From: Quatrionicoccus australiensis
GTDB lineage: Bacteria; Pseudomonadota; Gammaproteobacteria; Burkholderiales; Rhodocyclaceae
Direction: 5' to 3'
DNA length: 64,000 nucleotides
NCBI RefSeq assembly: GCF_020510425.1
Contig: NZ_JAHBAH010000001.1
Span: forward strand, 3,515,001-3,579,000
Numbering within the stretch: position 1 is the first letter of the stretch; every line of letters starts with the position of its first letter. A model generated the notes under the pieces. The model was not told the DNA's origin. It ran no database searches and saw nothing but the letters and a program-made list of their open reading frames with translations. Shown piece after piece: positions 1 to 64,000 of this stretch. The translations under genes were made by a program, and so were the position numbers.

Positions 1-74
1 TCCGTGATAAAAACCTGAACCTGTCGCTGCGTTGCTGGCGTGGCATGTTGAATTTATTGAAAATGAGGTTTTTC

Positions 75-1685
75 ATGAGTATTGCGCTGCGGATTGTCGT
101 ACTGATCGGCTTGTCCATTGCCGGGTTGATTGGCCTGGGTGGATTCAGCCTTTATCAGATGGCGACCATCAACAAGGGGGTGCGTGAAACCAATGAGGTG
201 AGTTTGCCCAGTATCCGCACGCTGGAGACCGCCCAGGTCGCCTTTCTGCGTGCCCGTCCGCGCTTGCTCAGCATTCTGATCAACACCGAGCCGGAAAAGC
301 GGGCGGACGACGAGAAGCAGTTCCGCGAGCGCATGGCCGAGATGAACGGCGCCTTGAACGATTATGAAAAACTGATTTCCGACGACAAGGATCGCGAACT
401 GCTGGCTACGGACAAACGTACGGCTGAGGCCTACGCCGGCTTTGCCGAAAAGTTCCTCGCTGTCGCCCGCCAGGGCAAGCGCGAGGAGGCGATGCAAATT
501 TCCGCCAGCGCGGCCGATACGGTTAACGGCTTGTCCAAGGCCCTGGTCGAACACGGCAAATACAATCATGACGCGGCCGCACAGGAAGCCGTGGCGGCCT
601 ATCATATCCACGAGCGTGCCACCACGCTGGTGATCACGGCCGTGATCCTGATCGGCCTGCTGGTCGCCGCCATCGGTTTCATCATTTATCGCCATGTGGC
701 CGGCGGTCTGGGCGAAATGGTCGGCATGTTTGCGCGTATCGAGAGCACGCTTGATTTCACGACCCGCCTTTCCGTCAAGGGCAATGACGAACTGACCCGC
801 GTTTCGGTGGCCTTCAACGGCCTGCTCGAGCGCCTGCAGCAGAGCTTCCGCCAGATCACCAGCCGCGCCGAGTCGGTCAACAATGCCGCCCAGCGGGTTT
901 CCACGGCGGCACATGAAATGTCGGTGGCGTCGCAATACCAGAGTGAAGCGGCCTCGAGTATGGCGGCGGCGGTCGAGGAAATGACGGTGAGCGTCAATCA
1001 CGTCGCCGACCGTGCCGAGGACACCCGCCGTCTGGCCAACAACGCCGGTACGGTGGCCCAGCGCGGCGAGGGGATCATCGGCGCCACCGTGCAGTCGATC
1101 AACGGCATTGCCCAGACGGTACAGGGCGCTTCCGGCGAGCTGAGCAACCTGGAACGGCAAAGCGAGAAAATTTCCAACATCGTTTCGGTGATCAAGGAAA
1201 TTGCCGACCAGACCAACCTGCTGGCGCTCAACGCGGCGATCGAGGCGGCGCGTGCCGGCGAACAGGGGCGCGGCTTCGCCGTGGTCGCCGACGAGGTGCG
1301 CAAGCTGGCCGAACGCACCGGCAAATCCACCCAGGAAATCGCCGCCACCATCCAGCAGATGGTGGCCGGCTCGCAAGCCGCCGTGCAAAGCATCCAGAGT
1401 GTTGCGGGCGCGGTTACCGCCGGTGTTGCTTACGCCGAGCAGGCGAGCGGCGCGATGCAGGAAATCGGCAGCGGTTCGGCCGATACGGTCGGCATGGTCA
1501 GCGACATCACCAGTTCGATCCGCGAGCAGGGCGTGGCGAGTACCGAGATCGCCCAGCAGGTCGAAAAGATCGCCCAGATGACCGAAGAAAACAGCGCCGC
1601 CGCGCTGTCGACATCGAACACCTCGGAAGAGTTGGTCAAGCTGGCGCAGGAAATGCACCAGATCGTCGCCCAGTACCGCGTCTAA
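75..1685 (+). CDS. Methyl-accepting chemotaxis protein
   Basis: Inner-membrane chemoreceptor that would relay a periplasmic signal to CheA/CheW. Seen: an N-terminal membrane helix (about residues 5-27), a helical periplasmic segment of about 150 residues resembling a four-helix-bundle sensor, a second membrane helix near residues 182-204, a HAMP-like region, and the conserved signalling-hairpin tip ([19 protein letters not shown]) near residue 375. The frame is open from an ATG at 45, but GAGG at 65-68 lies six bases before the ATG at 75, which gives a normal signal-anchor start, so 75 is preferred (536 aa). No C-terminal CheR-docking pentapeptide is visible. It is monocistronic and ends at a terminator. 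The ligand cannot be told from sequence. Confidence 0.93.
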
Positions 1686-1704
1686 ACGTTTCAGATAACG
1701 CGCC

Positions 1705-1737
1705 GGCCGGCTCCCGCAATGCGGGGCCGGCCTTTTT
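1705..1737 (+). terminator. Rho-independent terminator after the chemoreceptor
   Basis: GGCCGGC and GCCGGCC arms plus a CCCGC/GCGGG continuation with one bulged base form a GC-rich hairpin followed by TTTTT, 20 bases after the stop codon. Confidence 0.8.
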
Positions 1738-1799
1738 CATGCGTTGCTCAGGGTGAAATCCAGCGCTTTTGCGGCGTCGACCGTTACGGTTGTGCTGAC

Positions 1800-4181
1800 T
1801 CAGGTCGGCGTCGCCGGTGCATCGATCAGGAGCACCTGTGCCAGGAACTGCTCGATCGGCAGCGGCCGCGAGTAGAGGTAGCCCTGGCCGTAGGTGCAAC
1901 CCAGGCTGCGCAGCAGGTCGCGCTGTTCGGCGGTTTCGATGCCTTCGGCGACGACGCTGAGCCGCAGGGCGTCGGCCATCATGATGACGGCCTCGATCAT
2001 CACCCGGTCGCTCGCCACCTGGCCCATGTCGCGGATGAAGGCCTTGTCGATCTTGACGGTGTCGACCCGGAAACGTTTCAGGTAGGAGAGCGAGGAATAG
2101 CCGGTGCCGAAATCGTCGAGATAGACACGGAAGCCGGCCGTCCGGATCGCTTCCAGCCAGCGCAGGGCATCGTGCGCTTCGCCGATGAGCAGGCCTTCGG
2201 TGATTTCGAGGCCGAGGCGCTGCGGTGCGATGCCATGGTGTGCTGCGATCTCGCTCGCCTTGGCCGGGCTCAGGCCATCCGGAATCTGCCTGGCCGAGAC
2301 GTTGACCGTCAGGCTGAGGTCGAGGCCGGCTGCCTGCCAGTCAGCCAGTTGCTGGCAGGCGGTTTCCAGGCACCACAGGCCGATGGCATTGATCATGCCG
2401 GTCTGCTCGGCAAGCGGGATGAAGTTGTCGGGCGGCACCAGGCCGTGTGTCGGATGCTGCCAGCGGATCAGCGCTTCGGCGCCGACCACGCGCTGGCTCG
2501 CCAGATGCACGATGGGCTGGTAGTAGAGGCGCAGTTCCTGGCGCTGGATGGCAAGGCGCAGATCGTTGGCGAGGTTGTGCCGGTGCTCGATGGCATGCCG
2601 CATGTCTTGGTTGAACAGGCTCCAGATCTGGCCGCCGCGGTGGCGCGCATCGTTCAGGGCCAGTTCGGCGTTGCGCAGCAAGGCGGGCAGGTTGTTGCCG
2701 TCGTCCGGATAAAGCGTCGCCCCGATGCTGGCGCCGAGGCAGGTTTCCTGGCCGCTGACCGAGAAGCGCTCGCCGAGAACGCGCAGGATGCGCTGGCAGA
2801 TACTGTCCAGCTTGCCCGGTTCGTCGATGTTGGGCAGCACGACGGCGAACTCGTCGCCGCCAACGCGGGCGACCCAGTCGGTGTTCTTGATGCAGGAGAA
2901 AATGCGCGCTGCAAAGCCGATCAGCACGCGGTCGCCGGCCGGGAAGCCGAGCGCATCGTTGAGCTGCTTGAAGCCTTCGAGATCGATCAGCAGCAGGGCG
3001 AAGTGCTGATCCTGCACCTTGGCGATTTCGTTCGCCCAGAACTCTTCGAAGCCCTGGCGATTGGCGAGGCCGGTCAGCGGGTCGGTGATCGCAGCACGCT
3101 TGGCAGCCAACTCGGCATTGCGCCGGGTTGTGACGTCGCTGACGATGCCTTGCACCATGCAGGCGCCGATCGGTGTCAGCGCGACGTTCAGCCAGCGCTG
3201 CGGCGTCATGCTGCGGAGCAGGGCCAGATCCTCCACGACCGCGGCATTGCTCTTGATGCAGCGCTCGATCATTTTTTGCAGATGCCCCGCATCCGTCCAG
3301 GGCAGGGCGAGCAGCGAGCGGGGGGCGGTTTCGTCGGCGGCAGGCTGGGGCAGGCCGGTCAACTGGGCCAGCGAACGGTTGTAGGAGGTCATCTCGCCGA
3401 AGGCATCGGCGATGAATATCCCGGATTCCGCGTTTTCGAAAATGTCGCGGTATTTGCGCTGGTCCATCTCGTGGCGGACGTTCAGTTCTCGCTCGACTTC
3501 GGCCGCATTGAGCAAGCGGCTGCTCAGGGCATTGATGTCCCGGGTCAGTGAACCGAAGGCATCCTTTTCGTGCCCGGCCGGCGCAGATAGCTGCTCGCCA
3601 AGGATAGGGTCGAGCTTGTTCAGGTTTTTGGAAAGTACGGCAATCGGTTTGACAACCTGGCGCAGCACGGTGAGGGTCAGGGCAATGGCGACAGCGATGA
3701 TCAACAGCAGCGTCTGCAGTGCGATCTGGCGGCGTGCCTGGGCGACCAGGGTTTCAATTGCGGCACCGTCCGGCTGCAGCGCGATGTTGCCGACGATACT
3801 GCTGTTGTCGAAGGGGGAGACAATGTTGCGGCGTACCGGTTGACTGCCCAAAACAGCCTGTTTTCCATCTGCCGGATTGCGTTCCAGATGGGCCAGCAGT
3901 CCCTTGTCGTAACGAATGTCGACGCTCTGGACTTCGCTGTTCCTGAGCAGGCCGCGCGCCACCTCCATGGCCAGTTCCTCGTTTCCGACGAAGCAGGCAA
4001 CCCGTACGGTATCTTCAACGGTATCGAGCAACTCGCCGAGGCGGCGGTAGGCATCCGCCTCGGTCTGGCGGGCAACGCTGATCGACATCGCGAGCATGAT
4101 CAGGCCGCCGACCAGGAAGGTGATGACGATGATGTTGCCGACGGTGCGCCCAAGCAGGCTGCGTTGCCAAAAGTTTTGCAT
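1800..4181 (-). CDS. Membrane sensor with PAS, GGDEF and EAL domains
   Basis: Likely bifunctional cyclic-di-GMP enzyme, 793 aa. Order: membrane helix (about 15-37), short periplasmic sensor, membrane helix (about 165-187), HAMP-like linker, PAS (about 260-370), GGDEF with intact RVGGDEF near 440, EAL from about 567. EAL catalytic signatures are present: EALIRW, NVSARQ, LEITE, DDFGTGYSS, KIDKAF and EGIET. The usual inhibitory RxxD site upstream of GGDEF reads KNTD, so product inhibition may be weak. The ATG at 4181 overlaps the upstream gene's stop as TGATG, so translation is probably coupled to the binding-type protein. Last gene of a three-gene operon; the neighbour suggests the sensor responds to a periplasmic ligand protein (inference). 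Confidence 0.92.
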   Translation of the reverse strand: MQNFWQRSLLGRTVGNIIVITFLVGGLIMLAMSISVARQTEADAYRRLGELLDTVEDTVRVACFVGNEELAMEVARGLLRNSEVQSVDIRYDKGLLAHLERNPADGKQAVLGSQPVRRNIVSPFDNSSIVGNIALQPDGAAIETLVAQARRQIALQTLLLIIAVAIALTLTVLRQVVKPIAVLSKNLNKLDPILGEQLSAPAGHEKDAFGSLTRDINALSSRLLNAAEVERELNVRHEMDQRKYRDIFENAESGIFIADAFGEMTSYNRSLAQLTGLPQPAADETAPRSLLALPWTDAGHLQKMIERCIKSNAAVVEDLALLRSMTPQRWLNVALTPIGACMVQGIVSDVTTRRNAELAAKRAAITDPLTGLANRQGFEEFWANEIAKVQDQHFALLLIDLEGFKQLNDALGFPAGDRVLIGFAARIFSCIKNTDWVARVGGDEFAVVLPNIDEPGKLDSICQRILRVLGERFSVSGQETCLGASIGATLYPDDGNNLPALLRNAELALNDARHRGGQIWSLFNQDMRHAIEHRHNLANDLRLAIQRQELRLYYQPIVHLASQRVVGAEALIRWQHPTHGLVPPDNFIPLAEQTGMINAIGLWCLETACQQLADWQAAGLDLSLTVNVSARQIPDGLSPAKASEIAAHHGIAPQRLGLEITEGLLIGEAHDALRWLEAIRTAGFRVYLDDFGTGYSSLSYLKRFRVDTVKIDKAFIRDMGQVASDRVMIEAVIMMADALRLSVVAEGIETAEQRDLLRSLGCTYGQGYLYSRPLPIEQFLAQVLLIDAPATPT

Positions 4182-4597
4182 CAGCGTTCTGGCTCGAAAA
4201 TGACCCGGAGGCGGCGATCCAGCCGTGTCGAGTCGATATAGCCGATGGCCTGCGGATTCTTGAGCAGGGTGTCGATCAGCTTTTCCTGGCTGTCGATCTG
4301 GCGGGGGGGCGTGGTGCGTCCGGTGAACAGCAGGCGCGCCCAGTAGGCGTTGATCTCGGCCCGGCTCTTGCCGGTCAGGCGCTCGTAGAAGGTGCCGCTT
4401 TCCGGCGTCAGGTCGAGCGGCTCGGCGAGCTTGCCGCTCGGCAACTGGCGATAGCGGCCGAGAAAGATGTTGATCACGTCGTCGCGCCTCAACTGGCCGA
4501 TCTCGCTGTCCTGACGCACCACGACGGCCAGTTCGCCGGCGCCCGCGACAGGCAGGAGCAAAAGCAGAAGGAGGCCGAGGAGAGGGCGCAGTCGCAT
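4181..4597 (-). CDS. Small periplasmic substrate-binding-type (PstS-like) protein
   Basis: 138 aa with a signal peptide (hydrophobic Leu run, cleavage probably after AGA near residue 20). The mature part resembles the short PBP-like domain proteins annotated as phosphate ABC transporter substrate-binding proteins: VIFLGRYRQLPSG-like segment (here INIFLGRYRQLPSG), a central Y-E-R-L-T-G segment and the C-terminal IGYID motif. At this length it is one lobe of a classical binding protein. No transporter permease or ATPase is nearby; it lies 6 bases after the barrel gene and overlaps the GGDEF/EAL sensor. That placement points to signal presentation rather than uptake (inference). The true ligand is unknown. 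Confidence 0.75.
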   Translation of the reverse strand: MRLRPLLGLLLLLLLPVAGAGELAVVVRQDSEIGQLRRDDVINIFLGRYRQLPSGKLAEPLDLTPESGTFYERLTGKSRAEINAYWARLLFTGRTTPPRQIDSQEKLIDTLLKNPQAIGYIDSTRLDRRLRVIFEPER

Positions 4598-4603
4598 GAT
4601 CGG

Positions 4604-5848
4604 CTAGAAGACGAAATCCATGACCATGGTCAGCACGTTGGTGCGGCCGTTCCAGTTGCTGCTCTCGTTGCGGAACGGAAAGATCGAGTCCGGCTTGCCG
4701 CGTATGGCATCGAACTGAATTTTCAGATCCATGTTTTCGCGGAAGTCCCAGCGCAGACCGAGCGAGGTGGTGTGCTGGTCGGCGTGGCTGTCGGACAAAA
4801 CTAGGGCGACGCCCGCATTGAGTTCGTCGAAGGGATTGCCGCCCGGCAGGCCGGTGCTCAGCGAGCGTGCCTTGGAGCGTATCCACGAATAACCGGCGAA
4901 GGGCGTCAGGCTGCCGACCCGGTAGCCGGCCAGGAAATAGCCGGATTGCCAGTTCTGGAAAGACTGGCTGCTGTGGCGGGCGCGGCTGACCATGAACTGG
5001 ACCTGCCACGGGCCTTCGTCATAAACAGCCCCGAGCGAGTCGAAGCGGCTGGTCGAGTCGGCCACGTCGAGGGCGCGCGCCGCAGCAAGCGCCGATGGCG
5101 CACCGGTTTGCTTCAGGCCATTGGTCAGGTCGTCAATCGGCAGGTTGTGGCCGAACTTGAGCTGCGAGCTGCTCAGGCGCACGGTCCACGCACCGCTTTG
5201 CAGGCTGACGTTGCCGCCCAGCATACGCGAGCCCTGCAGGTTCCAGCTGTGCTCGGCGAGCGGCAGCTTTTCATTCAGCCAGCCGCCATGGATGCGGGTG
5301 CGCAGCAGCAGGTCGCCGATGGGCAGGGTCCATTGCGCATCGGCACCGTCGATGTGAGCGAAGGGCAGGACGCCGAAATAGTCGGTCGACGGACGGACCG
5401 TCAGGTAGGTGTAACCGACGTGGCGCGAGTCTGCATACATGTAGAAATCGGTGGCCAGTCGGCCGAGGCGAAAGCTGCTGTAGCCGTTCGGGTCGTAGCG
5501 CACGAAACCCCACATCAGTTCCGGGTCGTAGCTGCTGCCGATGTGGTAGCGGCTGATGCCCTGCGCGATGACGGTCAACTGGTCGTTGAGCACCCAGTTG
5601 GCCTGCAGACCAATGAGCGAATCGACATTGGCGCTCCATTCGCCCTTGCTGCCGTGCGGCTGCGACAGATCGCGCACGAAACCGGCGCCATTTGATGAAG
5701 AACGGGTCATGCCCAGCGTACCGAAACCATTCAGGCTGAAACGACTGCTTGCCTCGTTTTCCTCTGCCTGGGCAATTGTGGGCACGCCGAACGCAAGCAG
5801 TCCGGCGAGAAACAGGCGATTTGTGTGGTTTTTGTAAATATTTCGCAT
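4604..5848 (-). CDS. Outer-membrane beta-barrel (porin-like) protein
   Basis: 414 aa from the ATG at 5848, which directly precedes a good signal peptide (MRNIYKN..., hydrophobic core, cleavage after AQA). The frame extends to a TTG at 5872, but that adds residues before the signal. The mature protein has alternating aromatic/polar strands and ends in VMDFVF with the terminal Phe typical of proteins inserted by the Bam machinery. No strong match to a named porin family is recognised. First gene of an operon with a PstS-like protein and a GGDEF/EAL sensor, so it may admit the ligand sensed by them (inference). Confidence 0.78.
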   Translation of the reverse strand: MRNIYKNHTNRLFLAGLLAFGVPTIAQAEENEASSRFSLNGFGTLGMTRSSSNGAGFVRDLSQPHGSKGEWSANVDSLIGLQANWVLNDQLTVIAQGISRYHIGSSYDPELMWGFVRYDPNGYSSFRLGRLATDFYMYADSRHVGYTYLTVRPSTDYFGVLPFAHIDGADAQWTLPIGDLLLRTRIHGGWLNEKLPLAEHSWNLQGSRMLGGNVSLQSGAWTVRLSSSQLKFGHNLPIDDLTNGLKQTGAPSALAAARALDVADSTSRFDSLGAVYDEGPWQVQFMVSRARHSSQSFQNWQSGYFLAGYRVGSLTPFAGYSWIRSKARSLSTGLPGGNPFDELNAGVALVLSDSHADQHTTSLGLRWDFRENMDLKIQFDAIRGKPDSIFPFRNESSNWNGRTNVLTMVMDFVF

Positions 5849-6136
5849 CGAAAGGTAATTTACCAGATTCAAAGTCGATATAAGGGACTAATTCAACTCA
5901 CCTTTCCATGACATATGCTTCTTGTTGGGGCGGCACCGGTCGACGCCTGTTTTCGGGCAAAAATGCGGCAACTGCGGGCGCATGGCGGCGCGACCGGAAA
6001 GTGTGCTGCGGCAGCCGGCATGAGCTTGCCGGCCGATCATTGCGGCGCTTTCTCTGGCGCTGCTGGAAAGGGGCAAGGTATTTGTCACGAAACCGGGTTA
6101 AATTTGCGTTTTGCCTTTAGCTGCCAGGAATCCCCG
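5849..6136. other. Intergenic region between divergent genes
   Basis: About 290 bases between the divergent barrel gene and hydrolase. It should carry both promoters, but no clear consensus promoter or operator was identified. Open frames here are not supported by ribosome-binding sites. Confidence 0.4.
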
Positions 6137-6931
6137 ATGTTGATGCCGAGTCTCCACTTTCATCCCGCCAGCCAGACCGCCGGCCGGCCGCCGCTGCTCT
6201 TCGTGCATGGCGGCTACAGCAATTCCAGCCTGTGGGATGTGCGCTTCATTCCTTATTTCGTCGAGCAGGGTTATGACTGCTATGCGCTCGATCTCTCCGG
6301 ACACGGCCGCAAGCCCGAAGATCGCGAGCATCTCGACGATTACGGCATCGACGATTACGTGGACGACCTGGTCGCTGCGATGACCCAATTACCGGTCACC
6401 CCGGTGCTGATTTCCCACTCGATGGGCTGCCTGGTCAGCCAGCGTTTTCTCGAGCAGAGCTCGGCGCGCGGCGTTGCCTTCCTGGCGCCGGTGCCGTCCA
6501 CCGGTACGGCCGGCACCGCCAGCCGCTTCGCGCTGACCATGCCCGACTTCTTCGCCGAGCTGCCCAATGCGGTCAACGGCACGGCGAGCGAGAAAACCAT
6601 GCGCACCATGGCCAGCGTCTATTTCTCGCCGGCCATGCCGCCTGAGGAAACGCTGCAATATCTGCCGCTGATCCAGCCCGAATCGGAAAAGGCCGTCGCC
6701 GAAATGGTCACCTCGCCGCTGCGTCGCGCCCGCGGCCGGGCGAGAATCCCGGCGCTGGTCATGGGCGGCTCGGCCGACCAGGTCTTTCCGGCCTCGATGC
6801 TCTACTTCACGGCCGCGTCATGGAACGCCAAGACCGTGATCATCCAGGGCGCCGGCCACATGCTGATGCTCGACCCGCAATGGCCGGACGCCGCCGGCCA
6901 GCTTCTCGACTGGCTGGAAAGCCTGGCCTGA
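6137..6931 (+). CDS. Alpha/beta hydrolase
   Basis: 264 aa, cytoplasmic. Start chosen at ATG 6137 because AGGAA lies seven bases upstream; the frame is open further upstream from 5915 but that part has no family resemblance. Fold signatures: oxyanion-hole motif LLFVHGGYSNS near residue 20, nucleophile elbow SHSMG near residue 95, candidate Asp in GGSADQVFP and catalytic His in GAGHML near the C-terminus. It resembles lysophospholipase/esterase-like hydrolases; substrate unknown. It stands alone, and a BIME-like palindrome follows the stop. Confidence 0.85.
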   Translation: MLMPSLHFHPASQTAGRPPLLFVHGGYSNSSLWDVRFIPYFVEQGYDCYALDLSGHGRKPEDREHLDDYGIDDYVDDLVAAMTQLPVTPVLISHSMGCLVSQRFLEQSSARGVAFLAPVPSTGTAGTASRFALTMPDFFAELPNAVNGTASEKTMRTMASVYFSPAMPPEETLQYLPLIQPESEKAVAEMVTSPLRRARGRARIPALVMGGSADQVFPASMLYFTAASWNAKTVIIQGAGHMLMLDPQWPDAAGQLLDWLESLA

Positions 6932-6951
6932 CATCCGTCAGGCGCTGACCT

Positions 6952-6986
6952 CCCTCCCCTGAGAAGGGGAGGGTCGGGATGGGGTT
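6952..6986. repeat. BIME/REP-like palindrome, copy 1
   Basis: CCCTCCCCT (6952-6960) pairs with AGGGGAGGG (6965-6973), followed by the TCGGGATGGGGTTT tail. The same core and tail occur near 48056-48136 and 59292-59390. Confidence 0.75.
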
Positions 6987-7018
6987 TGCATGGAGCCGCA
7001 GCAAATCGCGAACAGCTT

Positions 7019-7804
7019 TCAGGCGGCTGAACCCGCCGTCTCCCCGGAAAAGTAGCGGCGCGGTTCCATGCCCAGGGTGCGCTTGAACATCGCGGTAAAG
7101 GCGCTGGCGCTGCGGTAGCCGAGTTTTTCGGCGACCAGCGCGACCGGCACGCCGTTTGCCAGATGGCCGAGCGCCTCGACCAGACGCGCCTGCTGCCGCC
7201 ACTGGCGAAAGCTCATGCCGGTTTCGCGCTGGAACTGGCGGGCCAGCGTACGGCTGCTCGTCGCTTGTTGCTCGGCCAGTGTCTCCAGGGTGGCGCGGCT
7301 CTCCGGGTTGCCGACCAGTTCCTCGCACAGCTTGTGCAGGCGCGGCTCGGCCGGCATCGGCAGGTGCAGCGCCGGGATCTTGAGAAAGCGCAGCTCGGCC
7401 AGCGCCAGTGTCGCGATCTGGCCGCCGCGCCCGGCCTGGTCGTAGGCCAGCGGTTCGTCGAGCAGGGCGAGGATCAGGGCGCGCAGCAGCGGGCTGACGT
7501 CGAGCAGGCAGCAGATGTCGGGCAGGTCGGGCGCTGCGTCGGGGCGGATGTACAGGGTGCGCATCTCGACCGGGCCGAGCATGATCACGCGGTGCGGCGT
7601 GTTGGCGGGAATCCACACGCCGCGCACCGGCGGCACGACCCAGCTGCCAGCCTCGGTTTCGACGCGCATGACGCCGCTGCCGGCGTAGATGAGCTGGGCG
7701 CGCAGATGGCTGTGCACCGGCGTTTCGCCGCCGCGGTAATTGCGCGCCTTGGCGGTCACCGGGTGGGGCAGGGTCTGGTGCTGGTCGTCATGGCCGCAAC
7801 TCAT
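7019..7804 (-). CDS. AraC-family transcriptional regulator
   Basis: 261 aa from ATG 7804; a GTG at 7831 in the same frame is an alternative. The N-terminal half is a cupin-type ligand domain (HSHLRAQLIYAGSGVM, VPPVRGVWIPANTPH), and the C-terminal 100 residues hold the two helix-turn-helix motifs of the AraC family (TLETLAEQQATSSRTLARQF; LVAEKLGYRSASAFTAMFKR). This arrangement matches cupin-AraC regulators that control an adjacent divergent exporter. The neighbour 97 bases away on the opposite strand is an fsr-type exporter, so it is probably its regulator (inference). Confidence 0.9.
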   Translation of the reverse strand: MSCGHDDQHQTLPHPVTAKARNYRGGETPVHSHLRAQLIYAGSGVMRVETEAGSWVVPPVRGVWIPANTPHRVIMLGPVEMRTLYIRPDAAPDLPDICCLLDVSPLLRALILALLDEPLAYDQAGRGGQIATLALAELRFLKIPALHLPMPAEPRLHKLCEELVGNPESRATLETLAEQQATSSRTLARQFQRETGMSFRQWRQQARLVEALGHLANGVPVALVAEKLGYRSASAFTAMFKRTLGMEPRRYFSGETAGSAA

Positions 7805-7901
7805 GGTTGGGCCGGCGATTGTCCAATTCACGATATTTTCTGTCCGGACATGCTGGGATCGGTCATTCTAGACTGGCGTTCCAGAAATCCGAAAGACCCC
7901 A

Positions 7902-9113
7902 ATGAACAAGACGCTCACCGCCGACGCCACACCCGCCGCGCCGGACGCCCTGAACGCCACCACCTACCCGGTGATTGCCGCGATCAGCTTCTCGCACCTG
8001 CTCAACGACATGATGCAGTCGGTGCTGCTTGCCATCTACCCGATGCTCAAGCTCGGCCTCAACCTCAGCTTCGGCCAGATCGGCCTGATCACGCTCGCCT
8101 ACCAGCTGACCGCCTCGCTGCTGCAGCCGCTGATCGGCCTCTATACCGACCACCGCCCGAAACCCTACTCGCTGCCGCTCGGCATGGGCTTCACGCTGGT
8201 CGGCCTGCTTCTCCTCTCGCAGGCCGGCAGTTTCGCCGCGGTACTCGTGGCGGCGATGACCATCGGCATCGGCTCCTCGATCTTCCACCCGGAATCCTCG
8301 CGCGTCGCGCGCATGGCGGCCGGCAGCCAGCCCGGTCTGGCGCAGTCGGTGTTCCAGATCGGCGGCAATCTCGGCGCCGCGATCGGGCCGCTGCTCGCTG
8401 CGCTGATTATTGTGCCGTACGGCCAGGGCAGCGCCGCCTGGTTCTCGCTGTTCGCGTTGATCGGCCTGGTGGTGCTCAGCTTCGTCGGGCGCTGGTCCAG
8501 CCACCACGTCGCCAACTTCAAGAAGCGCATGAAAGCGCAGGTCGACAACGGCCTGACCCGGCGCCAGATCGGCTGGTCGCTCGCCATCCTCGGCCTGCTG
8601 ATGTTCTCCAAGTTTTTCTACATGACCAGCCTGAGCAGCTATTACACCTTCTACCTGATCGACAAGTTCGGCCTCGAACTCGCCAGCGCGCAGATCTACC
8701 TGTTCGCCTTCCTCTTCGCCGTCGCCGCCGGCACCGTGCTCGGTGGCCCGATCGGCGACCGGGTCGGCCGCAAGCGCGTGATCTGGGTGTCCATCCTCGG
8801 CGTCGCACCATTCACGCTGATCCTGCCGCACGTCGGCCTGTTCTGGACTGGCGTGCTCTCGGTGATCATCGGCATGATCCTCGCCTCGGCCTTCTCGGCC
8901 ATCCTGGTCTACGCCCAGGAACTCATGCCCGGCAAGGTCGGCGCCATCTCCGGCCTGTTCTTCGGCTTCGCCTTCGGCATGGGCGGCATCGGCGCCGCCC
9001 TGCTCGGCCAACTGGCCGACGCAACCAGCATCGAAACGGTCTACCAGGTCTGCGCCTTCCTGCCGTTGATCGGCCTGCTGACGGCTTTTTTGCCGACGAT
9101 CAGGAAAGGCTAG
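7902..9113 (+). CDS. fsr: MFS exporter, fosmidomycin-resistance type
   Basis: 403 aa inner-membrane protein with about twelve hydrophobic helices, close in length to E. coli Fsr (406 aa). Family landmarks seen: the LNDMMQS segment in helix 1, the IFHPESSRVARMA motif, the QIGGNLGAAIGPLLAA helix, and the GDRVGRKRVIW loop between halves. Fsr is a proton-driven drug exporter; the natural substrate here is unknown. It is transcribed divergently from an AraC-type regulator and ends at a strong terminator, so it is probably a single-gene unit. Confidence 0.88.
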   Translation: MNKTLTADATPAAPDALNATTYPVIAAISFSHLLNDMMQSVLLAIYPMLKLGLNLSFGQIGLITLAYQLTASLLQPLIGLYTDHRPKPYSLPLGMGFTLVGLLLLSQAGSFAAVLVAAMTIGIGSSIFHPESSRVARMAAGSQPGLAQSVFQIGGNLGAAIGPLLAALIIVPYGQGSAAWFSLFALIGLVVLSFVGRWSSHHVANFKKRMKAQVDNGLTRRQIGWSLAILGLLMFSKFFYMTSLSSYYTFYLIDKFGLELASAQIYLFAFLFAVAAGTVLGGPIGDRVGRKRVIWVSILGVAPFTLILPHVGLFWTGVLSVIIGMILASAFSAILVYAQELMPGKVGAISGLFFGFAFGMGGIGAALLGQLADATSIETVYQVCAFLPLIGLLTAFLPTIRKG

Positions 9114-9182
9114 GGCGCTATCGGTCGACGGCGGAAAAACGCGGTTTTTTGGCGGTCGACCGGTAAAAAAAGGGCAAAAGCA

Positions 9183-9232
9183 AAAATGGCGCGGATCAGT
9201 TCCGCGCCATTTTAATGCGCTTTTTTTTCCCA
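9183..9232. terminator. Bidirectional-looking terminator after fsr
   Basis: Perfect 13-bp stem AAAATGGCGCGGA / TCCGCGCCATTTT (9183-9213, five-base loop), then TTTTTTTT at 9221-9228. An element GGCGGTCGACCGGTAAAAA precedes it at 9151-9170 and recurs near 10357. Confidence 0.85.
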
Positions 9233-9344
9233 GTTCCGTCGCGACACCCTGTCGTTTGTTAATGCGATGTATGACGATGTTGTATAGAATCCGTCCCGTC
9301 CGGCGCCCGTTCGGCGCCACGACCCTGACATTGAGGAGAGTTGC

Positions 9345-9746
9345 ATGGCGGCCGCGGCAAAGGATAAGGTGACCAAAAGTATCAAGGTCAGCCTGGCGCA
9401 GCAGATCGTTGAAGTCTACGAAGGCAGTACGCGGGTTTTCCGCTTCGACTGCGTCACCGGCGACAACGAACATCCAACGGAGCGCGGGGTATTCAAGGTG
9501 TTGCGCAAAGCGCATCCCTATCGCAGTCATACCTATAATGTGCAAATGGATTACGCCCTGTTTTTCACCCATGATGGCAAGGCTTTGCACCAGTACCACG
9601 GCATCGTGCCGCTCGGCGTCGTGCGTACGGCGCGCGGTAGCGTCGGCGACTGGTTCGGATCGCACGGCTGCGTCCGCCTGAGCGAGGCCGACGCGAAAGC
9701 GCTCTATGACTGGGCCGCGCTCGGAACGACGGTGCAGGTCCTATGA
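9345..9746 (+). CDS. L,D-transpeptidase (YkuD)-fold protein without signal peptide
   Basis: 133 aa with a clear GAGGAGAG ribosome-binding site. The YkuD catalytic block is present: the upstream His in ALHQYHG and the catalytic SHGCVRL with nucleophile Cys. Such enzymes normally cross-link peptidoglycan or attach lipoproteins in the periplasm. No signal peptide or membrane helix is visible, so export is unexplained; the protein may rely on its overlapping neighbour, use a non-classical route, or have another role. The stop overlaps the next gene by four bases (ATGA), so the two form a translationally coupled pair. Confidence 0.85.
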   Translation: MAAAAKDKVTKSIKVSLAQQIVEVYEGSTRVFRFDCVTGDNEHPTERGVFKVLRKAHPYRSHTYNVQMDYALFFTHDGKALHQYHGIVPLGVVRTARGSVGDWFGSHGCVRLSEADAKALYDWAALGTTVQVL

Positions 9747-10306
9747 ACCCGACACTCAAACGCTACGGCGCATGCGGTCTGGTATTTGTCGCCGGACTGC
9801 TGGCAGGTACGGTGCTCGATCAACTGGGCAACGGCCGCTGGCCGGTAGACGACCGGCAACGGCAAATTTCCCCGGGTAGCGAAATCCGCAGCATCCTGGA
9901 CGATGAAGTCATGCTCCTGAGCTACCGCAGCGCAAGCCTGACGCTGACCGCGCAACGCGCCCGGCCCGGCGACCGCTTCGCGCTCCAGGTGAGCCATGCC
10001 GACGGCCGGCCAGCCGAACAATGCCTGGTTTCCCCCGATCTGGCCGGCCTCCTGCCTGGTTTCTCGACCCTCGTCGCCGGGCAGGAAATCGAAGCGGCGC
10101 GCCTGTCCAGCGAGTTTCCGCTAAGGCTGGGGAGCCTGGAAATCAGGGACCGCATCGACAACGAACCCATGCCGCCGATGAACTTCTTCACGACCGCCGA
10201 GCGAACGGCCGTGGCGCTGGTCGGTGACGGATACAGCGTGGAAGTGGCGACCTCGGGCAAGGCCTTCGACAAACTGGCTGGCGGCTGCGAGACACTGGCC
10301 AGGTGA
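9743..10306 (+). CDS. Membrane-anchored protein of unknown function
   Basis: 187 aa. One hydrophobic N-terminal helix (about residues 9-25: GLVFVAGLLAGTVL) would act as signal anchor, leaving a periplasmic domain with two Cys residues (QCLV; GGCETL) that could form a disulfide. The family is not recognised. The start codon overlaps the stop of the L,D-transpeptidase-fold gene, so the products may work together at the cell wall (inference). Confidence 0.7.
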   Translation: MNPTLKRYGACGLVFVAGLLAGTVLDQLGNGRWPVDDRQRQISPGSEIRSILDDEVMLLSYRSASLTLTAQRARPGDRFALQVSHADGRPAEQCLVSPDLAGLLPGFSTLVAGQEIEAARLSSEFPLRLGSLEIRDRIDNEPMPPMNFFTTAERTAVALVGDGYSVEVATSGKAFDKLAGGCETLAR

Positions 10307-10387
10307 GTCACACCGCTGGCGACAAAGCCGGCCAGGATGCAAAAACGCCGGTTTTTGGCGGTCGACCGGTAAAAAAGGGTGAAAAGC

Positions 10388-10412
10388 AAAAAAAGGCACG
10401 GAGCAATCCGTG
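10388..10412 (-). terminator. Terminator for the leftward phosphatase operon
   Basis: Read on the minus strand, CACGGA-TTGC-TCCGTG is followed by CC and seven T. It sits 20 bases after the phosphatase stop codon. Confidence 0.65.
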
Positions 10413-10431
10413 ACCGCCGAATCTCGCGCTT

Positions 10432-10770
10432 CTACGCATGACCCGGCCCGGGCAGAAGCGGTGCGACCTTGCGCTTGAGCAGCGCGACCAGGGCTGGCTC
10501 CAGAAACCTGTAGTTGTCCGGAATGCCCAGCACGACGAGCTTCTTGCCCGCCAGATGCGCCGGGAAGCGGGCCGACAACTTGGTCTTGTGCACCTTCTCC
10601 ATGACGAAAATCAGCTCGGCCCATTCAATCAACTCAACGGAAACCGGCGTCTCCGCGTCATGGCTCAAGCCGGCCGAGGCGCATTCGAGGTTCGGATGTG
10701 CGGAAAACACCTCCTCGGCCGTGGGACTCCGCCATTTGTTCTTGCCGCAGATGAAGAGGATGTTCGTCAT
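10432..10770 (-). CDS. Low-molecular-weight protein-tyrosine-phosphatase-like protein
   Basis: 112 aa, shorter than classical LMW phosphatases (about 150). The N-terminal phosphate loop is intact: CGKNKWR (Cys8, five residues, Arg14) followed by SPTAE, the signature of the short CxxNxWRSPTAE family. A candidate general-acid Asp lies in IPDNY. Predicted to dephosphorylate small phosphoester or phosphotyrosine substrates in the cytoplasm; the real substrate is unknown. It lies 24 bases downstream of the methyltransferase on the same strand, so they are probably cotranscribed. Confidence 0.8.
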   Translation of the reverse strand: MTNILFICGKNKWRSPTAEEVFSAHPNLECASAGLSHDAETPVSVELIEWAELIFVMEKVHKTKLSARFPAHLAGKKLVVLGIPDNYRFLEPALVALLKRKVAPLLPGPGHA

Positions 10771-10794
10771 GGGCGATGCAGTGGCGCCAGCCGA

Positions 10795-11541
10795 TTACCG
10801 CAGCATCAGCGCAAACACGCCCCAGCCCAGGTATTCGCGCGTGTAAGTGGCGTAGCGCTCGGGTTCCGTGGTCAGTTGGGCGCGCACCTCCTGCGCCAGT
10901 TCGTCGTCGGGATTGGCTTCAAGCCAGCGGCGCATGGTCAGCCATTTGGCCGCTTCGTACCGGTCCCAGCCGTCCTGATCGGCGAGAACCATTTCGACGA
11001 CGTCGCAGCCAAGCTGCCGGAAAGACGCGAGCAATGCCGGCAGCGTGAGGAAGTCGGAGATTGAGTGGGCAAGACAGCCCTTGGCGATGTCTTCCGTCGG
11101 CGGCAACTGCCGCCAGTAGGGCTCACCGATGAGGATGATCCCGCCGGGGCGCAGGCTCTGCGCCAGAAGCGCTATCGTGCCGGCAAACCCGCCCGCGATC
11201 CAGGTGGCGCCGACGCAGGCAGCCACATTGGCCTTTTCGTCGGAGACATAACCGGCCGCATCGCCATGGATGAACTCGACCTGATCGGCAACGCCGAGTT
11301 CTTCGGCGCGGCGTTTGGCTTGCGCGGTAAATAACTGGCTCATGTCGACGCCGGTACCGGTCACGCCATGATCGCGCGCCCAGGTGCACAGCATCTCCCC
11401 CGAACCGCTGCCAAGATCGAGCACCCGTGCCCCCGCTTCCAGCCGCAGCGCCGCGCCGAGCGTGGCGAGCTTGTCGGGCGTGATCGGGTTGTGGATGCGG
11501 TGCGCGCTTTCAGTGATGTTGAATATTCGGGGGATGTCCAT
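10795..11541 (-). CDS. SAM-dependent methyltransferase
   Basis: 248 aa from ATG 11541 (MDIPRIFNI); the frame continues upstream to 11595 without support. The class I Rossmann motif I is clear: VLDLGSGSGEML near residue 45, followed by the acidic GTGVDMS ribose-binding loop and the HGDAAGY motif. The conserved SAHRIHNPIT start resembles small-molecule methyltransferases of unknown substrate. First gene of a two-gene leftward unit with the phosphatase-like protein. Confidence 0.82.
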   Translation of the reverse strand: MDIPRIFNITESAHRIHNPITPDKLATLGAALRLEAGARVLDLGSGSGEMLCTWARDHGVTGTGVDMSQLFTAQAKRRAEELGVADQVEFIHGDAAGYVSDEKANVAACVGATWIAGGFAGTIALLAQSLRPGGIILIGEPYWRQLPPTEDIAKGCLAHSISDFLTLPALLASFRQLGCDVVEMVLADQDGWDRYEAAKWLTMRRWLEANPDDELAQEVRAQLTTEPERYATYTREYLGWGVFALMLR

Positions 11542-11652
11542 CGTGGAGAGCTTTCTTGCGGGGGTAATGGGTTCGGTAAGGGCAATAACGTGCAAGCTCA
11601 GTCGATGACAGCCTGAGTAGCTGGCTGACGGTCGGCTTGGACGCTGTATTCA

Positions 11653-12252
11653 TTACTTGTAAATGGTGTAGTACTGATATGTCGGAGGACACTTGTAAGG
11701 AACTACCTGCGATGCAATGGGCTCGAGGCGGTTTTTCAGTGCCGGGAAACTGGCATCGATATAACTCTTTGCATTCTGAAAATCATCTGAATACGTGAAG
11801 CGAACCTCTCGATCCCTAATAATTGACATGGCAGCGTCGCCCAAGTAGCTCACCTTGCCTCCTGGTACAGTGAAAACGCGAACTGGCGTCCCACATCCCA
11901 AGCTAAAATGGTTTGGCCCGTTATCTTCTCTTTCAGTGCGCCCAGCCAGGATCAAGGCGATCACATCTCCCGCCTCAATCTTGCCAACGAGATAGCCATT
12001 GGTTGGCTTATCTATCAACACGCCAACATGTTTCGTTTGTTGAAACATTCCGTTTTCAATTTTCCCTTTGACGAAGACATAACGAAATCCCGGTTGTTTC
12101 ATGCCATGAACAACTACGGCTTCGGCGTCGGATGGCGCAGTAGACCGGTCGTCAATGATGCCAACAGGACGGAGGGCACATCCAGATACAAGGACCGATG
12201 AAGTCGCAATCAAACTGCAAAAAAAATGTGAAAAGTGTTTTGGGTTAATCAT
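11653..12252 (-). CDS. Predicted lipoprotein, unknown function
   Basis: 199 aa. A type II signal peptide with lipobox LVSGC places the acylated Cys at residue 25. The mature part contains KPTNGYLVGKIEAGDVIAL and a VPGGKVSYLGD segment that resemble the ligand-less beta-sandwich seen in other small envelope lipoproteins, but no family is named with confidence. Base composition is clearly more AT-rich than the flanking core genes, as are the next two genes, which suggests acquisition (inference). Confidence 0.7.
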   Translation of the reverse strand: MINPKHFSHFFCSLIATSSVLVSGCALRPVGIIDDRSTAPSDAEAVVVHGMKQPGFRYVFVKGKIENGMFQQTKHVGVLIDKPTNGYLVGKIEAGDVIALILAGRTEREDNGPNHFSLGCGTPVRVFTVPGGKVSYLGDAAMSIIRDREVRFTYSDDFQNAKSYIDASFPALKNRLEPIASQVVPYKCPPTYQYYTIYK

Positions 12253-12366
12253 GTCGGGTAATTTTAGATAGCTTGACGAGGCTGTAGATAAAAAACAATT
12301 GAAAGGTGGGTGATTTATTTTTAATTAAATCTAACTAATTTTTCGAATTGTCGGTTAATCGTAAAG

Positions 12367-12954
12367 TTAGCGTGCCAAAGACTTTTTACTAAGCCAAATC
12401 AAGACAGTGATGTCACCGGGAACCTCGCTGTCGGAGGTGACCAGCACTCCGGTGGGGACCTCCCAGACCATCAGTTTTCCACCCATGTTATCTGTTCCGA
12501 AATTGTTTCCGGGAATTCTGTCCAGGCGCCTGCGATTTTCGAGCTTTCTGGAGAGATAGCTCATTAGTTTCTTGAATGAAGAACTGGGAAATTCAAGTCT
12601 GACCTCGCTGAGCTCGCCTTTCGTGAAGAAAAAGGTGACAAGTCGTGCCGGAATTCCGTCATAGGCAGTATTGATGTGCGCTAAACAAAGAAAATCATTC
12701 TGGGCCGTGATTCTCTCCTCATGCTGAAGATTTCCGTAGCACTTCAGCTTGTGGCCGCGATTTTTGTACTCTCTGATCAGGTCATCCTGCGGCCGGTTTG
12801 TGAAACTGTCCGGCGACTCGATAAATGTTGGCTCACCCAGTCGGGCATACCAGTCATCAATTTCGTATCTATATTTTTTAGGCAGCCGGTCATAGCAGAA
12901 AATTCCCAAACCGACGATTAATGCAGCAATGAAGAAGAGTTTTAGGAGTCTCAT
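12367..12954 (-). CDS. Membrane-anchored protein of unknown function
   Basis: 195 aa with an N-terminal hydrophobic anchor (residues 5-20, LKLFFIAALIVGLGIF) and a soluble remainder with two Cys (LKCYGN; DFLCLAH). No recognised family. Separate from its neighbours by about 115 bases on each side, both AT-rich. Part of the low-GC group at 11.6-13.6 kb. Confidence 0.65.
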   Translation of the reverse strand: MRLLKLFFIAALIVGLGIFCYDRLPKKYRYEIDDWYARLGEPTFIESPDSFTNRPQDDLIREYKNRGHKLKCYGNLQHEERITAQNDFLCLAHINTAYDGIPARLVTFFFTKGELSEVRLEFPSSSFKKLMSYLSRKLENRRRLDRIPGNNFGTDNMGGKLMVWEVPTGVLVTSDSEVPGDITVLIWLSKKSLAR

Positions 12955-13073
12955 GTTTGTATGGTGATGCGATTTTTAGAAGTCGGAAAAAAACGATTCC
13001 ATTGATTAAATTAGCCGCTAAATAATTTTTAATTCAATCTGGTCAATTCAATTGTTATTGGTTGCCACTGCCA

Positions 13074-13610
13074 TTATCTCTGGTTTATTTCCCGCACGAT
13101 TTCACCTGAAATACTCCGGATTTGTTTGCTAATCATTGGGGCAAAAATTCCGCTACCTGCAGAAGAAGATGTTTTGTAGTTTCGCGTGCCGGCAGGTGTC
13201 TTGCTAGGTAATTCAAAGAACGATACATCTGCATCAACAAATGCGTTCCCTGTCATGATTCCGAGCATGAATCTAGCACCCTGCGAGACATAGCGGTAAT
13301 CATTAACCTTGATGACGACCAGTGTCTGGTTCTTTTGCGACAATTCGGCACTTGATTCCTGATATGAAATTGCCATTCCATATTCCTCCGCCGCATCTTT
13401 CATTGCTTCCCGCCATTCCTGGCGAAGCTTTTCCCAATCTTCCGACGTTGTTGCGATATCAGAGCCTCTAACAGCTAGCACAATGCTATTGGCATCACCT
13501 TTGCTGATTGCTAGTCGGCTCTCCGAGTTCGCGGTGCGTTCAACGGTTGCCGCGCATCCGGTCAGAATTAATGCGCAAATAACTGTGAGGACTTTAAGAG
13601 GGGTAAGCAT
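13074..13610 (-). CDS. Predicted lipoprotein (DUF4410-like)
   Basis: 178 aa from ATG 13610; an upstream ATG at 13661 adds 17 residues before the signal peptide. Lipobox LTGC gives an acylated Cys near residue 19. The mature part (conserved V-KVNDYRYVSQGARFMLGIMTGNAFVDADVSF type pattern, split here to key residues YRYVSQGARF and GNAFVDADV) resembles DUF4410-type outer-membrane lipoproteins of unknown role. Low GC, same strand as the preceding unknown genes. Confidence 0.68.
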   Translation of the reverse strand: MLTPLKVLTVICALILTGCAATVERTANSESRLAISKGDANSIVLAVRGSDIATTSEDWEKLRQEWREAMKDAAEEYGMAISYQESSAELSQKNQTLVVIKVNDYRYVSQGARFMLGIMTGNAFVDADVSFFELPSKTPAGTRNYKTSSSAGSGIFAPMISKQIRSISGEIVREINQR

Positions 13611-13753
13611 ATTTTTCAGAAAAATACTGTGGAAGATTGTCAGTCTGTGCGGCTTTTGCACAGGTCCGGTTGATGATGGATTGTTTGGTTGGATTATCAG
13701 GGGGCGCTTTCTTCAACCCGACCCCTTTAGTTGCTTGAAGTTACAAGACCCAA

Positions 13754-13808
13754 GGGGACAGGCCACGGTTTAAAAAAACTGGTGCGGGAAAAATCATGGT
13801 CTGTCCCC
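13754..13808. repeat. 55-bp GGGGACAG inverted repeat (RAYT/MITE-like)
   Basis: GGGGACAGGCCACGGTTT and AAATCATGGTCTGTCCCC are inverted copies with three mismatches around a short A-rich/GGTGCGGG centre. GGGGACAG-ended hairpins of this kind are known as intergenic repeats mobilised by REP-associated transposases; none is encoded in this window. It abuts the 3' end of the cassette array. Confidence 0.7.
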
Positions 13809-13815
13809 TATTGCA

Positions 13816-14264
13816 TTACGGAGTGAGGTCGCGGAAGCGTGGGTTGCGCAAGAATTCATCGATCTCCGCGACTGAACGCTCGATTTCTGGCAAGCCACCA
13901 AAAGGAAGTGCCTCTTCGGCCTGTGACCCGGCAAGCAATCGTTGAGCTTCAGAAAGCGCGGGAACTGCCAAAGAGAGGAAGTCGGCAATTGCCCTTTGGG
14001 ATTGAGGCGTGAGACTCGGTTTTCGCTCTTGTCTTGGTATGGCTCCTTAAACGATTCGGGCTCAAGTTCCGGGAAGCGATCCCAGATGGGCGCCAAAATG
14101 TTTGTGTAACTGTGACCTAAGAAGAGTCCAACCAATTTGGCATAGACCTCGAGTTCTCCCAGTCCCTCGTTGGCGCGGACAACGGAAAGTGACTCGGAGC
14201 ACTTTGCGCTCGCTGCATCTATCTGGGCGACGAGTGAGCGAGCAGAGTCGAGTGTGATTTTCAT
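13816..14264 (-). pseudogene. Frameshifted cassette gene, unknown function
   Basis: From ATG 14264 the frame reads MKITLDSARSLVAQ... to about codon 75, after which the direct frame becomes implausible (low-complexity, basic, Cys/Ser-rich). Shifting frame near 14010-14025, at a GCGAAAACC stretch, restores a well-behaved sequence (TPQSQRAIADFLSLAVPAL ... EIDEFLRNPRF) that stops at 13816. So the original gene was about 149 codons and carries one indel, or there is a base error. No family recognised. It is the last unit of the cassette array. Confidence 0.65.
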
Positions 14265-14267
14265 GAG

Positions 14268-14337
14268 TCCCAACGTTCTAAGTAACAGGCGCTGCGTGGC
14301 TTCATCGCGCAGCGTCCTGTTGATTGCCGGGTTGGGC
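14268..14337 (-). other. attC-like recombination site 1
   Basis: Outer boxes TCCCAAC (14268-14274) and GTTGGGC (14331-14337). Inner arms AACAGG-CGCTGCG and CGCAGCG-T-CCTGTT pair completely apart from one unpaired T, the extrahelical-base arrangement of attC sites. The stop codon of the Sel1 gene lies inside it, as is common for cassette genes. Confidence 0.65.
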
Positions 14338-15015
14338 GTCTTTTTTGCGAAACGCTATCGGTGCCCAGTTTTCGGATTGCTGATTGCATGATGCCAACTG
14401 CTCGGGGGACAGCATGCCTTCAAGTTGAGGAATGACCCGACTAAGATGGTTTTGTAGCTGGCGCTCCTGCGGTGCAGAAAACTTGCGTGCCCGCATTGCC
14501 CAAACGCAAGCGCTCACCATGTCCTTCTCTCCGAGTTGGCCCGCGCCGTACATATTCGCAATGTTCCACATAGCTTCGGCCCAACCAAGATCAGCCGCAT
14601 GGGAGTACAGCTCGAAGCCTTTGCGACGATCTTGCTTTACTCCCAAGCCGAGGTCGTGAAGATAGGCGAGGTTGTTGGTGGCAAGCGCATGCCCCTGTGC
14701 GGATGCCTTCTCGTACCAAGGCAGCGCTTCTTCGTAGCGCTTCTCTGCTTGGAGTCCGCTTCCAACGCTATTTTGAGCCTCTGCGTTGTCGCGATCAGCA
14801 GCCATGCGGTACCACCTCATTGCTTCGGTTCCGTCGCGGGGTGCGCCTTTCCCGAAGTCGTATGCAGCACCAACACGAAGCTGGGCATCGATATCGCCAG
14901 CTTCGGCTTTGACAATTAGCGCCTTGGTTTCCGATGAAAGGAACCAATCAGCCGCTGCGACGTTTGAGAGCGCCAGCAGAACTATCGAGAGCAGCGGAGC
15001 CAGAAATGTATTCAT
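14302..15015 (-). CDS. Sel1-repeat (TPR-like) periplasmic protein, cassette gene
   Basis: 237 aa from ATG 15015, which follows GGAAGGAA by ten bases and opens a signal peptide (MNTFLAPLLSIVLL..., cleavage after VAA). Three to four Sel1-type repeats are visible: AQLRVGAAYDFGKGAPRD, AEAQNSVGSGLQ, ALATNNLAYLHDLGLGVKQD and AEAMWNIANMYGAGQ. Such proteins are adaptor solenoids for protein-protein contacts. The C-terminal residues and stop codon are encoded inside the attC-like site, so this is a typical cassette layout. Confidence 0.8.
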   Translation of the reverse strand: MNTFLAPLLSIVLLALSNVAAADWFLSSETKALIVKAEAGDIDAQLRVGAAYDFGKGAPRDGTEAMRWYRMAADRDNAEAQNSVGSGLQAEKRYEEALPWYEKASAQGHALATNNLAYLHDLGLGVKQDRRKGFELYSHAADLGWAEAMWNIANMYGAGQLGEKDMVSACVWAMRARKFSAPQERQLQNHLSRVIPQLEGMLSPEQLASCNQQSENWAPIAFRKKDAQPGNQQDAAR

Positions 15016-15045
15016 ATCAGATCGTATTCCTTCCGAGTTAAAGAC

Positions 15046-15132
15046 GCCCAACGTAGAGGTGAGCGGCGTAGCGCGGCTTCATCGCGCAGCGTCCAGCGAC
15101 CGAAGGGAGCGAGGTCGACCGCAGGGTTGGGG
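15046..15132 (-). other. attC-like recombination site 2
   Basis: Outer boxes GCCCAAC (15046-15052) and GTTGGGG (15126-15132). The inner section shares GCTTCATCGCGCAGCGTCC with site 1, so both sites come from the same array lineage. Pairing of the inner arms is less perfect than in site 1. Confidence 0.55.
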
Positions 15133-15133
15133 G

Positions 15134-15529
15134 TCATTTGGCACCCAGTAACCGGGAAATTGCTTTTGCCATTCCATCTAGTTGCCCGGCGTCGTACTTT
15201 AGAACGACAAGCAGATCGGAGTCGTAGTTTTGGCCAACGAGTTTTATGGTCAAGGCAACGTGCCCGGTTGAGTCAGAGGAAGCAAGAAACTCAACACGAC
15301 CCTCAAGGTCGCTCCATTTCTTTTGGCCTTTCCATCCGGTCCAGGCGTTCGCCATTTCACAAAACATCACCGCTGGAGAACCGTTCATATAGGTTGAAGC
15401 CGGAGCGACACCCGAAAACCATGGGGTTTTGACCGCAACTTCAAAGTCAGTTTCGCCTCCATTGCACTGTGTGACAGTAAGCGACAAAACTGAACCGTCA
15501 TTTGGCGAGATGAACTCTAAATCAGCCAT
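15134..15529 (-). CDS. DUF6228-like protein, cassette gene
   Basis: 131 aa, no signal peptide. The pattern GWKGQKKWSDLEGRVEFLAS followed by DSTGHVALTIKLVG matches the tryptophan-rich core of DUF6228 proteins (W-x-GW-G-x-x-W-x-x-LEG ... GHV), small cytoplasmic proteins sometimes found as immunity-type or cassette genes. Function unknown. The stop is two bases from the attC-like site 2, and a CCCCAAC half site lies ten bases before the start, as expected for the first cassette of an array. Confidence 0.62.
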   Translation of the reverse strand: MADLEFISPNDGSVLSLTVTQCNGGETDFEVAVKTPWFSGVAPASTYMNGSPAVMFCEMANAWTGWKGQKKWSDLEGRVEFLASSDSTGHVALTIKLVGQNYDSDLLVVLKYDAGQLDGMAKAISRLLGAK

Positions 15530-15536
15530 CGCTTAT

Positions 15537-15547
15537 GACCCCCAACG
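15537..15547 (-). other. attC/attI half-site at the array's upstream edge
   Basis: ACCCCCAACG at the boundary, read on the minus strand as CGTTGGGGGT just before the first cassette gene, matches the GTTRRR insertion point. No palindrome follows to the right, so an attI or eroded attC may have been here. Confidence 0.4.
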
Positions 15548-15641
15548 TGAAGTAGACGCCATAGTAAAAATCCAAATCTAGCCATTAATAGCTAAATCCG
15601 GACACATCATTCCAATACTGGACATCAACACATTTCCATAT

Positions 15642-16016
15642 CTAAACACCCGCCACCACCCGCATCTCCAGCCTCATCGCCGCAACGCTTTTTTGCGCCA
15701 GCCGCCAAAGCTTGCACTCCGGATGCCATTCCCCGCCCGCTTCCTTGACGCGTTCGCGCAGCTCGGTTTCGCCGTAGCCGATGCGTAGCCAGGCGGTGGG
15801 TTCCGGTTCTGCCGGTTGGGTTTCGACGATGATTTCGACCGTGGTCAGCTTGCGTTTTTGTTGCGGGTCGAGGCGCTGGCGGATGCAGAGCAGGGCGTCG
15901 CCGTAGCGGTCGACGAGCGGCCCGGTGCCGGGGGCGCCGGGCGGCAGTTGGGTGAGGATGCGGGCGTCGTCGAGGTATTCGGGAGACAGCGTCGGGCGGG
16001 GTGGTGCAGCGGTCAT
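15642..16016 (-). CDS. Conserved-looking hypothetical protein
   Basis: 124 aa, soluble, Pro-rich N-terminus. It contains VDRYGDALLCIRQRLDPQQKRKLTTVEI and a C-terminal GGEWHPECKLWRL segment that looks like a short nucleic-acid or metal-binding patch but is not a recognised domain. It precedes, on the same strand, no gene until the cassette array, and lies 63 bases downstream of the macroglobulin gene. GC is like the core genome. Function unknown. Confidence 0.6.
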   Translation of the reverse strand: MTAAPPRPTLSPEYLDDARILTQLPPGAPGTGPLVDRYGDALLCIRQRLDPQQKRKLTTVEIIVETQPAEPEPTAWLRIGYGETELRERVKEAGGEWHPECKLWRLAQKSVAAMRLEMRVVAGV

Positions 16017-16079
16017 CGTTTTCCGGACGACGAAGGAGGAACGGTCAGGTTAATTGACCGCTGCATATGGCGCAAGCAT

Positions 16080-19000
16080 TCACTCGCCCACGACGACCCT
16101 TCCATTCGGCATTTCGCCAAAAACGTCAGGGGCATACATCGCTTCGACACGGGTCGGCGGCAGGGCGAAGTTGCCGGCGTTGTTGAGGCGCAGGGTGTAC
16201 TCGATGCTGAAGCGGCCTTTCGGCAGCATGGCGTAGTAGGCGCGGAAGGCGCTGAAGCTGCGTTCGACGTAGGTCGGCCACATGCCGCGGTTGCTGCGGT
16301 TTTCGTCGAGGCCGGCGATGGCCGAGTCGCGGCCGTCGCCGTCGCCCATGATACGCGCACCGGCCGGGATCGGGTCGGAGAGGGCGACCCAGCTCATGGC
16401 GTTGTCGGCATCGACGGTCAGCGTGATGCGCCAGAGATCGCCGCGGCTGATCTTGCCCGGCGTCTTTTCCTGGATGGGCGTGACCTTGCGGCTGATCCGG
16501 TAGCCCATGGCGCGGGCCGGGCCGTCGGGGATCGCGGCGAGCAGCTGGATCGTCGCCCATGGCTTGCCGCTGCCCTGGTGGCTGATGTTGAGCTTGTCGT
16601 CCTTGCCCGGCGCGGTCGGCCAGGGCAGGTTGAGCGGGGCGGCGGTTTCGCCGGCGGCGAGTTTCTTCCAGTCGAGTTCGGCTTTCGCCTTGGCGAGGCT
16701 GGCCTGGGTGGTGCCGGCCACCGGTTCACGCTCGAATTTCTGCGCAAACCGGTCGAGCGTGACGCGCGCCCAGGCGTTGGCCGTGGTGGTCAGCCAGCGG
16801 CCGCGCACCTGGCGTTCCATGGCGCCCTGCACGAGGCGCGGCAGGTCGTCCTTCCAGTCCGGGTCATCGAGCATGGCTTCGATCAGGCGGAAGGCGTTGG
16901 CATCGGCGCTGAGCATCATCCACCAGCCGTAGTCGTCGCGTTCGCTGGTGAAGACGAGGCGGCTGCCGGCGTAGCTGAGGCGGTTGCGCAGTTCCTGTTT
17001 GGCGTCGGCGAGCTTCTTGTCGCGTTGCGGCAGTTCGGGCAGGGCGCGCGCGATCTGCACCCAGTCGATCAGCGCAGCGGTCGACAGGCGCAGCGGGTCG
17101 ATTTCCAGCGCTGCGGCGGCGCGGGCCGGCTTGCTGCCCTGGCGGACGAGGGCTTCGAGCGCATTCAGGCGGCGCGCCAGCGAGTAGTCGCCGGGCGCCC
17201 ATTCGTTGGTCTTGATGCGCCCTTCGACAAAGGCGGTGAGGCCTTGCAGCATGCGCTGGCGGCTGTCTTCGGGCAACGTGAAGCCGGCCAGCGTGACCAG
17301 GTCGAGCAGGTAGGCGGTGAGCGTGGCGCTGCCGCCGCTGCCCGGGAAGTAGCTGGCCAGCCCGTTGTTGTCGAGGTAGCCGGGCAGGGTGTTGGCGATT
17401 TCCTGCCAGCGCTTTTCGTCGTGCAGGCCGACGGCAACCGAGGTTTTCTGTTCCAGGCAGCCGAAGGGGTATTCTTCGAAGAAGCGCTTGAGGCCGGGCG
17501 GCGGCGTGGCGAGTTTGGGGGACAGGCTGATTTCCAGCCCGCCCTTGCCGGGCAGCGCGCCGGCCGGCGGCGTGACCGGTACTTCAAAGCTGCCGGCAAT
17601 GCGCGTGAAGCTGGCCTGTTGCACGGTGACCGGCACGGCAGGGGCGATTTGCTGCGTGATGCGCAGCGTGTCCTGGCCGTTGCCGCCGTCTTCTTTCGCG
17701 CTGAATTCCCATTGCTGGCTGCTCACACCTTCGGCAGCGCTGATGTTCCAGCTCAGTTCGCCGGCGCCTTCCGGGGCGAGCGTGAGTTTTTGCGCGGCGA
17801 GCAAATTGGCCCCGTTTTTGCCGTTGACCGCTACGACCATCTGGCGCGCCGTGCCGTTGCGCAGCGTGAGCAGCGCCTTGAAGGTATCGCCTTCGCGCAC
17901 CAGCGGCGGCAGGCCGGAGATGACCTGCAGGTCCTGCTTGGTCTTGACGCTGGCGCTGCCGGTGCCGAACAGGCCGGCGCCGGCGGTGGCGATGCCGACC
18001 AGCTTGAATTCGCTCAGCGAGTCGTTCATCGTGACCTTGAGCGTGGCGCTGCCGGTGTTGTCGAGCACGACGCGCGGCTGCCACTTGAGCAGGGTGTCGA
18101 ACAGCTCGCGGGCCGGGGCGCGGCCGCCGCCACCGCCGGGCGGCAGGGCTTTCTTGCCGAAGTGGCGCTTGCCGATCACCATCGATTGCGCGGTTGCCGT
18201 CTCGACCTCGTAGCCGCGTTTTTGCAGCATCGCGTCGAGCAGGTTCCAGCTGTCGTTCGGGCGCAGTTCGAGCAGCGCCTGGTCGACCGCGGCAAAGGCG
18301 ACTTCGGTGCCGGCCGGGGCGGGCTTGCCGTCCGGCGTCGTGACCCTGATCTTCACCGTCGCTTCTTCGCGCGGCCGGTAGTCGGTCTTGTCGCTGCTGA
18401 TATCGACCTTGAGCCTGAAGCCCTCGGTGCCCACGGCGATTTCGGCGAGGCCGAGGCGGTAGGCGGGTTTTGCCAGGTCGACCATGGCGGTCGGCTGTTC
18501 CGGGTTCCACCATTCCTTGAACCAGCTCAGCGGTTCACGCCAGCCCCAGTCGAAAAACGAATACCACTTGAGCGGCTCGACGCGGCCGCGCACGGCGAGC
18601 ACCGAGACGAAAACGTTCGGACCCCATTCCGCCTTGACCGGTAGTTCGACCACCGGCTTGAAGCGCGACAGCGGCTGGACGAAGGTTTCGATGATGCCGG
18701 AGGTTTCCACCGAGATCAGCGCGGTCGCTTCGCGGAAGGGCGTGCGCACCTGGAAGCGCGCGGTGTCGCCGGGCGCGTAGGCCTTCTTTTCCGGGATGAC
18801 GTCGATGCGGTCCTGGTTGCCGGCGGCAAACCACAGGTCGCCGGCGCCGGTGACCCAGTAGCTGGTGCCGGCGCGGGCGATGTTGCCGGCGTTGTCCTTG
18901 GCTTCGGCGAGCAGGTAGATCGAGCCGGATTCGCCGCCCTTCGGTTCGCAGAGCAGCAGGCCGCGGCTGTCGGTGGTGCCGGCGCAGACTTCGCCGAGAT

Positions 19001-21764
19001 CCTTGTATTCGCTGTTGTTCTCGTAGGCGTAGAAGCCGCCGACGATGCGCCGGCGGTGGCTGCTGTCGATGCGGCGCTTGGCCTTGACGCTGACCTGCTG
19101 GCCGGCGAGCGGCTTGCCGGCGGTGTCGAGGGCGACTATTTCGACGCGGTTCTTGCCGCCGCTCGACGCCCAGTCGGCAACCTTGATGCCGACGGTGAGC
19201 GCGGCCGGCCACAGTTCGACGCGGCCGTGGATGGTCTGGATTTCGCCATTCGGGTCGGCAAAACTCATCTCGGCATAGACCTCGCTCGGGCCTTTCGGCT
19301 TGGCCGGCAGCGTGACGTCGAGCTTGCCGGCGCCGGCCTTGTCGAGCGTCAGCGCCTGGCGGTCGAGGATCAGGGTTTCGGACTCGCTGTCACCGTCGAT
19401 CTTGAAGGCGGCGCGTTCCTCGTCGTTGAACCCGAGCTGGAAGCTGTAGGCCTCGTAATGCTTGTACACCGGCCAGCGCGGGCGCAGCGTGGCGGAGACT
19501 TCGACGTCCGCGTTCTTCGCGGCGCCGCCGTTGAGGAAGGACAGGCCGAGCGCCAGCGGCACTTTGGTTGGCGCCACCTGGCGGCCGGGTACGCCTTGCA
19601 CGCTGCCCGTGAACACCGGCAGGCGGAAGTCGGCGACGCGGAATTCGCCGCTGTAGATTTCGCCGCGCTTGCCGCCGGAGAGCACGATTTCGTAGGTGCC
19701 GAGCTTGGCGGATTCGGGCACTTTCCAGCTGTTGACCGCTGAGGCCTGCGTATCCCAGCTGATCGGCTGGGTGAATTCGGTGCCGGTTTCGTTGTGGCGG
19801 ATGACCAGCTTGTCGGGCAGGCCGGCCAGCTCGGGCAGCGTGAAGCTGCGGCTGTTGCGGCTGCGTGCGATGTGCTTGAAGGAGGCCGTCTGGCCGGGTC
19901 GGAACAGGCTGCGGTCGAGGATGCTGTGGATCTTGAAGTCGCCCGTCTCGCCCCAGGTTTCGACACCGAAGCGCCAGGGTTCGATGCCTTCGTTCCAGTC
20001 CGAGCGCACGAAGCTGTAGTCGCCGTTGAGGCGCGCGCTGGCGAACAGGAAGTTGCTGCCGTTGCGGCAATTCGGCACGCGCAGCGCCTGCTCGACGAGG
20101 GCGCGGCCGAGGCGGTCGGTCTTGCCCTGCCACAGCGAACTGCCGTCGCAGCCGGAAATGGCGATCGCGGCATCGGCCACCGGCTTGCCGGAATCGAGCG
20201 CGGTGACCCAGACCAGGGCATTGTCCTTGCCGGTTTTCAGATGCACGGCGAGGTTGGTGACCAGCGCCGCGGCGCGCACGTACATCGGCTTGGGCGTGGC
20301 GAGCAGTGCCGTGCCGAGCAACTGGCTCTCGATTTCGACGATGTGGTAGCCGGGTTTGGCGAGCGGAATGCCAACCACCTCGAATTCACTGCTGCCGCCC
20401 GGCTTGGGCAGGTCCTGGCGGCTGACGCCGGGACGTTTGGCGAGGAAGGACAGTTCGCGGGCGTAGTAGGGGTCGTAGCGCTCTTCCATCTTGCCGTCGA
20501 TGAGCAGGCGAACCTTGCCGCTTTGCTGCTCGAACTTTTCCAGGGCCTGCATGGCGGCGATCACGTCGGCGTCTTCGGTCAGGCGCTGTTCGCTGAAACG
20601 ATGGCTGCCGGGTAGCGCCAGGCGGGCCGTCTTGAGCGCCGCCTCGACATTGCGCAGGGTGACCGGCAGCAGGCCGCCTTCCTTCAGTTCAAGAATGCCG
20701 AAGCCGCCGGGGAACTTGGCGAGCGGCGGCAGGCCGCCGGTTTTCGTCTTGAGCGGGAAACTGGCGGCATTGGCGAGCGAGCGGCCGGCATCGTCCTTGA
20801 GGCCGGACGGAATCTCGACGGTGATTTCCGCGTTCTGCAGCAGTGGACCGGGGAAGGTCACGCTCTGGAAGGTGCTTTCGCGGGTTTCGTTTTTGGCATT
20901 CGGGTCGAGCGGGGCGCGCGGGCCGTCAGCGGTCAACAGGCGGAATTTGGCCAAAAGCTTCGCATCGAAGGGCGCGTTGAAATTGAGGGTGAGCGCCGAC
21001 AGCGGCGAGCAGGGCGCGCCGGCCTTTTCGCGCTCGCAGTTCAGCGTCGCCTTGAACGGCTCGCGCACCTTGTAGGTGAAGCTTTCTTCCTTCTCGGTCG
21101 GCGTGCCGTTGCTGGCCTGGATGCCCTTGCCCCAGACCAGTTTCATCTTGCTGCCGCTGGGCAGGCGTTCGGCGCAGGCGACGACGAGCGGCGCGCTGCC
21201 CATGCCGCCGACGTGTTCGAGCACGGCGGTGCGGATGTCCTTGCTCACCGGCCGCGCCGGGATGCGCTGGCCGACGCCTTCGGCTTCGCACCACAGGTTG
21301 TTGTCGAGCGACTTCGGGTCGAGCGTGGCGCCGCCGTTGATGACGAAGGCCTGGTCTTCCTCGATGCCGGAACCGGGCGCCGGGCGGAGATTCCACGGGC
21401 GCGGCGCGGCACCGCTGAATTCGAAGCGGTTGCGGCCGTTGACCGCCTCGCCGTTTACAGCGGTCAACCCGCTTTTGAGGGTGAAAATGCAGCGCTCGCC
21501 GGGTTGCAGCGGCCGTGCCATCTGCCAGGCCCAGGTTCGCTCGTCGATCCAGCGCTCTTCGCCGGCAATGCCGGCGCAGTCGATGGCGAACGGGGCGGGC
21601 GCCGATGTCGCGCCGAGCGCCACCAGCGGGCCGCTGAAACGCGCTGTGACGCGGCTCTGGCTAGCCACCTTCCCCTGCGGCTGGAACTGCTGGACGGTGG
21701 CGGCCTGGGCGGCGGCACTGACGAGCAGGAAACTGGCGAGAACGAGCGGGCGAAGTGTGGTCAT
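16080..21764 (-). CDS. Giant alpha-2-macroglobulin family protein with thioester motif
   Basis: 1894 aa from ATG 21764, which opens a Sec signal peptide (MTTLRPLVLASFLL..., cleavage after AQA); an ATG 19 codons upstream adds a non-signal leader. Bacterial alpha-2-macroglobulins trap proteases in the periplasm. Seen: N-terminal MG-type beta domains, a bait-region-like stretch with the KALPPGGGGGRAPARELF Gly-rich loop near residue 1215, and the thioester signature GCLEQKTS near residue 1436 in a helical toroid. No lipobox, unlike E. coli YfhM, so it should be soluble periplasmic or secreted. The usual partner pbpC is not adjacent. Confidence 0.9.
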   Translation of the reverse strand: MTTLRPLVLASFLLVSAAAQAATVQQFQPQGKVASQSRVTARFSGPLVALGATSAPAPFAIDCAGIAGEERWIDERTWAWQMARPLQPGERCIFTLKSGLTAVNGEAVNGRNRFEFSGAAPRPWNLRPAPGSGIEEDQAFVINGGATLDPKSLDNNLWCEAEGVGQRIPARPVSKDIRTAVLEHVGGMGSAPLVVACAERLPSGSKMKLVWGKGIQASNGTPTEKEESFTYKVREPFKATLNCEREKAGAPCSPLSALTLNFNAPFDAKLLAKFRLLTADGPRAPLDPNAKNETRESTFQSVTFPGPLLQNAEITVEIPSGLKDDAGRSLANAASFPLKTKTGGLPPLAKFPGGFGILELKEGGLLPVTLRNVEAALKTARLALPGSHRFSEQRLTEDADVIAAMQALEKFEQQSGKVRLLIDGKMEERYDPYYARELSFLAKRPGVSRQDLPKPGGSSEFEVVGIPLAKPGYHIVEIESQLLGTALLATPKPMYVRAAALVTNLAVHLKTGKDNALVWVTALDSGKPVADAAIAISGCDGSSLWQGKTDRLGRALVEQALRVPNCRNGSNFLFASARLNGDYSFVRSDWNEGIEPWRFGVETWGETGDFKIHSILDRSLFRPGQTASFKHIARSRNSRSFTLPELAGLPDKLVIRHNETGTEFTQPISWDTQASAVNSWKVPESAKLGTYEIVLSGGKRGEIYSGEFRVADFRLPVFTGSVQGVPGRQVAPTKVPLALGLSFLNGGAAKNADVEVSATLRPRWPVYKHYEAYSFQLGFNDEERAAFKIDGDSESETLILDRQALTLDKAGAGKLDVTLPAKPKGPSEVYAEMSFADPNGEIQTIHGRVELWPAALTVGIKVADWASSGGKNRVEIVALDTAGKPLAGQQVSVKAKRRIDSSHRRRIVGGFYAYENNSEYKDLGEVCAGTTDSRGLLLCEPKGGESGSIYLLAEAKDNAGNIARAGTSYWVTGAGDLWFAAGNQDRIDVIPEKKAYAPGDTARFQVRTPFREATALISVETSGIIETFVQPLSRFKPVVELPVKAEWGPNVFVSVLAVRGRVEPLKWYSFFDWGWREPLSWFKEWWNPEQPTAMVDLAKPAYRLGLAEIAVGTEGFRLKVDISSDKTDYRPREEATVKIRVTTPDGKPAPAGTEVAFAAVDQALLELRPNDSWNLLDAMLQKRGYEVETATAQSMVIGKRHFGKKALPPGGGGGRAPARELFDTLLKWQPRVVLDNTGSATLKVTMNDSLSEFKLVGIATAGAGLFGTGSASVKTKQDLQVISGLPPLVREGDTFKALLTLRNGTARQMVVAVNGKNGANLLAAQKLTLAPEGAGELSWNISAAEGVSSQQWEFSAKEDGGNGQDTLRITQQIAPAVPVTVQQASFTRIAGSFEVPVTPPAGALPGKGGLEISLSPKLATPPPGLKRFFEEYPFGCLEQKTSVAVGLHDEKRWQEIANTLPGYLDNNGLASYFPGSGGSATLTAYLLDLVTLAGFTLPEDSRQRMLQGLTAFVEGRIKTNEWAPGDYSLARRLNALEALVRQGSKPARAAAALEIDPLRLSTAALIDWVQIARALPELPQRDKKLADAKQELRNRLSYAGSRLVFTSERDDYGWWMMLSADANAFRLIEAMLDDPDWKDDLPRLVQGAMERQVRGRWLTTTANAWARVTLDRFAQKFEREPVAGTTQASLAKAKAELDWKKLAAGETAAPLNLPWPTAPGKDDKLNISHQGSGKPWATIQLLAAIPDGPARAMGYRISRKVTPIQEKTPGKISRGDLWRITLTVDADNAMSWVALSDPIPAGARIMGDGDGRDSAIAGLDENRSNRGMWPTYVERSFSAFRAYYAMLPKGRFSIEYTLRLNNAGNFALPPTRVEAMYAPDVFGEMPNGRVVVGE

Positions 21765-21892
21765 GGTCTGGGTGCGGGCAGAAAGTCGATGGGCATGCGG
21801 CGAGCATGGCGAGTGTGCCACAGCGCGCCGCGAATTCGACAGCGGCGCGCCCGGCAGCTATCCTGCGCGCTTTGAAAATTCAGGGGATTCCC

Positions 21893-22207
21893 ATGGGACA
21901 AGCCAAAAACCGCGGTTCGCAGGCCGAACGCATTGCCCAGGCGCAGGCCAAAATCGCCGCCAGCAAGCCGGAAAAGCTGGTCTGTAACGGCTGCGGCGCC
22001 GACGTCACGGCAATTCACCCAGTCGATACGCGCGGCCTGCGCGGCATCGAAGCGATCTGGGTCGGCCAGTGTGAATGCGGTCAGACAACCTTCGCCGCCT
22101 CCGGCGAACCGAAAGCGGTCGACGCCTTCTTCTTCGCGCTCAGCGAAAACTCCGAACTGACCCTGGGCAGCCAGAGCAAGGACGGCGAGCAACACACCAC
22201 GGCCTGA
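21893..22207 (+). CDS. Small zinc-ribbon-like protein
   Basis: 104 aa. Start at ATG 21893 with AGGGGA upstream; the frame is open further upstream without family support. The N-terminal MGQAKNRGSQAERIAQAQAK segment is basic and helical, and a four-Cys knuckle follows (CNGCG about residue 32 and CECG about residue 60), consistent with one bound zinc. Role unknown; it may bind RNA or protein. It converges on the DUF4124 gene. Confidence 0.7.
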   Translation: MGQAKNRGSQAERIAQAQAKIAASKPEKLVCNGCGADVTAIHPVDTRGLRGIEAIWVGQCECGQTTFAASGEPKAVDAFFFALSENSELTLGSQSKDGEQHTTA

Positions 22208-22218
22208 GCGCTGCCGCG

Positions 22219-22926
22219 TTAGCGGCAGTTGGGCTTGTTGGCCGGGCAGGGCGGGACTGAGAGCGTCGGGGCCGGCGGTGGTGTCGGGCTCGACTTCACC
22301 GGCACCTGCGGCCGCGGTTCGGGCCGGTGGCTGCCGCCGATCTGGATCGATATCGAGCCGCCCTGGCATTGCGCGATGCGGCGTTGCCGTTCGGCGGCCG
22401 GCAGGTTTTGGCGCATGACGTTGCTGACGCAGTCGTTGCCGCCATTGCCATAACCCGGCGCATAACCCGGCACGTAGCCGGGAGTGTAGACCGGTACGAC
22501 GACCGGCTGACGACCGCTGCGGCAGGCCGCCTCCATCTGGGAACGCTGGCCGAGGGGAACGGCCTGGCTGTCGAGCTGGCGCAGGCAGTCGTCGATGTTC
22601 TGTGCATTGCCCTGACTTGCGGATGCCGCCGCCTGGGCTGCCTGGGTAGCCTGCGTTTCACGCTCGGCTGCGGCATCGGCGCGTTGCGCCGCTTCGCGTT
22701 TCTCGACGAATTCCTTCATGCGCGCCACTTCGCGTTCGGCTTCGCGGCGTTGTGCTTCCGATACCGGCTCGTCGCGTTGGCTTTTCAGCGTGCTGGCCGG
22801 GCTGGCGCAGGGCGTGTTGGAAATCTCGACGCTGCCGTCGACCGTACGGCATTTGTAGATATCGGCCTGGGCGCCGGCGCTCCAGGCGAGGGCGAGCAGG
22901 ACAAGCAAGCGGGGGCGGATCGGCAT
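22219..22926 (-). CDS. DUF4124-domain exported protein
   Basis: 235 aa from ATG 22926 with AGGAG upstream. A signal peptide ends at AQA; the mature start DIYKCRTVDGSVEISNTPC is the DUF4124 signature with two Cys. A long Ala/Glu/Arg/Gln-rich coiled-coil segment follows (about residues 55-115), then a Gly/Pro/Tyr-rich run (YTPGYVPGYAPGYGNGG), and a Pro-rich tail ending PPCPANKPNCR. Such proteins are common in beta-proteobacteria; their function is unknown. Confidence 0.78.
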   Translation of the reverse strand: MPIRPRLLVLLALAWSAGAQADIYKCRTVDGSVEISNTPCASPASTLKSQRDEPVSEAQRREAEREVARMKEFVEKREAAQRADAAAERETQATQAAQAAASASQGNAQNIDDCLRQLDSQAVPLGQRSQMEAACRSGRQPVVVPVYTPGYVPGYAPGYGNGGNDCVSNVMRQNLPAAERQRRIAQCQGGSISIQIGGSHRPEPRPQVPVKSSPTPPPAPTLSVPPCPANKPNCR

Positions 22927-23251
22927 GGGGCTGGCTCCTGTTTGATGATGCAGCGGCGTTGCCCTCACTTTAGTAGGCTTGCGCCGTGCGAACAATGCCG
23001 GTGTCGGATTCCGGCGGTCGACCTTCGATGCGTGCCCTTTTTGCAGGAACAGGGAGTGCGATGCTTGCACCTTGGTGGTGCGTCGATATGTTCCAGGTTT
23101 TTGCCTGGCTTGCATTTTTGCCAAATCGCCCCGGTATGGTGCAAGCATGCCTCTGATTTGGCGACGGTTTTTATCAAGAAATACGCCAGCATGGTGCATC
23201 GGTACGGATATTGCATTGCAGCAATCGTCTAGCTACCGGAGTGGAATCACC
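22927..23251. other. Intergenic region between divergent genes
   Basis: About 325 bases between the DUF4124 gene and the chemoreceptor. It contains one GCGGTCGAC word and should carry both promoters. No convincing coding frame or hairpin was found. Confidence 0.4.
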
Positions 23252-25393
23252 ATGTTGAAAAGTCAACGGATGAATTTGTCGACCGCCGAGCGCGGCTGGT
23301 TGCCCTGGCTGGGGCGCAACGGCAAACTGGCCATGCGCTGGGCGACTGCCCGCAACGTCAAGCGTTATCCGGCCATCGAGCAGACCTTCGAATCCTTTGC
23401 CCGGACACGGGTCCGCATCCTGATGAACTGGACCGAGCAGCACTGGGCCTATCTCGACGGCCTGGCGCGCGAGATCGCCGGTGGCTGGCCGCAGACCCGG
23501 CGCGAAACCCTGGCCCATTGCCGGCAGCGTGCCGAGGCGTTTTCCGAGGTTTTCGTGCTGGATCCCAACGGTCGTGTGCTGTGCTCGTCACATGCCGGGC
23601 GCGAAGGGGCGCAGGCCGCTGCGCCACAGGCGGTGGCGGCCGGCCTGCGCGCACCTTTCCTGCACGGGCCGTATCGCGATCCGGTGACGAAGAGCCTGCC
23701 GCCGTCGACCTCGCGCTTTCACGATGCCGTGACGCTGATGTTCTACCAGCCCATCGTGGTCGATGGCGCGGTGGTCGGCATCGTCTGCGGCCGGGTGCCG
23801 AACGACGTGCTCGGCGACCTGATCCAGCGCGAGGCCGGCCACATTTTTCACGAGTCGGGCGACAACTACCTGTTCATGGTCAATTCGGTTTTTGACCCGG
23901 CGATCCGCCAGGGCACGGCCCTGTCGCGTTCGCGCTTCGAGGACAACACCTTCAGCCATGGCGACAACCTGAAGGACGGCGTGCGTACCGATTTCGGCGT
24001 GGTCCGCGTCAAGGAACATACCGAACTGGAGCTGGTTTTCAACGACCCGGCCAGCGGCCAGCTGCATCCCGGTGTGCGCGAGACGATCCGCCAGGGCGAG
24101 AACCTGTTTGTGACCTATCCCGGCTATGCCGATTACCGCCACATTCCGGTCATCGGCAAGGGCGTCACCTTCCAGCTGCCGGGCTCGCCCGATACCTGGG
24201 GCATGATGTGCGAGGCGGATCTCGAAGAGGTCTATCGCTACCGCAGCATCTCCTATCGCCTGCAACGTCTTTACCTGTTCAGCACCGTGGCGGCCTGGGG
24301 CGTGGCATTTGCGCTGGCCGGACTGCTCAATGTCGGGGCCGGCCCGGCGATGCTGACCGGCTGTCTGTTGCAGATGGGCGGCGCCCTGTTTTTCGAATAT
24401 TTTGGCTGTCGACCGATCAGCGACCGCCTGCGCGAAGCGACGCGCATCCTGCGCAGCACGGCGGAAGGCGGCGGCAACCTGGCGCAGCGCCTGCCGCGCA
24501 GCAACGGCCGGGTGGATGAGGCGACCGTGCTGGCGCAATGGACCAACAGTTTCATCGACAACCTGGAGCAGATGATCCACGTGGTCGCCAAGACCTCCGG
24601 CGAGATCAGCGAAACCAGCGGCACGCTGCAGAAGAAGAATATCCATGCCGGCGCGGTGTCGGTTGACATGCAGGGCTCGGTTGCCGACATCCTGGCGGCG
24701 ATCCGCGGCCAGCTCGGCGAAATCGATGCGGCGACCAGCAACACGCACGCCATGCGCGATGTCGTGCAGCGTGCCAGCGAGGAAGCGCGGGCGCAGTTTT
24801 CGCTGATCGAAGGGCGTAGCCAGAGTATCCGCGAGTCGGTAAAGCTGTCGGCTGACACGATTCGCCAGCTCGAACGGCGCACCCTCGATATCGGGCGCAT
24901 CGTCACGCTGATCAACGAGATTGCCGAGCAGACCAACCTGCTGGCGCTCAATGCGGCGATCGAGGCAGCCCGGGCCGGCGAAAGCGGACGCGGCTTTGCC
25001 GTTGTCGCCGATGAAGTCAGGAAACTGGCCGAGCGCACGCGCGGCGCGACGGCGGATATCGGCAGCATGATCAACGGTGTGCAGAGCCAGGCCGAACAGG
25101 CGGTGCGTACCATGGAAACTGGCATGAGCGAGATGGAAGAGGGCTTGCGCCTGGCCAGTGCGGCGGCTTCCGACAAGCGCGAGGTCGATGAGGTGGTCGA
25201 GCGCCTGTTCGTGACGATCAGCCAGATTGCCAGTTCGACGCATGCCTATGGCGACCGGGTCGAGGCGATTTCCGGGGCGGCCGACGCGATGCGCGAGGCG
25301 ACCCTGGCTTCGGCGCGCAGTGCCGAATTGACCACCTTCGCCGCCGGCAAGCTCGATCAGACCATGGCGCAGTTCAAGGTGTCCGCCGCCTGA
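23252..25393 (+). CDS. Methyl-accepting chemotaxis protein with N-terminal Cache-like sensor
   Basis: 713 aa. Start at ATG 23252 (GGAG about ten bases upstream). Residues about 40-340 look like a double-Cache-type sensor ([32 protein letters not shown]); no early membrane helix precedes it, so this domain is probably cytoplasmic unless the start is wrong. Two hydrophobic helices lie near 345-385, then a HAMP-like stretch and the signalling tip ([19 protein letters not shown] near 560). The layout with a large domain before the membrane segment is unusual for a chemoreceptor. Ligand unknown. Confidence 0.85.
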
Positions 25394-25430
25394 ACGCGGG
25401 GCGCCGCGGCCGGGGGGCTGCGGCGCGGGC

Positions 25431-26720
25431 TCAGGTCCTGATCCGCGTCACCAGCAGCTGGTCGATCTTGTGGTTGTCGACGTCGATGACCTCGAACTTG
25501 AAACCGGCGTGCTCGACCGAGTCGGTCGGGCGCGGCAGCTTGCGCAGCGTGTACATCAGGAAGCCGGCGATGGTTTCGAACTGCTCGTCGTCGGGGAATG
25601 GCTCGATGCCGAGTACCGTTTCCAGGTCGCCGACCGGCGTCATGCCGTCCACCAGCCAGGAATCGACATCGCGCTGGATGATCTGCTCGTCGGCGGGGGC
25701 CAGCATGGTGTTGCCCATCAGCGTGCTGGTCACATCGTTGAGGGTGATCAGGCCGACAATCAATGCGTATTCGTTGATGATCAGCGCAAAATCCTCGCGC
25801 TGCGCCTTGAACTGCTCGATGATTTCGGCCAGGGTCAGGGTTTCCGGCAGGATCAGCATGTTGCGCAACAGGCCCTCGCCGCGCAGCGCCAGCGGCTTGC
25901 CGTCGAGCAGGCGGCTGAGGATGTCCTTCGAGTCGACATAGCCGATGACATGGTCGATGCCGCCGGTGCACACCGGGAACTTGGCGTGCGGCTGGGCGCT
26001 GATCGTGGCGCGGATGTTTTCCTCGCTGTCGCCCTGTTCGAGCCAGACGATGCTTTCGCGCGCGGTCATCGTCGAGGGCGCGGTGCGGATTTCCAGCTCG
26101 AAGACGTTCTCGATCATCTGCCGCTCCTGGCGGGCGACGACACCGGCTTCGGCGCCGGCATTGGCCATTGCGACGATATCCTCAGGCGTGACGTCTTCGG
26201 GCCGCGTTGCCGGCAGGCCGAGGCGCGTCATGACCAGCGTGGCGATGCCGTTCAGCGCCCAGATCAGCGGCGTCAGCAGACGCAGGCAGAAGACCATCGG
26301 GCCGGCGATGCGCAGCGCGATGGCTTCCGGCGCGACGATGGCGATGCGCTTGGGAATGAGGTCGGCGACCAGCACGAAGGCGACCGTGACGAGCAGGAAG
26401 GAAGTCAGCGAGCCCAGCGTCTGGGCGGTGTCGGGCTCGACCAGCCGGGTGAATAGTTGCGCGAAGCTCGGCGCGTAAGCCCCTTCGCCGAGCACGCCGG
26501 CGAGAATGGCGACCGCGTTGAGGCCGATCTGCACGGCGGTGAAGAAGTGGCCGGGCTGGGCCTGCAGGGCGAGAACGCGCGCAGCGCGCGGTTCGCCTTC
26601 GTCGAGTAGTTGTTCCAGCTTGATTTTGCGGGCAGCGGCCAGCGCGATTTCGGAGACGGCGAAGAAGGCACTGGTGGCGATCAGCAGCAGGATGATCAGT
26701 GAATTTTCAAGCAGGCTCAT
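25431..26720 (-). CDS. paeA: DUF21-CBS-CorC_HlyC membrane protein (PaeA/YtfL-like)
   Basis: 429 aa from ATG 26720, preceded by AGGAAATTCC. Four membrane helices of a DUF21 domain (about 1-180), a CBS-pair region with IGYVDSKDILSRLLDG, and a C-terminal CorC_HlyC domain ending KIDQLLVTRIRT. The whole sequence follows E. coli YtfL (PaeA), reported to export cadaverine and putrescine under stress. The similarity is strong over the full length from my memory of that family; the substrate here is inferred. Confidence 0.82.
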   Translation of the reverse strand: MSLLENSLIILLLIATSAFFAVSEIALAAARKIKLEQLLDEGEPRAARVLALQAQPGHFFTAVQIGLNAVAILAGVLGEGAYAPSFAQLFTRLVEPDTAQTLGSLTSFLLVTVAFVLVADLIPKRIAIVAPEAIALRIAGPMVFCLRLLTPLIWALNGIATLVMTRLGLPATRPEDVTPEDIVAMANAGAEAGVVARQERQMIENVFELEIRTAPSTMTARESIVWLEQGDSEENIRATISAQPHAKFPVCTGGIDHVIGYVDSKDILSRLLDGKPLALRGEGLLRNMLILPETLTLAEIIEQFKAQREDFALIINEYALIVGLITLNDVTSTLMGNTMLAPADEQIIQRDVDSWLVDGMTPVGDLETVLGIEPFPDDEQFETIAGFLMYTLRKLPRPTDSVEHAGFKFEVIDVDNHKIDQLLVTRIRT

Positions 26721-26828
26721 GGAATTTCCTGTGGCGGGGCGGTGGACCGCCCGCGAATATTCCGACTTTAGCCGGGGCGAGCCGCCGCGGCAATCTTTCT
26801 GCGCCCTGGTGGGGTATGCTAAAAGCAC

Positions 26829-26865
26829 TACAAATAATTAAAGCTTATGTGCTTATTTGTATCGT
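26829..26865 (+). promoter_or_regulatory. Candidate operator upstream of paaX
   Basis: Perfect 9-bp inverted repeat TACAAATAA (26829-26837) / TTATTTGTA (26853-26861), extended to TTTGTATCGT (26856-26865). TTTGTATCG recurs in the paaN/oxygenase divergent region at 54054-54062 and, reversed, at 54219-54227. Confidence 0.5.
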
Positions 26866-27022
26866 GTTGGCTGGTTTGGCCTGATTTCTGGCTAAACAGG
26901 TGGCGACTTTGCTATCCTTCCGCCTTGCTGAAAATGATACGCCGGGGAGGGCGGAGCAGACGTTCGATGTCGGCCGGCTTCCCGGTTTTGCTGTTGAACC
27001 TTCCGATCTGGCCGTCGATCCC

Positions 27023-27976
27023 GTGAGCAACTCCATCCAAAACCGCCTTGATGAATTCCGGCAGCAGCGCCGGGTTCAGGCCGGTTCGCTGATCATTTCC
27101 GTTTTTGGCGATGCCATCCTGCCGCGCGGCGGCCGCATCTGGCTGGGCAGCCTGATCCGCCTGCTCGAACCGCTCGAACTCAACGAACGCCTGGTGCGTA
27201 CCTCGGTTTTCCGCCTTGCCAAGGAAGAATGGCTGCGCACCGAAACCTGCGGCCGGCGCGCCGATTACGTGCTGACCGCTTCCGGTCGACGCCGTTTCGA
27301 AGAAGCATCGCGGCATATTTATGCAGCGCACGCACCGCTCTGGGATCGCCGCTGGCGGCTGATCCTGGTGGTCGGCGATCTGGAGCCCAAGGTCCGCGAG
27401 CAGGTGCGGCGTGCGCTGTTCTGGCAGGGCTTCGGTGCGCTCGGCGGTGACTGTTTCGTGCACCCGAGCGCCGAACTGTCGAGCGTGCTCGATGCCTTGA
27501 TCGCCGAAGGTCTGGGTGATGCGCTCGGCGCCTTGCTGCCATTGTTTGCCGCCGATTCGCGCTCGGCCCGTTCGGCGAGCGATTCCGACCTGGTGCGCCG
27601 GGCCTGGGATCTCGGCGCCCTGGGCGAGGCTTATGCCGCGTTCGTGGCGGTCTACCAGCCGATCCTGACCGATTTGCAGCACGATCAACTGGGCGAAGTC
27701 AGCGCGCAGGATGCCTTCCTGTTGCGCACCTTGCTCATCCACGATTACCGGCGTCTGTTGCTGCGCGATCCGGAACTGCCGGAAGTGCTGCTGCCGCTCG
27801 ACTGGCCGGGGCAGCAGGCGCGCCTGCTCTGCAAGGAGTTGTACAAGCGCCTGGAGCCCCTCTCGGCACGCCATCTCGACCAGGTGCTGTGCCTCGCCGA
27901 CGGCAGCGTGCCGGCCGAGGATGCCAGCCTGGCCGAGCGCTTCCCGCAGTACGACCCGCTCGAACGCGCCGCCTAG
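27023..27976 (+). CDS. paaX: PaaX-family repressor of phenylacetate catabolism
   Basis: 317 aa from GTG 27023, matching E. coli PaaX (316 aa); an upstream ATG at 26900 gives a tail with no family resemblance. PaaX is a GntR-like winged-helix repressor released by phenylacetyl-CoA. Seen: [45 protein letters not shown] N-terminal HTH (key parts GGRIWLGSL and [10 protein letters not shown]), the GRRADYVLT wing, and the [16 protein letters not shown]-terminal motif. Its stop overlaps that of convergent paaY by four bases. The catabolic operons lie 17 kb away, so it would act in trans. Confidence 0.9.
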
Positions 27977-28584
27977 CCGCGCGCCTTCAACTCGGTCAAC
28001 GGCACGACATCGGGCATTTCGATGCGCTTGCGGTCGGCTTCGACCGCCGTCAGCGGTGCGGTTTCGACCATGCTGGCCAGGCAGCGCCGGGTCAGTTCCT
28101 GGTAGGTGCGCGTGCCGTCCGCCTTCCAGCGCATTTCCTGTTCCGTCAGCGGCCGGATTACCTTGGCCGGCACACCGGCGACCAGCACCTGCGGCGGGAC
28201 GACCTGGCTGGCCTTGACGAAGGCCGAGGCGGCGACGATGCTCGCTTCGCCGATCACCGCGTTATCCATGATCACCGCGTTCATGCCGATCAGTGCATTC
28301 TTGCCGATGCGGCAGCCGTGCAGCACGGCACCATGGCCGATATGGCCGTTCTCTTCGACCACCGTGTCGGTGCCGGGAAAACCGTGCATGACGCAGGTGT
28401 CCTGCAGGTTGGCGCCGGCTTCCAGGATCAGGCGGCCGAAATCGCCGCGCAGGCTGGCGCAGGGGCCGACGTAGCAGCCCGGGCCGACGATGACGTCGCC
28501 GATCAGCACGGCGCTGGGATGAACGTAGGCGGTGGGATCGACAACCGGGACGATGCCGTCAATGGCATAAACACGCAGGGACAT
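27973..28584 (-). CDS. paaY: PaaY, gamma-carbonic-anhydrase-fold thioesterase
   Basis: 203 aa from ATG 28584. Left-handed beta-helix hexapeptide repeats run through the middle ([48 protein letters not shown]). PaaY in E. coli is a trimeric metal-dependent thioesterase that removes dead-end CoA thioesters from the phenylacetate pathway. Metal-binding His are visible in [20 protein letters not shown]. Convergent with and overlapping paaX, divergent from the IclR gene. Confidence 0.88.
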
Positions 28585-28656
28585 GAAGAAGGCTCGCTTT
28601 TGACTGAAGTGCATTATTATAGAATCAGTTTCGAATAACGTAACTCGGAGGGCGAG

Positions 28657-29457
28657 ATGATCGACGAAGCGGATGGCAAGCACGGCGTACAGTCACTGGA
28701 GATCGGCATGGGCATTCTGCGTGCCATGGTCGATGGCCAGCGCGCGATGATGCTCAAGGAAATCGCGGCGGCCGCTGCGATGCCGCCTTCCAAGGCGCAT
28801 CGTTACCTGGTCAGCCTGATCCGCGCCGGCCTGGTTGAACAGGACCCGATGACCTCGCGTTACGATCTCGGTCCCTTTGCGATGAATATCGGTCTCGTTG
28901 CGCTTGATCGTCTCGACCGCGTACGTCTCGGCCTCAATGCCATCGCCGAGATGCGCGACGAAATCAACCAGACCACGGCGCTCGCGGTCTGGGGCGACCG
29001 CGGCCCGGTCATCGTGCGCTGGGAGCGGCCGCGCCGGCCGATTACGGTCAACGTGATTACCGGCACCGTTCTTGAACTGCTCTCTTCCGCGACCGGCCGC
29101 GTCTTTGCCGCCTGGATGCCGAAGAAGACGGTGGCGCCGCTGATTGCGGCCGAGCTCAAGGCGGTCGACGTACCCGCTGAACTCAAAACCAAAAGCGGTA
29201 TCGAAGCCATGCTGGCCGACATCCGTGCCAAGGGCTTCGCCACCACCGACGGTTTTCATCGGGTGCCCGGCGTCGAGGCGGTAGCGGCACCGGTCTTCAA
29301 TTTCAAGAACGAAATCACGATGTCGGTGCTGGTGGTTGGCGTGCAGGGCATGTTCGATACGCGCCCTGATGGCGATGTCGTCAAAAGCCTGCTGCGTCAC
29401 GCCGAAGCCCTGTCCTTGCGGCTTGGCGCGCACGGCGAGGCAAAGGTGCCGGTCTAG
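28657..29457 (+). CDS. IclR-family transcriptional regulator
   Basis: 266 aa, GGAGGG ribosome-binding site nine bases before the ATG. N-terminal winged helix ([30 protein letters not shown], key part PPSKAHRYL) and a C-terminal effector domain ([35 protein letters not shown]). It is divergent from paaY with 72 bases between the starts, so it probably controls paaY and itself, and may respond to an aromatic metabolite (inference). A TATTATAGAATC stretch near 28612 may be a -10 element for either promoter. Confidence 0.88.
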
Positions 29458-29576
29458 GAGGGGGCGATCTTCTTGCCGAAGAGGGTGTGTTACGTAAATA
29501 TTAAAAATATCAAATTCTTGAAAACCTCATGCGTCGACCCTTGGTTTGGGGTTATTATTCGTAAAAGAGGAGATCT

Positions 29577-30743
29577 ATGACCATGACATCGCAAGAGGAA
29601 GCGCAAGGCTCGCCTCCGGTGCGCACCGTCCTGATAGTTGATGACACACCGCAGAACCTGACGATTCTTGGTGAATTGCTCTGTTCCAGTTACCTGGTCA
29701 AGGCTGCCAATTCGGGTGAGCGGGCCCTGCGCATCGCACAGTCAGAGAATCGCCCCGACCTGATCCTGCTCGACGTGATGATGCCCGGCATGGATGGCTA
29801 TGAGGTGCTGCGCCGTCTGCGTGAGGATGCTGCCACGCGCAACATACCGGTCATTTTCATCACCGCGATGTCGGCTTCGGAAGACGAAGAACGCGGCCTC
29901 AAACTCGGCGCCGTCGATTACATCACCAAACCCTTTAGTCCGGCTGTCGTCCTTGCCCGCGTCCGCACCCAACTCGAACTCAAGGATGCGCGCGACCGCC
30001 TGGCGCGCGAAAACGACTGGCTCGAACATGAAGTGGCGCGCCGCATGCGCGAGAACCTGCTCGTCCAGGAACTCAGTGTGCGCGCCTTGGCCTGCCTGGC
30101 CGAAGCGCGCGACAACGAGACCGGCAACCATATCGTGCGTACCCAGCTCTACGTCGATGTGCTGGCCCGCCACCTGGCCGGCCATGACGGCTTTCGCGAG
30201 GCGCTGGCCGGGCCGCGCCTGGACATGGTGGTCAAGGCGGCACCGCTGCACGATATCGGCAAGGTCGGCATTCCCGATGCCATTTTGCTCAAGCCGGGAC
30301 GGTTGACCGCTGAAGAATTCGAAATCATGAAGACGCACCCGAAGATCGGGGCCGAGGCAATCAGTCGGGCGATGCTGCAGGCGGTGGCCGGCGCCGACCC
30401 GGATACCGATGAACTGGCACACGGTGCCTTCGCCTTCCTGCGCGTTGCTCAGGAAATCTCGCTCGGCCACCAGGAAAAGTGGGACGGCAGCGGCTATCCG
30501 GCCGGTCTCGTCGGCGCGGCGATTCCCGTCTCGGCGCGGCTGATGGCCTTGGCCGACGTTTTCGATGCGCTGATCAGCCGTCGTGTTTATAAGCCGCCGA
30601 TGACGCTCGATGAGGCGACAAAGATTATTCTCGATGGACGCGGCAACCATTTTGATCCTGCTGTGGTCGACGCCTTTGTCGCCTGTCGCGACAGCTTCGC
30701 CGAAATTGCTGCGCGCTTTCCCGATGCCGAAGAGGCTGCTTGA
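29577..30743 (+). CDS. Response regulator with HD-GYP c-di-GMP phosphodiesterase domain
   Basis: 388 aa, AGGAGA before the ATG. Receiver domain at about 15-135 with VLIVDD, phospho-acceptor in LILLDVMMPGMDG and the KPF lysine; a short coiled coil; then HD-GYP at about 165-375 with HDIGKVG near 224 and the GYP element in KWDGSGYPAGL near 306. Predicted phosphorylation-controlled hydrolysis of c-di-GMP. It starts a rightward run with two hybrid kinases, the likely phosphoryl donors. Confidence 0.93.
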   Translation: MTMTSQEEAQGSPPVRTVLIVDDTPQNLTILGELLCSSYLVKAANSGERALRIAQSENRPDLILLDVMMPGMDGYEVLRRLREDAATRNIPVIFITAMSASEDEERGLKLGAVDYITKPFSPAVVLARVRTQLELKDARDRLARENDWLEHEVARRMRENLLVQELSVRALACLAEARDNETGNHIVRTQLYVDVLARHLAGHDGFREALAGPRLDMVVKAAPLHDIGKVGIPDAILLKPGRLTAEEFEIMKTHPKIGAEAISRAMLQAVAGADPDTDELAHGAFAFLRVAQEISLGHQEKWDGSGYPAGLVGAAIPVSARLMALADVFDALISRRVYKPPMTLDEATKIILDGRGNHFDPAVVDAFVACRDSFAEIAARFPDAEEAA

Positions 30744-30759
30744 TTCCATGGAGAATGCC

Positions 30760-31419
30760 ATGAGGCCCGTGTTCTGTTTGTCCTTTGCCCTGCTGCCCGG
30801 GCTTGTCTTGCCGCTGCCGGCTCTGGCGCAGGATACGCTGGTGCCGCCGCCGGTTGCGGTGAAAAAATTTGTCGAGCAGCCGGCCACCAGCGAAACGCTG
30901 AATCGTCTGCGCGACGGCGGTTACACGCTCTATCTGCGGCATGGCTCGACCGACAATACCCGCCCTGACCGCTTTCCTGCGGTCGATCTCAACGATTGCA
31001 GCACGCAGCGCCCGTTGACCGATGAGGGGCGCAAGCAGGCGGCCCTGGTCGGCGATGCGATGCGCAAGGCCGCCATTCCGCTTGGCGAGATTCGCATCAG
31101 CCCGCTCTGCCGGGTCAATGAGTCGGCGGCGGCTGCCTTTCCCGGCAAGCCTGTGAGCATCGACCACGACTTGATGTACACGGCCAACCTGACCAGCGAA
31201 CAGAAAGTGCCGATTCTGGCCAATACCCGGCGTCTGCTCGCCGAGCCGGTGACTGCGGGGAAAAACCGCCTGCTCATCGCGCACGCGCCGAATCTGATGG
31301 ATTTGATCGGCTATTTTCCGAAAGAGGGCACCCTGGTCGTTTTTCGTCCCCTGGGTGCCGCAGGATTCCAGTACGTCGCCAGCATTCCGCCGACGTTGTG
31401 GCCTGATTTGCTGCACTGA
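30760..31419 (+). CDS. Exported histidine-phosphatase-superfamily protein
   Basis: 219 aa from ATG 30760, preceded by GGAGAATGCC; ATG 30748 is the alternative. Signal peptide ends LPALA. The branch-1 phosphatase RHG motif is present (LYLRHGSTD near residue 60), and a second His in LLIAHAPNL near 180 completes the pair. Periplasmic phosphatase of unknown substrate. Between a HD-GYP regulator and a hybrid kinase with small gaps, so probably cotranscribed. Confidence 0.82.
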   Translation: MRPVFCLSFALLPGLVLPLPALAQDTLVPPPVAVKKFVEQPATSETLNRLRDGGYTLYLRHGSTDNTRPDRFPAVDLNDCSTQRPLTDEGRKQAALVGDAMRKAAIPLGEIRISPLCRVNESAAAAFPGKPVSIDHDLMYTANLTSEQKVPILANTRRLLAEPVTAGKNRLLIAHAPNLMDLIGYFPKEGTLVVFRPLGAAGFQYVASIPPTLWPDLLH

Positions 31420-31430
31420 CGGGGGCAGGC

Positions 31431-34400
31431 ATGTTGCGCCGCCAGCGTTTCCTTCCCTACCTGCTGATTTTTTTTCTGCCGGTAGTGCTGGTTGCCTTGC
31501 TGGCCGGGGGGCTCAACCTGTTCTCGTTCTACAAGCTGCGCCAGGATCATCTGGCGACCAGTTTGCTGCAGGGCAAGGATATCGAGAAAATCCAGCAGAC
31601 GACCCGCTTCAACCAGGACGTCGCGGCGATACAGGAATTGATCGCAACGACGCTGGAGAAGGCGGCAGCAGGACAGGCTGACGAAGCGCTGATCTATACC
31701 GCGCATAGCGAAGTGGTCGAACGTCTGGCTGCTCTCGAGCAGCGTTTGCCGGCCTTGCGCGATAGCACCAACGCAGCAACGCTGCGTGAGGTCGAAGAAC
31801 ACTTTCAGGAATATCGCAAGCTGATCATCCAGGCCAGCGACCTGGCTGCGATTGATCCGGCGGGCGCCATGCGCAGTGCCTACCAGGCCGCCAACCAGTA
31901 TCTCTTCCTGTCCCAGCATACCCGTTCAGTGGCCAGGCAGGCGGTGGATGACGCCTTGCAGCGCGGTGTCGAGCAGGAGCAACTGCTCGAGCAGCATGCT
32001 TTCGACAATCTCATGCTCGGGGGCGTACTGGTACTCGTGCTGCTGCTCGTTGCGATCATCCTGATCCGGCGCCTGACCCAGCGCCTGGAGGCACTCAGCG
32101 TTGCGCTGCATGAACTGGCCGGTGGCGAGACCAATCCGCAGAGTTTGCCGGCGGTGCAGCGCGTCGCCGATGATCGGCGCAGTTTGCTGCGCGATTTTGC
32201 CCACGCCGTTCTCGCCTTTCGCGAGAGCATCATGGCCCATCGCCGCTCCCGTACCGAACTTGACGAGCGGATGAAGGAGTTGTCCTGTCTGTTCGAGGTG
32301 GCGCGGATTACTCATCGTGAGGATCTTGAACTGGAAGCGATGCTGGCAATCGTGGCCGAGCGTCTGCCGGCGGCGATGCGTTTTCCGGAATTGGCCAGCG
32401 GGCATATCGAATGTGGCGGTCGGCTGTTCGGTGAAGCGGTAGACGGCGAGGTGCTTGCTGCCAGCTTTGTCGGTCCGCAGGGGAGTCCGGCCCGGGTTTG
32501 TGTCGTGTATGCCGGTGCCTTACCGGGCGATGCCGGGGAGACTTTCCTTGATGAAGAGTGCAAATTGCTTGAAGCGGTCGCCAACCATCTGGGCAGCGCC
32601 ATCGAGCGGCGGCGTGTGGTGGCTGCCGAACGCGACCGGCAGGCCTTGCTCGATGCGGTGATTTCCGGTGCCCCGGACGCGATCGAATTGATCGATGCCG
32701 AGACCCTGTGTTTTGTCGAGGTCAATGCCGCCAGCTGCAACATGCTGGGCTATCGGCGCGAAGAAATGATCGGCATGCCGCTGGCCCGGATCCAGGCCAG
32801 CATGACGGCGGATGATCTGGCCGCAATTGCCGGTCGGATCACCGCCGACGACGTTAGCAAGTTCGAGAATCGGCATCGCTGCAAGAATGGCGAACTGATC
32901 GACGTCCGGGTCAGTGTCCGGAGCATTCGCCAGAACAATCGCGATTACCTGATTGGCGTCTGGCGTGACATCAGCGAAGAAAAACGGGCTGCGGCAGAAA
33001 TCCGCAAGCTGTCGCTGGTCATCGAGCAGAGTCCGAGTCCGATCATCATCACCGATCTCGACTGCCGGATCGAATACGTCAATGACGCCTTCACCTTGAA
33101 TACCGGCTACAGCCGGGCCGAGGCGGTCGGCCAGACACCGCGCCTGCTCAAGTCCGGTTATACGCCGACGGCGACCTACATCGAGATGTGGGAGGCGCTC
33201 AATAGCGGCAACGCCTGGAAGGGAACCTTTTTCAACCAGACCAAGGACGGGCGTGAACAGATCGAGTCCTCGATCATCGTTCCCCTGCGTCAGCCGGATG
33301 GTGCGGTCACCCATTACGTCGCGATCAAGGAAGACATCACGCTCAAGAAGCAGATGGGCGACGAACTCGAACGCCATCGCAAGCATCTCGAGTCGCTGGT
33401 TGCCAGTCGCACGGCCGAGCTCAATACGGCCCTGAGCGAGCAGAATGCCCTGTTCGATGCGGCCAGTGCCGGCATCGTACTGATGCGCGAACGGCACATC
33501 GTGCGCTGCAACAGCCGCATGGATGAAATGTTCGGCTATGCCGAGGGCGAGCAGATCGGTCAGTCGACGCGCATCTGGTATGTCGATGATGCAGCCTACG
33601 TCCAGTCCGGGCAGGAGGTCTATGCCCAGATCGGGCGCGGCGAAATCCATGTGCGGGAACAACTGCTCGTGCGCAAGGACGGCAGCCGCTTCTGGGCGCG
33701 CATGTCGGGGCATGCTGTCGATGTCGGCGATCTCGGCAAGGGGATGGTCGGCATCTTCGAGGATATTACCGCCGAGCGGGCAGCGGCCGAGGCGCTGCAC
33801 CTGGCGGCCGAGGAACAGCAAGCAATTTTCGATACTGCCAATTCCGGCATCGCCCTGATCCGCGAGCGCGTCATCCTGCGCGGCAACCGCCGCCTGCACG
33901 AGATGTTCGGCTGGCCGGCAGGGCAGATGATCGGGCAGCGCACGGCGGTCTGGTATGCCGATGAGGCGGCCGAGGCGACGGGCGGCGGCGAGGTGTATGC
34001 GCAGATCTGGCGCGGCGAGGTACATCGCCGCGAGCAGGAGCTGATGCGCCGCGACGGCAGCATGTTCTGGGCGCGCCTGACCGGTACTGCGGTCGACATC
34101 ACCGATCGCGCCAAGGGGACGGTCTGGGTGATTGAGGATGTCGCGGTTGAACGGGCGGCACTCCTCCAGATTCGCGAGGCGCAGTCGCTGGCCGAGGCGG
34201 CCGCGCGCATGAAGTCGGATTTCCTGGCCAACATGAGCCACGAGATCCGGACGCCGATGAACGCCATCATCGGCATGTCGCACCTGGCGATGAAAACCGA
34301 CCTGACGCCGCGCCAGCGCGACTACCTGAACAAGATCCAGGGCTCCAGCCAGCATTTGCTCGGCATCATCAACGACATCCTCGACCTGTCGAAGATCGAG

Positions 34401-36443
34401 GCCGGCAAGATGGTCGTCGAGCACATCGAATTCGAGCTCGACCGGGTCTTCGAGAACGTCGCTGGCCTGATCGCGGAAAAGGCGGCCACCAAGGGGCTGG
34501 AACTGATCGTCGATGTGGCGGCCGGCGTGCCGCGCTCGCTGATCGGCGATCCGCTGCGCCTCGGGCAGGTGCTGATCAACTACGCCAACAATGCCGTCAA
34601 ATTCACCGAGCAGGGCGAAATCGCCATCCATGTTGTCGTCGCCGAAGAAAGCGAGCACGATCTGCTGCTGCATTTCTCGGTCGTCGATACCGGCATAGGC
34701 ATCGACGAAGAACAGCGCGGCCGTCTGTTCCAGAGCTTCGAGCAGGCCGACCGGTCGACGACGCGCAAGTTCGGCGGCACCGGGCTCGGTCTTGCCATTT
34801 CGCGGCAGCTGGTTGAATTGATGGGCGGCACGGTTGGTGTGAACAGCACGCCGGGAAGCGGCTCCGATTTCTGGTTTACCGCCCGTCTCGGGCGCGGCAA
34901 GGAAAAGTCGCGCCTGTTGCAGCCCGATCCGGACCTGCGCAATCGTCGCGTGCTGGTGGTTGACGACAACGAGTCGGCTCGTGATGTCATCTGCGAGCTG
35001 CTGCGCACCATGTCGCTCGACGTCGACGCGGTGGCCAGCGGGGCCGAGGCGGTGGCCGAGATCGTTCGTGCCGCAGCGGTCGACGCGCCTTACGAGATCG
35101 TTTTCCTCGACTGGCAGATGCCGGCCATGGATGGCCTGATGACGGCGCGCGCGATCCGCCAGAGCCTGCCCACGGCCATGCCGCACCTGGTCATGGTCAC
35201 CGCCTTCGGGCGTGACGAAGTGATGAAGGCAGCCAGCGAGGCCGGCTTCGAGGATGTCCTGATCAAGCCGGTGACCTCCTCGCTGCTTTTCGATACGGTG
35301 ATGCGCATCCTCGGCGGCGGGCCGAGCGAAACCCGCTTCGCCTTCACCGTAGCGGCGCCCAGTGTCGATTTGAGCAGCGTTGCCGGCAGCCGCGTCCTGC
35401 TCGTCGAGGACAACGACCTGAACCAGGAAGTGGCGAGCGAACTGCTCAAGGAAGCCGGCTTCCTGGTCGAGGTTGCCGACAACGGCGCCATCGCCGTCGA
35501 TATGGTGGCGCGGGCCGCGGCCGGTTATTACGACATCGTGCTCATGGACATGCAGATGCCGGTCATGGACGGCATCACGGCGACCCGTGAAATCCGTGCC
35601 CTGGCGCAGGGCTGCACACTGCCGATCGTTGCCATGACCGCGAACGCGATGGCCGGTGATCGCGAGCGTTGCCTTGATGCCGACATGAACGACCACGTCG
35701 CAAAACCGATCAATCCGGACGACCTGTGGCGCAAACTGCAGCGCTGGATAGCGCCAGATCCGAACCGGACCGGCAATTTGTCGCCGGATGAAGGGGCAAG
35801 CGAAATGACCGGAGAAAGTTCGCCAGCGGTGCAGGCGGCCAGGGCTTTTGCCGACATTCCCGGACTCGACGTCGCCATCGGATTGCGTCAGGCGATGGGG
35901 CGTGATGCGCTGTACATCTCCTTGCTGCGCCGTTTCGTCGTCGGTCAGAGCGATTTCGCTGTCCGCATGGCCAGTGCCTTGCAGACTGAAGACGGGCCTG
36001 CCGGCGAGTTGCTTGCTCACACCCTGAAAGGCGTGGCGGCGCAGGTCGGGGCAAGCCTGCTCGGCGAGCGGGCGGCTTCTCTCGAGAAGGCCTTGCGGCA
36101 GGGGGAGGCAGCCGCGACGCTGCATGCCGGGCTGGCCGACATCACAGCCTTGCTCGACGATCTGTTGCCTGCGATCGCTGCCCGCTTGCCGGGCGAAGTG
36201 AAGACTGGCGTAGCGACAGCGGTCGACGCGTCAAAAACAGGGGAAATCTGCTCGCGCCTGGCTGGCCAACTGCAGGCGGCGGATTTCCTTTGCGCCAATA
36301 CGCTGCGCGAACATGCCGGCCTCCTGCGCGGCCTCCTCGGCGAACAGTTCGTGCTGATGCAGGAAGCCGTTGAAAACTACGACTTCGACGGTGCGCTGGC
36401 CCTGCTCAAGGCTGCTACTGCCCAGCGGGATACTTTCTCCTGA
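31431..36443 (+). CDS. Very large hybrid histidine kinase: PAS x4, HisKA, HATPase, REC x2, HPt
   Basis: 1670 aa. Two membrane helices (about 10-30 and 193-215) flank a helical periplasmic sensor; HAMP-like and GAF-like regions follow, then four PAS segments (about 405-520, 525-640, 660-785, 790-905), the last two near-duplicates (ANSGIALIRER / SAGIVLMRERH). HisKA has SHEIRTPMN with phospho-His near 936; HATPase has NNAVKFT, DTGIGI and GTGLGL. REC1 near 1173 (VVDDNES, LDWQMPAMDG), REC2 near 1320 (VEDNDLN, MDMQMPVMDG), HPt near 1526 (HTLKG). A full BarA-type phosphorelay chain in one protein. Output is probably the HD-GYP regulator upstream (inference). Confidence 0.93.
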   Translation: MLRRQRFLPYLLIFFLPVVLVALLAGGLNLFSFYKLRQDHLATSLLQGKDIEKIQQTTRFNQDVAAIQELIATTLEKAAAGQADEALIYTAHSEVVERLAALEQRLPALRDSTNAATLREVEEHFQEYRKLIIQASDLAAIDPAGAMRSAYQAANQYLFLSQHTRSVARQAVDDALQRGVEQEQLLEQHAFDNLMLGGVLVLVLLLVAIILIRRLTQRLEALSVALHELAGGETNPQSLPAVQRVADDRRSLLRDFAHAVLAFRESIMAHRRSRTELDERMKELSCLFEVARITHREDLELEAMLAIVAERLPAAMRFPELASGHIECGGRLFGEAVDGEVLAASFVGPQGSPARVCVVYAGALPGDAGETFLDEECKLLEAVANHLGSAIERRRVVAAERDRQALLDAVISGAPDAIELIDAETLCFVEVNAASCNMLGYRREEMIGMPLARIQASMTADDLAAIAGRITADDVSKFENRHRCKNGELIDVRVSVRSIRQNNRDYLIGVWRDISEEKRAAAEIRKLSLVIEQSPSPIIITDLDCRIEYVNDAFTLNTGYSRAEAVGQTPRLLKSGYTPTATYIEMWEALNSGNAWKGTFFNQTKDGREQIESSIIVPLRQPDGAVTHYVAIKEDITLKKQMGDELERHRKHLESLVASRTAELNTALSEQNALFDAASAGIVLMRERHIVRCNSRMDEMFGYAEGEQIGQSTRIWYVDDAAYVQSGQEVYAQIGRGEIHVREQLLVRKDGSRFWARMSGHAVDVGDLGKGMVGIFEDITAERAAAEALHLAAEEQQAIFDTANSGIALIRERVILRGNRRLHEMFGWPAGQMIGQRTAVWYADEAAEATGGGEVYAQIWRGEVHRREQELMRRDGSMFWARLTGTAVDITDRAKGTVWVIEDVAVERAALLQIREAQSLAEAAARMKSDFLANMSHEIRTPMNAIIGMSHLAMKTDLTPRQRDYLNKIQGSSQHLLGIINDILDLSKIEAGKMVVEHIEFELDRVFENVAGLIAEKAATKGLELIVDVAAGVPRSLIGDPLRLGQVLINYANNAVKFTEQGEIAIHVVVAEESEHDLLLHFSVVDTGIGIDEEQRGRLFQSFEQADRSTTRKFGGTGLGLAISRQLVELMGGTVGVNSTPGSGSDFWFTARLGRGKEKSRLLQPDPDLRNRRVLVVDDNESARDVICELLRTMSLDVDAVASGAEAVAEIVRAAAVDAPYEIVFLDWQMPAMDGLMTARAIRQSLPTAMPHLVMVTAFGRDEVMKAASEAGFEDVLIKPVTSSLLFDTVMRILGGGPSETRFAFTVAAPSVDLSSVAGSRVLLVEDNDLNQEVASELLKEAGFLVEVADNGAIAVDMVARAAAGYYDIVLMDMQMPVMDGITATREIRALAQGCTLPIVAMTANAMAGDRERCLDADMNDHVAKPINPDDLWRKLQRWIAPDPNRTGNLSPDEGASEMTGESSPAVQAARAFADIPGLDVAIGLRQAMGRDALYISLLRRFVVGQSDFAVRMASALQTEDGPAGELLAHTLKGVAAQVGASLLGERAASLEKALRQGEAAATLHAGLADITALLDDLLPAIAARLPGEVKTGVATAVDASKTGEICSRLAGQLQAADFLCANTLREHAGLLRGLLGEQFVLMQEAVENYDFDGALALLKAATAQRDTFS

Positions 36444-36584
36444 GCCGGCGCATCCGGACAGCCAGTCAAAGTACCTACCCTGATTCGCAGTGGCCGCATC
36501 GCCCTGAGTCAGGGATAACGCCACCTCTCAAGGCCGATTTCTGCTGCTATTCTTGAGCCTTCGAAAAATCCCGGAGCACGCGCA

Positions 36585-39500
36585 GTGGCTGTGCAACATC
36601 GCTTTGCCGTGACTACCTGGCTGCAGGTGCTTGCCGTCGTCGTCCTGGGGGGGCTGTTGACGTTCGCGAGCGAGCGCTACGATCACCAGCTGGGCGAGCA
36701 GGCGGAAATGAACCGGATCGAAGCGCAGCTGCGCAGTGCCGCGTTGCGCCTGGAAAAGAATCTGGGCCAGCTCCTGCAGGTCAATTACGACTTCGCGGCA
36801 GCCTTGCCGGCCGACCTGTCGGTCAATCAGGCCGCTCTCGATGGTGTCGCCAGGCGCCTGCTGGCTGCGCATCCACGTTTGATCAATGTCACCCTGTCGC
36901 ACAAGCTGGACGTCGTTTTCGTTTTTCCCGTGAAGGGAAACGAGGCCGTGATGGGCATGAATTACGCCAATCGTCCGTACATCATGAGCAGCTTGCAGCG
37001 CGGCATCGAGGCGCGTGAGACGATCGTGGCCGGGCCGATCAGTCTCGTGCAAAGCGGTCGTCCCGGTCTGGTGGCGCGCACCCCGGTGTTCCCGGCGCGT
37101 GCCGATGGCAAGCCGGGCGAATTTGCCGGGGTGGTATCGACGGCCATCGATTTCGCGGGTTTGCTGGCGGATGCCGGCCTGGCTGGTCCTGCCATGTCTT
37201 TTGTTGTTGCCGTGCGCGGGCGCGACGGTACGGGCGCACAGGGTGAAGTTTTTCACGGCGATCCCGGCTTGTTCAAGCGACCGCATGTTGCCGTCGATCT
37301 GAATCTGCCGGGTGGGCAATGGCATCTGGCGGCGATGCCCAAACCCGGTGGCGAAGACGATGTCCTGCGTCCCTGGCTGATTCGCGGTATCGGCTTCCTG
37401 CTGACGGTGATTGCGATGCTCTGGCTGCTGGCTCGGCAGCGCCAGTCGCTGCCGGCAACGGATGACTGCCCGGGGCTGGACGAGGTATCTGGTAAAAATG
37501 GGCCGGGCAAGGGGCGGATTGGCCTGCGCACCTTCCTGCTCGGTGCATTGCTGCTCGTCCTGTTGCCGATCATCGCGATCAGCGGCTGGCTTTCCTATCT
37601 CAATGCGCGGCAGTCTTCCGGGCAGTTTTCGCAGTCGCTTGCCAGTTCGCTCGGCGAGCGCATCCATGACCGGGTCACCGATTTCTTCGAGGTGCCGCGG
37701 CGGGTCGTTACCTTCAATGTCGAACAGGCAAGAGCCGGACTGCTCGACGTTAATGCGCGCGAGCAGATGATGCAGCGCTTTCTCCTGCAAATCCGTCAGC
37801 AGCCTCTGCTGACCTTCATTTCGGTCGGCCTGGCCGATGGCGAATACTACGGCGGGAGTCGTCCGCCGTTGGGTCCGGACAAGGGCTTGCGCATGATTCG
37901 CGTCCGGAATGCCGATGCGGGGGCCCTGTACATCTATCGAGTCGATGATGCGATCCGGCCGGCTTCCCTGCTCGGCAAGGGGAACAGCAATTTCGATCCG
38001 CGCACCCGCCCCTGGTACAAGGCCGCGATCAGCGCCGGGCACATGGCCTGGTATCCGGCTTACCAGTACGTCATCAACGATGCCGAAGGTGCCTATGACA
38101 CCTGGGGGGTCGGGATGTCAGCGCCGCTCTACGATGCCACCGGGAAACTGATCGGCGTGACCTCTGCGGATGTCGCCCTGTCGCAGCTGGCCGAGTTCCT
38201 GCGCGAACTGACGGCCAATTCGAATGGCGTGGCCTTCATCGCCGAGAGCGGCGGCAAGCTGCTGGCAACGTCATCTTTCGATACGGTCAACCGCAGCAAG
38301 AGCGGCGAAAGCGGGCGTCAGGATCTCGCCGGGAGCAGCAACCCCTTGCTCCGTGCCGCGGGTCTGGCCCTGAATAGTGCCGCGCAACCGGAGGGGACGG
38401 TGCCGCTTACGCTCGACGGCAAGGATTACCTGATCGACTGGCGCAGGCACCAGCTGGAACAAGGGCCGCAACTGACCATCGGGGTCATCGTCCCGAATGA
38501 CAATCTCGATGGCCTGCTCAGCAGTATGTTGCGCAACATCATGTATCTGGTACTGATCGTCATGCTGTTCAGTGTCCTGGTCGGTCTGCTTGCCGCCGAG
38601 TGGGTGTCAGGGCCGCTGATTCATCTGTCGCGCGCCGCCGCCCGGCTGGTTGCCGGCCGCTGGCAGCTCGAGGTCAGCCAGGCGAGCCCGATCCATGAAG
38701 TCGCGTCCCTGTTCGATGCAATGCGTGGCATGGCAGCCCAGTTGCAGCAGCATACCGATCGCCTGGAGAAGCAGGCGGCCGACTTGCGGCGCAGCAATGA
38801 GCGGCTGCAAGTGGAAGTCGAGGAGCGGGCCAGGTCGGAGCAACGCATCCAGGCGCTCAATGTCGACCTGGCAACGCTCAATCAGACCCTGCTGCTCGCC
38901 AAGGAGGCGGCTGAATCGGCCAATCGCGCCAAATCGGTTTTCCTCGCCAACATGAGTCATGAGCTGCGCACGCCGATGCACGGGATCATGGGCATGATCC
39001 AGCTGGTTCGCGGCCGGGTCGGCGATGCCAAGGCGCAACGCCAGCTCGACATGGCCCGGGAGTCGGCCAACCGTCTGTTGCTGATCATCAACGACATTCT
39101 CGACATCTCAAAAATCGAAGCGGATCGCCTGGTCCTCGATGTCGCCGACTTCAAGCTTGACCGGGTGCTCGACAACGTCGTCAGCCTGGTCGGCCTGTCT
39201 GCCGAACACAAGGGGCTGAGCCTGCAGGTCAATGCCGAACCCGGCTTACTGGATCGCACGCTGCTCGGTGATAGCCTGCGGCTTGGCCAGGTTCTGCTCA
39301 ATCTGGCCGGCAATGCGGTCAAATTTACCGAACGGGGCGGCGTCAGCCTGTGCATTCGTCTGCAGGAAGAGACGCCGGGGGGCGTTGTCCTGCGCTTCGA
39401 CGTCGAAGACAGCGGAATCGGCATCACCGCCGAACAACGCGAGCGCCTGTTTGCCGTCTTCGAGCAGGCCGACAGCTCGATGACGCGAAAATATGGCGGC

Positions 39501-40067
39501 ACCGGCCTCGGCCTGGCAATCAGCAAGCGCCTGGTCGAGATGATGGGCGGCAGGATAGGCGTCGACAGCGAGCCGGGACGAGGCAGTACTTTCTGGTTTA
39601 CCGTCTGCCTGGGCAAGGCAGCGGGCAGTGCCTTGCCTTTGCCGCAGCCCGTCCGGGAACGTGCGGAAAGCCGCTTGTTGCGCGAGTTTGCGGGCGCCCG
39701 CATCCTGCTTGTGGAAGATGAACCGATCAGTCAGGAGGTGTCGCGCGGGCTGCTTGAAGAAGTCGGCTTCAAGGTCGATCTGGCCGAGGATGGCGAGATG
39801 GCCCTGAGCCTGGCGCAGGCCGGGCGCTACGACCTGATCCTGATGGACATGCAGATGCCGAAAATGAACGGGGTCGATGCGACGCGGGCGATCCGTGGCG
39901 AATCACTGAACCGGGATGTGCCGATTCTGGCAATGACGGCCAACGCCTTCAGCGAGGACAGGCAGCGTTGCCAGGAAGCCGGCATGAACGATCATATCGG
40001 CAAGCCGGTGGTGCCGGAGGTCCTTTACGAAGCACTGCTCAAGTGGTTGTCGACAGCCACGCGCTGA
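36585..40067 (+). CDS. Hybrid histidine kinase with CHASE and Cache sensors
   Basis: 1160 aa; GTG start 36585 with GGAG about ten bases upstream. Two periplasmic sensors: a CHASE-type domain (about 25-260, with [13 protein letters not shown] and [11 protein letters not shown]) and a dCache-type domain (about 340-640, with [13 protein letters not shown]). Four membrane helices bound them (about 10-25, 265-283, 316-334, 648-668). HAMP and coiled coil precede HisKA ([10 protein letters not shown] near 785), HATPase (DSGIGI, GTGLGL) and a REC ([17 protein letters not shown] near 1040). No HPt is seen, so it would pass phosphate through another protein. Confidence 0.92.
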
Positions 40068-40088
40068 CCTTGCCGCCAGCTTTTGCCT

Positions 40089-40967
40089 TCAGCGGGGATT
40101 GGCGAACAGATTCCTGATCTCCCGGTAGTGCTCGTCCGAGGCAGGAACGAAGCCTCTTGCCTTGAGTTCCTGGAGCATGCCGGCCAGCGGCGTGGTGTCG
40201 CCGAGGAAAACCTGTCTGATTTTTGCGACCAGCGCGGGGCACAGGCGGTCGCGCAAGACGAATGGGTCGTAGGGAATGGGCGGCGATTGCCAGATGAGCT
40301 GCAGTTCATCCGGTTTGACCTTGCCCTGGCGCAGCGCTTCGTCAAAAACGCTGCTGGCCACGAAGACGGCATCGACCAGGCCTTTTTGCACGGCCTCGAT
40401 GGAGCGGTCGTGCGAGCCGGAGAAAGTGATGCGCTTGAAATAGGCTTCGGCGGGCATGCCGGTCTGTCTGGCAATTGCCTGGCGCGGCAGGATGGCGCCC
40501 GAGGTGCTGGCCGGGTCGGTCAGGCCAAGTGTGCTGCCGCGCAGTTGTTCCAGCTTGTCGATGCCGCGCTCACGTCGGACCAGCAGCAGCGAGTGGTAAC
40601 TGGCTGCGGTTTCCGGGCTGCTCCGGTTGACGCTCGAAAAAGTGGCAAAAGGCGTGATTCGGGCGCCGCGGCTGACGGCGATGGCATAGGAGGCCGGACC
40701 AAGCTCGGCGAGGTCGATGCTTTCGCCGAGCAGACCTTCGATGGCGGTACTGTAGGACGGCGAGGGGATGACTTCGACGCGCCGCTCCAGGGCTTTTTCC
40801 AGTTGCCGGATCAACGGCTGGTACTGGACGAGTTGCGCGGCCGGGTTCTTGAACGGGGTCAGGGCGAAGCGCAGCGGGCGCGGATCGTCGCAGGCCGGGG
40901 CGGCGCATGCGGGCAGACTGGCGAGCAGGCCGCAGGCGAGTGTCAGGCAGGAGAGTATGTTTTTCAT
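40089..40967 (-). CDS. PhnD-family periplasmic binding protein
   Basis: 292 aa with a signal peptide (MKNILSCLTLACGLL...). Matches phosphate/phosphite/phosphonate-type binding proteins (PF12974): LRFALTPFKNP at the mature N-terminus, ELGPASYAIA, LGLTDPASTSGAILPRQ, and the C-terminal DEHYREIRNLF. No cognate permease or ATPase lies nearby. Its ATG overlaps the stop of the upstream GGDEF/EAL sensor by four bases, so it is probably a ligand-presenting partner for that sensor. It is convergent with the hybrid kinase (22 bases apart). Confidence 0.85.
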   Translation of the reverse strand: MKNILSCLTLACGLLASLPACAAPACDDPRPLRFALTPFKNPAAQLVQYQPLIRQLEKALERRVEVIPSPSYSTAIEGLLGESIDLAELGPASYAIAVSRGARITPFATFSSVNRSSPETAASYHSLLLVRRERGIDKLEQLRGSTLGLTDPASTSGAILPRQAIARQTGMPAEAYFKRITFSGSHDRSIEAVQKGLVDAVFVASSVFDEALRQGKVKPDELQLIWQSPPIPYDPFVLRDRLCPALVAKIRQVFLGDTTPLAGMLQELKARGFVPASDEHYREIRNLFANPR

Positions 40968-43318
40968 GTCGGGGCGAGTGTCGATGTCTGCAGCAGGCGG
41001 CGGGCTGCGTCGCCGGGAACCGGGCGGCTCAGGAAATAGCCCTGGGCTTCGTCGCAGCCGGCAGTTTTCAGGTGCACCAACTGGTCGAGCAGCTCGACAC
41101 CTTCGGCGATGACCCGCATGCGCAGGTTGTGGGCCAGGGTGATGATCGAGGCGACGATCACTGCATCGTCCGGGCTGTTGCGCAGGCTGCCGATGAATTC
41201 CTTGTCGATTTTCAGGCAGTGGATGGGTAGCGTGCGGATGTGGGCGAAGTTCGAGAAACCGTTGCCGAAGTCGTCGAGCGCGATGCCGATGCCCAGCGCT
41301 TCGACTTCGCGCAATACCTTGCCGGCCATTTCGAAGGATTCGACCAGGCTGCTCTCGGTAACCTCGATTTCGAGGAGTGCCGGCGCCACGCCGTGCCTGG
41401 CGAGAAAGCCGGCGAGGCGCTGCGGTAGCTTCTCGTCGTGTAGTTGCCGGGCCGAGACATTGCAGGCGATCGGTACCAGCGGCAGGCCTTCTGCCTGCCA
41501 GGCCGCCAGTTCGCGGCAGCAGGCCTCGGCCACCCAGTCGCCGAGGTCGATGATGAAGCCGGCGTGCTCGGCGAGCGGAATGAAGTCGTTCGGGTAGATC
41601 AGGCCGAACTCCGGGTGCTGCCAGCGAACCAGCGCCTCGAAGCCGACGATGCGATAGTCGGAAAGCCGCACCTTGGGCTGGAAATGCAGCACCAGCTCAT
41701 GCTCGGCAATGGCCCTGGGCAGGCGTTGTTCGAGATTGAACAGGCGGTTGCCGGCCGGATTGAGGTCGGGGTCGTAAAAGGTGTATTTGCCGCGGCCGCT
41801 GCGTTTCGATTGGTACATCGCGGCATCGGCATGCCGGCACAGCGTGTCGAAGTCGTGGCCGTCGCGCGGGAAGAGGGCGATGCCGATGCTGGTGCTGACC
41901 AGGATGTCGTTGCCGTCGAGCTTGTTGAACGGGTGTCCGATCTGTTCGACCAGCTTGGTGGCAATCGTCGCCGTGTCCTCGACGCTTTCCAGGCCGGTCA
42001 GCAGCACGGCGAACTCGTCGCCGCCGAGGCGGGCGACCAGGTCGGATTCGCGCAGCGCCGAGCGCAGCCGGGCCGCCACCGCCTGCAGCAACAGGTCGCC
42101 GACATGGTGACCGAGCGTGTCGTTGATGAACTTGAAACGGTCGAGGTCGAGATAGAGCAGTGCGTAATGCTTGCGGCTGCGCTTGGCGCGCGACAGGTGG
42201 CTGATCACCAGCTCATGGAACATGCGGCGGTTGGGCAGTTCGGTCAGGTGGTCGTGGGCGGCGAGCTTGAAGGCGCGGCGCTTTTCTTCTTCGAGCTGTT
42301 CGATCAGGCCGAGCTTTTCGCCATCGGCGATGGCCAGCGCCGAATACAACTGGCCTTGGCGACGGATGCTGCGCGCCACCCAGTAGGTGGCGAACGCAAT
42401 GATTGCGCTCAGGATGCTGAGCACGAAAAGAAAGCGGTTGCGGTTGCCCTTGTGGCTGGCCAGGGTTTCCTCGACATCGCGGCTGACCGCAACGCTGAAG
42501 GGGTGCCGGGGCAGGGCGCGGAAGCTGGCCAGGTAGAAATTGCCTTCGCCGAACAGGTCGACCGTCACCGACCCCTGCTGCACGTCGCCGGCCGGCAGCA
42601 GACGACCCGGCCCGGCCGGCTTGAGGACCAGCCCGGCCTGGCGGATCTCGGCAATGTTTTCGCCGCTGCTTTTCAGGATCTGGATGACGCCCGACGGGCC
42701 GATGTCGATGTTCTGGTAGAAGCCGAGGAAATAGCCAAGGTCGAGAACGAGCAGCAGGACGCCCCGGGGCTGGCCATCCGTGCCGCGTACCGGATAGAGC
42801 AGCGGCACCTGCCAGGCGTGTTCGTCCGAGGCGGGCAGGGTGGCGACGCGCATGCCGAGCGGCTGCTCGCCGGCAGAATCACGCAACAGTTGCCGCAGGT
42901 CGGCGAGTAGTTCCGGCGCATCCTTGCCCGGCGAAGAGCCATACACCCGGTGCAGGTTGTTGTCGTACAGCGCCAGGCGCAGATAGGCGCGGTCGGTGGC
43001 GCGCATTGCCGTCAGGCGGCTGGTCGCATCGCCGCGTTCGCCTTCGAAATATTCGTTGGCGGCAATCGCCATCAACTGGCCGCGATCGAGTACCTGCGCC
43101 AGATTCTCGGAAATGATCGTCGCCAGGTTTTCCTGCTGGATGCGGGCATTCGTGCCGACCAGCGCCTTTTCGGCGTCCAGGCGCTGCCAGGTGATGCCCC
43201 AGGCCAGGGCCAGCAATGCCAGGCTCAGTGCGACACAGCCAACGAGCAGGGCACGCCAGTCGTTCCGGCTCAGACGCAGCAACCAGGCCTTGCAGCAGAG
43301 CGCGAACGAAAACCTCAC
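40964..43318 (-). CDS. Membrane GGDEF/EAL cyclic-di-GMP protein with dCache-type sensor
   Basis: 784 aa, GTG start 43318 with a weak ribosome-binding site. Membrane helix (about 25-45), periplasmic Cache-like sensor (about 50-295), membrane helix (about 298-320), coiled coil, GGDEF with ARLGGDEF near 431 and an intact inhibitory RESD site, and EAL from about 561 (EALVRW, NVSARQ, DDFGNGFSN, KIDKEF, EGVEL). DDFGNGFSN deviates slightly from DDFGTGYSS. Translationally coupled to the PhnD-like protein. Compare the barrel/PstS-like/GGDEF-EAL operon at 1.8-5.8 kb, which pairs the same classes of protein. Confidence 0.92.
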   Translation of the reverse strand: MRFSFALCCKAWLLRLSRNDWRALLVGCVALSLALLALAWGITWQRLDAEKALVGTNARIQQENLATIISENLAQVLDRGQLMAIAANEYFEGERGDATSRLTAMRATDRAYLRLALYDNNLHRVYGSSPGKDAPELLADLRQLLRDSAGEQPLGMRVATLPASDEHAWQVPLLYPVRGTDGQPRGVLLLVLDLGYFLGFYQNIDIGPSGVIQILKSSGENIAEIRQAGLVLKPAGPGRLLPAGDVQQGSVTVDLFGEGNFYLASFRALPRHPFSVAVSRDVEETLASHKGNRNRFLFVLSILSAIIAFATYWVARSIRRQGQLYSALAIADGEKLGLIEQLEEEKRRAFKLAAHDHLTELPNRRMFHELVISHLSRAKRSRKHYALLYLDLDRFKFINDTLGHHVGDLLLQAVAARLRSALRESDLVARLGGDEFAVLLTGLESVEDTATIATKLVEQIGHPFNKLDGNDILVSTSIGIALFPRDGHDFDTLCRHADAAMYQSKRSGRGKYTFYDPDLNPAGNRLFNLEQRLPRAIAEHELVLHFQPKVRLSDYRIVGFEALVRWQHPEFGLIYPNDFIPLAEHAGFIIDLGDWVAEACCRELAAWQAEGLPLVPIACNVSARQLHDEKLPQRLAGFLARHGVAPALLEIEVTESSLVESFEMAGKVLREVEALGIGIALDDFGNGFSNFAHIRTLPIHCLKIDKEFIGSLRNSPDDAVIVASIITLAHNLRMRVIAEGVELLDQLVHLKTAGCDEAQGYFLSRPVPGDAARRLLQTSTLAPT

Positions 43319-43384
43319 CTTGGCATGATCCGGAATGTAATCGCGCGATTATGTTGCCGCGACGTGACAGGCTTGTGACACCGA

Positions 43385-43840
43385 TCAGCGTGCAAAGCGG
43401 CGCAGCATCAGGTAGCGGCCATCGACGCCGCTCCCGGGGACCAGCGTGAAACCATGGTCACGAAAGCGTTTGGCCTTGGCGCTGGAGACCAGGATGCGAC
43501 CGTTGGCGAAGTTCTTTTCCAGCCACTCGATGCGCGCTCCGAGCAGGGAGCGACCGATGCCCTGGCCGCGATGTTCCTGGGCCACCGCCGAGAGATAGAG
43601 CAGATGCGTCTTGCTCGCCCAGTCGGCGGCCTTGACGCCGCCGATGCCGACGATCTTGCCGGCCTTCTGCGCGATGAAGAATTGCCGGTAAAGACGGCCG
43701 TCGACCGCCTGCAACTCGTCCTGCAGGCGGCGCTGGCCATAATGCTCGGGTTCGGCAAAGGCATTGACGAGCAGCACCAGGGCCGCCTCGACCAGCGGCA
43801 CGCTGCTCGTATCCAGCATTTCGACATGGAATTTGCTCAT
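43385..43840 (-). CDS. GNAT acetyltransferase
   Basis: 151 aa. The acetyl-CoA-binding loop is clear: VAQEHRGQGIGRSLLGARIEW (key QEHRGQGIGRSLL) near residue 90; the C-terminal VSSAKAKRFRDHGF fits the GNAT fold. Substrate unknown. It stands alone between the GGDEF/EAL operon and the paa block. Confidence 0.85.
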   Translation of the reverse strand: MSKFHVEMLDTSSVPLVEAALVLLVNAFAEPEHYGQRRLQDELQAVDGRLYRQFFIAQKAGKIVGIGGVKAADWASKTHLLYLSAVAQEHRGQGIGRSLLGARIEWLEKNFANGRILVSSAKAKRFRDHGFTLVPGSGVDGRYLMLRRFAR

Positions 43841-43951
43841 CGTCTCGACCCATCCTGACGGACTTTCCGGGCGGCCAGCTTAGCCGCCGGATATTTCAGC
43901 CGGGTGACGGTCGAGCATCACCCGGCGCCGTGCCGTTAAGCGTTCTGCCGT

Positions 43952-44734
43952 TCAGGCCAGCCAGGCCGGCGGGCGCTTGTCGAGGAAGGCGGCGATGCCG
44001 TCCTTCGCTTCGTCGGTGGCGCGCTGCCGCGCGATGCGGCGGGCGGTTTCCTCGCTGATGACTTCGTCGATTTTTTGCCCGTCGACCGCTGCGATCAGAT
44101 CCTTGGCTGCCTTCTGTGCCTGCGGGCCGCCCTGCAGCAGGGTCTCGGCGAGTTGTGCGACGGCGGCGTCGAGCGCCTCGGGGGCGACCACTTCGCCGAC
44201 CAGGCCGATCGCCAGGGCGCGTTCGGCGCTAATCCGCTCGGCGCTCTGGAAATAGCGCAAGGCGTGGCGTGGACCGATGGCGCGCAGTACGTAGGGGCTG
44301 ATCGCCGACGGGATGATGCCGAACTTTACTTCCGACGTGGAGAAGGCGGCCGTCGTGTCGGCAATCGCCATGTCGCAGGCCGCAGTCAGGCCGGTGCCGC
44401 CGCCCAGCGCGGCACCCTGGACGCGGGCGATGGTCGGTTTTGACATCTGCGCCAGGGTGCGCAGCATGCGGGCGAACCGGCGTGCGTCGTCGAGATTCTG
44501 TTCCGGCGTGAATTGCGCCGCGCGCTTCATCCAGTTGAGGTCGGCGCCGGCCGAAAAATGCTTGCCGCGCCCGCCAAGGACGACGACCCGTACCGAAGCA
44601 TCGGCATCAAGTTCACGACAGGCGGCGGCGAGTTCGGCGATCAGTTGTTCGTCGAAGGCATTGAGGACGGCCGGGCGGTTCATCCAGATCGTGGCGATCC
44701 GGCCGGCGCGTTCGATTTCGAGGGTCTGGTACAT
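43952..44734 (-). CDS. Enoyl-CoA hydratase/isomerase, LiuC/AtuE-like
   Basis: 260 aa crotonase-fold protein. The position of the first catalytic Glu in classical hydratases is Gly here (GGGTGLTAACD), while the second is kept in STSEVKFGIIPSAISPYVLRAIG-type motif (key SEVKFGIIP, AISPYV), which is typical of methylglutaconyl-CoA hydratase (LiuC) or geranoyl-CoA hydratase (AtuE) relatives. Last gene of the leftward operon, eight bases after paaF. In this context it may act on a branched or dearomatised acyl-CoA intermediate, for example at the ring-cleavage or isomerase step (inference). Confidence 0.8.
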   Translation of the reverse strand: MYQTLEIERAGRIATIWMNRPAVLNAFDEQLIAELAAACRELDADASVRVVVLGGRGKHFSAGADLNWMKRAAQFTPEQNLDDARRFARMLRTLAQMSKPTIARVQGAALGGGTGLTAACDMAIADTTAAFSTSEVKFGIIPSAISPYVLRAIGPRHALRYFQSAERISAERALAIGLVGEVVAPEALDAAVAQLAETLLQGGPQAQKAAKDLIAAVDGQKIDEVISEETARRIARQRATDEAKDGIAAFLDKRPPAWLA

Positions 44735-44742
44735 GATGGTTC

Positions 44743-45516
44743 TCAGCGGTTCTTGAAGCTCGGCTTGCGCTTCTCGGCGAAGGCGGCCATGCCTTCCTTC
44801 TGGTCTTCGAGCGCGAAAGTGGCGTGGAAGACGCGGCGCTCGAAGAGCAGGCCTTCATTCAACGACGATTCAAAGGCGCGATTGACCGATTCCTTGATCA
44901 TCATGATCACCGGCAGCGAGTAGCCGGCAATGGTCTGCGCGGCCTTCAGGGTTTCCTCGAGCAAGGTGTCGGCCGGGAAAATGCGGGCGACCAGGCCGGC
45001 ACGTTCGGCTTCGGCGGCATCCATCATGCGTGCCGAGAGGCACATGTCCATCGCCTTGGCCTTGCCGACGGCGCGCGGCAGGCGCTGCGAACCACCGAGG
45101 CCGGGCATGGTGCCGAGCTTGATTTCCGGCTGGCCGAACTTGGCGGTGTCGGCGGCATAGATCATGTCGCACATCATCGCCATCTCGCAGCCACCGCCCA
45201 GCGCAAAGCCGGCCACCGCCGCGATCACCGGCTTGCGCGCCGTCTTGATGCGCTCCCAGCCTCGGGTGATGTAGTCGTTCTTGTAGGCGTGCATGTAGTC
45301 GTAATCCTTCATCGCGCCGATGTCGGCGCCGGCGGCGAAGGCTTTTTCACTGCCGGTGATGACGATGCAGCCGATGTTTTCGTCGGCTTCGAAGGTGTCG
45401 ACCGCCGCATGGATGCCGGCGATCACGTCGGTATTCAGCGCATTGAGCGCTTCCGGGCGGTTGAGGCGGATCAGGCCGACCTTGCCGATGACTTCGGTGA
45501 GGACTGTCTGGTTCAT
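44743..45516 (-). CDS. paaF: Enoyl-CoA hydratase PaaF-like
   Basis: 257 aa, the length of PaaF. Both catalytic glutamates are present: [11 protein letters not shown] and the [13 protein letters not shown] segment. PaaF hydrates 2,3-dehydroadipyl-CoA in the lower phenylacetate pathway. CGGAGAACACC precedes the ATG. It follows a terminator-like hairpin that separates it from the binding-protein gene, so its expression is probably lower than that of the genes upstream. Confidence 0.83.
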
Positions 45517-45527
45517 GGTGTTCTCCG

Positions 45528-45561
45528 AAAAAATGGCCGCCGGGTGTTAACCCTGGCGGCC
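45528..45561 (-). terminator. Internal terminator/attenuator between binding-protein gene and paaF
   Basis: Minus strand: GGCCGCC-A-GGG stem, TTAACA loop, CCC-GGCGGCC, then ATTTTTT. It sits after the livK-type stop and directly before paaF's ribosome-binding site, so it should lower read-through. Confidence 0.75.
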
Positions 45562-45586
45562 GAACAGTGCAGCAGGGAAGATCGAA

Positions 45587-46732
45587 TTACTGGGCGATGG
45601 TCCAGTCGCCGCTCTTGACTTCGAGCATGCGGAAAGCGGAAAGGTCGAGGCCCATGTGGTCGGTAGCCGACATGTTCACGATGCCGCCGGTGCCGACGTA
45701 GCCCTTGGTCGCTTCGAGGGCGTCGCGGACCTTGGCCTTGTCGGTGGAATTGGCACGTTTGATCGCGTCGACCGCCAGCATCAGGCCGTCGTAGGCATGG
45801 CCGCCAAAGGTCGAGACATCGGTTTTCCAGCGTGCTTCAAAAGCCTTGCTGTAGCCGACGGCAACTGCCTTCTGCGGGTCCTTGTCGTTGAGCTTGTTGG
45901 CGACGAGCAGGGCGGCAGCCGGCAGGCGGATGCCTTCCGCAGCCGGGCCGGCGAGCTTGATGAACTCTTCGGAAGCGACGCCATGCGCGTGGTAGAGCGG
46001 TAGATTGACGCTCAACTGCTTGAAGTTCTTGGTGGCGATCGCCGGCCCCTGGCCGAGACCGAAGATGAATACCGCCTGCACGCCGGGCGTGCCCTTGATC
46101 TTGGTCAGCTGCGGGCTCATGTCGGTATCCTTCGGCCCGTAGGTCTCGTTGGCGACCAGCGTGATGCCGTACTTGGCGGCAACGCCTTCGCTTTCCTTCT
46201 TGCCGGAACCGCCGAAACCGCTGGTTTCGGAGAGCAGGGCGACCTTGCTGATGCCGCGCTTCTTCATGTCCTCGAAGACCTTTTCGGCGGCCATGCGGTC
46301 GGTGTGCGGCGTCTTGAACAGCCATTTCTTGACCGGCTCGACGATGACCACGGCGCCGGCCAGCGAGATGAACGGAATGCCCGCCTTCTCGACCAGCGGA
46401 GCAGCCGACATGGTGGCGCCGGTGGTGGTGCCGCCGACCAGCACGTCGACCTTGTCGTCCTCGATCAGGCGCTTGGTGAAGCCGTTGGCCTTGCCGGCAT
46501 CGCTACCGTCGTCGTAATGCACCAGTTCCAGCGGTCGACCGAGTACGCCGCCCTTTTTGTTGATGTCTTCGACGTACATCTGCAGGGTTTTCAGTTCCGG
46601 ATCGCCGAGGAAGGCGGCCGGACCGGTGACGGAAAGGACCGAACCGATCTTGATCGGGTCGGCAGCGAAGGCACTGAATGCGCCAAGAATCAGGACGGCG
46701 CCGGCAGCAAGCTTTTTGATGCTTTTATTCAT
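45587..46732 (-). CDS. Branched-chain-type (LivK/HAAT) ABC substrate-binding protein
   Basis: 381 aa from ATG 46732 (GGAGGAGA upstream). Signal peptide cleaves after AFA; the mature protein starts ADPIKIGSVLSVTGPAAFLGDPEL, the HAAT-family start. Further landmarks: KRLIEDDKVDVLVGGTTTGATM and FGGHAYDGLML. Periplasmic ligand binder for the LivHMGF-type transporter encoded in the divergent operon. Genomic position inside the paa operon suggests an aromatic acid such as phenylacetate as ligand (inference). A short hairpin (GCCCGGT/ACCGGGC, 46784-46809) lies between it and paaJ. Confidence 0.85.
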   Translation of the reverse strand: MNKSIKKLAAGAVLILGAFSAFAADPIKIGSVLSVTGPAAFLGDPELKTLQMYVEDINKKGGVLGRPLELVHYDDGSDAGKANGFTKRLIEDDKVDVLVGGTTTGATMSAAPLVEKAGIPFISLAGAVVIVEPVKKWLFKTPHTDRMAAEKVFEDMKKRGISKVALLSETSGFGGSGKKESEGVAAKYGITLVANETYGPKDTDMSPQLTKIKGTPGVQAVFIFGLGQGPAIATKNFKQLSVNLPLYHAHGVASEEFIKLAGPAAEGIRLPAAALLVANKLNDKDPQKAVAVGYSKAFEARWKTDVSTFGGHAYDGLMLAVDAIKRANSTDKAKVRDALEATKGYVGTGGIVNMSATDHMGLDLSAFRMLEVKSGDWTIAQ

Positions 46733-46818
46733 GGGTTTGTCTCCTCCACGGGGTGTTGTCGGTACTGCGGTTAAAACGGTTTTGCCCGGTTTACAAGCGT
46801 GGACCGGGCGGCGGGATT

Positions 46819-48024
46819 TCAGACGCGCTCGATCACCATGGCGATGCCTTGCCCGACCCCGATGCACATCGTGCATAGGGCGTAGCGGCCGCCACGGCGC
46901 TGGAGTTCATAGGCGGCGGTGGTGACCAGCCGGGCGCCGCTCATGCCGAGCGGGTGGCCGAGCGCGATCGCGCCGCCGTTGGGATTCACATGTGCCGCAT
47001 CGTCGGCCAGGCCGAGATCGCGCAACACGGCCAGCGCCTGCGCGGCGAAGGCTTCGTTGAGTTCGATGACGTCCATGTCGGCGAGGCTGAGGCCGGTCTG
47101 CGCCAATACCTTGCGCACCGCGGGGGCGGGACCGAAACCCATGATGCGCGGCGCCACGCCGGCCGTTGCCATGCCGACGACGCGGGCCAGCGGCTTCAGG
47201 CCATACTGGCCGGCGGCGGCTTCCGAAGCGATCAGCAGCGCACAGGCACCGTCATTGACGCCGGACGCATTGCCGGCGGTGACCGTGAGTTCCGGGCCGT
47301 TCACGCCCTTGAGCTTGGCGAGCTGTTCGAGCGTCGTTTCGGGACGCGGATGTTCGTCACGGTTGACCACTTTCGGATCGCCTTTTTTCTGGGCGATGAC
47401 CACCGGCACCAGCTCGTCGGCAAAACGTCCGGCCGCATCGGCCGCACCCCAGCGCTGCTGCGAGCGGATCGCGAAGGCGTCCTGGTCGGCGCGGCTGATG
47501 CCGAACTGCTCGGCGACGTTATCGGCCGTCTGCGGCATCGAATGCGTGTCGTAGAGCTTCTTCATCAGCGGGTTGGCAAAGCGCCAGCCGATGGTCGTGT
47601 CGTAGATCGCGGCATTGCGCGAGAAGGCGGAGTCTGCCTTGCCCATCACGAAGGGGGCGCGCGACATGCTTTCGACGCCGCCGGCAATCATCAATGAGGT
47701 TTCGCCGGCCTTGATTGAGCGCGCGGCCAGCCCGACCGCGTCCATGCCGGAGCCGCACAGGCGGTTGACCGTCGTGCCCGGCACTTCGATGGGCAGCCCG
47801 GCGAGCAGGCCGGACATGCGGGCGACGTTGCGGTTGTCTTCGCCGGCCTGGTTGGCGCAGCCGTAGATGATGTCATCGACGGCTGTCCAGTCGACCTGCG
47901 GATTGCGTTCCATCAGCGCCTTGAGCGGAATGGCGCCGAGGTCGTCGGCGCGCACGCCGGACAGCGCGCCGCCGTAGCGGCCGATCGGGGTACGGATGGC
48001 GTCGCAGATAAAGGCTTGAGTCAT
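46819..48024 (-). CDS. paaJ: PaaJ, 3-oxoadipyl-CoA/3-oxo-5,6-dehydrosuberyl-CoA thiolase
   Basis: 401 aa from ATG 48024, the same length as E. coli PaaJ and the typical [19 protein letters not shown] start; an ATG six bases earlier is possible. Catalytic Cys in [12 protein letters not shown] near 90, and C-terminal [14 protein letters not shown] and CIGVGQG carry the His and second Cys. It performs both thiolytic steps that release acetyl-CoA and succinyl-CoA. A BIME-like repeat separates it from paaK. Confidence 0.93.
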
Positions 48025-48055
48025 GTTCATTCTTTCTTCATTAAGCTGGCGTTCC

Positions 48056-48136
48056 TTAACCCCCCCAGCCCCCCTTGTCAGGGGGGAGCTATATCTCCCT
48101 CCCCTGACAAGGGGAGGGCCGGGGAGGGGTTGGTTC
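48056..48136. repeat. BIME-like repeat, copy 2, between paaK and paaJ
   Basis: Two facing palindromes: CCCCCCTTGTCAGGGGGGAG and CCCTCCCCTGACAAGGGGAGGG, with AACCCCCCCAG and CCGGGGAGGGGTT outer ends. It is inside an operon and could form a stable RNA hairpin that sets the paaK:paaJ ratio. Confidence 0.78.
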
Positions 48137-48142
48137 TCTGCC

Positions 48143-49468
48143 TCAGTCGCGTTTCGGGCGTTCGTCGAGCACGCGCTTGGCCTTGCCGACCTGGGTGCGC
48201 GGGATGGCGTCGAATTCCATGACGGTGATCTTGGTCGACACGCCGATGATGGTCTTGATGCGGTGCTGCAGTTCCTTGCTGATCTGCTGGATCTCGCTCT
48301 GCGGCAGCTTGCCGGACAGCTCGCGCTGCACTTCGCAGCGCACTTCGAGGTTGTCCATGTGGCCGTCGCGGGTGACGACGACCTGGTAATTGCCGGCCAG
48401 GCGCTTGTCGCGCAGGATCTGTTCCTCGATCTGGGTCGGGAAGACATTGACGCCGCGGATGATCAGCATGTCGTCGGAACGGCCGGTGATCTTGCCGATG
48501 CGGCGGAAGGAGCGGGAAGTCGGCGGCAGCAGGCGGGTCAGGTCGCGGGTGCGGTAGCGGATGACCGGGAAGGCTTCCTTGGTCAGCGAGGTGAACACCA
48601 GTTCGCCTTCCGAGCCGTCGGGCAGCACTTCGCCGGTTTCCGGGTCGATGATCTCGGGGTAGAAGTGGTCTTCCCAGATTACCGGGCCGTCCTTGGTTTC
48701 GATGCATTCGCAGGCGACGCCGGGGCCCATGACTTCGGTCAGGCCGTAGATGTCGATTGCGTCGATGCCGAGCTTGCGCTCGATTTCGCTGCGCATGCCT
48801 TCGCCCCAGGGTTCGGCGCCGAAGATGCCGACCTTGAGCGAGATTTCGTCCGGCTTGATGCCGAGGCGCTCGAACTCTTCGGCGATCACCAGCGAGTAGG
48901 ACGGCGTGACCATGATGATCTCGGGCTTGAAGTCCATGATCTGCTGTACCTGCTTCTCGGTCTGGCCGCCCGACATCGGCACGGCGCAGCAACCGAGGCG
49001 CTCGACGCCGTAGTGGGCGCCGAGGCCGCCTGTAAACATGCCGTAACCGTAGGCAACATGCACCATGTCACCGGCGCGGCCGCCGGCCGCACGGATCGAG
49101 CGGGCGACGACGTCGGCCCAGTTGTTGAGGTCGTTCTGCGTGTAGCCGACCACCACCGACTTGCCGGTCGTGCCGGACGACGCATGCAGGCGGGCAATCT
49201 TGTTGCGCGGCACGGCGAACAGCCCGAACGGATAGTTGTCGCGCAGGTCGAGCTTGGTCATGAAGGGGAATTTACTGAGGTCGCTCAGTGTCTTCAGGTC
49301 GTCCGGATGCACGCCCTTTTCCAGGCATTTGCGGCGATACGGCTCGACATTGTCGTAGCTGTGGCGCACCGACCATTTCAGGCGTTCGAGTTGCAGGGCC
49401 GAAATTTCGTCGCGGCTGGCGGTCTCGATAGCATCGAGTTCGCCGGGCAGGGGTTTCTTGGCGGTCAT
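48143..49468 (-). CDS. paaK: PaaK, phenylacetate-CoA ligase
   Basis: 441 aa, family length. Adenylate-forming signatures: [19 protein letters not shown] (ATP-binding, key SSGTTGK near 95), the [10 protein letters not shown] segment with aromatic specificity, [23 protein letters not shown] hinge, and the C-terminal lysine in [10 protein letters not shown]. Activates phenylacetate with ATP and CoA, the committing step. GGAG-type site before ATG 49468. Coding stops 7 bases from the BIME repeat. Confidence 0.95.
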
Positions 49469-49497
49469 GTTTGTCTCCTCTCTTGGGTGGGCCAGGC

Positions 49498-49962
49498 TCA
49501 GTCGGCCTGTTGCAGTCCGGCGATCACTTCGCCATTGATGCGATAACTCTTGCCGCGGAACAGCGCGACGGTCTTGCCGCCGGCCACGCGCACGCTGATG
49601 TCGTAAACACCGGTACGGCCGGCGGCGGAACGTTCGACTGCCTCGGCTTCGAGCGTGTCGCCTTCTTTCGCCGGGGCGAGGAAGTCGATGTGGCAGGCCG
49701 ACGCGACGGTGTTCTTGTTGTAGCTGTTGCAGGCGTAGGCGAAGGCGGTGTCGGCCAGGCTGAAGATCATGCCGCCGTGGCAGATGTGGTGGCCGTTCAC
49801 CATGTCGCCGCGCACCGTCATGGTGAGCAGCGCGGCGCCCGGTTGGACGCGCACGATCTTCATGCCCAGCGCCTGCGCGGCGCGGTCACGGGAAAACATC
49901 GCCGTGGCGGTGGCTTCGGCCAGAGCTTGCGCCTCGGCCGGGGAGAGGTGGTGTTCAGTCAT
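49498..49962 (-). CDS. paaI: PaaI, hotdog thioesterase
   Basis: 154 aa from ATG 49962, which overlaps paaH by eight bases; longer starts in the same frame lie inside paaH. Hotdog landmarks: GHHICHGGMIFSLADTAFAYACNS with the HGG and Asp typical of PaaI. PaaI hydrolyses stalled ring-hydroxylated CoA esters, protecting the CoA pool. Position between paaH and paaK is conventional. Confidence 0.92.
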   Translation of the reverse strand: MTEHHLSPAEAQALAEATATAMFSRDRAAQALGMKIVRVQPGAALLTMTVRGDMVNGHHICHGGMIFSLADTAFAYACNSYNKNTVASACHIDFLAPAKEGDTLEAEAVERSAAGRTGVYDISVRVAGGKTVALFRGKSYRINGEVIAGLQQAD

Positions 49963-51484
49963 GGATGTTTCTTCCGGCAAACACGGCGCGCTGCAGCAGC
50001 GGCGAAATGCGGTAGCGGTCCTCACCGTAGCAGGTGCCGAGGTTGGCGAGCACGTCGCAGATGTTGCCGGCGCCGACAGCATCGGCCCAGGCGAGCGGCC
50101 CTTGCGGGTAATTGACGCCGAGGCGCATGGCAGAGTCGGCAGCGGTTTCGGAGCAAACGCCCTGGTTGACCGCATCGGCCGCTTCGTTGGCGAGCATGGC
50201 GACGGTACGCATCACGGCCAGGCCGGGCACGTCGAGAAAGCGCGAGACGGCAAAGCCGGCGGCTTGCAGCAGGCCGACGGCCGAGTTGATGGCGGCCGGT
50301 TCGCACTGTTCGGCAGCGGCAATCGCAATGCGGCTGGCCGTGGCGTAGTCGAGCGCGAGATCGATCAATACCGTATTGGCGACGCCGGATTCGGCAGCGC
50401 ACTGCGTCGCGCTGCGTCCGTCGGTGACATAGAGCGTGGCCAGCCCGATATCGGCGATGCGGCCATCGGTTTCCGGCGCGCGCGAAAAGGACAGGCCGCT
50501 GTGCGAAAGACGGTCAGCCAGTGCATCGGCAGCGGTCGACTCGCCAAAAACGGTGATTTTGCCGGCCGGCGTTTGCGCCGCTTCGGTCTGCGCGGCCGGT
50601 TTCACGGCGCCATCGCGGTAATCGTAGAAACCGCGGCCGGTCTTCTTGCCGTAGAAACCGGCATCGACCAGTTCCTGCTGGATCAGCGAGGGCAGGAAGC
50701 GCTGGTCGTTGTAGAAGGCGCGCCAGACCGAGTTGGTCACGGCGAAATTGACGTCGTGGCCGATCATGTCCATCAACTCGAACGGCCCCATGCGGAAACC
50801 GCCGGCCTCGCGCATCACGGCGTCGATGGTGGCGTAATCGGCAGCGCCTTCCTGCGCCAGGCGCAGGGCCTCGGCGTAGTAGGGGCGGGCGACGCGATTG
50901 ACGATGAAGCCGGGCGTCGATTTGGCATGCACTGGCGTCTTGCCCCAGGCTGCGGCAGTCGCGAACAGGGTGTCGGCGACGGCGCGCTCGGTCGCCAGGC
51001 CGGAGACGATTTCAACCAGGGCCATGAGCGGCGCCGGATTGAAGAAGTGCAGGCCGGCCAGGCGTTCCGGATGCTTGAGCGCGGCCCCGATGGCGGTGAC
51101 CGAGATCGACGAGGTGTTGGTGCCGAAGATGCAGTCGGCGGCGACGATGGCCTCGAGGTCGGCGTACAGCTTCTGCTTGGCTTCGAGATTCTCGACGATG
51201 GCTTCGACGACAAGCGCGCAGCCGGCTAGATCGGCGAGGTTTTCGACCGCTTGCAGGCGCCCGCCGGCGGCCGCGGCCGCCTCAGCGGTCAACCTGCCTT
51301 TTTCGGCCATTTTGCCGAACTGGGCGCGGATGCCATCAATGGCCTTGGCGGCGGCGCCCGGCCGGTTGTCGAGCAGACGCACGACATGGCCGGCGGCGGC
51401 TGCCACCTGGGCGATGCCGGCGCCCATTGCACCGGTGCCGACGACGGCAACGATGCTCTGCTGGGGTAGGGGTGTGTTGCTCAC
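49955..51484 (-). CDS. paaH: PaaH, 3-hydroxyacyl-CoA dehydrogenase
   Basis: 509 aa from GTG 51484; the frame is open upstream inside paaG, but GAGAG lies ten bases before the GTG and the family start (IVAVVGTGAMGAGIAQ) follows. NAD-binding Rossmann fold at the N-terminus, then DCIFGTNTSSISVTAIG and LHFFNPAPLMALVE, and two C-terminal helical domains (GFIVNRVARPYYAEALRL; GVNYPQGPLAWAD). Oxidises 3-hydroxyadipyl-CoA. The gap to paaG is four bases. Confidence 0.93.
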   Translation of the reverse strand: MSNTPLPQQSIVAVVGTGAMGAGIAQVAAAAGHVVRLLDNRPGAAAKAIDGIRAQFGKMAEKGRLTAEAAAAAGGRLQAVENLADLAGCALVVEAIVENLEAKQKLYADLEAIVAADCIFGTNTSSISVTAIGAALKHPERLAGLHFFNPAPLMALVEIVSGLATERAVADTLFATAAAWGKTPVHAKSTPGFIVNRVARPYYAEALRLAQEGAADYATIDAVMREAGGFRMGPFELMDMIGHDVNFAVTNSVWRAFYNDQRFLPSLIQQELVDAGFYGKKTGRGFYDYRDGAVKPAAQTEAAQTPAGKITVFGESTAADALADRLSHSGLSFSRAPETDGRIADIGLATLYVTDGRSATQCAAESGVANTVLIDLALDYATASRIAIAAAEQCEPAAINSAVGLLQAAGFAVSRFLDVPGLAVMRTVAMLANEAADAVNQGVCSETAADSAMRLGVNYPQGPLAWADAVGAGNICDVLANLGTCYGEDRYRISPLLQRAVFAGRNIHD

Positions 51485-51488
51485 GCCA

Positions 51489-52283
51489 TCACTCTCCGGT
51501 GAATTTGGGGGCGCGTTTTTCCATGAAGGCGGCGACGCCTTCGGCGTAGTCCGGGCTCCAGCCCAGCTCGCGCATGTAGCTGCCTTCCAGCGACAGTTGC
51601 TGCTCCAGCGTGTGGCCGGGGGCGGCATGCATGGCCTGGCGGGTGCGCACCAGCGCCTTGGTCGGCGCCGTGGAAAGTTGCTTTGCCAGGCCGTCGACCG
51701 CTGCGGCGAACTCGGCATCCTCGACGCATTGCCAGATCAGGCCCCAGTCGGCAGCCTTTTCGGCGGGCAGCTTGTCGGCGAGCAGGGCGAGGCCCATGGC
51801 GCGCGCCATGCCGACGCGCTGCGGCAGGAACCAGGTGCCGCCGGTGTCCGGAATCAGGCCGATCTTGGAGAAGGCCTGCAGGAAGGAGGCGGATTTCGTG
51901 GCGAGCACCAGATCGCAGGCCAGGGCGACCGACGCGCCGGCGCCGGCGGCGATGCCGTTGACGGCGGCGATGGTCGGCACGCGCAGGTTCTGCAGGCGCA
52001 GGATCAGCGGCTTGTAATTGGCTTCGACGACATTGCCGATGTCCGGCATCTTGCCGTTGACGCTGGCCATGTCCGGGTCGGCCAGGTCCTGGCCGGCACA
52101 GAAAGCACGGCCGGCACCGGTCAACACCAGAACGCGGATGTTTTTGTCGCTCTGGACACGGTCGAGCGCATCGCGCAGTTCGGCATGCATGGCGCCGGTG
52201 AAGCTGTTCAGCTTGTCCGGGCGATTCAGGGTCAGGCGGGCGACGCCGGCCTCGACTTCAAACTTGATGTTTTCGTAGGTCAT
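51489..52283 (-). CDS. paaG: PaaG, ring-1,2-epoxyphenylacetyl-CoA isomerase
   Basis: 264 aa from ATG 52283; the frame continues inside paaN without support. Crotonase fold: GAGRAFCAGQDLADPDM (oxyanion hole, typical PaaG), AGAGASVALACDL, and SKIGLIPDTGGTWFLPQ with the catalytic Asp rather than Glu, as in PaaG. PaaG converts the ring epoxide to oxepin-CoA. Its presence implies that the pathway upstream really makes an epoxyphenylacetyl-CoA-like product. Confidence 0.92.
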   Translation of the reverse strand: MTYENIKFEVEAGVARLTLNRPDKLNSFTGAMHAELRDALDRVQSDKNIRVLVLTGAGRAFCAGQDLADPDMASVNGKMPDIGNVVEANYKPLILRLQNLRVPTIAAVNGIAAGAGASVALACDLVLATKSASFLQAFSKIGLIPDTGGTWFLPQRVGMARAMGLALLADKLPAEKAADWGLIWQCVEDAEFAAAVDGLAKQLSTAPTKALVRTRQAMHAAPGHTLEQQLSLEGSYMRELGWSPDYAEGVAAFMEKRAPKFTGE

Positions 52284-52293
52284 GGGCTGCGAC

Positions 52294-53958
52294 TCAGATG
52301 TGATAACGGCGTTGCACGACAACGAAGCGATTGGCGACGAAAGCCGCATCGGCATAGGACGCATTGGCCGCCGGGTTGCCGCCGGTGCCGTGGTAGTCAG
52401 AGTAGGCCGCCGACTGGTTCACGAACACGCCGCCGGTCAGGTTGATCGACAGGGCGACCTTGGAGCGCATGGTGGCGGCGGTCATCGCGTCGAGCACGTC
52501 GGCGCTGGTCGAATAGATGCCGGCGGTCAGGGCGCCGTGGGTGCTGATGATGCGTTCGGACAGCGCAATCGCGGCGGCGGTATCGGCGACCTTGACGATG
52601 AAGCTGATCGGGCCGAAGCGCTCTTCCATGTAGGCCTTCTCGTCGGCGGCATCGCAGGCGAGCAGGATCGGGGTGCGCACTGCCGATTTCGGAAATTCCG
52701 GGTTGTCGAGCTTGCTCGAGGCGAGGATGACCTTGCCCAGCGCGCCGCTGTCAGCTTCATTGATGCGCTTCAGCGTATCGGCCGATTGCACGGCGCCGAG
52801 CACGGCGAGCGCAACTTCCGGCTTGGACAGGAAGCCGGAGACGGCTTTCGCCAGGTCGGCGCAGACGTCGTCGTAGCTCTTGTGGCCGTCTTCCGTTTCG
52901 ATGCCGCCGGCCGGCACGAAGATCGCCTGCGAGGTGGTGCACATCTGGCCGGAGTAGAGCGCCAGCGTGAAGGCCAGGTTGCGCAGCATCGGCTTGTAGG
53001 CGTCGGTCGAGTCGATGACGATGTTGTTGACGCCGGCCAGCTCGGCATAGACGCGGGCCTGGCGGCAGTTGTCGATCAGCCACTGGCCGAAGACGTTGCT
53101 GCCGGTGAAGTCGATCGACTTGACGGCCGGATCGGTCACCAGCTTTTGCGTCGTGGCGCGGTCGGCAACGCACAGCGTGACCAGGTTGGGATCGATGCCG
53201 TTCTCGGCCAACACGGCGCGGATGGTGCGCACGGTGATCGCGGCGGGCAGGATGGCGTTGCTGTGCGGCTTGACGATCACGGCATTGCCCGTGGACAGCG
53301 CGGCAAACAGGCCGGGGTAGGTGTTCCAGGTCGGGAAGGTGCCGCAGCCGACGACGACGCCGACGCCATGGCCGACCAGTTCGAAGTGCTTCTTCATGAC
53401 CAGCGGCGGGTTCTTGCCTTGCGGCTTTTCCCAGGTCGTTTCAGTCGGCACGAAGCTTTGTTCGCGGTAAGCGTAGGCGACGGCTTCGAGGCCACGGTCC
53501 TGGGCGTGCGGGGCGCCGGCCTGGAAGGCCATCATCCAGCCCTGGCCGGTGGTCATCATCACGGCGTGGGCGAGTTCGAAGCTCTGCTTGTTGAGGCGCT
53601 CAAGGATTTCCAGGCAGATGCCGGTGCGGCCGTCGGCGCCGGCTTTCTGCCAGCCGAGCATGGCCTGCTGGCCGGCGGCGATCAGTGCGGCGTGGTCGCA
53701 GACGGGATATTGCACATTCAGGTCGATGCCGTAGGGCGACTGTTCGCCACCGGTCCAGCCGCTCTGGCCAGGCTGGCCGAGTTCGAAGTTCCGGCCGAGG
53801 TGAGCCTCGAAAGCTTTCTTGCCATCTTCGGCCGCCGTTTCGCCATAAGTCTTCGGGCTCGGCATCTCGTTATAGGCCGACCAGTAGCCACGGGTGTGAA
53901 TGGCGTTGAGGGCACCGTCGAGCGTGGCGCGGTGTTTTTCCAGTAGTTGGGCGGACAT
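52294..53958 (-). CDS. paaN: PaaN, aldehyde-dehydrogenase-type oxepin-CoA pathway enzyme
   Basis: 554 aa, the length of the PaaN (single-domain PaaZ) family: an ALDH domain without the MaoC hydratase domain that E. coli PaaZ carries. Catalytic Cys in GQMCTTSQ, Glu in YAELAGV, and conserved FPTWNTYPGLFAALSTGNAVIVKPH. It oxidises the semialdehyde formed after oxepin-CoA ring opening. No MaoC-type hydrolase is encoded in the window. AAGGAGATATGG ribosome-binding site; first gene of the leftward operon. Confidence 0.93.
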   Translation of the reverse strand: MSAQLLEKHRATLDGALNAIHTRGYWSAYNEMPSPKTYGETAAEDGKKAFEAHLGRNFELGQPGQSGWTGGEQSPYGIDLNVQYPVCDHAALIAAGQQAMLGWQKAGADGRTGICLEILERLNKQSFELAHAVMMTTGQGWMMAFQAGAPHAQDRGLEAVAYAYREQSFVPTETTWEKPQGKNPPLVMKKHFELVGHGVGVVVGCGTFPTWNTYPGLFAALSTGNAVIVKPHSNAILPAAITVRTIRAVLAENGIDPNLVTLCVADRATTQKLVTDPAVKSIDFTGSNVFGQWLIDNCRQARVYAELAGVNNIVIDSTDAYKPMLRNLAFTLALYSGQMCTTSQAIFVPAGGIETEDGHKSYDDVCADLAKAVSGFLSKPEVALAVLGAVQSADTLKRINEADSGALGKVILASSKLDNPEFPKSAVRTPILLACDAADEKAYMEERFGPISFIVKVADTAAAIALSERIISTHGALTAGIYSTSADVLDAMTAATMRSKVALSINLTGGVFVNQSAAYSDYHGTGGNPAANASYADAAFVANRFVVVQRRYHI

Positions 53959-54021
53959 CCATATCTCCTTGGGGCTTTTTTCTTGGGCAAGTGCGCTGCA
54001 GTGCGGCGCGAATCTGAGCGA

Positions 54022-54063
54022 ACGATACGAACTTGCTCGGCGATTGTCAATTGTTTGTATCGT
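54022..54063. promoter_or_regulatory. Candidate operator in the paaN/oxygenase divergent region
   Basis: ACGATACGAAC (54022-54032) and GTTTGTATCGT (54053-54063) are inverted with one mismatch; CGATACAAA recurs at 54219-54227 just before the -35 of the rightward promoter. The same word (TTTGTATCG) is upstream of paaX. Confidence 0.5.
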
Positions 54064-54231
54064 AAAAATACAGTTTTTGTGATGTTATGTTTAGTAAAAA
54101 CGATTTTGACGCAGTGCAAAAAACGAATTAAAACAATGGTAAAAAATGTTTTGTGCGCAAAATTTCTTTCGAGATTCTGAAATGTAAAATTTGTTCTGAA
54201 AAATATTTTGCACAAAGCGATACAAAAAACG

Positions 54232-54261
54232 TTGACACGCGGTGTTGGTAAGTATCATTAT
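54232..54261 (+). promoter_or_regulatory. Sigma-70-like promoter for the oxygenase operon
   Basis: TTGACA at 54232-54237 and CATTAT at 54256-54261 with an 18-base spacer, about 70 bases before the oxygenase ATG, in an AT-rich intergenic region. Confidence 0.6.
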
Positions 54262-54330
54262 TCGATCCACGCCATCCGGGCACCTGGATGACTTACCAAC
54301 CTGAGACGAAAACCCCGCCAAGGAGGAGAT

Positions 54331-55359
54331 ATGGCTAGCAACAAGGAACGTTTTGCCGACAAGATGGAATTCCCGCCGGAAATCCAGCAGCCCAACATCT
54401 ATCCGCTGTCCTGGAACAGCAAGACCAAGAAGTTGCAGGAAGTCTGGGAAGCCTCGCTGCGCGAGAACTGGGATCCGGAAAAGCTGCCCTGGGATACGCT
54501 GGATGTAGACAGCTACACCTGGGAAGAGCGCGAATCCATCGCCTACTGGTGGAGCCTGCTCTCCGTATTCGATGCGTCCGCCCCGCCGGTTTTCGCCGAA
54601 GCGCTGGTCAAGACCTATGAAGTGCATGAGGAAGATCCGGTCCGCAAGTGCTTCTTCTCGGTCACCCGCGACGAACAGAACCACGAAATCATGTGCGGCC
54701 TGGCCATCACCAAGCTGCTCGGCCATCCGGACCCGATCACCTACGAGCCGAAGACCGAACTGGGCAAGCGCCTGCAGAAGAACGTCAAGTGGCTGTACTT
54801 CAACGGCGCCCGTTACTGGACCGGCTACAAGCAGGCCGTGCCCAAGTACGACCTGGCGGTTTTGTTCAGCTCCTTCCTGATGGGCGAGATCGCTGCCGCC
54901 ACCATCTTCAAGCAGATGTTCGACAACTCCCGCGAAGCCGTCTTCAAGGAAGGTTTCAAGAACATCGGCCGCGACGAAGGCCGCCACATGGCGATCTGCA
55001 TGGCCGTCATGGAACGCGACTACCCGGGCCTCAAGGAAGAAACCAAGTCCATCGTCACCAAGCAGATCCGCGCCGGTTACCTGTTCCTGTCGGCCGTGCT
55101 GTTCGAGCCGCCGATGGAATTCTGGGACCTGCCGGAAGACTTCATCGCCAACCAGCGTGAAGGCGAAGAAGTGGCCCGCGGCGCCGGTTTCGGCATCCCG
55201 AGCTACGAAGCCAAGCTGGAAAACTGGAAGAACGCGATGATCAACCTGAAGGGCGTGCTCGACCGCTACAACATCCCGTTCCCGGCGATTCCGGAAGTCG
55301 GCATCACCGGCCAGGAAGTCAGCGACGTCGATCTGGACGACATCATTCCGGTCTTCTAA
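54331..55359 (+). CDS. Ferritin-like diiron protein, candidate ring oxygenase
   Basis: 342 aa, AAGGAGGAG before the ATG. It has a four-helix diiron site: Glu90 (or Glu97), E115xxH118 in DEQNHE, Glu186 in FLMGEIAAAT, and E216xxH219 in RDEGRH. Length and spacing differ from the classical PaaA/PaaC pair, BoxB and the MMO alpha subunit, though they share the fold. It is the first gene of the rightward operon and is followed by a ferredoxin reductase, then a liv-type transporter. It lies across a divergent promoter from paaN. Since paaABCDE is absent from the window, it is the best candidate for phenylacetyl-CoA (or a related CoA ester) oxygenation here. This is inference; no family name is certain. 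Confidence 0.8.
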   Translation: MASNKERFADKMEFPPEIQQPNIYPLSWNSKTKKLQEVWEASLRENWDPEKLPWDTLDVDSYTWEERESIAYWWSLLSVFDASAPPVFAEALVKTYEVHEEDPVRKCFFSVTRDEQNHEIMCGLAITKLLGHPDPITYEPKTELGKRLQKNVKWLYFNGARYWTGYKQAVPKYDLAVLFSSFLMGEIAAATIFKQMFDNSREAVFKEGFKNIGRDEGRHMAICMAVMERDYPGLKEETKSIVTKQIRAGYLFLSAVLFEPPMEFWDLPEDFIANQREGEEVARGAGFGIPSYEAKLENWKNAMINLKGVLDRYNIPFPAIPEVGITGQEVSDVDLDDIIPVF

Positions 55360-55388
55360 TCGGTCGACCGCGTAAAAGAAGCCAAAAC

Positions 55389-55416
55389 GGCCGGTGCCCC
55401 GCGAGGGGTTCCGGCC
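55389..55416 (+). other. Stable hairpin between oxygenase and reductase genes
   Basis: GGCCGG-TG-CCCC / GCGA / GGGG-TT-CCGGCC with GCGA tetraloop and no T-run: an RNA stabiliser or weak attenuator, which would favour more oxygenase than reductase. A CGGTCGACCG palindrome lies just upstream at 55361-55370. Confidence 0.6.
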
Positions 55417-55458
55417 TTGCCGCAACAGAGAAACCAAGACAAAAAAGGGGAAGACAAA

Positions 55459-56508
55459 ATGGCTCGTATCATCATGCAACCGTCCGGCAAGTCCGTGGAT
55501 TGCGCCTATGGCGATACCGTTCTGATGGCGCTGGAGAAGGCCGGCTACGCGCTGCCCAACAACTGCCGCGCCGGTGCCTGCGGTGAATGCAAGGTCAAAG
55601 TCACAACCGGCCAGTTCGACCAGGGCATGGTGCTCGACATGGCGCTGTCGCAGGACGAACGCAAGCAGGGCTATGGCCTGATGTGCATGGCCAAGCCGAT
55701 TTCCGAGGAAATCAGCATCGAGTGGGGCACCGAGGACGCCAAGCCCAAACTCTTCCCGCCGCGCGAAGACGCGCTCTTTGTAGTTACCGACAAGAAACAG
55801 ATCGCCGCCCGCGTCGTCGAGCTGCGCCTGCGCCCGGTCGGCCAGCCGATCCGCTACTGGCCCGGCCAGTACGTGACGCTCGGCAACCCGCGCGCCGACA
55901 TTCCGGCCCGCGCCTATTCTATTTCCAATGCACCGCGCCCGGATGGCGAGCTGGTGCTGCAAATTGCCCGCGCCGAAGGCGGCGTGACCAGCAACTGGGT
56001 GCATGACCAGCTTGCGGTCGGCGAGGGCGTCAAGGTTTCCGGTGCCTACGGCACCTTCATCGGCGACCCGTCGGTCGATACGCCGGTGCTGTGCATCGCC
56101 GCCGGCACCGGCCTGGCGCCCGTGCTGGCGCTGGCCGAAGCGGCACTGCGCCGCGGCTTCAAGAAGCCGGTGACCATGCTCTTCTCGGCGCGTACCAAGG
56201 CTGACGTCTACAGCCAGGGCATGATGGCCTGGTGGCGCACCAAACATCGCAACTTCGACTACAAGGTGACGCTGACCCGCGAAGAAGCCGAGGGTTTCCT
56301 CAAGGGCCGCATCGATGTCGTGCTGCCGCAGATGTTCAAGGATCTCTCCAAGCACACCATCTTCATTGCCGGCAGCCCGGAGTTCGTCGATGCCGGCGTT
56401 GCCGCCGTCAAGGCACTCGGCGCGCAGGACGACCTGGTGCACACCGAGGGTTTCTTCGCGCAGCAGCAGCCGGTGACGGCGGATGCCGACCATCTGCTGG
56501 CCCACTGA
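55459..56508 (+). CDS. Ferredoxin-FAD-NAD(P) reductase for the diiron protein
   Basis: 349 aa from ATG 55459 (GGGGAAGA upstream); the longer frame from 55417 has no support. Domain order: N-terminal plant-type 2Fe-2S ferredoxin with Cys36, Cys41, Cys44 and Cys76, FAD-binding with RAYS at 151-154, and NAD(P)-binding with AAGTGLAP at 214-221. This is the order of MMO, phenol-hydroxylase and benzoate-dioxygenase reductases. PaaE has the ferredoxin at the C-terminus, so this is not PaaE. It should feed electrons from NAD(P)H to the diiron protein upstream. Confidence 0.9.
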   Translation: MARIIMQPSGKSVDCAYGDTVLMALEKAGYALPNNCRAGACGECKVKVTTGQFDQGMVLDMALSQDERKQGYGLMCMAKPISEEISIEWGTEDAKPKLFPPREDALFVVTDKKQIAARVVELRLRPVGQPIRYWPGQYVTLGNPRADIPARAYSISNAPRPDGELVLQIARAEGGVTSNWVHDQLAVGEGVKVSGAYGTFIGDPSVDTPVLCIAAGTGLAPVLALAEAALRRGFKKPVTMLFSARTKADVYSQGMMAWWRTKHRNFDYKVTLTREEAEGFLKGRIDVVLPQMFKDLSKHTIFIAGSPEFVDAGVAAVKALGAQDDLVHTEGFFAQQQPVTADADHLLAH

Positions 56509-56566
56509 TCGATTTTTGCCCATTTGCCGCGGTCGACCGCTGCAAAACAATAAAAACGGAGACGAC

Positions 56567-56602
56567 ATGAACAACCATCGCCCGCGGGCAGGGAGGCTGT
56601 GA
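56567..56602 (+). CDS. Mini-ORF, possible leader peptide of livH
   Basis: ATG at 56567 follows CGGAGACGAC and encodes MNNHRPRAGRL, with TGA overlapping the livH ATG (TGATG at 56600-56604). This looks like a short translated leader coupled to livH. It may also be just a scar of rearrangement or chance. Confidence 0.35.
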   Translation: MNNHRPRAGRL

Positions 56603-57477
56603 TGCTTGCCCAGTTCCTGCAATTCCTCTTTTCCGGGATCACGGTCGGCGCCACCTACGCGCTGGCCGCGCTCGGCTTCACGCTGATCTACAACGCCAGC
56701 AACGTGATCAACTTCGCCCAGGGCGAATTCATCATGTTGGGCGGCATGCTTGCCGTGTTCTTCACGCAGGCCGGCCTGCCGCTGCCGGTCGCGCTGATGC
56801 TCGCCATCCTGATTCCGGCCATCGTCGGCGTGCTGATCGAAAAGCTCGCCATCGAGCCGGTCAAGGGCGCCGAACCGGTCACCCTGATCATCATCACCAT
56901 CGGCGCCTCGCTGGTCATCCGCGGCCTGAGCGCGGTGATCTTCGGCAAGGGCACGCACAGCCTGCCGGCTTTCTCGGGCGATGCGCCGATCGAGATCCTT
57001 GGTGCGACGTTGCTGCCGCAGAGCCTGTGGGTACTCGGCGTGACCGCCGTGGTGGTCTTGGCGCTGTGGTATTTCTTCAACCGCACGCTGCACGGGAAGG
57101 CCATGCTGGCGACCTCGTTCAACCGTCTGGCGGCCGAACTGGTCGGCATCAACACGTCGTGGGTGCTGTTCATGAGTTTCGCGATGTCGGCGGCGCTCGG
57201 CGCGCTGGGCGGCATTCTGCTGACGCCGATCACGCTGACTTCCTACGACGTCGGGATCATGCTCGGTTTGAAGGGCTTCGTCGCCGCCGTGTTGGGCGGT
57301 CTGGGCAACGGCCTCGGTGCCGTGGTTGGCGGCCTGCTCGTCGGCATCCTCGAAGCGATGGGCGCCGGCTACATTTCGTCCGCCTACAAGGACGCAATGC
57401 CTTTCGTGCTCATCCTGTTCATTCTCTTCTTCATGCCGCGCGGCCTGTTCGGCGGCAAATCGACGGATCGGGTGTGA
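56602..57477 (+). CDS. livH: LivH-type ABC transporter permease
   Basis: 291 aa from ATG 56602 with GGGAGG six bases before it. About eight hydrophobic helices and the LivH landmarks GLTLIYNASNVINFAQGEF (here GFTLIYNASNVINFAQGEF), QSLWVLG region and PITLTSYDVGIMLGLKGF. Inner-membrane half of the importer whose binding protein is in the divergent paa operon. Ligand inferred to be an aromatic acid. Note: translationally coupled to the mini-ORF. Confidence 0.9.
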   Translation: MLAQFLQFLFSGITVGATYALAALGFTLIYNASNVINFAQGEFIMLGGMLAVFFTQAGLPLPVALMLAILIPAIVGVLIEKLAIEPVKGAEPVTLIIITIGASLVIRGLSAVIFGKGTHSLPAFSGDAPIEILGATLLPQSLWVLGVTAVVVLALWYFFNRTLHGKAMLATSFNRLAAELVGINTSWVLFMSFAMSAALGALGGILLTPITLTSYDVGIMLGLKGFVAAVLGGLGNGLGAVVGGLLVGILEAMGAGYISSAYKDAMPFVLILFILFFMPRGLFGGKSTDRV

Positions 57478-57479
57478 GA

Positions 57480-57560
57480 TGAAACGACCCCCACACTCAC
57501 TTCGTTCGTTGCCCCCCAAGGGGGCGCATGCCTCCCTCGGGGCGGCCCTTCGCGAGGCAT
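57480..57560. repeat. GC-rich intergenic repeat inside the liv operon
   Basis: Contains CCCCCACACTCACTTCGTTCG, CCCCCCAAGGGGGCGC and CCTCCCTCGGGGCGGCCC, the type of intergenic repeat often seen in beta-proteobacteria. It lies between livH and livM and ends at livM's GAGG site. Confidence 0.65.
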
Positions 57561-57563
57561 AAC

Positions 57564-58496
57564 ATGAAGAAATCTGTCTACAACGGCCTTTACCTGGTCA
57601 TCGCCATCCTGCTGGTGCTGCCTTTCGTGCTGCCCAACAGCTTCTACCTCGATCTCGTCATCCGCATGGCGATCAATGCCGTGATCGTGCTCGGCCTCAA
57701 CCTGCTGATCGGCTTTGCCGGCCAGATCAGTCTCGGCCACGCCGGTTTCCTCGGTATCGGTGCCTACGCATCGGCTGTGCTGCCGACGCATTTCGGCTGG
57801 CATCCGCTGCTCGCCATGGGCGCCGGCGCTGCCACCACCGGCATTCTTGCCGCGCTGGTGGCGCGCCCGATCTTCAAGCTCAAGGGCAACTACCTGGCGA
57901 TGGCGACGCTCGGCCTCGGCATCATCATCAACATCGCCCTGCGCAACGAAGCGCAATGGACGGGTGGGCCGGACGGCATGCCGGTGCCGGGCATGGGCCT
58001 GTTCGGTTTCGAGCTGGCCAGCGACAAGCACTGGTACTGGGTCGTCGCGCTGCTGCTCTCGGTGTCGGTGTGGGCTTCGCTCAACCTGATCGACTCGCCC
58101 TTCGGCCGGGCGCTGCGCGCGCTGCATGGCTCCGAAGTCGCGGCGCAGGTGGTCGGCGTCGATATCGTGCGCTACAAGGTGGCGATCTTCGTGCTCTCCG
58201 CCGTTTTCGCCAGCCTGATGGGTAGCGTTACGGCGCATTACGTCGGTTTCGTCAGCCCCAACTTCGCCGACTTCTTCCACTCCATCGAACTGGTCACCAT
58301 GGTCGTGATCGGCGGCATGGCCTCGGTGTACGGCTCGCTGGTCGGCGCCGTGCTGCTGACCGCGCTGCCGCAGGCGCTGGCCACCTTCGAAGGCTGGGAA
58401 ACCGTGGTCTTCGGCGCCATCCTGATGCTCTCGATGATCTTCCTGCCCAAGGGCCTGGTGCCGACGCTGGCAGCCAAATTCGGCAAGGGGAACTGA
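57564..58496 (+). CDS. livM: LivM-type ABC transporter permease
   Basis: 310 aa from ATG 57564 (GAGG upstream). Nine or so hydrophobic helices; LivM signatures NLLIGFAGQISLGHAGFLGIGAY (key GFAGQISLGHAGF) and MGSVTAHYVGFVSP, GGMASVYGSLVGAV. Pairs with LivH to form the membrane channel. The stop is two bases before livG. Confidence 0.92.
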   Translation: MKKSVYNGLYLVIAILLVLPFVLPNSFYLDLVIRMAINAVIVLGLNLLIGFAGQISLGHAGFLGIGAYASAVLPTHFGWHPLLAMGAGAATTGILAALVARPIFKLKGNYLAMATLGLGIIINIALRNEAQWTGGPDGMPVPGMGLFGFELASDKHWYWVVALLLSVSVWASLNLIDSPFGRALRALHGSEVAAQVVGVDIVRYKVAIFVLSAVFASLMGSVTAHYVGFVSPNFADFFHSIELVTMVVIGGMASVYGSLVGAVLLTALPQALATFEGWETVVFGAILMLSMIFLPKGLVPTLAAKFGKGN

Positions 58497-58498
58497 AC

Positions 58499-59260
58499 AT
58501 GTCGCTACTCGAAGTCAAGGACCTGTCCATCCATTTTGGTGGCGTCAAGGCGGTGCAGAACGTCTCGTTCAACATCGACGCCGGCATCGTCTACTCGGTG
58601 ATCGGCCCGAACGGCGCCGGCAAGACGACGCTGTTCAACCTGATCACCGGCGTCTACAAGCCGACCACGGGCGAAATCCGTCTCGACGGCGAAGCCATCC
58701 ACGGCAAGTCGCCCAACGAACTGGCCCGGCGCGGCGTGGCACGCACCTTCCAGAACCTGCAGATCTGCATGAACATGACGGCCATCGAAAACGTCATGGT
58801 CGGCGCCCATCTGCGTCTGGATCGCAACCTGGTCAAGGCGGCCCTGCGCTTCCCCGGCCTGAAAAAGCGTGACCGCGAGATGCGCGCCGAAGCGGCCAAA
58901 CTGATGGATTTCGTCGGCCTCGGCCAGTACGTCGAAACCCGTGCCGACGCGATGTCCTACGGTGCCCTGAAGCGCCTGGAAATCGCCCGCGCCCTGGCCA
59001 TGCAGCCGCGCCTGATTTTCCTCGACGAACCGGCCGCCGGCCTGAATCCCAAGGAAACCATCGAGATTGACCACCTGGTGCGCAAGATTGCCGATTCCGG
59101 CGTGACCGTGGTCCTCGTCGAGCACGACATGAAAATGGTCATGAACCTGTCGGACCGCATCCTGGTGCTCGATTACGGCAAGAAGCTGACCGAGGGCACG
59201 GGCGAGGAAATCAGAAAAAATCCCGATGTGATTGCGGCTTATCTCGGCGCTCACGCCTGA
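58499..59260 (+). CDS. livG: LivG-type ABC transporter ATP-binding protein
   Basis: 253 aa. Walker A GPNGAGKTTLFNL near 37, signature-like YGALKRLEIARAL (LivG proteins deviate from LSGGQ in this way), Walker B LIFLDEPAAGLN, and switch His in VEHDMKMV. One of two ATPases of the importer; the other is the hemerythrin-fused LivF 208 bases downstream across a BIME repeat. Confidence 0.92.
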   Translation: MSLLEVKDLSIHFGGVKAVQNVSFNIDAGIVYSVIGPNGAGKTTLFNLITGVYKPTTGEIRLDGEAIHGKSPNELARRGVARTFQNLQICMNMTAIENVMVGAHLRLDRNLVKAALRFPGLKKRDREMRAEAAKLMDFVGLGQYVETRADAMSYGALKRLEIARALAMQPRLIFLDEPAAGLNPKETIEIDHLVRKIADSGVTVVLVEHDMKMVMNLSDRILVLDYGKKLTEGTGEEIRKNPDVIAAYLGAHA

Positions 59261-59291
59261 GAAGCAACTCGTGATCTTTCGTTTGTCATTC

Positions 59292-59390
59292 AAACCCCAC
59301 CCCAGCCCTCCCCTTGACAGGGGAGGGAGCTCGCCGGCGCGCGATTTGGGGTGCTCCTCCCCTGATAAGGGGAGGCCGGGAGGGGTTTTA
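59292..59390. repeat. BIME-like repeat, copy 3, between livG and the fused livF
   Basis: CCCTCCCCTTGACAGGGGAGGG and CCTCCCCTGATAAGGGGAGG palindromes with AAACCCCACCCC and GGGAGGGGTTTT ends, and the spacer GCTCGCCGGCGCGCG. Same family as copies 1 and 2. Confidence 0.78.
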
Positions 59391-59468
59391 CAGACGCATC
59401 AAACAAAACCACAGCCCGTTTTCATGATCTTCCGAAAATCATGAACCGGCTCTGAGAAGGGAAAGAAC

Positions 59469-60785
59469 ATGGAAGCACTACGCATCATCACCGAAGAGCA
59501 CCAGAACCTCTGGCGTATCGCCACCACGCTGGACATGGTGGCGGACGAGATCGACGCCGGCAGCAAGGTCGAGACGCCGTTTTTCAGCTCGGTCTTCGAC
59601 TACATCGAGCAGTTCATGGACCGCGCCCACCACGCCAAGGAAGACGCCTTCCTGTTCCCGGCGCTGCGCCTGCGCTCGCCCGATGCGGCGGCGATTCTCG
59701 ACCGCTTGCAGGTCGAGCACGTCAACGGCCCGGAAGTGCTGCGCGATTTGCGCACAAAACTGGCGTCGACCGCTGGCGGCGGCGAAAGCAATGCCGCCTT
59801 CACGGCGGCGCTGCGCAACTACACGTCGGCGATCAAGAACCACATCCGCAGCGAGGAAAAGGACGCCATGCCGCTCGCCCGCGAGGTGCTGACCGGCGAC
59901 GACTGGGCCGAGATCGACCGCGCCTTTCTCGACAACGACGACCCGCTGTTCGGCGGCAAGGCGCGCGCCGAATTCCGCGAACTGTTCCACCGCATCGCCA
60001 GCCTGGCGCCGGAATCGATCGGCCTCGGCGCGCATAGCGCCGGCGAACTGCAACCGGGCGCCGCCAGCGGGCCGGGCGACGTGCTGCTTTCGGTCAAGGG
60101 CATGGAAAGCTGCTACGGCCGGATCAAGGCGCTCAAGGGCATCGACCTCGAAGTGCGCAAGGGCGAACTGGTCGCGCTGGTCGGCGCCAACGGTGCCGGC
60201 AAGACCACCTTCCTGCGCACGCTCTCCGGCGTGCAGCCGATGAGTGCCGGCCAGATCATGTTCGACGGCGAAGACATCAGCAAACTGCGCGCCGACCTGC
60301 GCATGCGTCGCGGCATCTGCCAGAGCCCGGAAGGCCGCCAGGTCTTCGGCCCGCTCAGCATCGAGGACAACCTGCGCCTGGGCGCCTATACCCAGCCGAA
60401 AGGGCAGGTCGAGGGCGATCTCGAAAAGATTTTCGCGATGTTCCCGATCTTGAAGGAAAAGCGCAACCTGCCGGCCGGCACGCTCTCCGGCGGCCAGCAG
60501 CAGATGCTCGCCATCGGCCGCGCCCTGATGGGCCGCCCGAAAATGCTGCTCCTCGACGAACCGTCAATGGGCCTCGCGCCGCTGCTCGTCGAAGAAGTCT
60601 TCAACGTCGTCAAAACGCTGAAAGCCCAAGGCATGACCATCTTCCTCGTCGAACAGAACGCCTTCGCCGCGCTCGCCATCGCCGACCGCGGCTACGTCCT
60701 CGAAACCGGCCACATCACCCTGACCGGCACCGGCCAGGAACTGATCAGCAACGAACAGGTGCGGGCGGCTTATCTCGGGATGTAG
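59469..60785 (+). CDS. livF: Hemerythrin-LivF fusion (HHE domain plus ABC ATPase)
   Basis: 438 aa, about 200 more than LivF. Residues 1-180 are a hemerythrin-type helical domain with the metal ligands His11, His54/Glu58, His84 and His125/Glu129. A linker (about 180-203) leads to a complete LivF: Walker A GANGAGKTT at 239-247, signature LSGGQQQM, Walker B MLLLDEPSMG and switch His-equivalent region LVEQNAF. The single frame and a good ribosome-binding site (AAGGGAAAG) argue against an assembly artefact. An O2-binding HHE domain on the ATPase could link import to oxygen supply (inference). Confidence 0.9.
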   Translation: MEALRIITEEHQNLWRIATTLDMVADEIDAGSKVETPFFSSVFDYIEQFMDRAHHAKEDAFLFPALRLRSPDAAAILDRLQVEHVNGPEVLRDLRTKLASTAGGGESNAAFTAALRNYTSAIKNHIRSEEKDAMPLAREVLTGDDWAEIDRAFLDNDDPLFGGKARAEFRELFHRIASLAPESIGLGAHSAGELQPGAASGPGDVLLSVKGMESCYGRIKALKGIDLEVRKGELVALVGANGAGKTTFLRTLSGVQPMSAGQIMFDGEDISKLRADLRMRRGICQSPEGRQVFGPLSIEDNLRLGAYTQPKGQVEGDLEKIFAMFPILKEKRNLPAGTLSGGQQQMLAIGRALMGRPKMLLLDEPSMGLAPLLVEEVFNVVKTLKAQGMTIFLVEQNAFAALAIADRGYVLETGHITLTGTGQELISNEQVRAAYLGM

Positions 60786-60818
60786 GGAAATGAGGGGTTT
60801 TTAGCGGTTGACCGGTGG

Positions 60819-60850
60819 AAACGGGCGCTTTTGGGGCGCCCGTTTTTTTT
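60819..60850 (+). terminator. Terminator of the oxygenase-liv operon
   Basis: Perfect ten-base stem AAACGGGCGC / GCGCCCGTTT with a TTTTGGG loop and a run of T (60843-60850). Confidence 0.88.
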
Positions 60851-61153
60851 GGGGAGGGCTGCTGTTCGGCCAAAGCGGTCGTTGGCCCATCAGCCGGTGT
60901 CAGGCTGCAATCTGGCGCAGACCTGCCGCTCAGTGTCTGATGGCCTCAACACTCAAGCGGTGCTTTTCCCATTCAGAGAATGCGAACTATCGACCCCAAC
61001 CGGTCTGATGACATTTTCAATGAGTAATGGCAGCTTTAAAAATATCAAGCTGCCAGTCACAAGGTCTTTATGTTGGCCCACTCCTCGACCGAAGCGTTCG
61101 CTCCCGGACTCCATCTCGGATGGGCTCATGAAAACAGTCTGTGTCGAGTTAAC
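60851..61153. other. Intergenic region before the RT module; hairpin inside
   Basis: No convincing gene. A nine-base stem TGGCAGCTT / AAGCTGCCA at 61028-61055 may mark the 3' end of the leftward RT-nuclease transcript, though it lacks a T-run on the minus strand. GC falls across this stretch, marking the edge of the acquired module. Confidence 0.4.
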
Positions 61154-61897
61154 TTATTTAAGATCGCGGGTTCCGACCATTGACGAGAAAAGTTGGAGAA
61201 TTTCTACCTTGGTTCGTCCTGCGCTTATTACATGCAAGAAATCATCGAATCGTAAGGCAACATATTTCCCTGAACGAGGATTTAAGAGTATCCCCTCGGA
61301 CCACTCGGGCCGGTTCCTCTCCACTTCCACTGATGCAGAAAAGCTTAAAAGCCAATACATGACTATTTGTCGATAGTCTGAGGCTGAAAAGTTCTTATTG
61401 CTACATTTCACTTCAATAAGCGTTGGACCTGCAGCAAAGTCGCCCTGGCCTGACGCAATCCACTGAAAACCAGGAATGAGAGGCGCCGCCGTTATGGAGT
61501 GGCCCCGCTCTAGTGCTAATTCCAATATCATCGACGCAATATTATTGCCGACCATCTCGGCGATGCGCCTATCGAGCTCGGTAATTTCATTAGGGATTTC
61601 CGCGTCAAAGTAACGTCTCTGACGAGCAACGGAAACCTGCACGCAGTCACTCCAGTCGATATCGCTGCTAGTAGCTAGCAGAGTTTCACCAACAGCAAAA
61701 CCAAGCTCAAAGAGCATGGCCTTCTGAAGCTTAGACTCCTGCACCATTTCAAGTGGAACTGGATTGCAGTTTGACGACTCCGCAGTTTGATTGAAGTGGG
61801 CTATGACGCTAGGTGTTAGCTGCGGAAATATTGAATCGAAAACACCTGGGATATTACGGGCGACGGTTCTAGGGTCAGGCACTGGCTTGCGGGTCAT
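61154..61897 (-). CDS. PD-(D/E)XK-nuclease-like protein, partner of the RT
   Basis: 247 aa from ATG 61897, which has AGGAG seven bases upstream; it overlaps the RT stop by 23 bases, so translation is coupled. The C-terminal half carries a nuclease-like motif: Asp153, then E162-V-K164 in LIEVKCSN, and Gln177 in YRQIVMYWLL, the layout of restriction-endonuclease-fold enzymes (IEVK plus QxxxY). The N-terminal part is unassigned. The family is unknown. Likely the effector or an accessory protein of a phage-defence RT module (inference). Confidence 0.7.
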   Translation of the reverse strand: MTRKPVPDPRTVARNIPGVFDSIFPQLTPSVIAHFNQTAESSNCNPVPLEMVQESKLQKAMLFELGFAVGETLLATSSDIDWSDCVQVSVARQRRYFDAEIPNEITELDRRIAEMVGNNIASMILELALERGHSITAAPLIPGFQWIASGQGDFAAGPTLIEVKCSNKNFSASDYRQIVMYWLLSFSASVEVERNRPEWSEGILLNPRSGKYVALRFDDFLHVISAGRTKVEILQLFSSMVGTRDLK

Positions 61898-63518
61898 CGC
61901 ACCACTCCTGATATATTGAAGCATAACTGGCTGTGTTCTGACGCTCAATACCCAGTCTCCATGCGTGATCTAGGTTTGGACGAATCTGACGCTTAAATCC
62001 CTCACCTTGATCACCAAAGGCAGAGGCCGCTAGCCATACCAGGCGCTGGCAATCGGCACTCAACTCATTCCAGCGATTTCGAATGAAGGTGAACCCTCCC
62101 CGGTCTTTCCATTGCCGCCAGCAGTCGATGCATGCCCTCTTTACTGTGTCGGAGCGAGTGGCATCATAGATTTGTTGTACGAATGCAGCTCTGGGCGGCG
62201 TCCGCTTGAAACGCAGGGTTCGAAGATAGTGGAGAAGGCTTGCTTCCGCCTGAAGCAGGTGGGCTGAATGTTCCGGAATGACATCCAGGATTTGGTCAAG
62301 GGTAATGAAAATGTCGGTAAATTCTTCGGTAGCACGGAGGTTTGCAACCCCTCGCATAATCGTTGACCAAGAGGCGCGGAAGGCATGCAAATTTCCCTGA
62401 CTCAGGAGGGTGGTTGCAAGCTGAATAGCAACGGTGGGCTCCTGCAGCTTGAGTGTACGTCCAATCTGAGTTACCAAAAAGGTGTCCGGCAAAGCTTTCT
62501 CCAACTCGCGATTAAGAAGTTTCTGGACCTCAAGACTCTCGACTGTTTGCTTTAACGACTCGTAATCGTCGACTGAAGTATCCGAATAAGGATCAAAGTG
62601 CAGGTCAATTTGCCTGAGTTGTCGCGCTTCGTCATCGTCGGCGCCAAGCTGAGAAATTACGTAGTCAAGGTAATGCCTCGATGCAAACATCACGGTCTTC
62701 GTCTTATTCAACGTCAATCCGTAATCAGCGAGAGTGTGCGAAAGAAAGGAAAGCGCCCGATAAGCATCTGCTTGGGACCTGGCAATCAGAACATAGTCAT
62801 CGACATATCTATGCCATTGAATCCCGGCCCCTGTCATCCGGTGGTCAACTGGATTGAGAAATAACTCCGCAAGGATTCGAGAGCATTGCCCCCCAATCGG
62901 AAGGCCAAACGACCTGCCACTTGAGAATTTATTGAGAAGCGCGTTTATTTGGTTACCGATGCGCTCGTTTTCTGGAAAAAGGTCATCAATAAAGTTTTCA
63001 ATATGATGGTGAGATATGTGCTGGTAAAAACTCGATATATCGGTTTGAACAATGACTGTGCCTGGCCCTCCAGCGCTTGCATCGGCAACTGTTGCCTCCC
63101 GGAATGCCTTCCATGAAAAAGTTCTGTCGAACAGTTCGTGTCCACCATTACGTAGGAAGCGGTATGAATGAACTCGGCCGTCACGATCATCTTCCAGCGC
63201 GTCTGCAATTGCTACCCCTAGCCCATTGAGGTAAATATTCCAGAACGGCTGAATTTTGGTTGCCACGCGGAACCCAGTCGGACCTGTCGGAGCCAAGAGA
63301 CGCTCACTGAAAACACTAAGTGCTGTTACCTTGGTCGAACTATTTTGTTCGCTATCGCGTTGCAACTGTTCAAAGAACGCAAATGCCGCGTGTGCTAGTT
63401 CCGCTTGCTTGTGCGAAACGAAGCGGGTGTCGATATCGAACGGAAGCATATCGTTATCGCCATGTGCCCCGATGTCGGCAGCGGCTCGTTCAAAATGTTC
63501 CAGTGTTACGTTTGGCAT
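61875..63518 (-). CDS. Reverse transcriptase of the Abi/UG (DRT) kind, candidate antiphage defence
   Basis: 547 aa. RT motifs: Asp160 in VQTDISSFYQHI (motif A), FGLPIGGQCSRILAELF (205-220, motif B region) and YVDD at 238-241 (motif C), then NKTKT. No maturase, zinc finger or group II intron is present and no CRISPR array is nearby. A helical C-terminal domain of about 260 residues follows. This architecture is typical of abortive-infection/unknown-group RTs, some of which are proven defence systems (DRT). The subgroup cannot be assigned by eye. GC is well below the core genes, indicating transfer. Confidence 0.82.
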   Translation of the reverse strand: MPNVTLEHFERAAADIGAHGDNDMLPFDIDTRFVSHKQAELAHAAFAFFEQLQRDSEQNSSTKVTALSVFSERLLAPTGPTGFRVATKIQPFWNIYLNGLGVAIADALEDDRDGRVHSYRFLRNGGHELFDRTFSWKAFREATVADASAGGPGTVIVQTDISSFYQHISHHHIENFIDDLFPENERIGNQINALLNKFSSGRSFGLPIGGQCSRILAELFLNPVDHRMTGAGIQWHRYVDDYVLIARSQADAYRALSFLSHTLADYGLTLNKTKTVMFASRHYLDYVISQLGADDDEARQLRQIDLHFDPYSDTSVDDYESLKQTVESLEVQKLLNRELEKALPDTFLVTQIGRTLKLQEPTVAIQLATTLLSQGNLHAFRASWSTIMRGVANLRATEEFTDIFITLDQILDVIPEHSAHLLQAEASLLHYLRTLRFKRTPPRAAFVQQIYDATRSDTVKRACIDCWRQWKDRGGFTFIRNRWNELSADCQRLVWLAASAFGDQGEGFKRQIRPNLDHAWRLGIERQNTASYASIYQEWCDDPQASA

Positions 63519-63671
63519 GTTTTTCTCCGCTACCCAATGCTCATTGGCATACTATCATTGCATATGCGGATGCCGAGTCTGGTGGAAGCTCTAATTAACC
63601 CGACAATTCACACATCTGCTACGCGACAAGACCATGCAGCGCTGGTGATTTCAAACATTTGATCAAGAGCC
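63519..63671. other. Intergenic region between RT and divergent membrane gene
   Basis: Carries the promoters for both genes. No msr/msd-like paired arms were found, so the RT is probably not a retron RT. GCATATGC palindrome at about 63563. Confidence 0.4.
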
Positions 63672-64000
63672 ATGAACGCCCCCCATTCATCCGTCGAATC
63701 GAACCGTCTATGGGACTTGTTGCCCAAGGCGATAAGCACTGTTGTATCTCTTTCTGCGATTGGGTATTTCGTCGGCTGGAAGGAAACGAAGGCTTATTAC
63801 ACGTCAATTGGCGCGAGTTGGGCAGCCGCATCAGTGCCTCCGCTAACCTTGCTTCAACAAAGTGCGAATACCATCATTGCAATCGCATTTGGCGCCTTTT
63901 ACTCATTGACACTGCTCAATGATAATAAGATTACTACACGCAAACTTAGCTGGGCTTGCGCAGCCTTCCTGCTGACTTCTTCGGTATGCCTGCTTGCCTC
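63672..64000 (+). CDS. Partial membrane protein, runs off the window
   Basis: ATG 63672 opens a frame of 109 complete codons without a stop to the window end, preceded by CAAGAG. At least three hydrophobic segments are visible (about residues 22-36, SLSAIGYFVG; 50-77, SWAAASVPPLTLLQQ and IIAIAFGAFYSLTLL; and near 97-109, CAAFLLTSSVCLLA). Family not recognised. It is divergent from the RT and shares its lower GC, so it may belong to the same defence island (inference). Confidence 0.65.
   Translation, partial: MNAPHSSVESNRLWDLLPKAISTVVSLSAIGYFVGWKETKAYYTSIGASWAAASVPPLTLLQQSANTIIAIAFGAFYSLTLLNDNKITTRKLSWACAAFLLTSSVCLLA

Follow-up and report, generated by a model that had tools for sequence, protein, structure and literature searches.

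A putative two-component diiron phenylacetyl-CoA epoxidase encoded beside a paa operon that lacks paaABCDE

Introduction

A major aerobic route for aromatic compounds depends on one key step, the epoxidation of the ring of phenylacetyl-CoA, for which PaaABCDE is the only enzyme named in the available parts of the literature cited here. According to the accessible portions of two papers, PaaG takes the epoxide as its substrate, and the ring-opened aldehyde that is oxidised by PaaN/PacL-type enzymes also derives from the epoxide (PMC9007349, PMC9493321). A 2026 survey, available in part, found both PaaA and PaaC in each of 825 proteomes with the ligase, having used the two proteins as a selection criterion, and advises taking them as markers; it also mentions paralogues of the ligase whose surroundings lack the complex (PMC13186573). 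No alternative phenylacetyl-CoA epoxidase is described in the parts available of PMC9007349, PMC13186573, PMC9493321, PMC2770484 and PMC6515984, and none was found in the literature searched, which comprised titles and the starts of abstracts, with subscription papers mostly outside its scope. The literature listing yielded no useful record of growth on phenylacetate for named species lacking PaaA.

Among other described systems the nearest analogue in plan to the locus considered here is BoxAB, the benzoyl-CoA 2,3-epoxidase, in which two components together epoxidise an aryl-CoA thioester. The AurF N-oxygenases (PF11583), whose substrates are free arylamines, are the nearest Pfam family to its diiron protein, and the phenol hydroxylase and MMO enzymes (PF02332) share the domain order of its reductase.

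A paa operon without paaABCDE

The window (the whole 64-kb stretch of DNA that was analysed) carries paaN, G, H, I, K, J and F in one run on the minus strand of the gene map, all of them complete, as an earlier note on this DNA had claimed. The features of this side of the locus are listed below, with bits for the paa genes given as score/cut-off of the curated profile.

52294..53958, minus strand: paaN, ring-opened aldehyde dehydrogenase (TIGR02288, 894.6/578.8)
51489..52283, minus strand: paaG, isomerase converting epoxide to oxepin (TIGR02280, 384.6/345.2)
49955..51484, minus strand: paaH, start approximate (TIGR02279, 685.5/669.4)
49498..49962, minus strand: paaI, thioesterase (TIGR02286, 169.9/118.9)
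48143..49468, minus strand: paaK, phenylacetate-CoA ligase (TIGR02155, 704.4/646.3)
46819..48024, minus strand: paaJ, thiolase (TIGR02430, 731.8/597)
45587..46732, minus strand: ABC transporter substrate-binding protein (PF13458, 199 bits)
45542..45586, no strand: site of paaABCDE (about 4.2 kb) in a genome of the same genus, G306 (locus L160; blastn, both flanks collinear)
44743..45516, minus strand: paaF-type enoyl-CoA hydratase (best model PRK05862, 447.9/396)
43952..44734, minus strand: second enoyl-CoA hydratase/isomerase (none of the best 25 rows at its equivalog cut-off)

The paaF-type hydratase reaches only 273.5 bits against the PaaF model itself, under the cut-off of 371. PaaN fits the aldehyde-dehydrogenase-type model and the hydratase part of PaaZ is absent; the second enoyl-CoA hydratase/isomerase is a possible candidate for the oxepin-CoA hydrolase. 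It had also been claimed that the 64 kb encode no PaaA, B, C, D or E, and for PaaA and PaaC the absence extends beyond the window: the whole 4.31-Mb genome (completeness 100%) gives no match to PF05138, the PaaA/PaaC family, and no candidate for PaaA by TIGR02156. The search for paaABCDE elsewhere in the genome, which that note had proposed as a check, thus came out in favour of its reading.

In G306 the operon is the same but for paaABCDE, which separates the binding-protein gene from paaF; at this place the window has just 45 bp. Because the PaaN, G, H, I, K and J proteins of that paaABCDE-bearing operon are 84-94% identical to those of the window, a shift of substrate is unlikely. An otherwise collinear operon from which paaABCDE is missing might be taken for a relic, in a cell that no longer oxidises phenylacetate via the epoxide and to which the gene pair described next would be unrelated; the remaining paa genes, however, are full-length open frames resembling those of complete operons.

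The diiron protein and its reductase

On the plus strand, divergent from paaN, lie the genes with which this report is mainly concerned:

54024..54061, minus strand: promoter of the paaN operon, with GATAC-N28-GTATC (pattern search)
54219..54256, plus strand: promoter of the pair, with GATAC-N28-GTATC around a TTGACA -35-like box (pattern search)
54331..55359, plus strand: 342-aa R2-fold diiron protein, the proposed oxygenase component (profile searches, alignment, structure model)
55459..56508, plus strand: 349-aa reductase, the proposed electron donor (N-terminal plant-type [2Fe-2S], FAD and NAD domains)
56599..60785, plus strand: livH, livM, livG and a hemerythrin-LivF fusion (Pfam search of the first and last of these)

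The last group is possibly a transporter for phenylacetate uptake, judging from its neighbourhood.

The earlier note described a diiron motif made up of E115xxH118, E186 and E216xxH219. These residues are indeed invariant in a 97-row alignment but so is D81, which the note had missed, and all six are placed in four long helices by the predicted structure; their invariance and helix positions make D81, E115, H118, E186, E216 and H219 the likely iron ligands. A predicted dimetal site within four helices corresponds to an R2-type fold, and the structure-based search that had been suggested gave ferritin-superfamily proteins of the R2lox/R2 type as the best matches to the model among the 50 listed. 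The matches listed are R2lox and R2 together with VlmB and an aldehyde-deformylating-oxidase protein; no action on CoA esters is given there for any of them, a point against the epoxidase reading. PaaA and BoxB are absent from these 50, which is no evidence that they have a different fold. No convincing solved relative was found by sequence, and R2lox, the ribonucleotide reductase R2 and the azoxy synthase VlmB are only 9-14% identical to the diiron protein among the alignments listed; none of these three is known to have a dedicated Fer2/FAD/NAD reductase gene partner.

The Pfam matches of the diiron protein are all below threshold, with AurF (PF11583) at 19.6 bits (cut-off 29.6) and Rubrerythrin at 15.3 (cut-off 22.8), although some homologues carry PF11583 in precomputed annotation. 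PF00268 (R2) is not among the window protein's matches at E ≤ 1 but is precomputed for a few homologues, PF02332 is likewise not among the matches at that threshold, and no PaaA/PaaC-type model (PF05138, TIGR02156) is among the matches listed. No BoxB model is among those listed at E ≤ 0.01 from a library expected to include one. A soluble diiron monooxygenase of the PF02332 type is encoded elsewhere in the genome.

The reductase most likely starts at the ATG at 55459 (349 aa) rather than at the TTG at 55417. In residues of the 363-aa ORF, Fer2 spans 21-94, the FAD domain 123-214 and the NAD domain 227-326, and the cluster motif is C36-x4-C41-x2-C44 in 349-aa numbering. That the ferredoxin domain is N-terminal, and the order therefore not that of PaaE, had been noted earlier and is borne out by the domain search, the ferredoxin domain of PaaE being C-terminal according to the available part of PMC9493321. 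Scores fall far below the cut-offs for PaaE (TIGR02160, 131.8 bits against 420.8), BoxA (TIGR03224, 29.7 against 459.2) and MmoC (132 against 500).

The pair resembles PaaABCDE in its proposed reaction, its pathway neighbours, the kinds of regulator and the combination of a diiron oxygenase with a flavin/[2Fe-2S] reductase. It differs in having two genes rather than five, with no PaaB, PaaC or PaaD counterpart seen, in the absence of a PF05138 match, in the position of the ferredoxin domain and in the first ligand, which is likely to be Asp. Unlike the soluble diiron monooxygenases it is a two-gene unit with no second subunit or effector protein and no PF02332 match.

Operators and probable co-regulation

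The fuller operator pattern matches twice in the window against 0.00 expected (100 shuffles), and the GATAC-N28-GTATC architecture recurs in related loci. Where the pair lies apart from paa genes, the published paaA-promoter operator is nevertheless present in 12 of 25 cases, some of the 25 (L006, L048, L050, L056 and L065) being on short contigs or near contig ends. As a control, 33 of 759 ORF upstream regions from 30 loci of this analysis reach the operator, a count that includes the pairs themselves and overlapping ORFs. Operator-like matches fall before marker genes in 28 of 37 cases and away from them in nine, and permuted palindromes give 0-3 matches before marker genes against 28 for the real one (20 draws, one repeated). 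Perfect palindromes with 7-base arms were also considered; none precedes the pair in 15 of 21 window-type loci, where the operator is the spaced GATAC-GTATC repeat.

At least one Paa link is found in 94 of 100 loci (one or more paa core genes in 70, paaABC in five, the published operator or a PaaX-like gene in 19), counted without eight duplicates (L082, L083, L084, L104, L125, L126, L132 and L137) and three sister loci (L143-L145); the other six, L006, L047, L064, L068, L071 and L133, have no link within reach. At the level of sequence, then, the pair has both a paa-gene neighbourhood and Paa-type operators, and it looks to belong to the Paa regulon, whose regulator presumably binds there.

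Distribution and phylogeny

Across the phylum the pair is found in just two of 398 genomes, the window's own included. The two genes of the pair are neighbours in all but one of 80 loci, these being the best 80 of 181 by similarity, so that locus counts lean to close relatives. Castellaniella defragrans, Dechloromonas denitrificans and Azonexus hydrophilus are among the carriers of the pair without PaaA. PaaA is lacking in 22 of the 46 pair-carrying genomes checked and accompanies the pair in the other 24; the pair lies beside paa genes in 21 of the 22 but in only nine of the 24 (p 3.4e-5; L083 read via its longer copy L019, and the window itself counted as beside paa genes). On the tree of the pair the PaaA state changes at least 11 times, with six changes forced by starred branches. 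This tree has 61 labelled rows, and 39 carry PaaA (24 by whole-genome search, 14 metagenome loci carrying paaA and one plasmid). G111 and L003 were counted as one. PaaA-less states on many branches of pair carriers, nearly all with the pair beside paa genes, stand together with the retained promoter architecture against the operon being a relic, and we regard that explanation as highly improbable.

In a 121-genome sample of the family, PaaN occurs in all 21 genomes with a full-length pair and in 27 of the 100 without (Fisher 1.3e-10; this and the other Fisher values ignore descent, and close relatives are over-represented). At 850 bits or more, a line set after the scores had been seen, PaaN is found in 36 family genomes, of which 12 have PaaA only, 11 both enzymes, 10 the pair only and three neither; for all 48 family genomes with PaaN the figures are 12, 11, 10 and 15. 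Those with neither enzyme are G187, G207 and G235, with PaaN at 860-880 bits, and 12 more with weaker PaaN. PaaK exceeds its cut-off in 46 of 47 genomes; G172, a draft of 260 contigs, has no PaaK match. PaaG, above its cut-off in 40 of 200 genomes of the order, several with neither oxygenase, was dropped as a co-occurrence marker on account of its many paralogues and PaaN used instead. A specialisation for low oxygen or denitrification was also considered: in the family sample nosZ accompanies the pair in 17 of 21 genomes and occurs in 49 of the 100 others (p 0.008), but it is also in 12 of 12 PaaA-only genomes and is thus not specific to the pair.

These counts bear on the suggestion that the pair plays only an accessory part in the pathway, for example as an oxidase removing O2 or peroxide or as a system for repair or deoxygenation of the toxic epoxide, the epoxide itself being made by another enzyme such as the phenol-hydroxylase-like monooxygenase. 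An R2lox/R2 fold would suit such a role, co-regulation alone does not fix the step, and the genome does have its PF02332 monooxygenase. This gene is more than 1 Mb off on either side, however, with no paa gene recognised by eye in the surrounding 13 kb, and an accessory role leaves unexplained why, of 13 PaaA-less family genomes with PaaN at 850 bits or more, 10 have the pair and the other three a PaaA-like protein. We consider it very unlikely.

The coexistence of PaaA and the pair could also mean that the pair oxidises another arylacetyl-CoA, for example a substituted phenylacetyl-CoA, and so widens the Paa range, the whole operon being given over to that compound where PaaA is lacking. Variovorax paradoxus VAI-C also speaks for this: a sister pair about 52% identical is found there in a separate PaaN cluster, which includes a ligase of its own and a gene annotated as indolepyruvate ferredoxin oxidoreductase. 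We consider the explanation unlikely: the window's PaaK, PaaG and PaaN score above the equivalog cut-offs for the phenylacetate pathway and resemble their counterparts in a PaaA-bearing locus (L124) about as closely as those in a locus lacking PaaA (L003), and all 220 sequences of the diiron protein that were compared share 71% identity or more with that of the window.

A probable second phenylacetyl-CoA epoxidase

Taken together, the evidence makes it probable that the pair is a phenylacetyl-CoA epoxidase of a two-component type not yet described, which would act alone in this genome and, in many relatives, as a second one beside PaaABCDE; substrate, product and electron path are what we infer from it. 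The proposal that a two-gene oxygenase acts in place of PaaABCDE is supported by the neighbourhood, the repeated PaaA-less states, the shared operators and the collinear operon free of paaABCDE, with the catalytic step deduced from these. Strict replacement does not hold: since 24 of 46 pair genomes keep PaaA, the pair is better called an isoenzyme able to stand alone.

In the proposed scheme PaaK would make phenylacetyl-CoA, and the reductase would pass electrons from NAD(P)H via FAD and the [2Fe-2S] cluster to the R2-type diiron centre. Once reduced, this centre would activate O2 and insert one of its atoms as an epoxide bridging C1 and C2 of the ring; PaaG would convert this epoxide into the oxepin, leaving PaaN and later enzymes to complete the pathway. 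In many relatives the pair would serve as the second epoxidase under the same kind of control.

The wider family and its significance

Sister pairs in Variovorax are about 51-52% identical to the window pair, and one of these proteins scores 23.3 bits against AurF PF11583 (cut-off 29.6). That of V. paradoxus VAI-C adjoins PaaN, a MaoC hydratase (best model PaaZ) and the PaaK-like ligase, and is the sole oxygenase annotated in these 19 kb, which favours the epoxidase reading; its distinct PaaN cluster suggests that more than one arylacetyl-CoA may be a substrate within the wider family. Two observations speak against the reading: the stretch from Variovorax RA8 has no annotated PaaN, and a Nonomuraea relative (50%) shows neither reductase nor paa gene beside it. 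On balance we lean towards an undescribed family of two-component R2-fold arylacetyl-CoA epoxidases, in which one branch, acting on phenylacetyl-CoA as a second epoxidase, many times independently became the sole one after loss of PaaABCDE, and a Variovorax sister branch at about 50% acts on another arylacetyl-CoA.

Two genes in place of five would give a simpler system in which to study arene epoxidation on a CoA ester, and the pair would show an R2-type diiron fold carrying out the same chemistry. Genomes like that of the window would escape surveys based on PaaA and PaaC and, if the family exists as proposed, the use of these two proteins as markers of the pathway would be a wrong assumption of the field.

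The paa operon and its missing oxygenase

The genes in question form two divergent runs.

53958 down to 43952, minus strand: paaN, G, H, I, K and J, then genes for an ABC substrate-binding protein, a paaF-type hydratase and a second hydratase
From 54331, divergent to the paaN run: diiron gene, reductase gene, then a Liv-type transporter

Six Paa proteins of the window (N, G, H, I, K and J) exceed curated NCBIfam cut-offs. The earlier note, which proposed that the diiron–reductase pair replaces the five-subunit PaaABCDE epoxidase, had asked for a genome-wide look for paaABCDE, and none was found: because the whole genome (two contigs, 4.31 Mb, 100% complete) contains no match to the PaaA/PaaC family model PF05138 and no candidate for the PaaA model TIGR02156, the five-subunit enzyme was found nowhere in it.

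Comparison with a congeneric genome (G306) shows what occupies this site elsewhere. There the gene order is paaJ, binding protein, paaA, B, C, D, E, paaF, hydratase, and the sequences flanking paaABCDE align with the window on both sides (83–85% nucleotide identity in the flanking blocks). Between the aligned blocks lie 45 bp in the window but ~4.2 kb with paaABCDE in G306, whose pair has the same divergent position and is 96% identical. The window therefore represents a naturally occurring form of the operon without paaABCDE, whose counterpart elsewhere encodes both enzymes. Among the matches listed, the named organisms whose proteins come closest to the diiron protein belong to Dechloromonas and Azonexus, at 97% identity.

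Elsewhere in the genome are a second phenylacetate-CoA ligase (L158, G000:C1:2883487-2884749; 743 bits), whose neighbours by eye are likely housekeeping genes, and two adjoining PF02332 subunits (L159, G000:C1:695500-708499) in what by eye resembles a multicomponent phenol-hydroxylase operon. The last protein of the window's transporter (59469-60785) is an ABC ATPase of the LivF type that carries a hemerythrin domain at its N-terminus (PF01814, 67.4 bits), possibly an oxygen-binding domain on what is probably a phenylacetate transporter; relatives of this protein, with or without the fusion, occur in many loci. Beyond it (61154-63518), a reverse transcriptase matching Drt8 (502 bits) and a partner matching RTasPDDEXK (247 bits) look like a DRT-type anti-phage defence module.

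Gene neighbourhood and promoters

Among the 80 loci most similar to the window of 181, the reductase gene directly follows the diiron gene in 79; in the single exception (L041) the stretch stops within the diiron gene. Of these 80 loci, 57 have two or more paa core genes within reach and 45 have a PaaX-like gene, and 94 of 100 non-duplicate loci show at least one Paa link. In four loci (L046, L058, L069, L075) paaABCDE itself adjoins the pair, with no paa core genes in reach, and Vitreoscilla filiformis plasmid pVF1 has annotated paaZ and paaABCDE near the pair.

Both divergent promoters of the window share GATAC-N28-GTATC around TTGACA, the fuller promoter pattern occurring twice in the window and in none of 100 shuffles. 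In loci longer than 3 kb, a stricter version (GATAC, TTGAC, TATC) gave 84 matches, 83 of them upstream of the pair or paaN, and stands before both in 31 loci. The looser spaced repeat precedes both in 49 loci, some overlapping copies included, with 36 of 230 matches (each strand counted) lying elsewhere than before the pair or paaN.

Pairs apart from paa genes show another signal, the operator ACCGACCGGTCGGT. PMC2770484 shows by mutation that the Burkholderia cenocepacia paaA promoter requires this sequence for its negative control, with PaaR as the inferred binder. With up to two mismatches and within 250 bp upstream, it was found at 12 of 25 such pairs (198 permuted operators: mean 0.01, maximum 1), and a PaaX-like gene lies near seven more. 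In G280, a genome with a stand-alone pair, a site that differs from TTGACCGACCGGTCAA at one or two positions is present upstream of both that pair and paaG.

Distribution of the pair and of PaaA

A full-length pair protein is encoded in 21 of 121 family genomes, with a 53%-identical remnant in one more. All 21 encode PaaN; canonical PaaA/PaaC is present in 11, and 10 have no PF05138 match. The remnant (L123, G238:C70) spans residues 227-342 beside a reductase fragment recognised by eye, and the PaaX-like gene adjoining this decayed pair is open over 365 aa. The 24 named pair genomes divide equally, 12 with PaaA and 12 without; among those lacking it are Castellaniella defragrans DSM 12141, Dechloromonas denitrificans ATCC BAA-841, Brachymonas denitrificans DSM 15123 and Insolitispirillum peregrinum DSM 11589. 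Since the pair occurs in 4 of 200 genomes of an order sample and 2 of 398 of a phylum sample, the system is uncommon and patchy.

Family and named genomes, with G038 and G172 from the order sample and minus one duplicate, gave 46 pair genomes, 22 of which lack PaaA. In 21 of these 22 the pair has two or more paa core genes nearby, as against 9 of the 24 with PaaA; of 47 pair genomes, 46 have a PaaK that scores above the cut-off. The diiron-protein tree (61 labelled rows), whose bootstrap stopped short of full convergence, requires a minimum of 11 changes in the presence of PaaA, six of them forced by starred branches.

Three family genomes with a good PaaN and neither oxygenase (G187, G207, G235) encode a PaaA-like protein between paaN and paaG (L136:9333-10663, also L135 and L141), scoring 72.6–89.1 bits to PF05138; one compared with TIGR02156 scored 60.8 bits (cut-off 280). 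In L136 this protein is 265 aa long, and a flavodoxin gene lies next to its gene. These proteins are possibly a third solution to the ring-epoxidation step.

A sister family and the substrate of the pair

Variovorax plasmids carry sister pairs ~51% identical to that of the window. In V. paradoxus VAI-C the cluster (L143:1725-18975) also includes a GlcD-like oxidase.

Neighbours of the sister pair in V. paradoxus VAI-C (L143)
PaaN: 624.7 bits, cut-off 578.8
MaoC hydratase: best model PaaZ, 87.7 bits, under cut-off
Crotonase: PaaG model, 149 bits, cut-off 345
PaaK-like ligase: 283 bits, cut-off 646
Thiolase, ABC transporter and annotated indolepyruvate ferredoxin oxidoreductase

No other oxygenase is annotated in this stretch. 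The RA8 cluster resembles it, with no annotated PaaN in its stretch, and no reductase or paa gene was seen alongside the Nonomuraea copy. The VAI-C cluster, which looks like an undescribed arylacetyl-CoA pathway, supports ring epoxidation of arylacetyl-CoA as the chemistry of the pair family and suggests that substrates differ between its branches. Action of the window's pair on a different arylacetyl-CoA is one remaining rival to the alternative-epoxidase reading.

An accessory role is the other. The main tension for an alternative epoxidase is that PaaA is kept as well in 24 of the 46 pair genomes; a denitrification link, sought as a reason for keeping both enzymes, yielded nothing specific to the pair. 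In its available portion, PMC9007349 describes an alternative oxepin-CoA hydrolase and no alternative epoxidase; PMC13186573 reports both PaaA and PaaC from each of the 825 ligase-bearing proteomes that it selected. The argument that a genome lacking PaaABCDE uses an alternative epoxidase has strong genetic and regulatory support, with catalysis predicted, and the simplest account of coexistence is that of two isoenzymes, either one of which can be lost.
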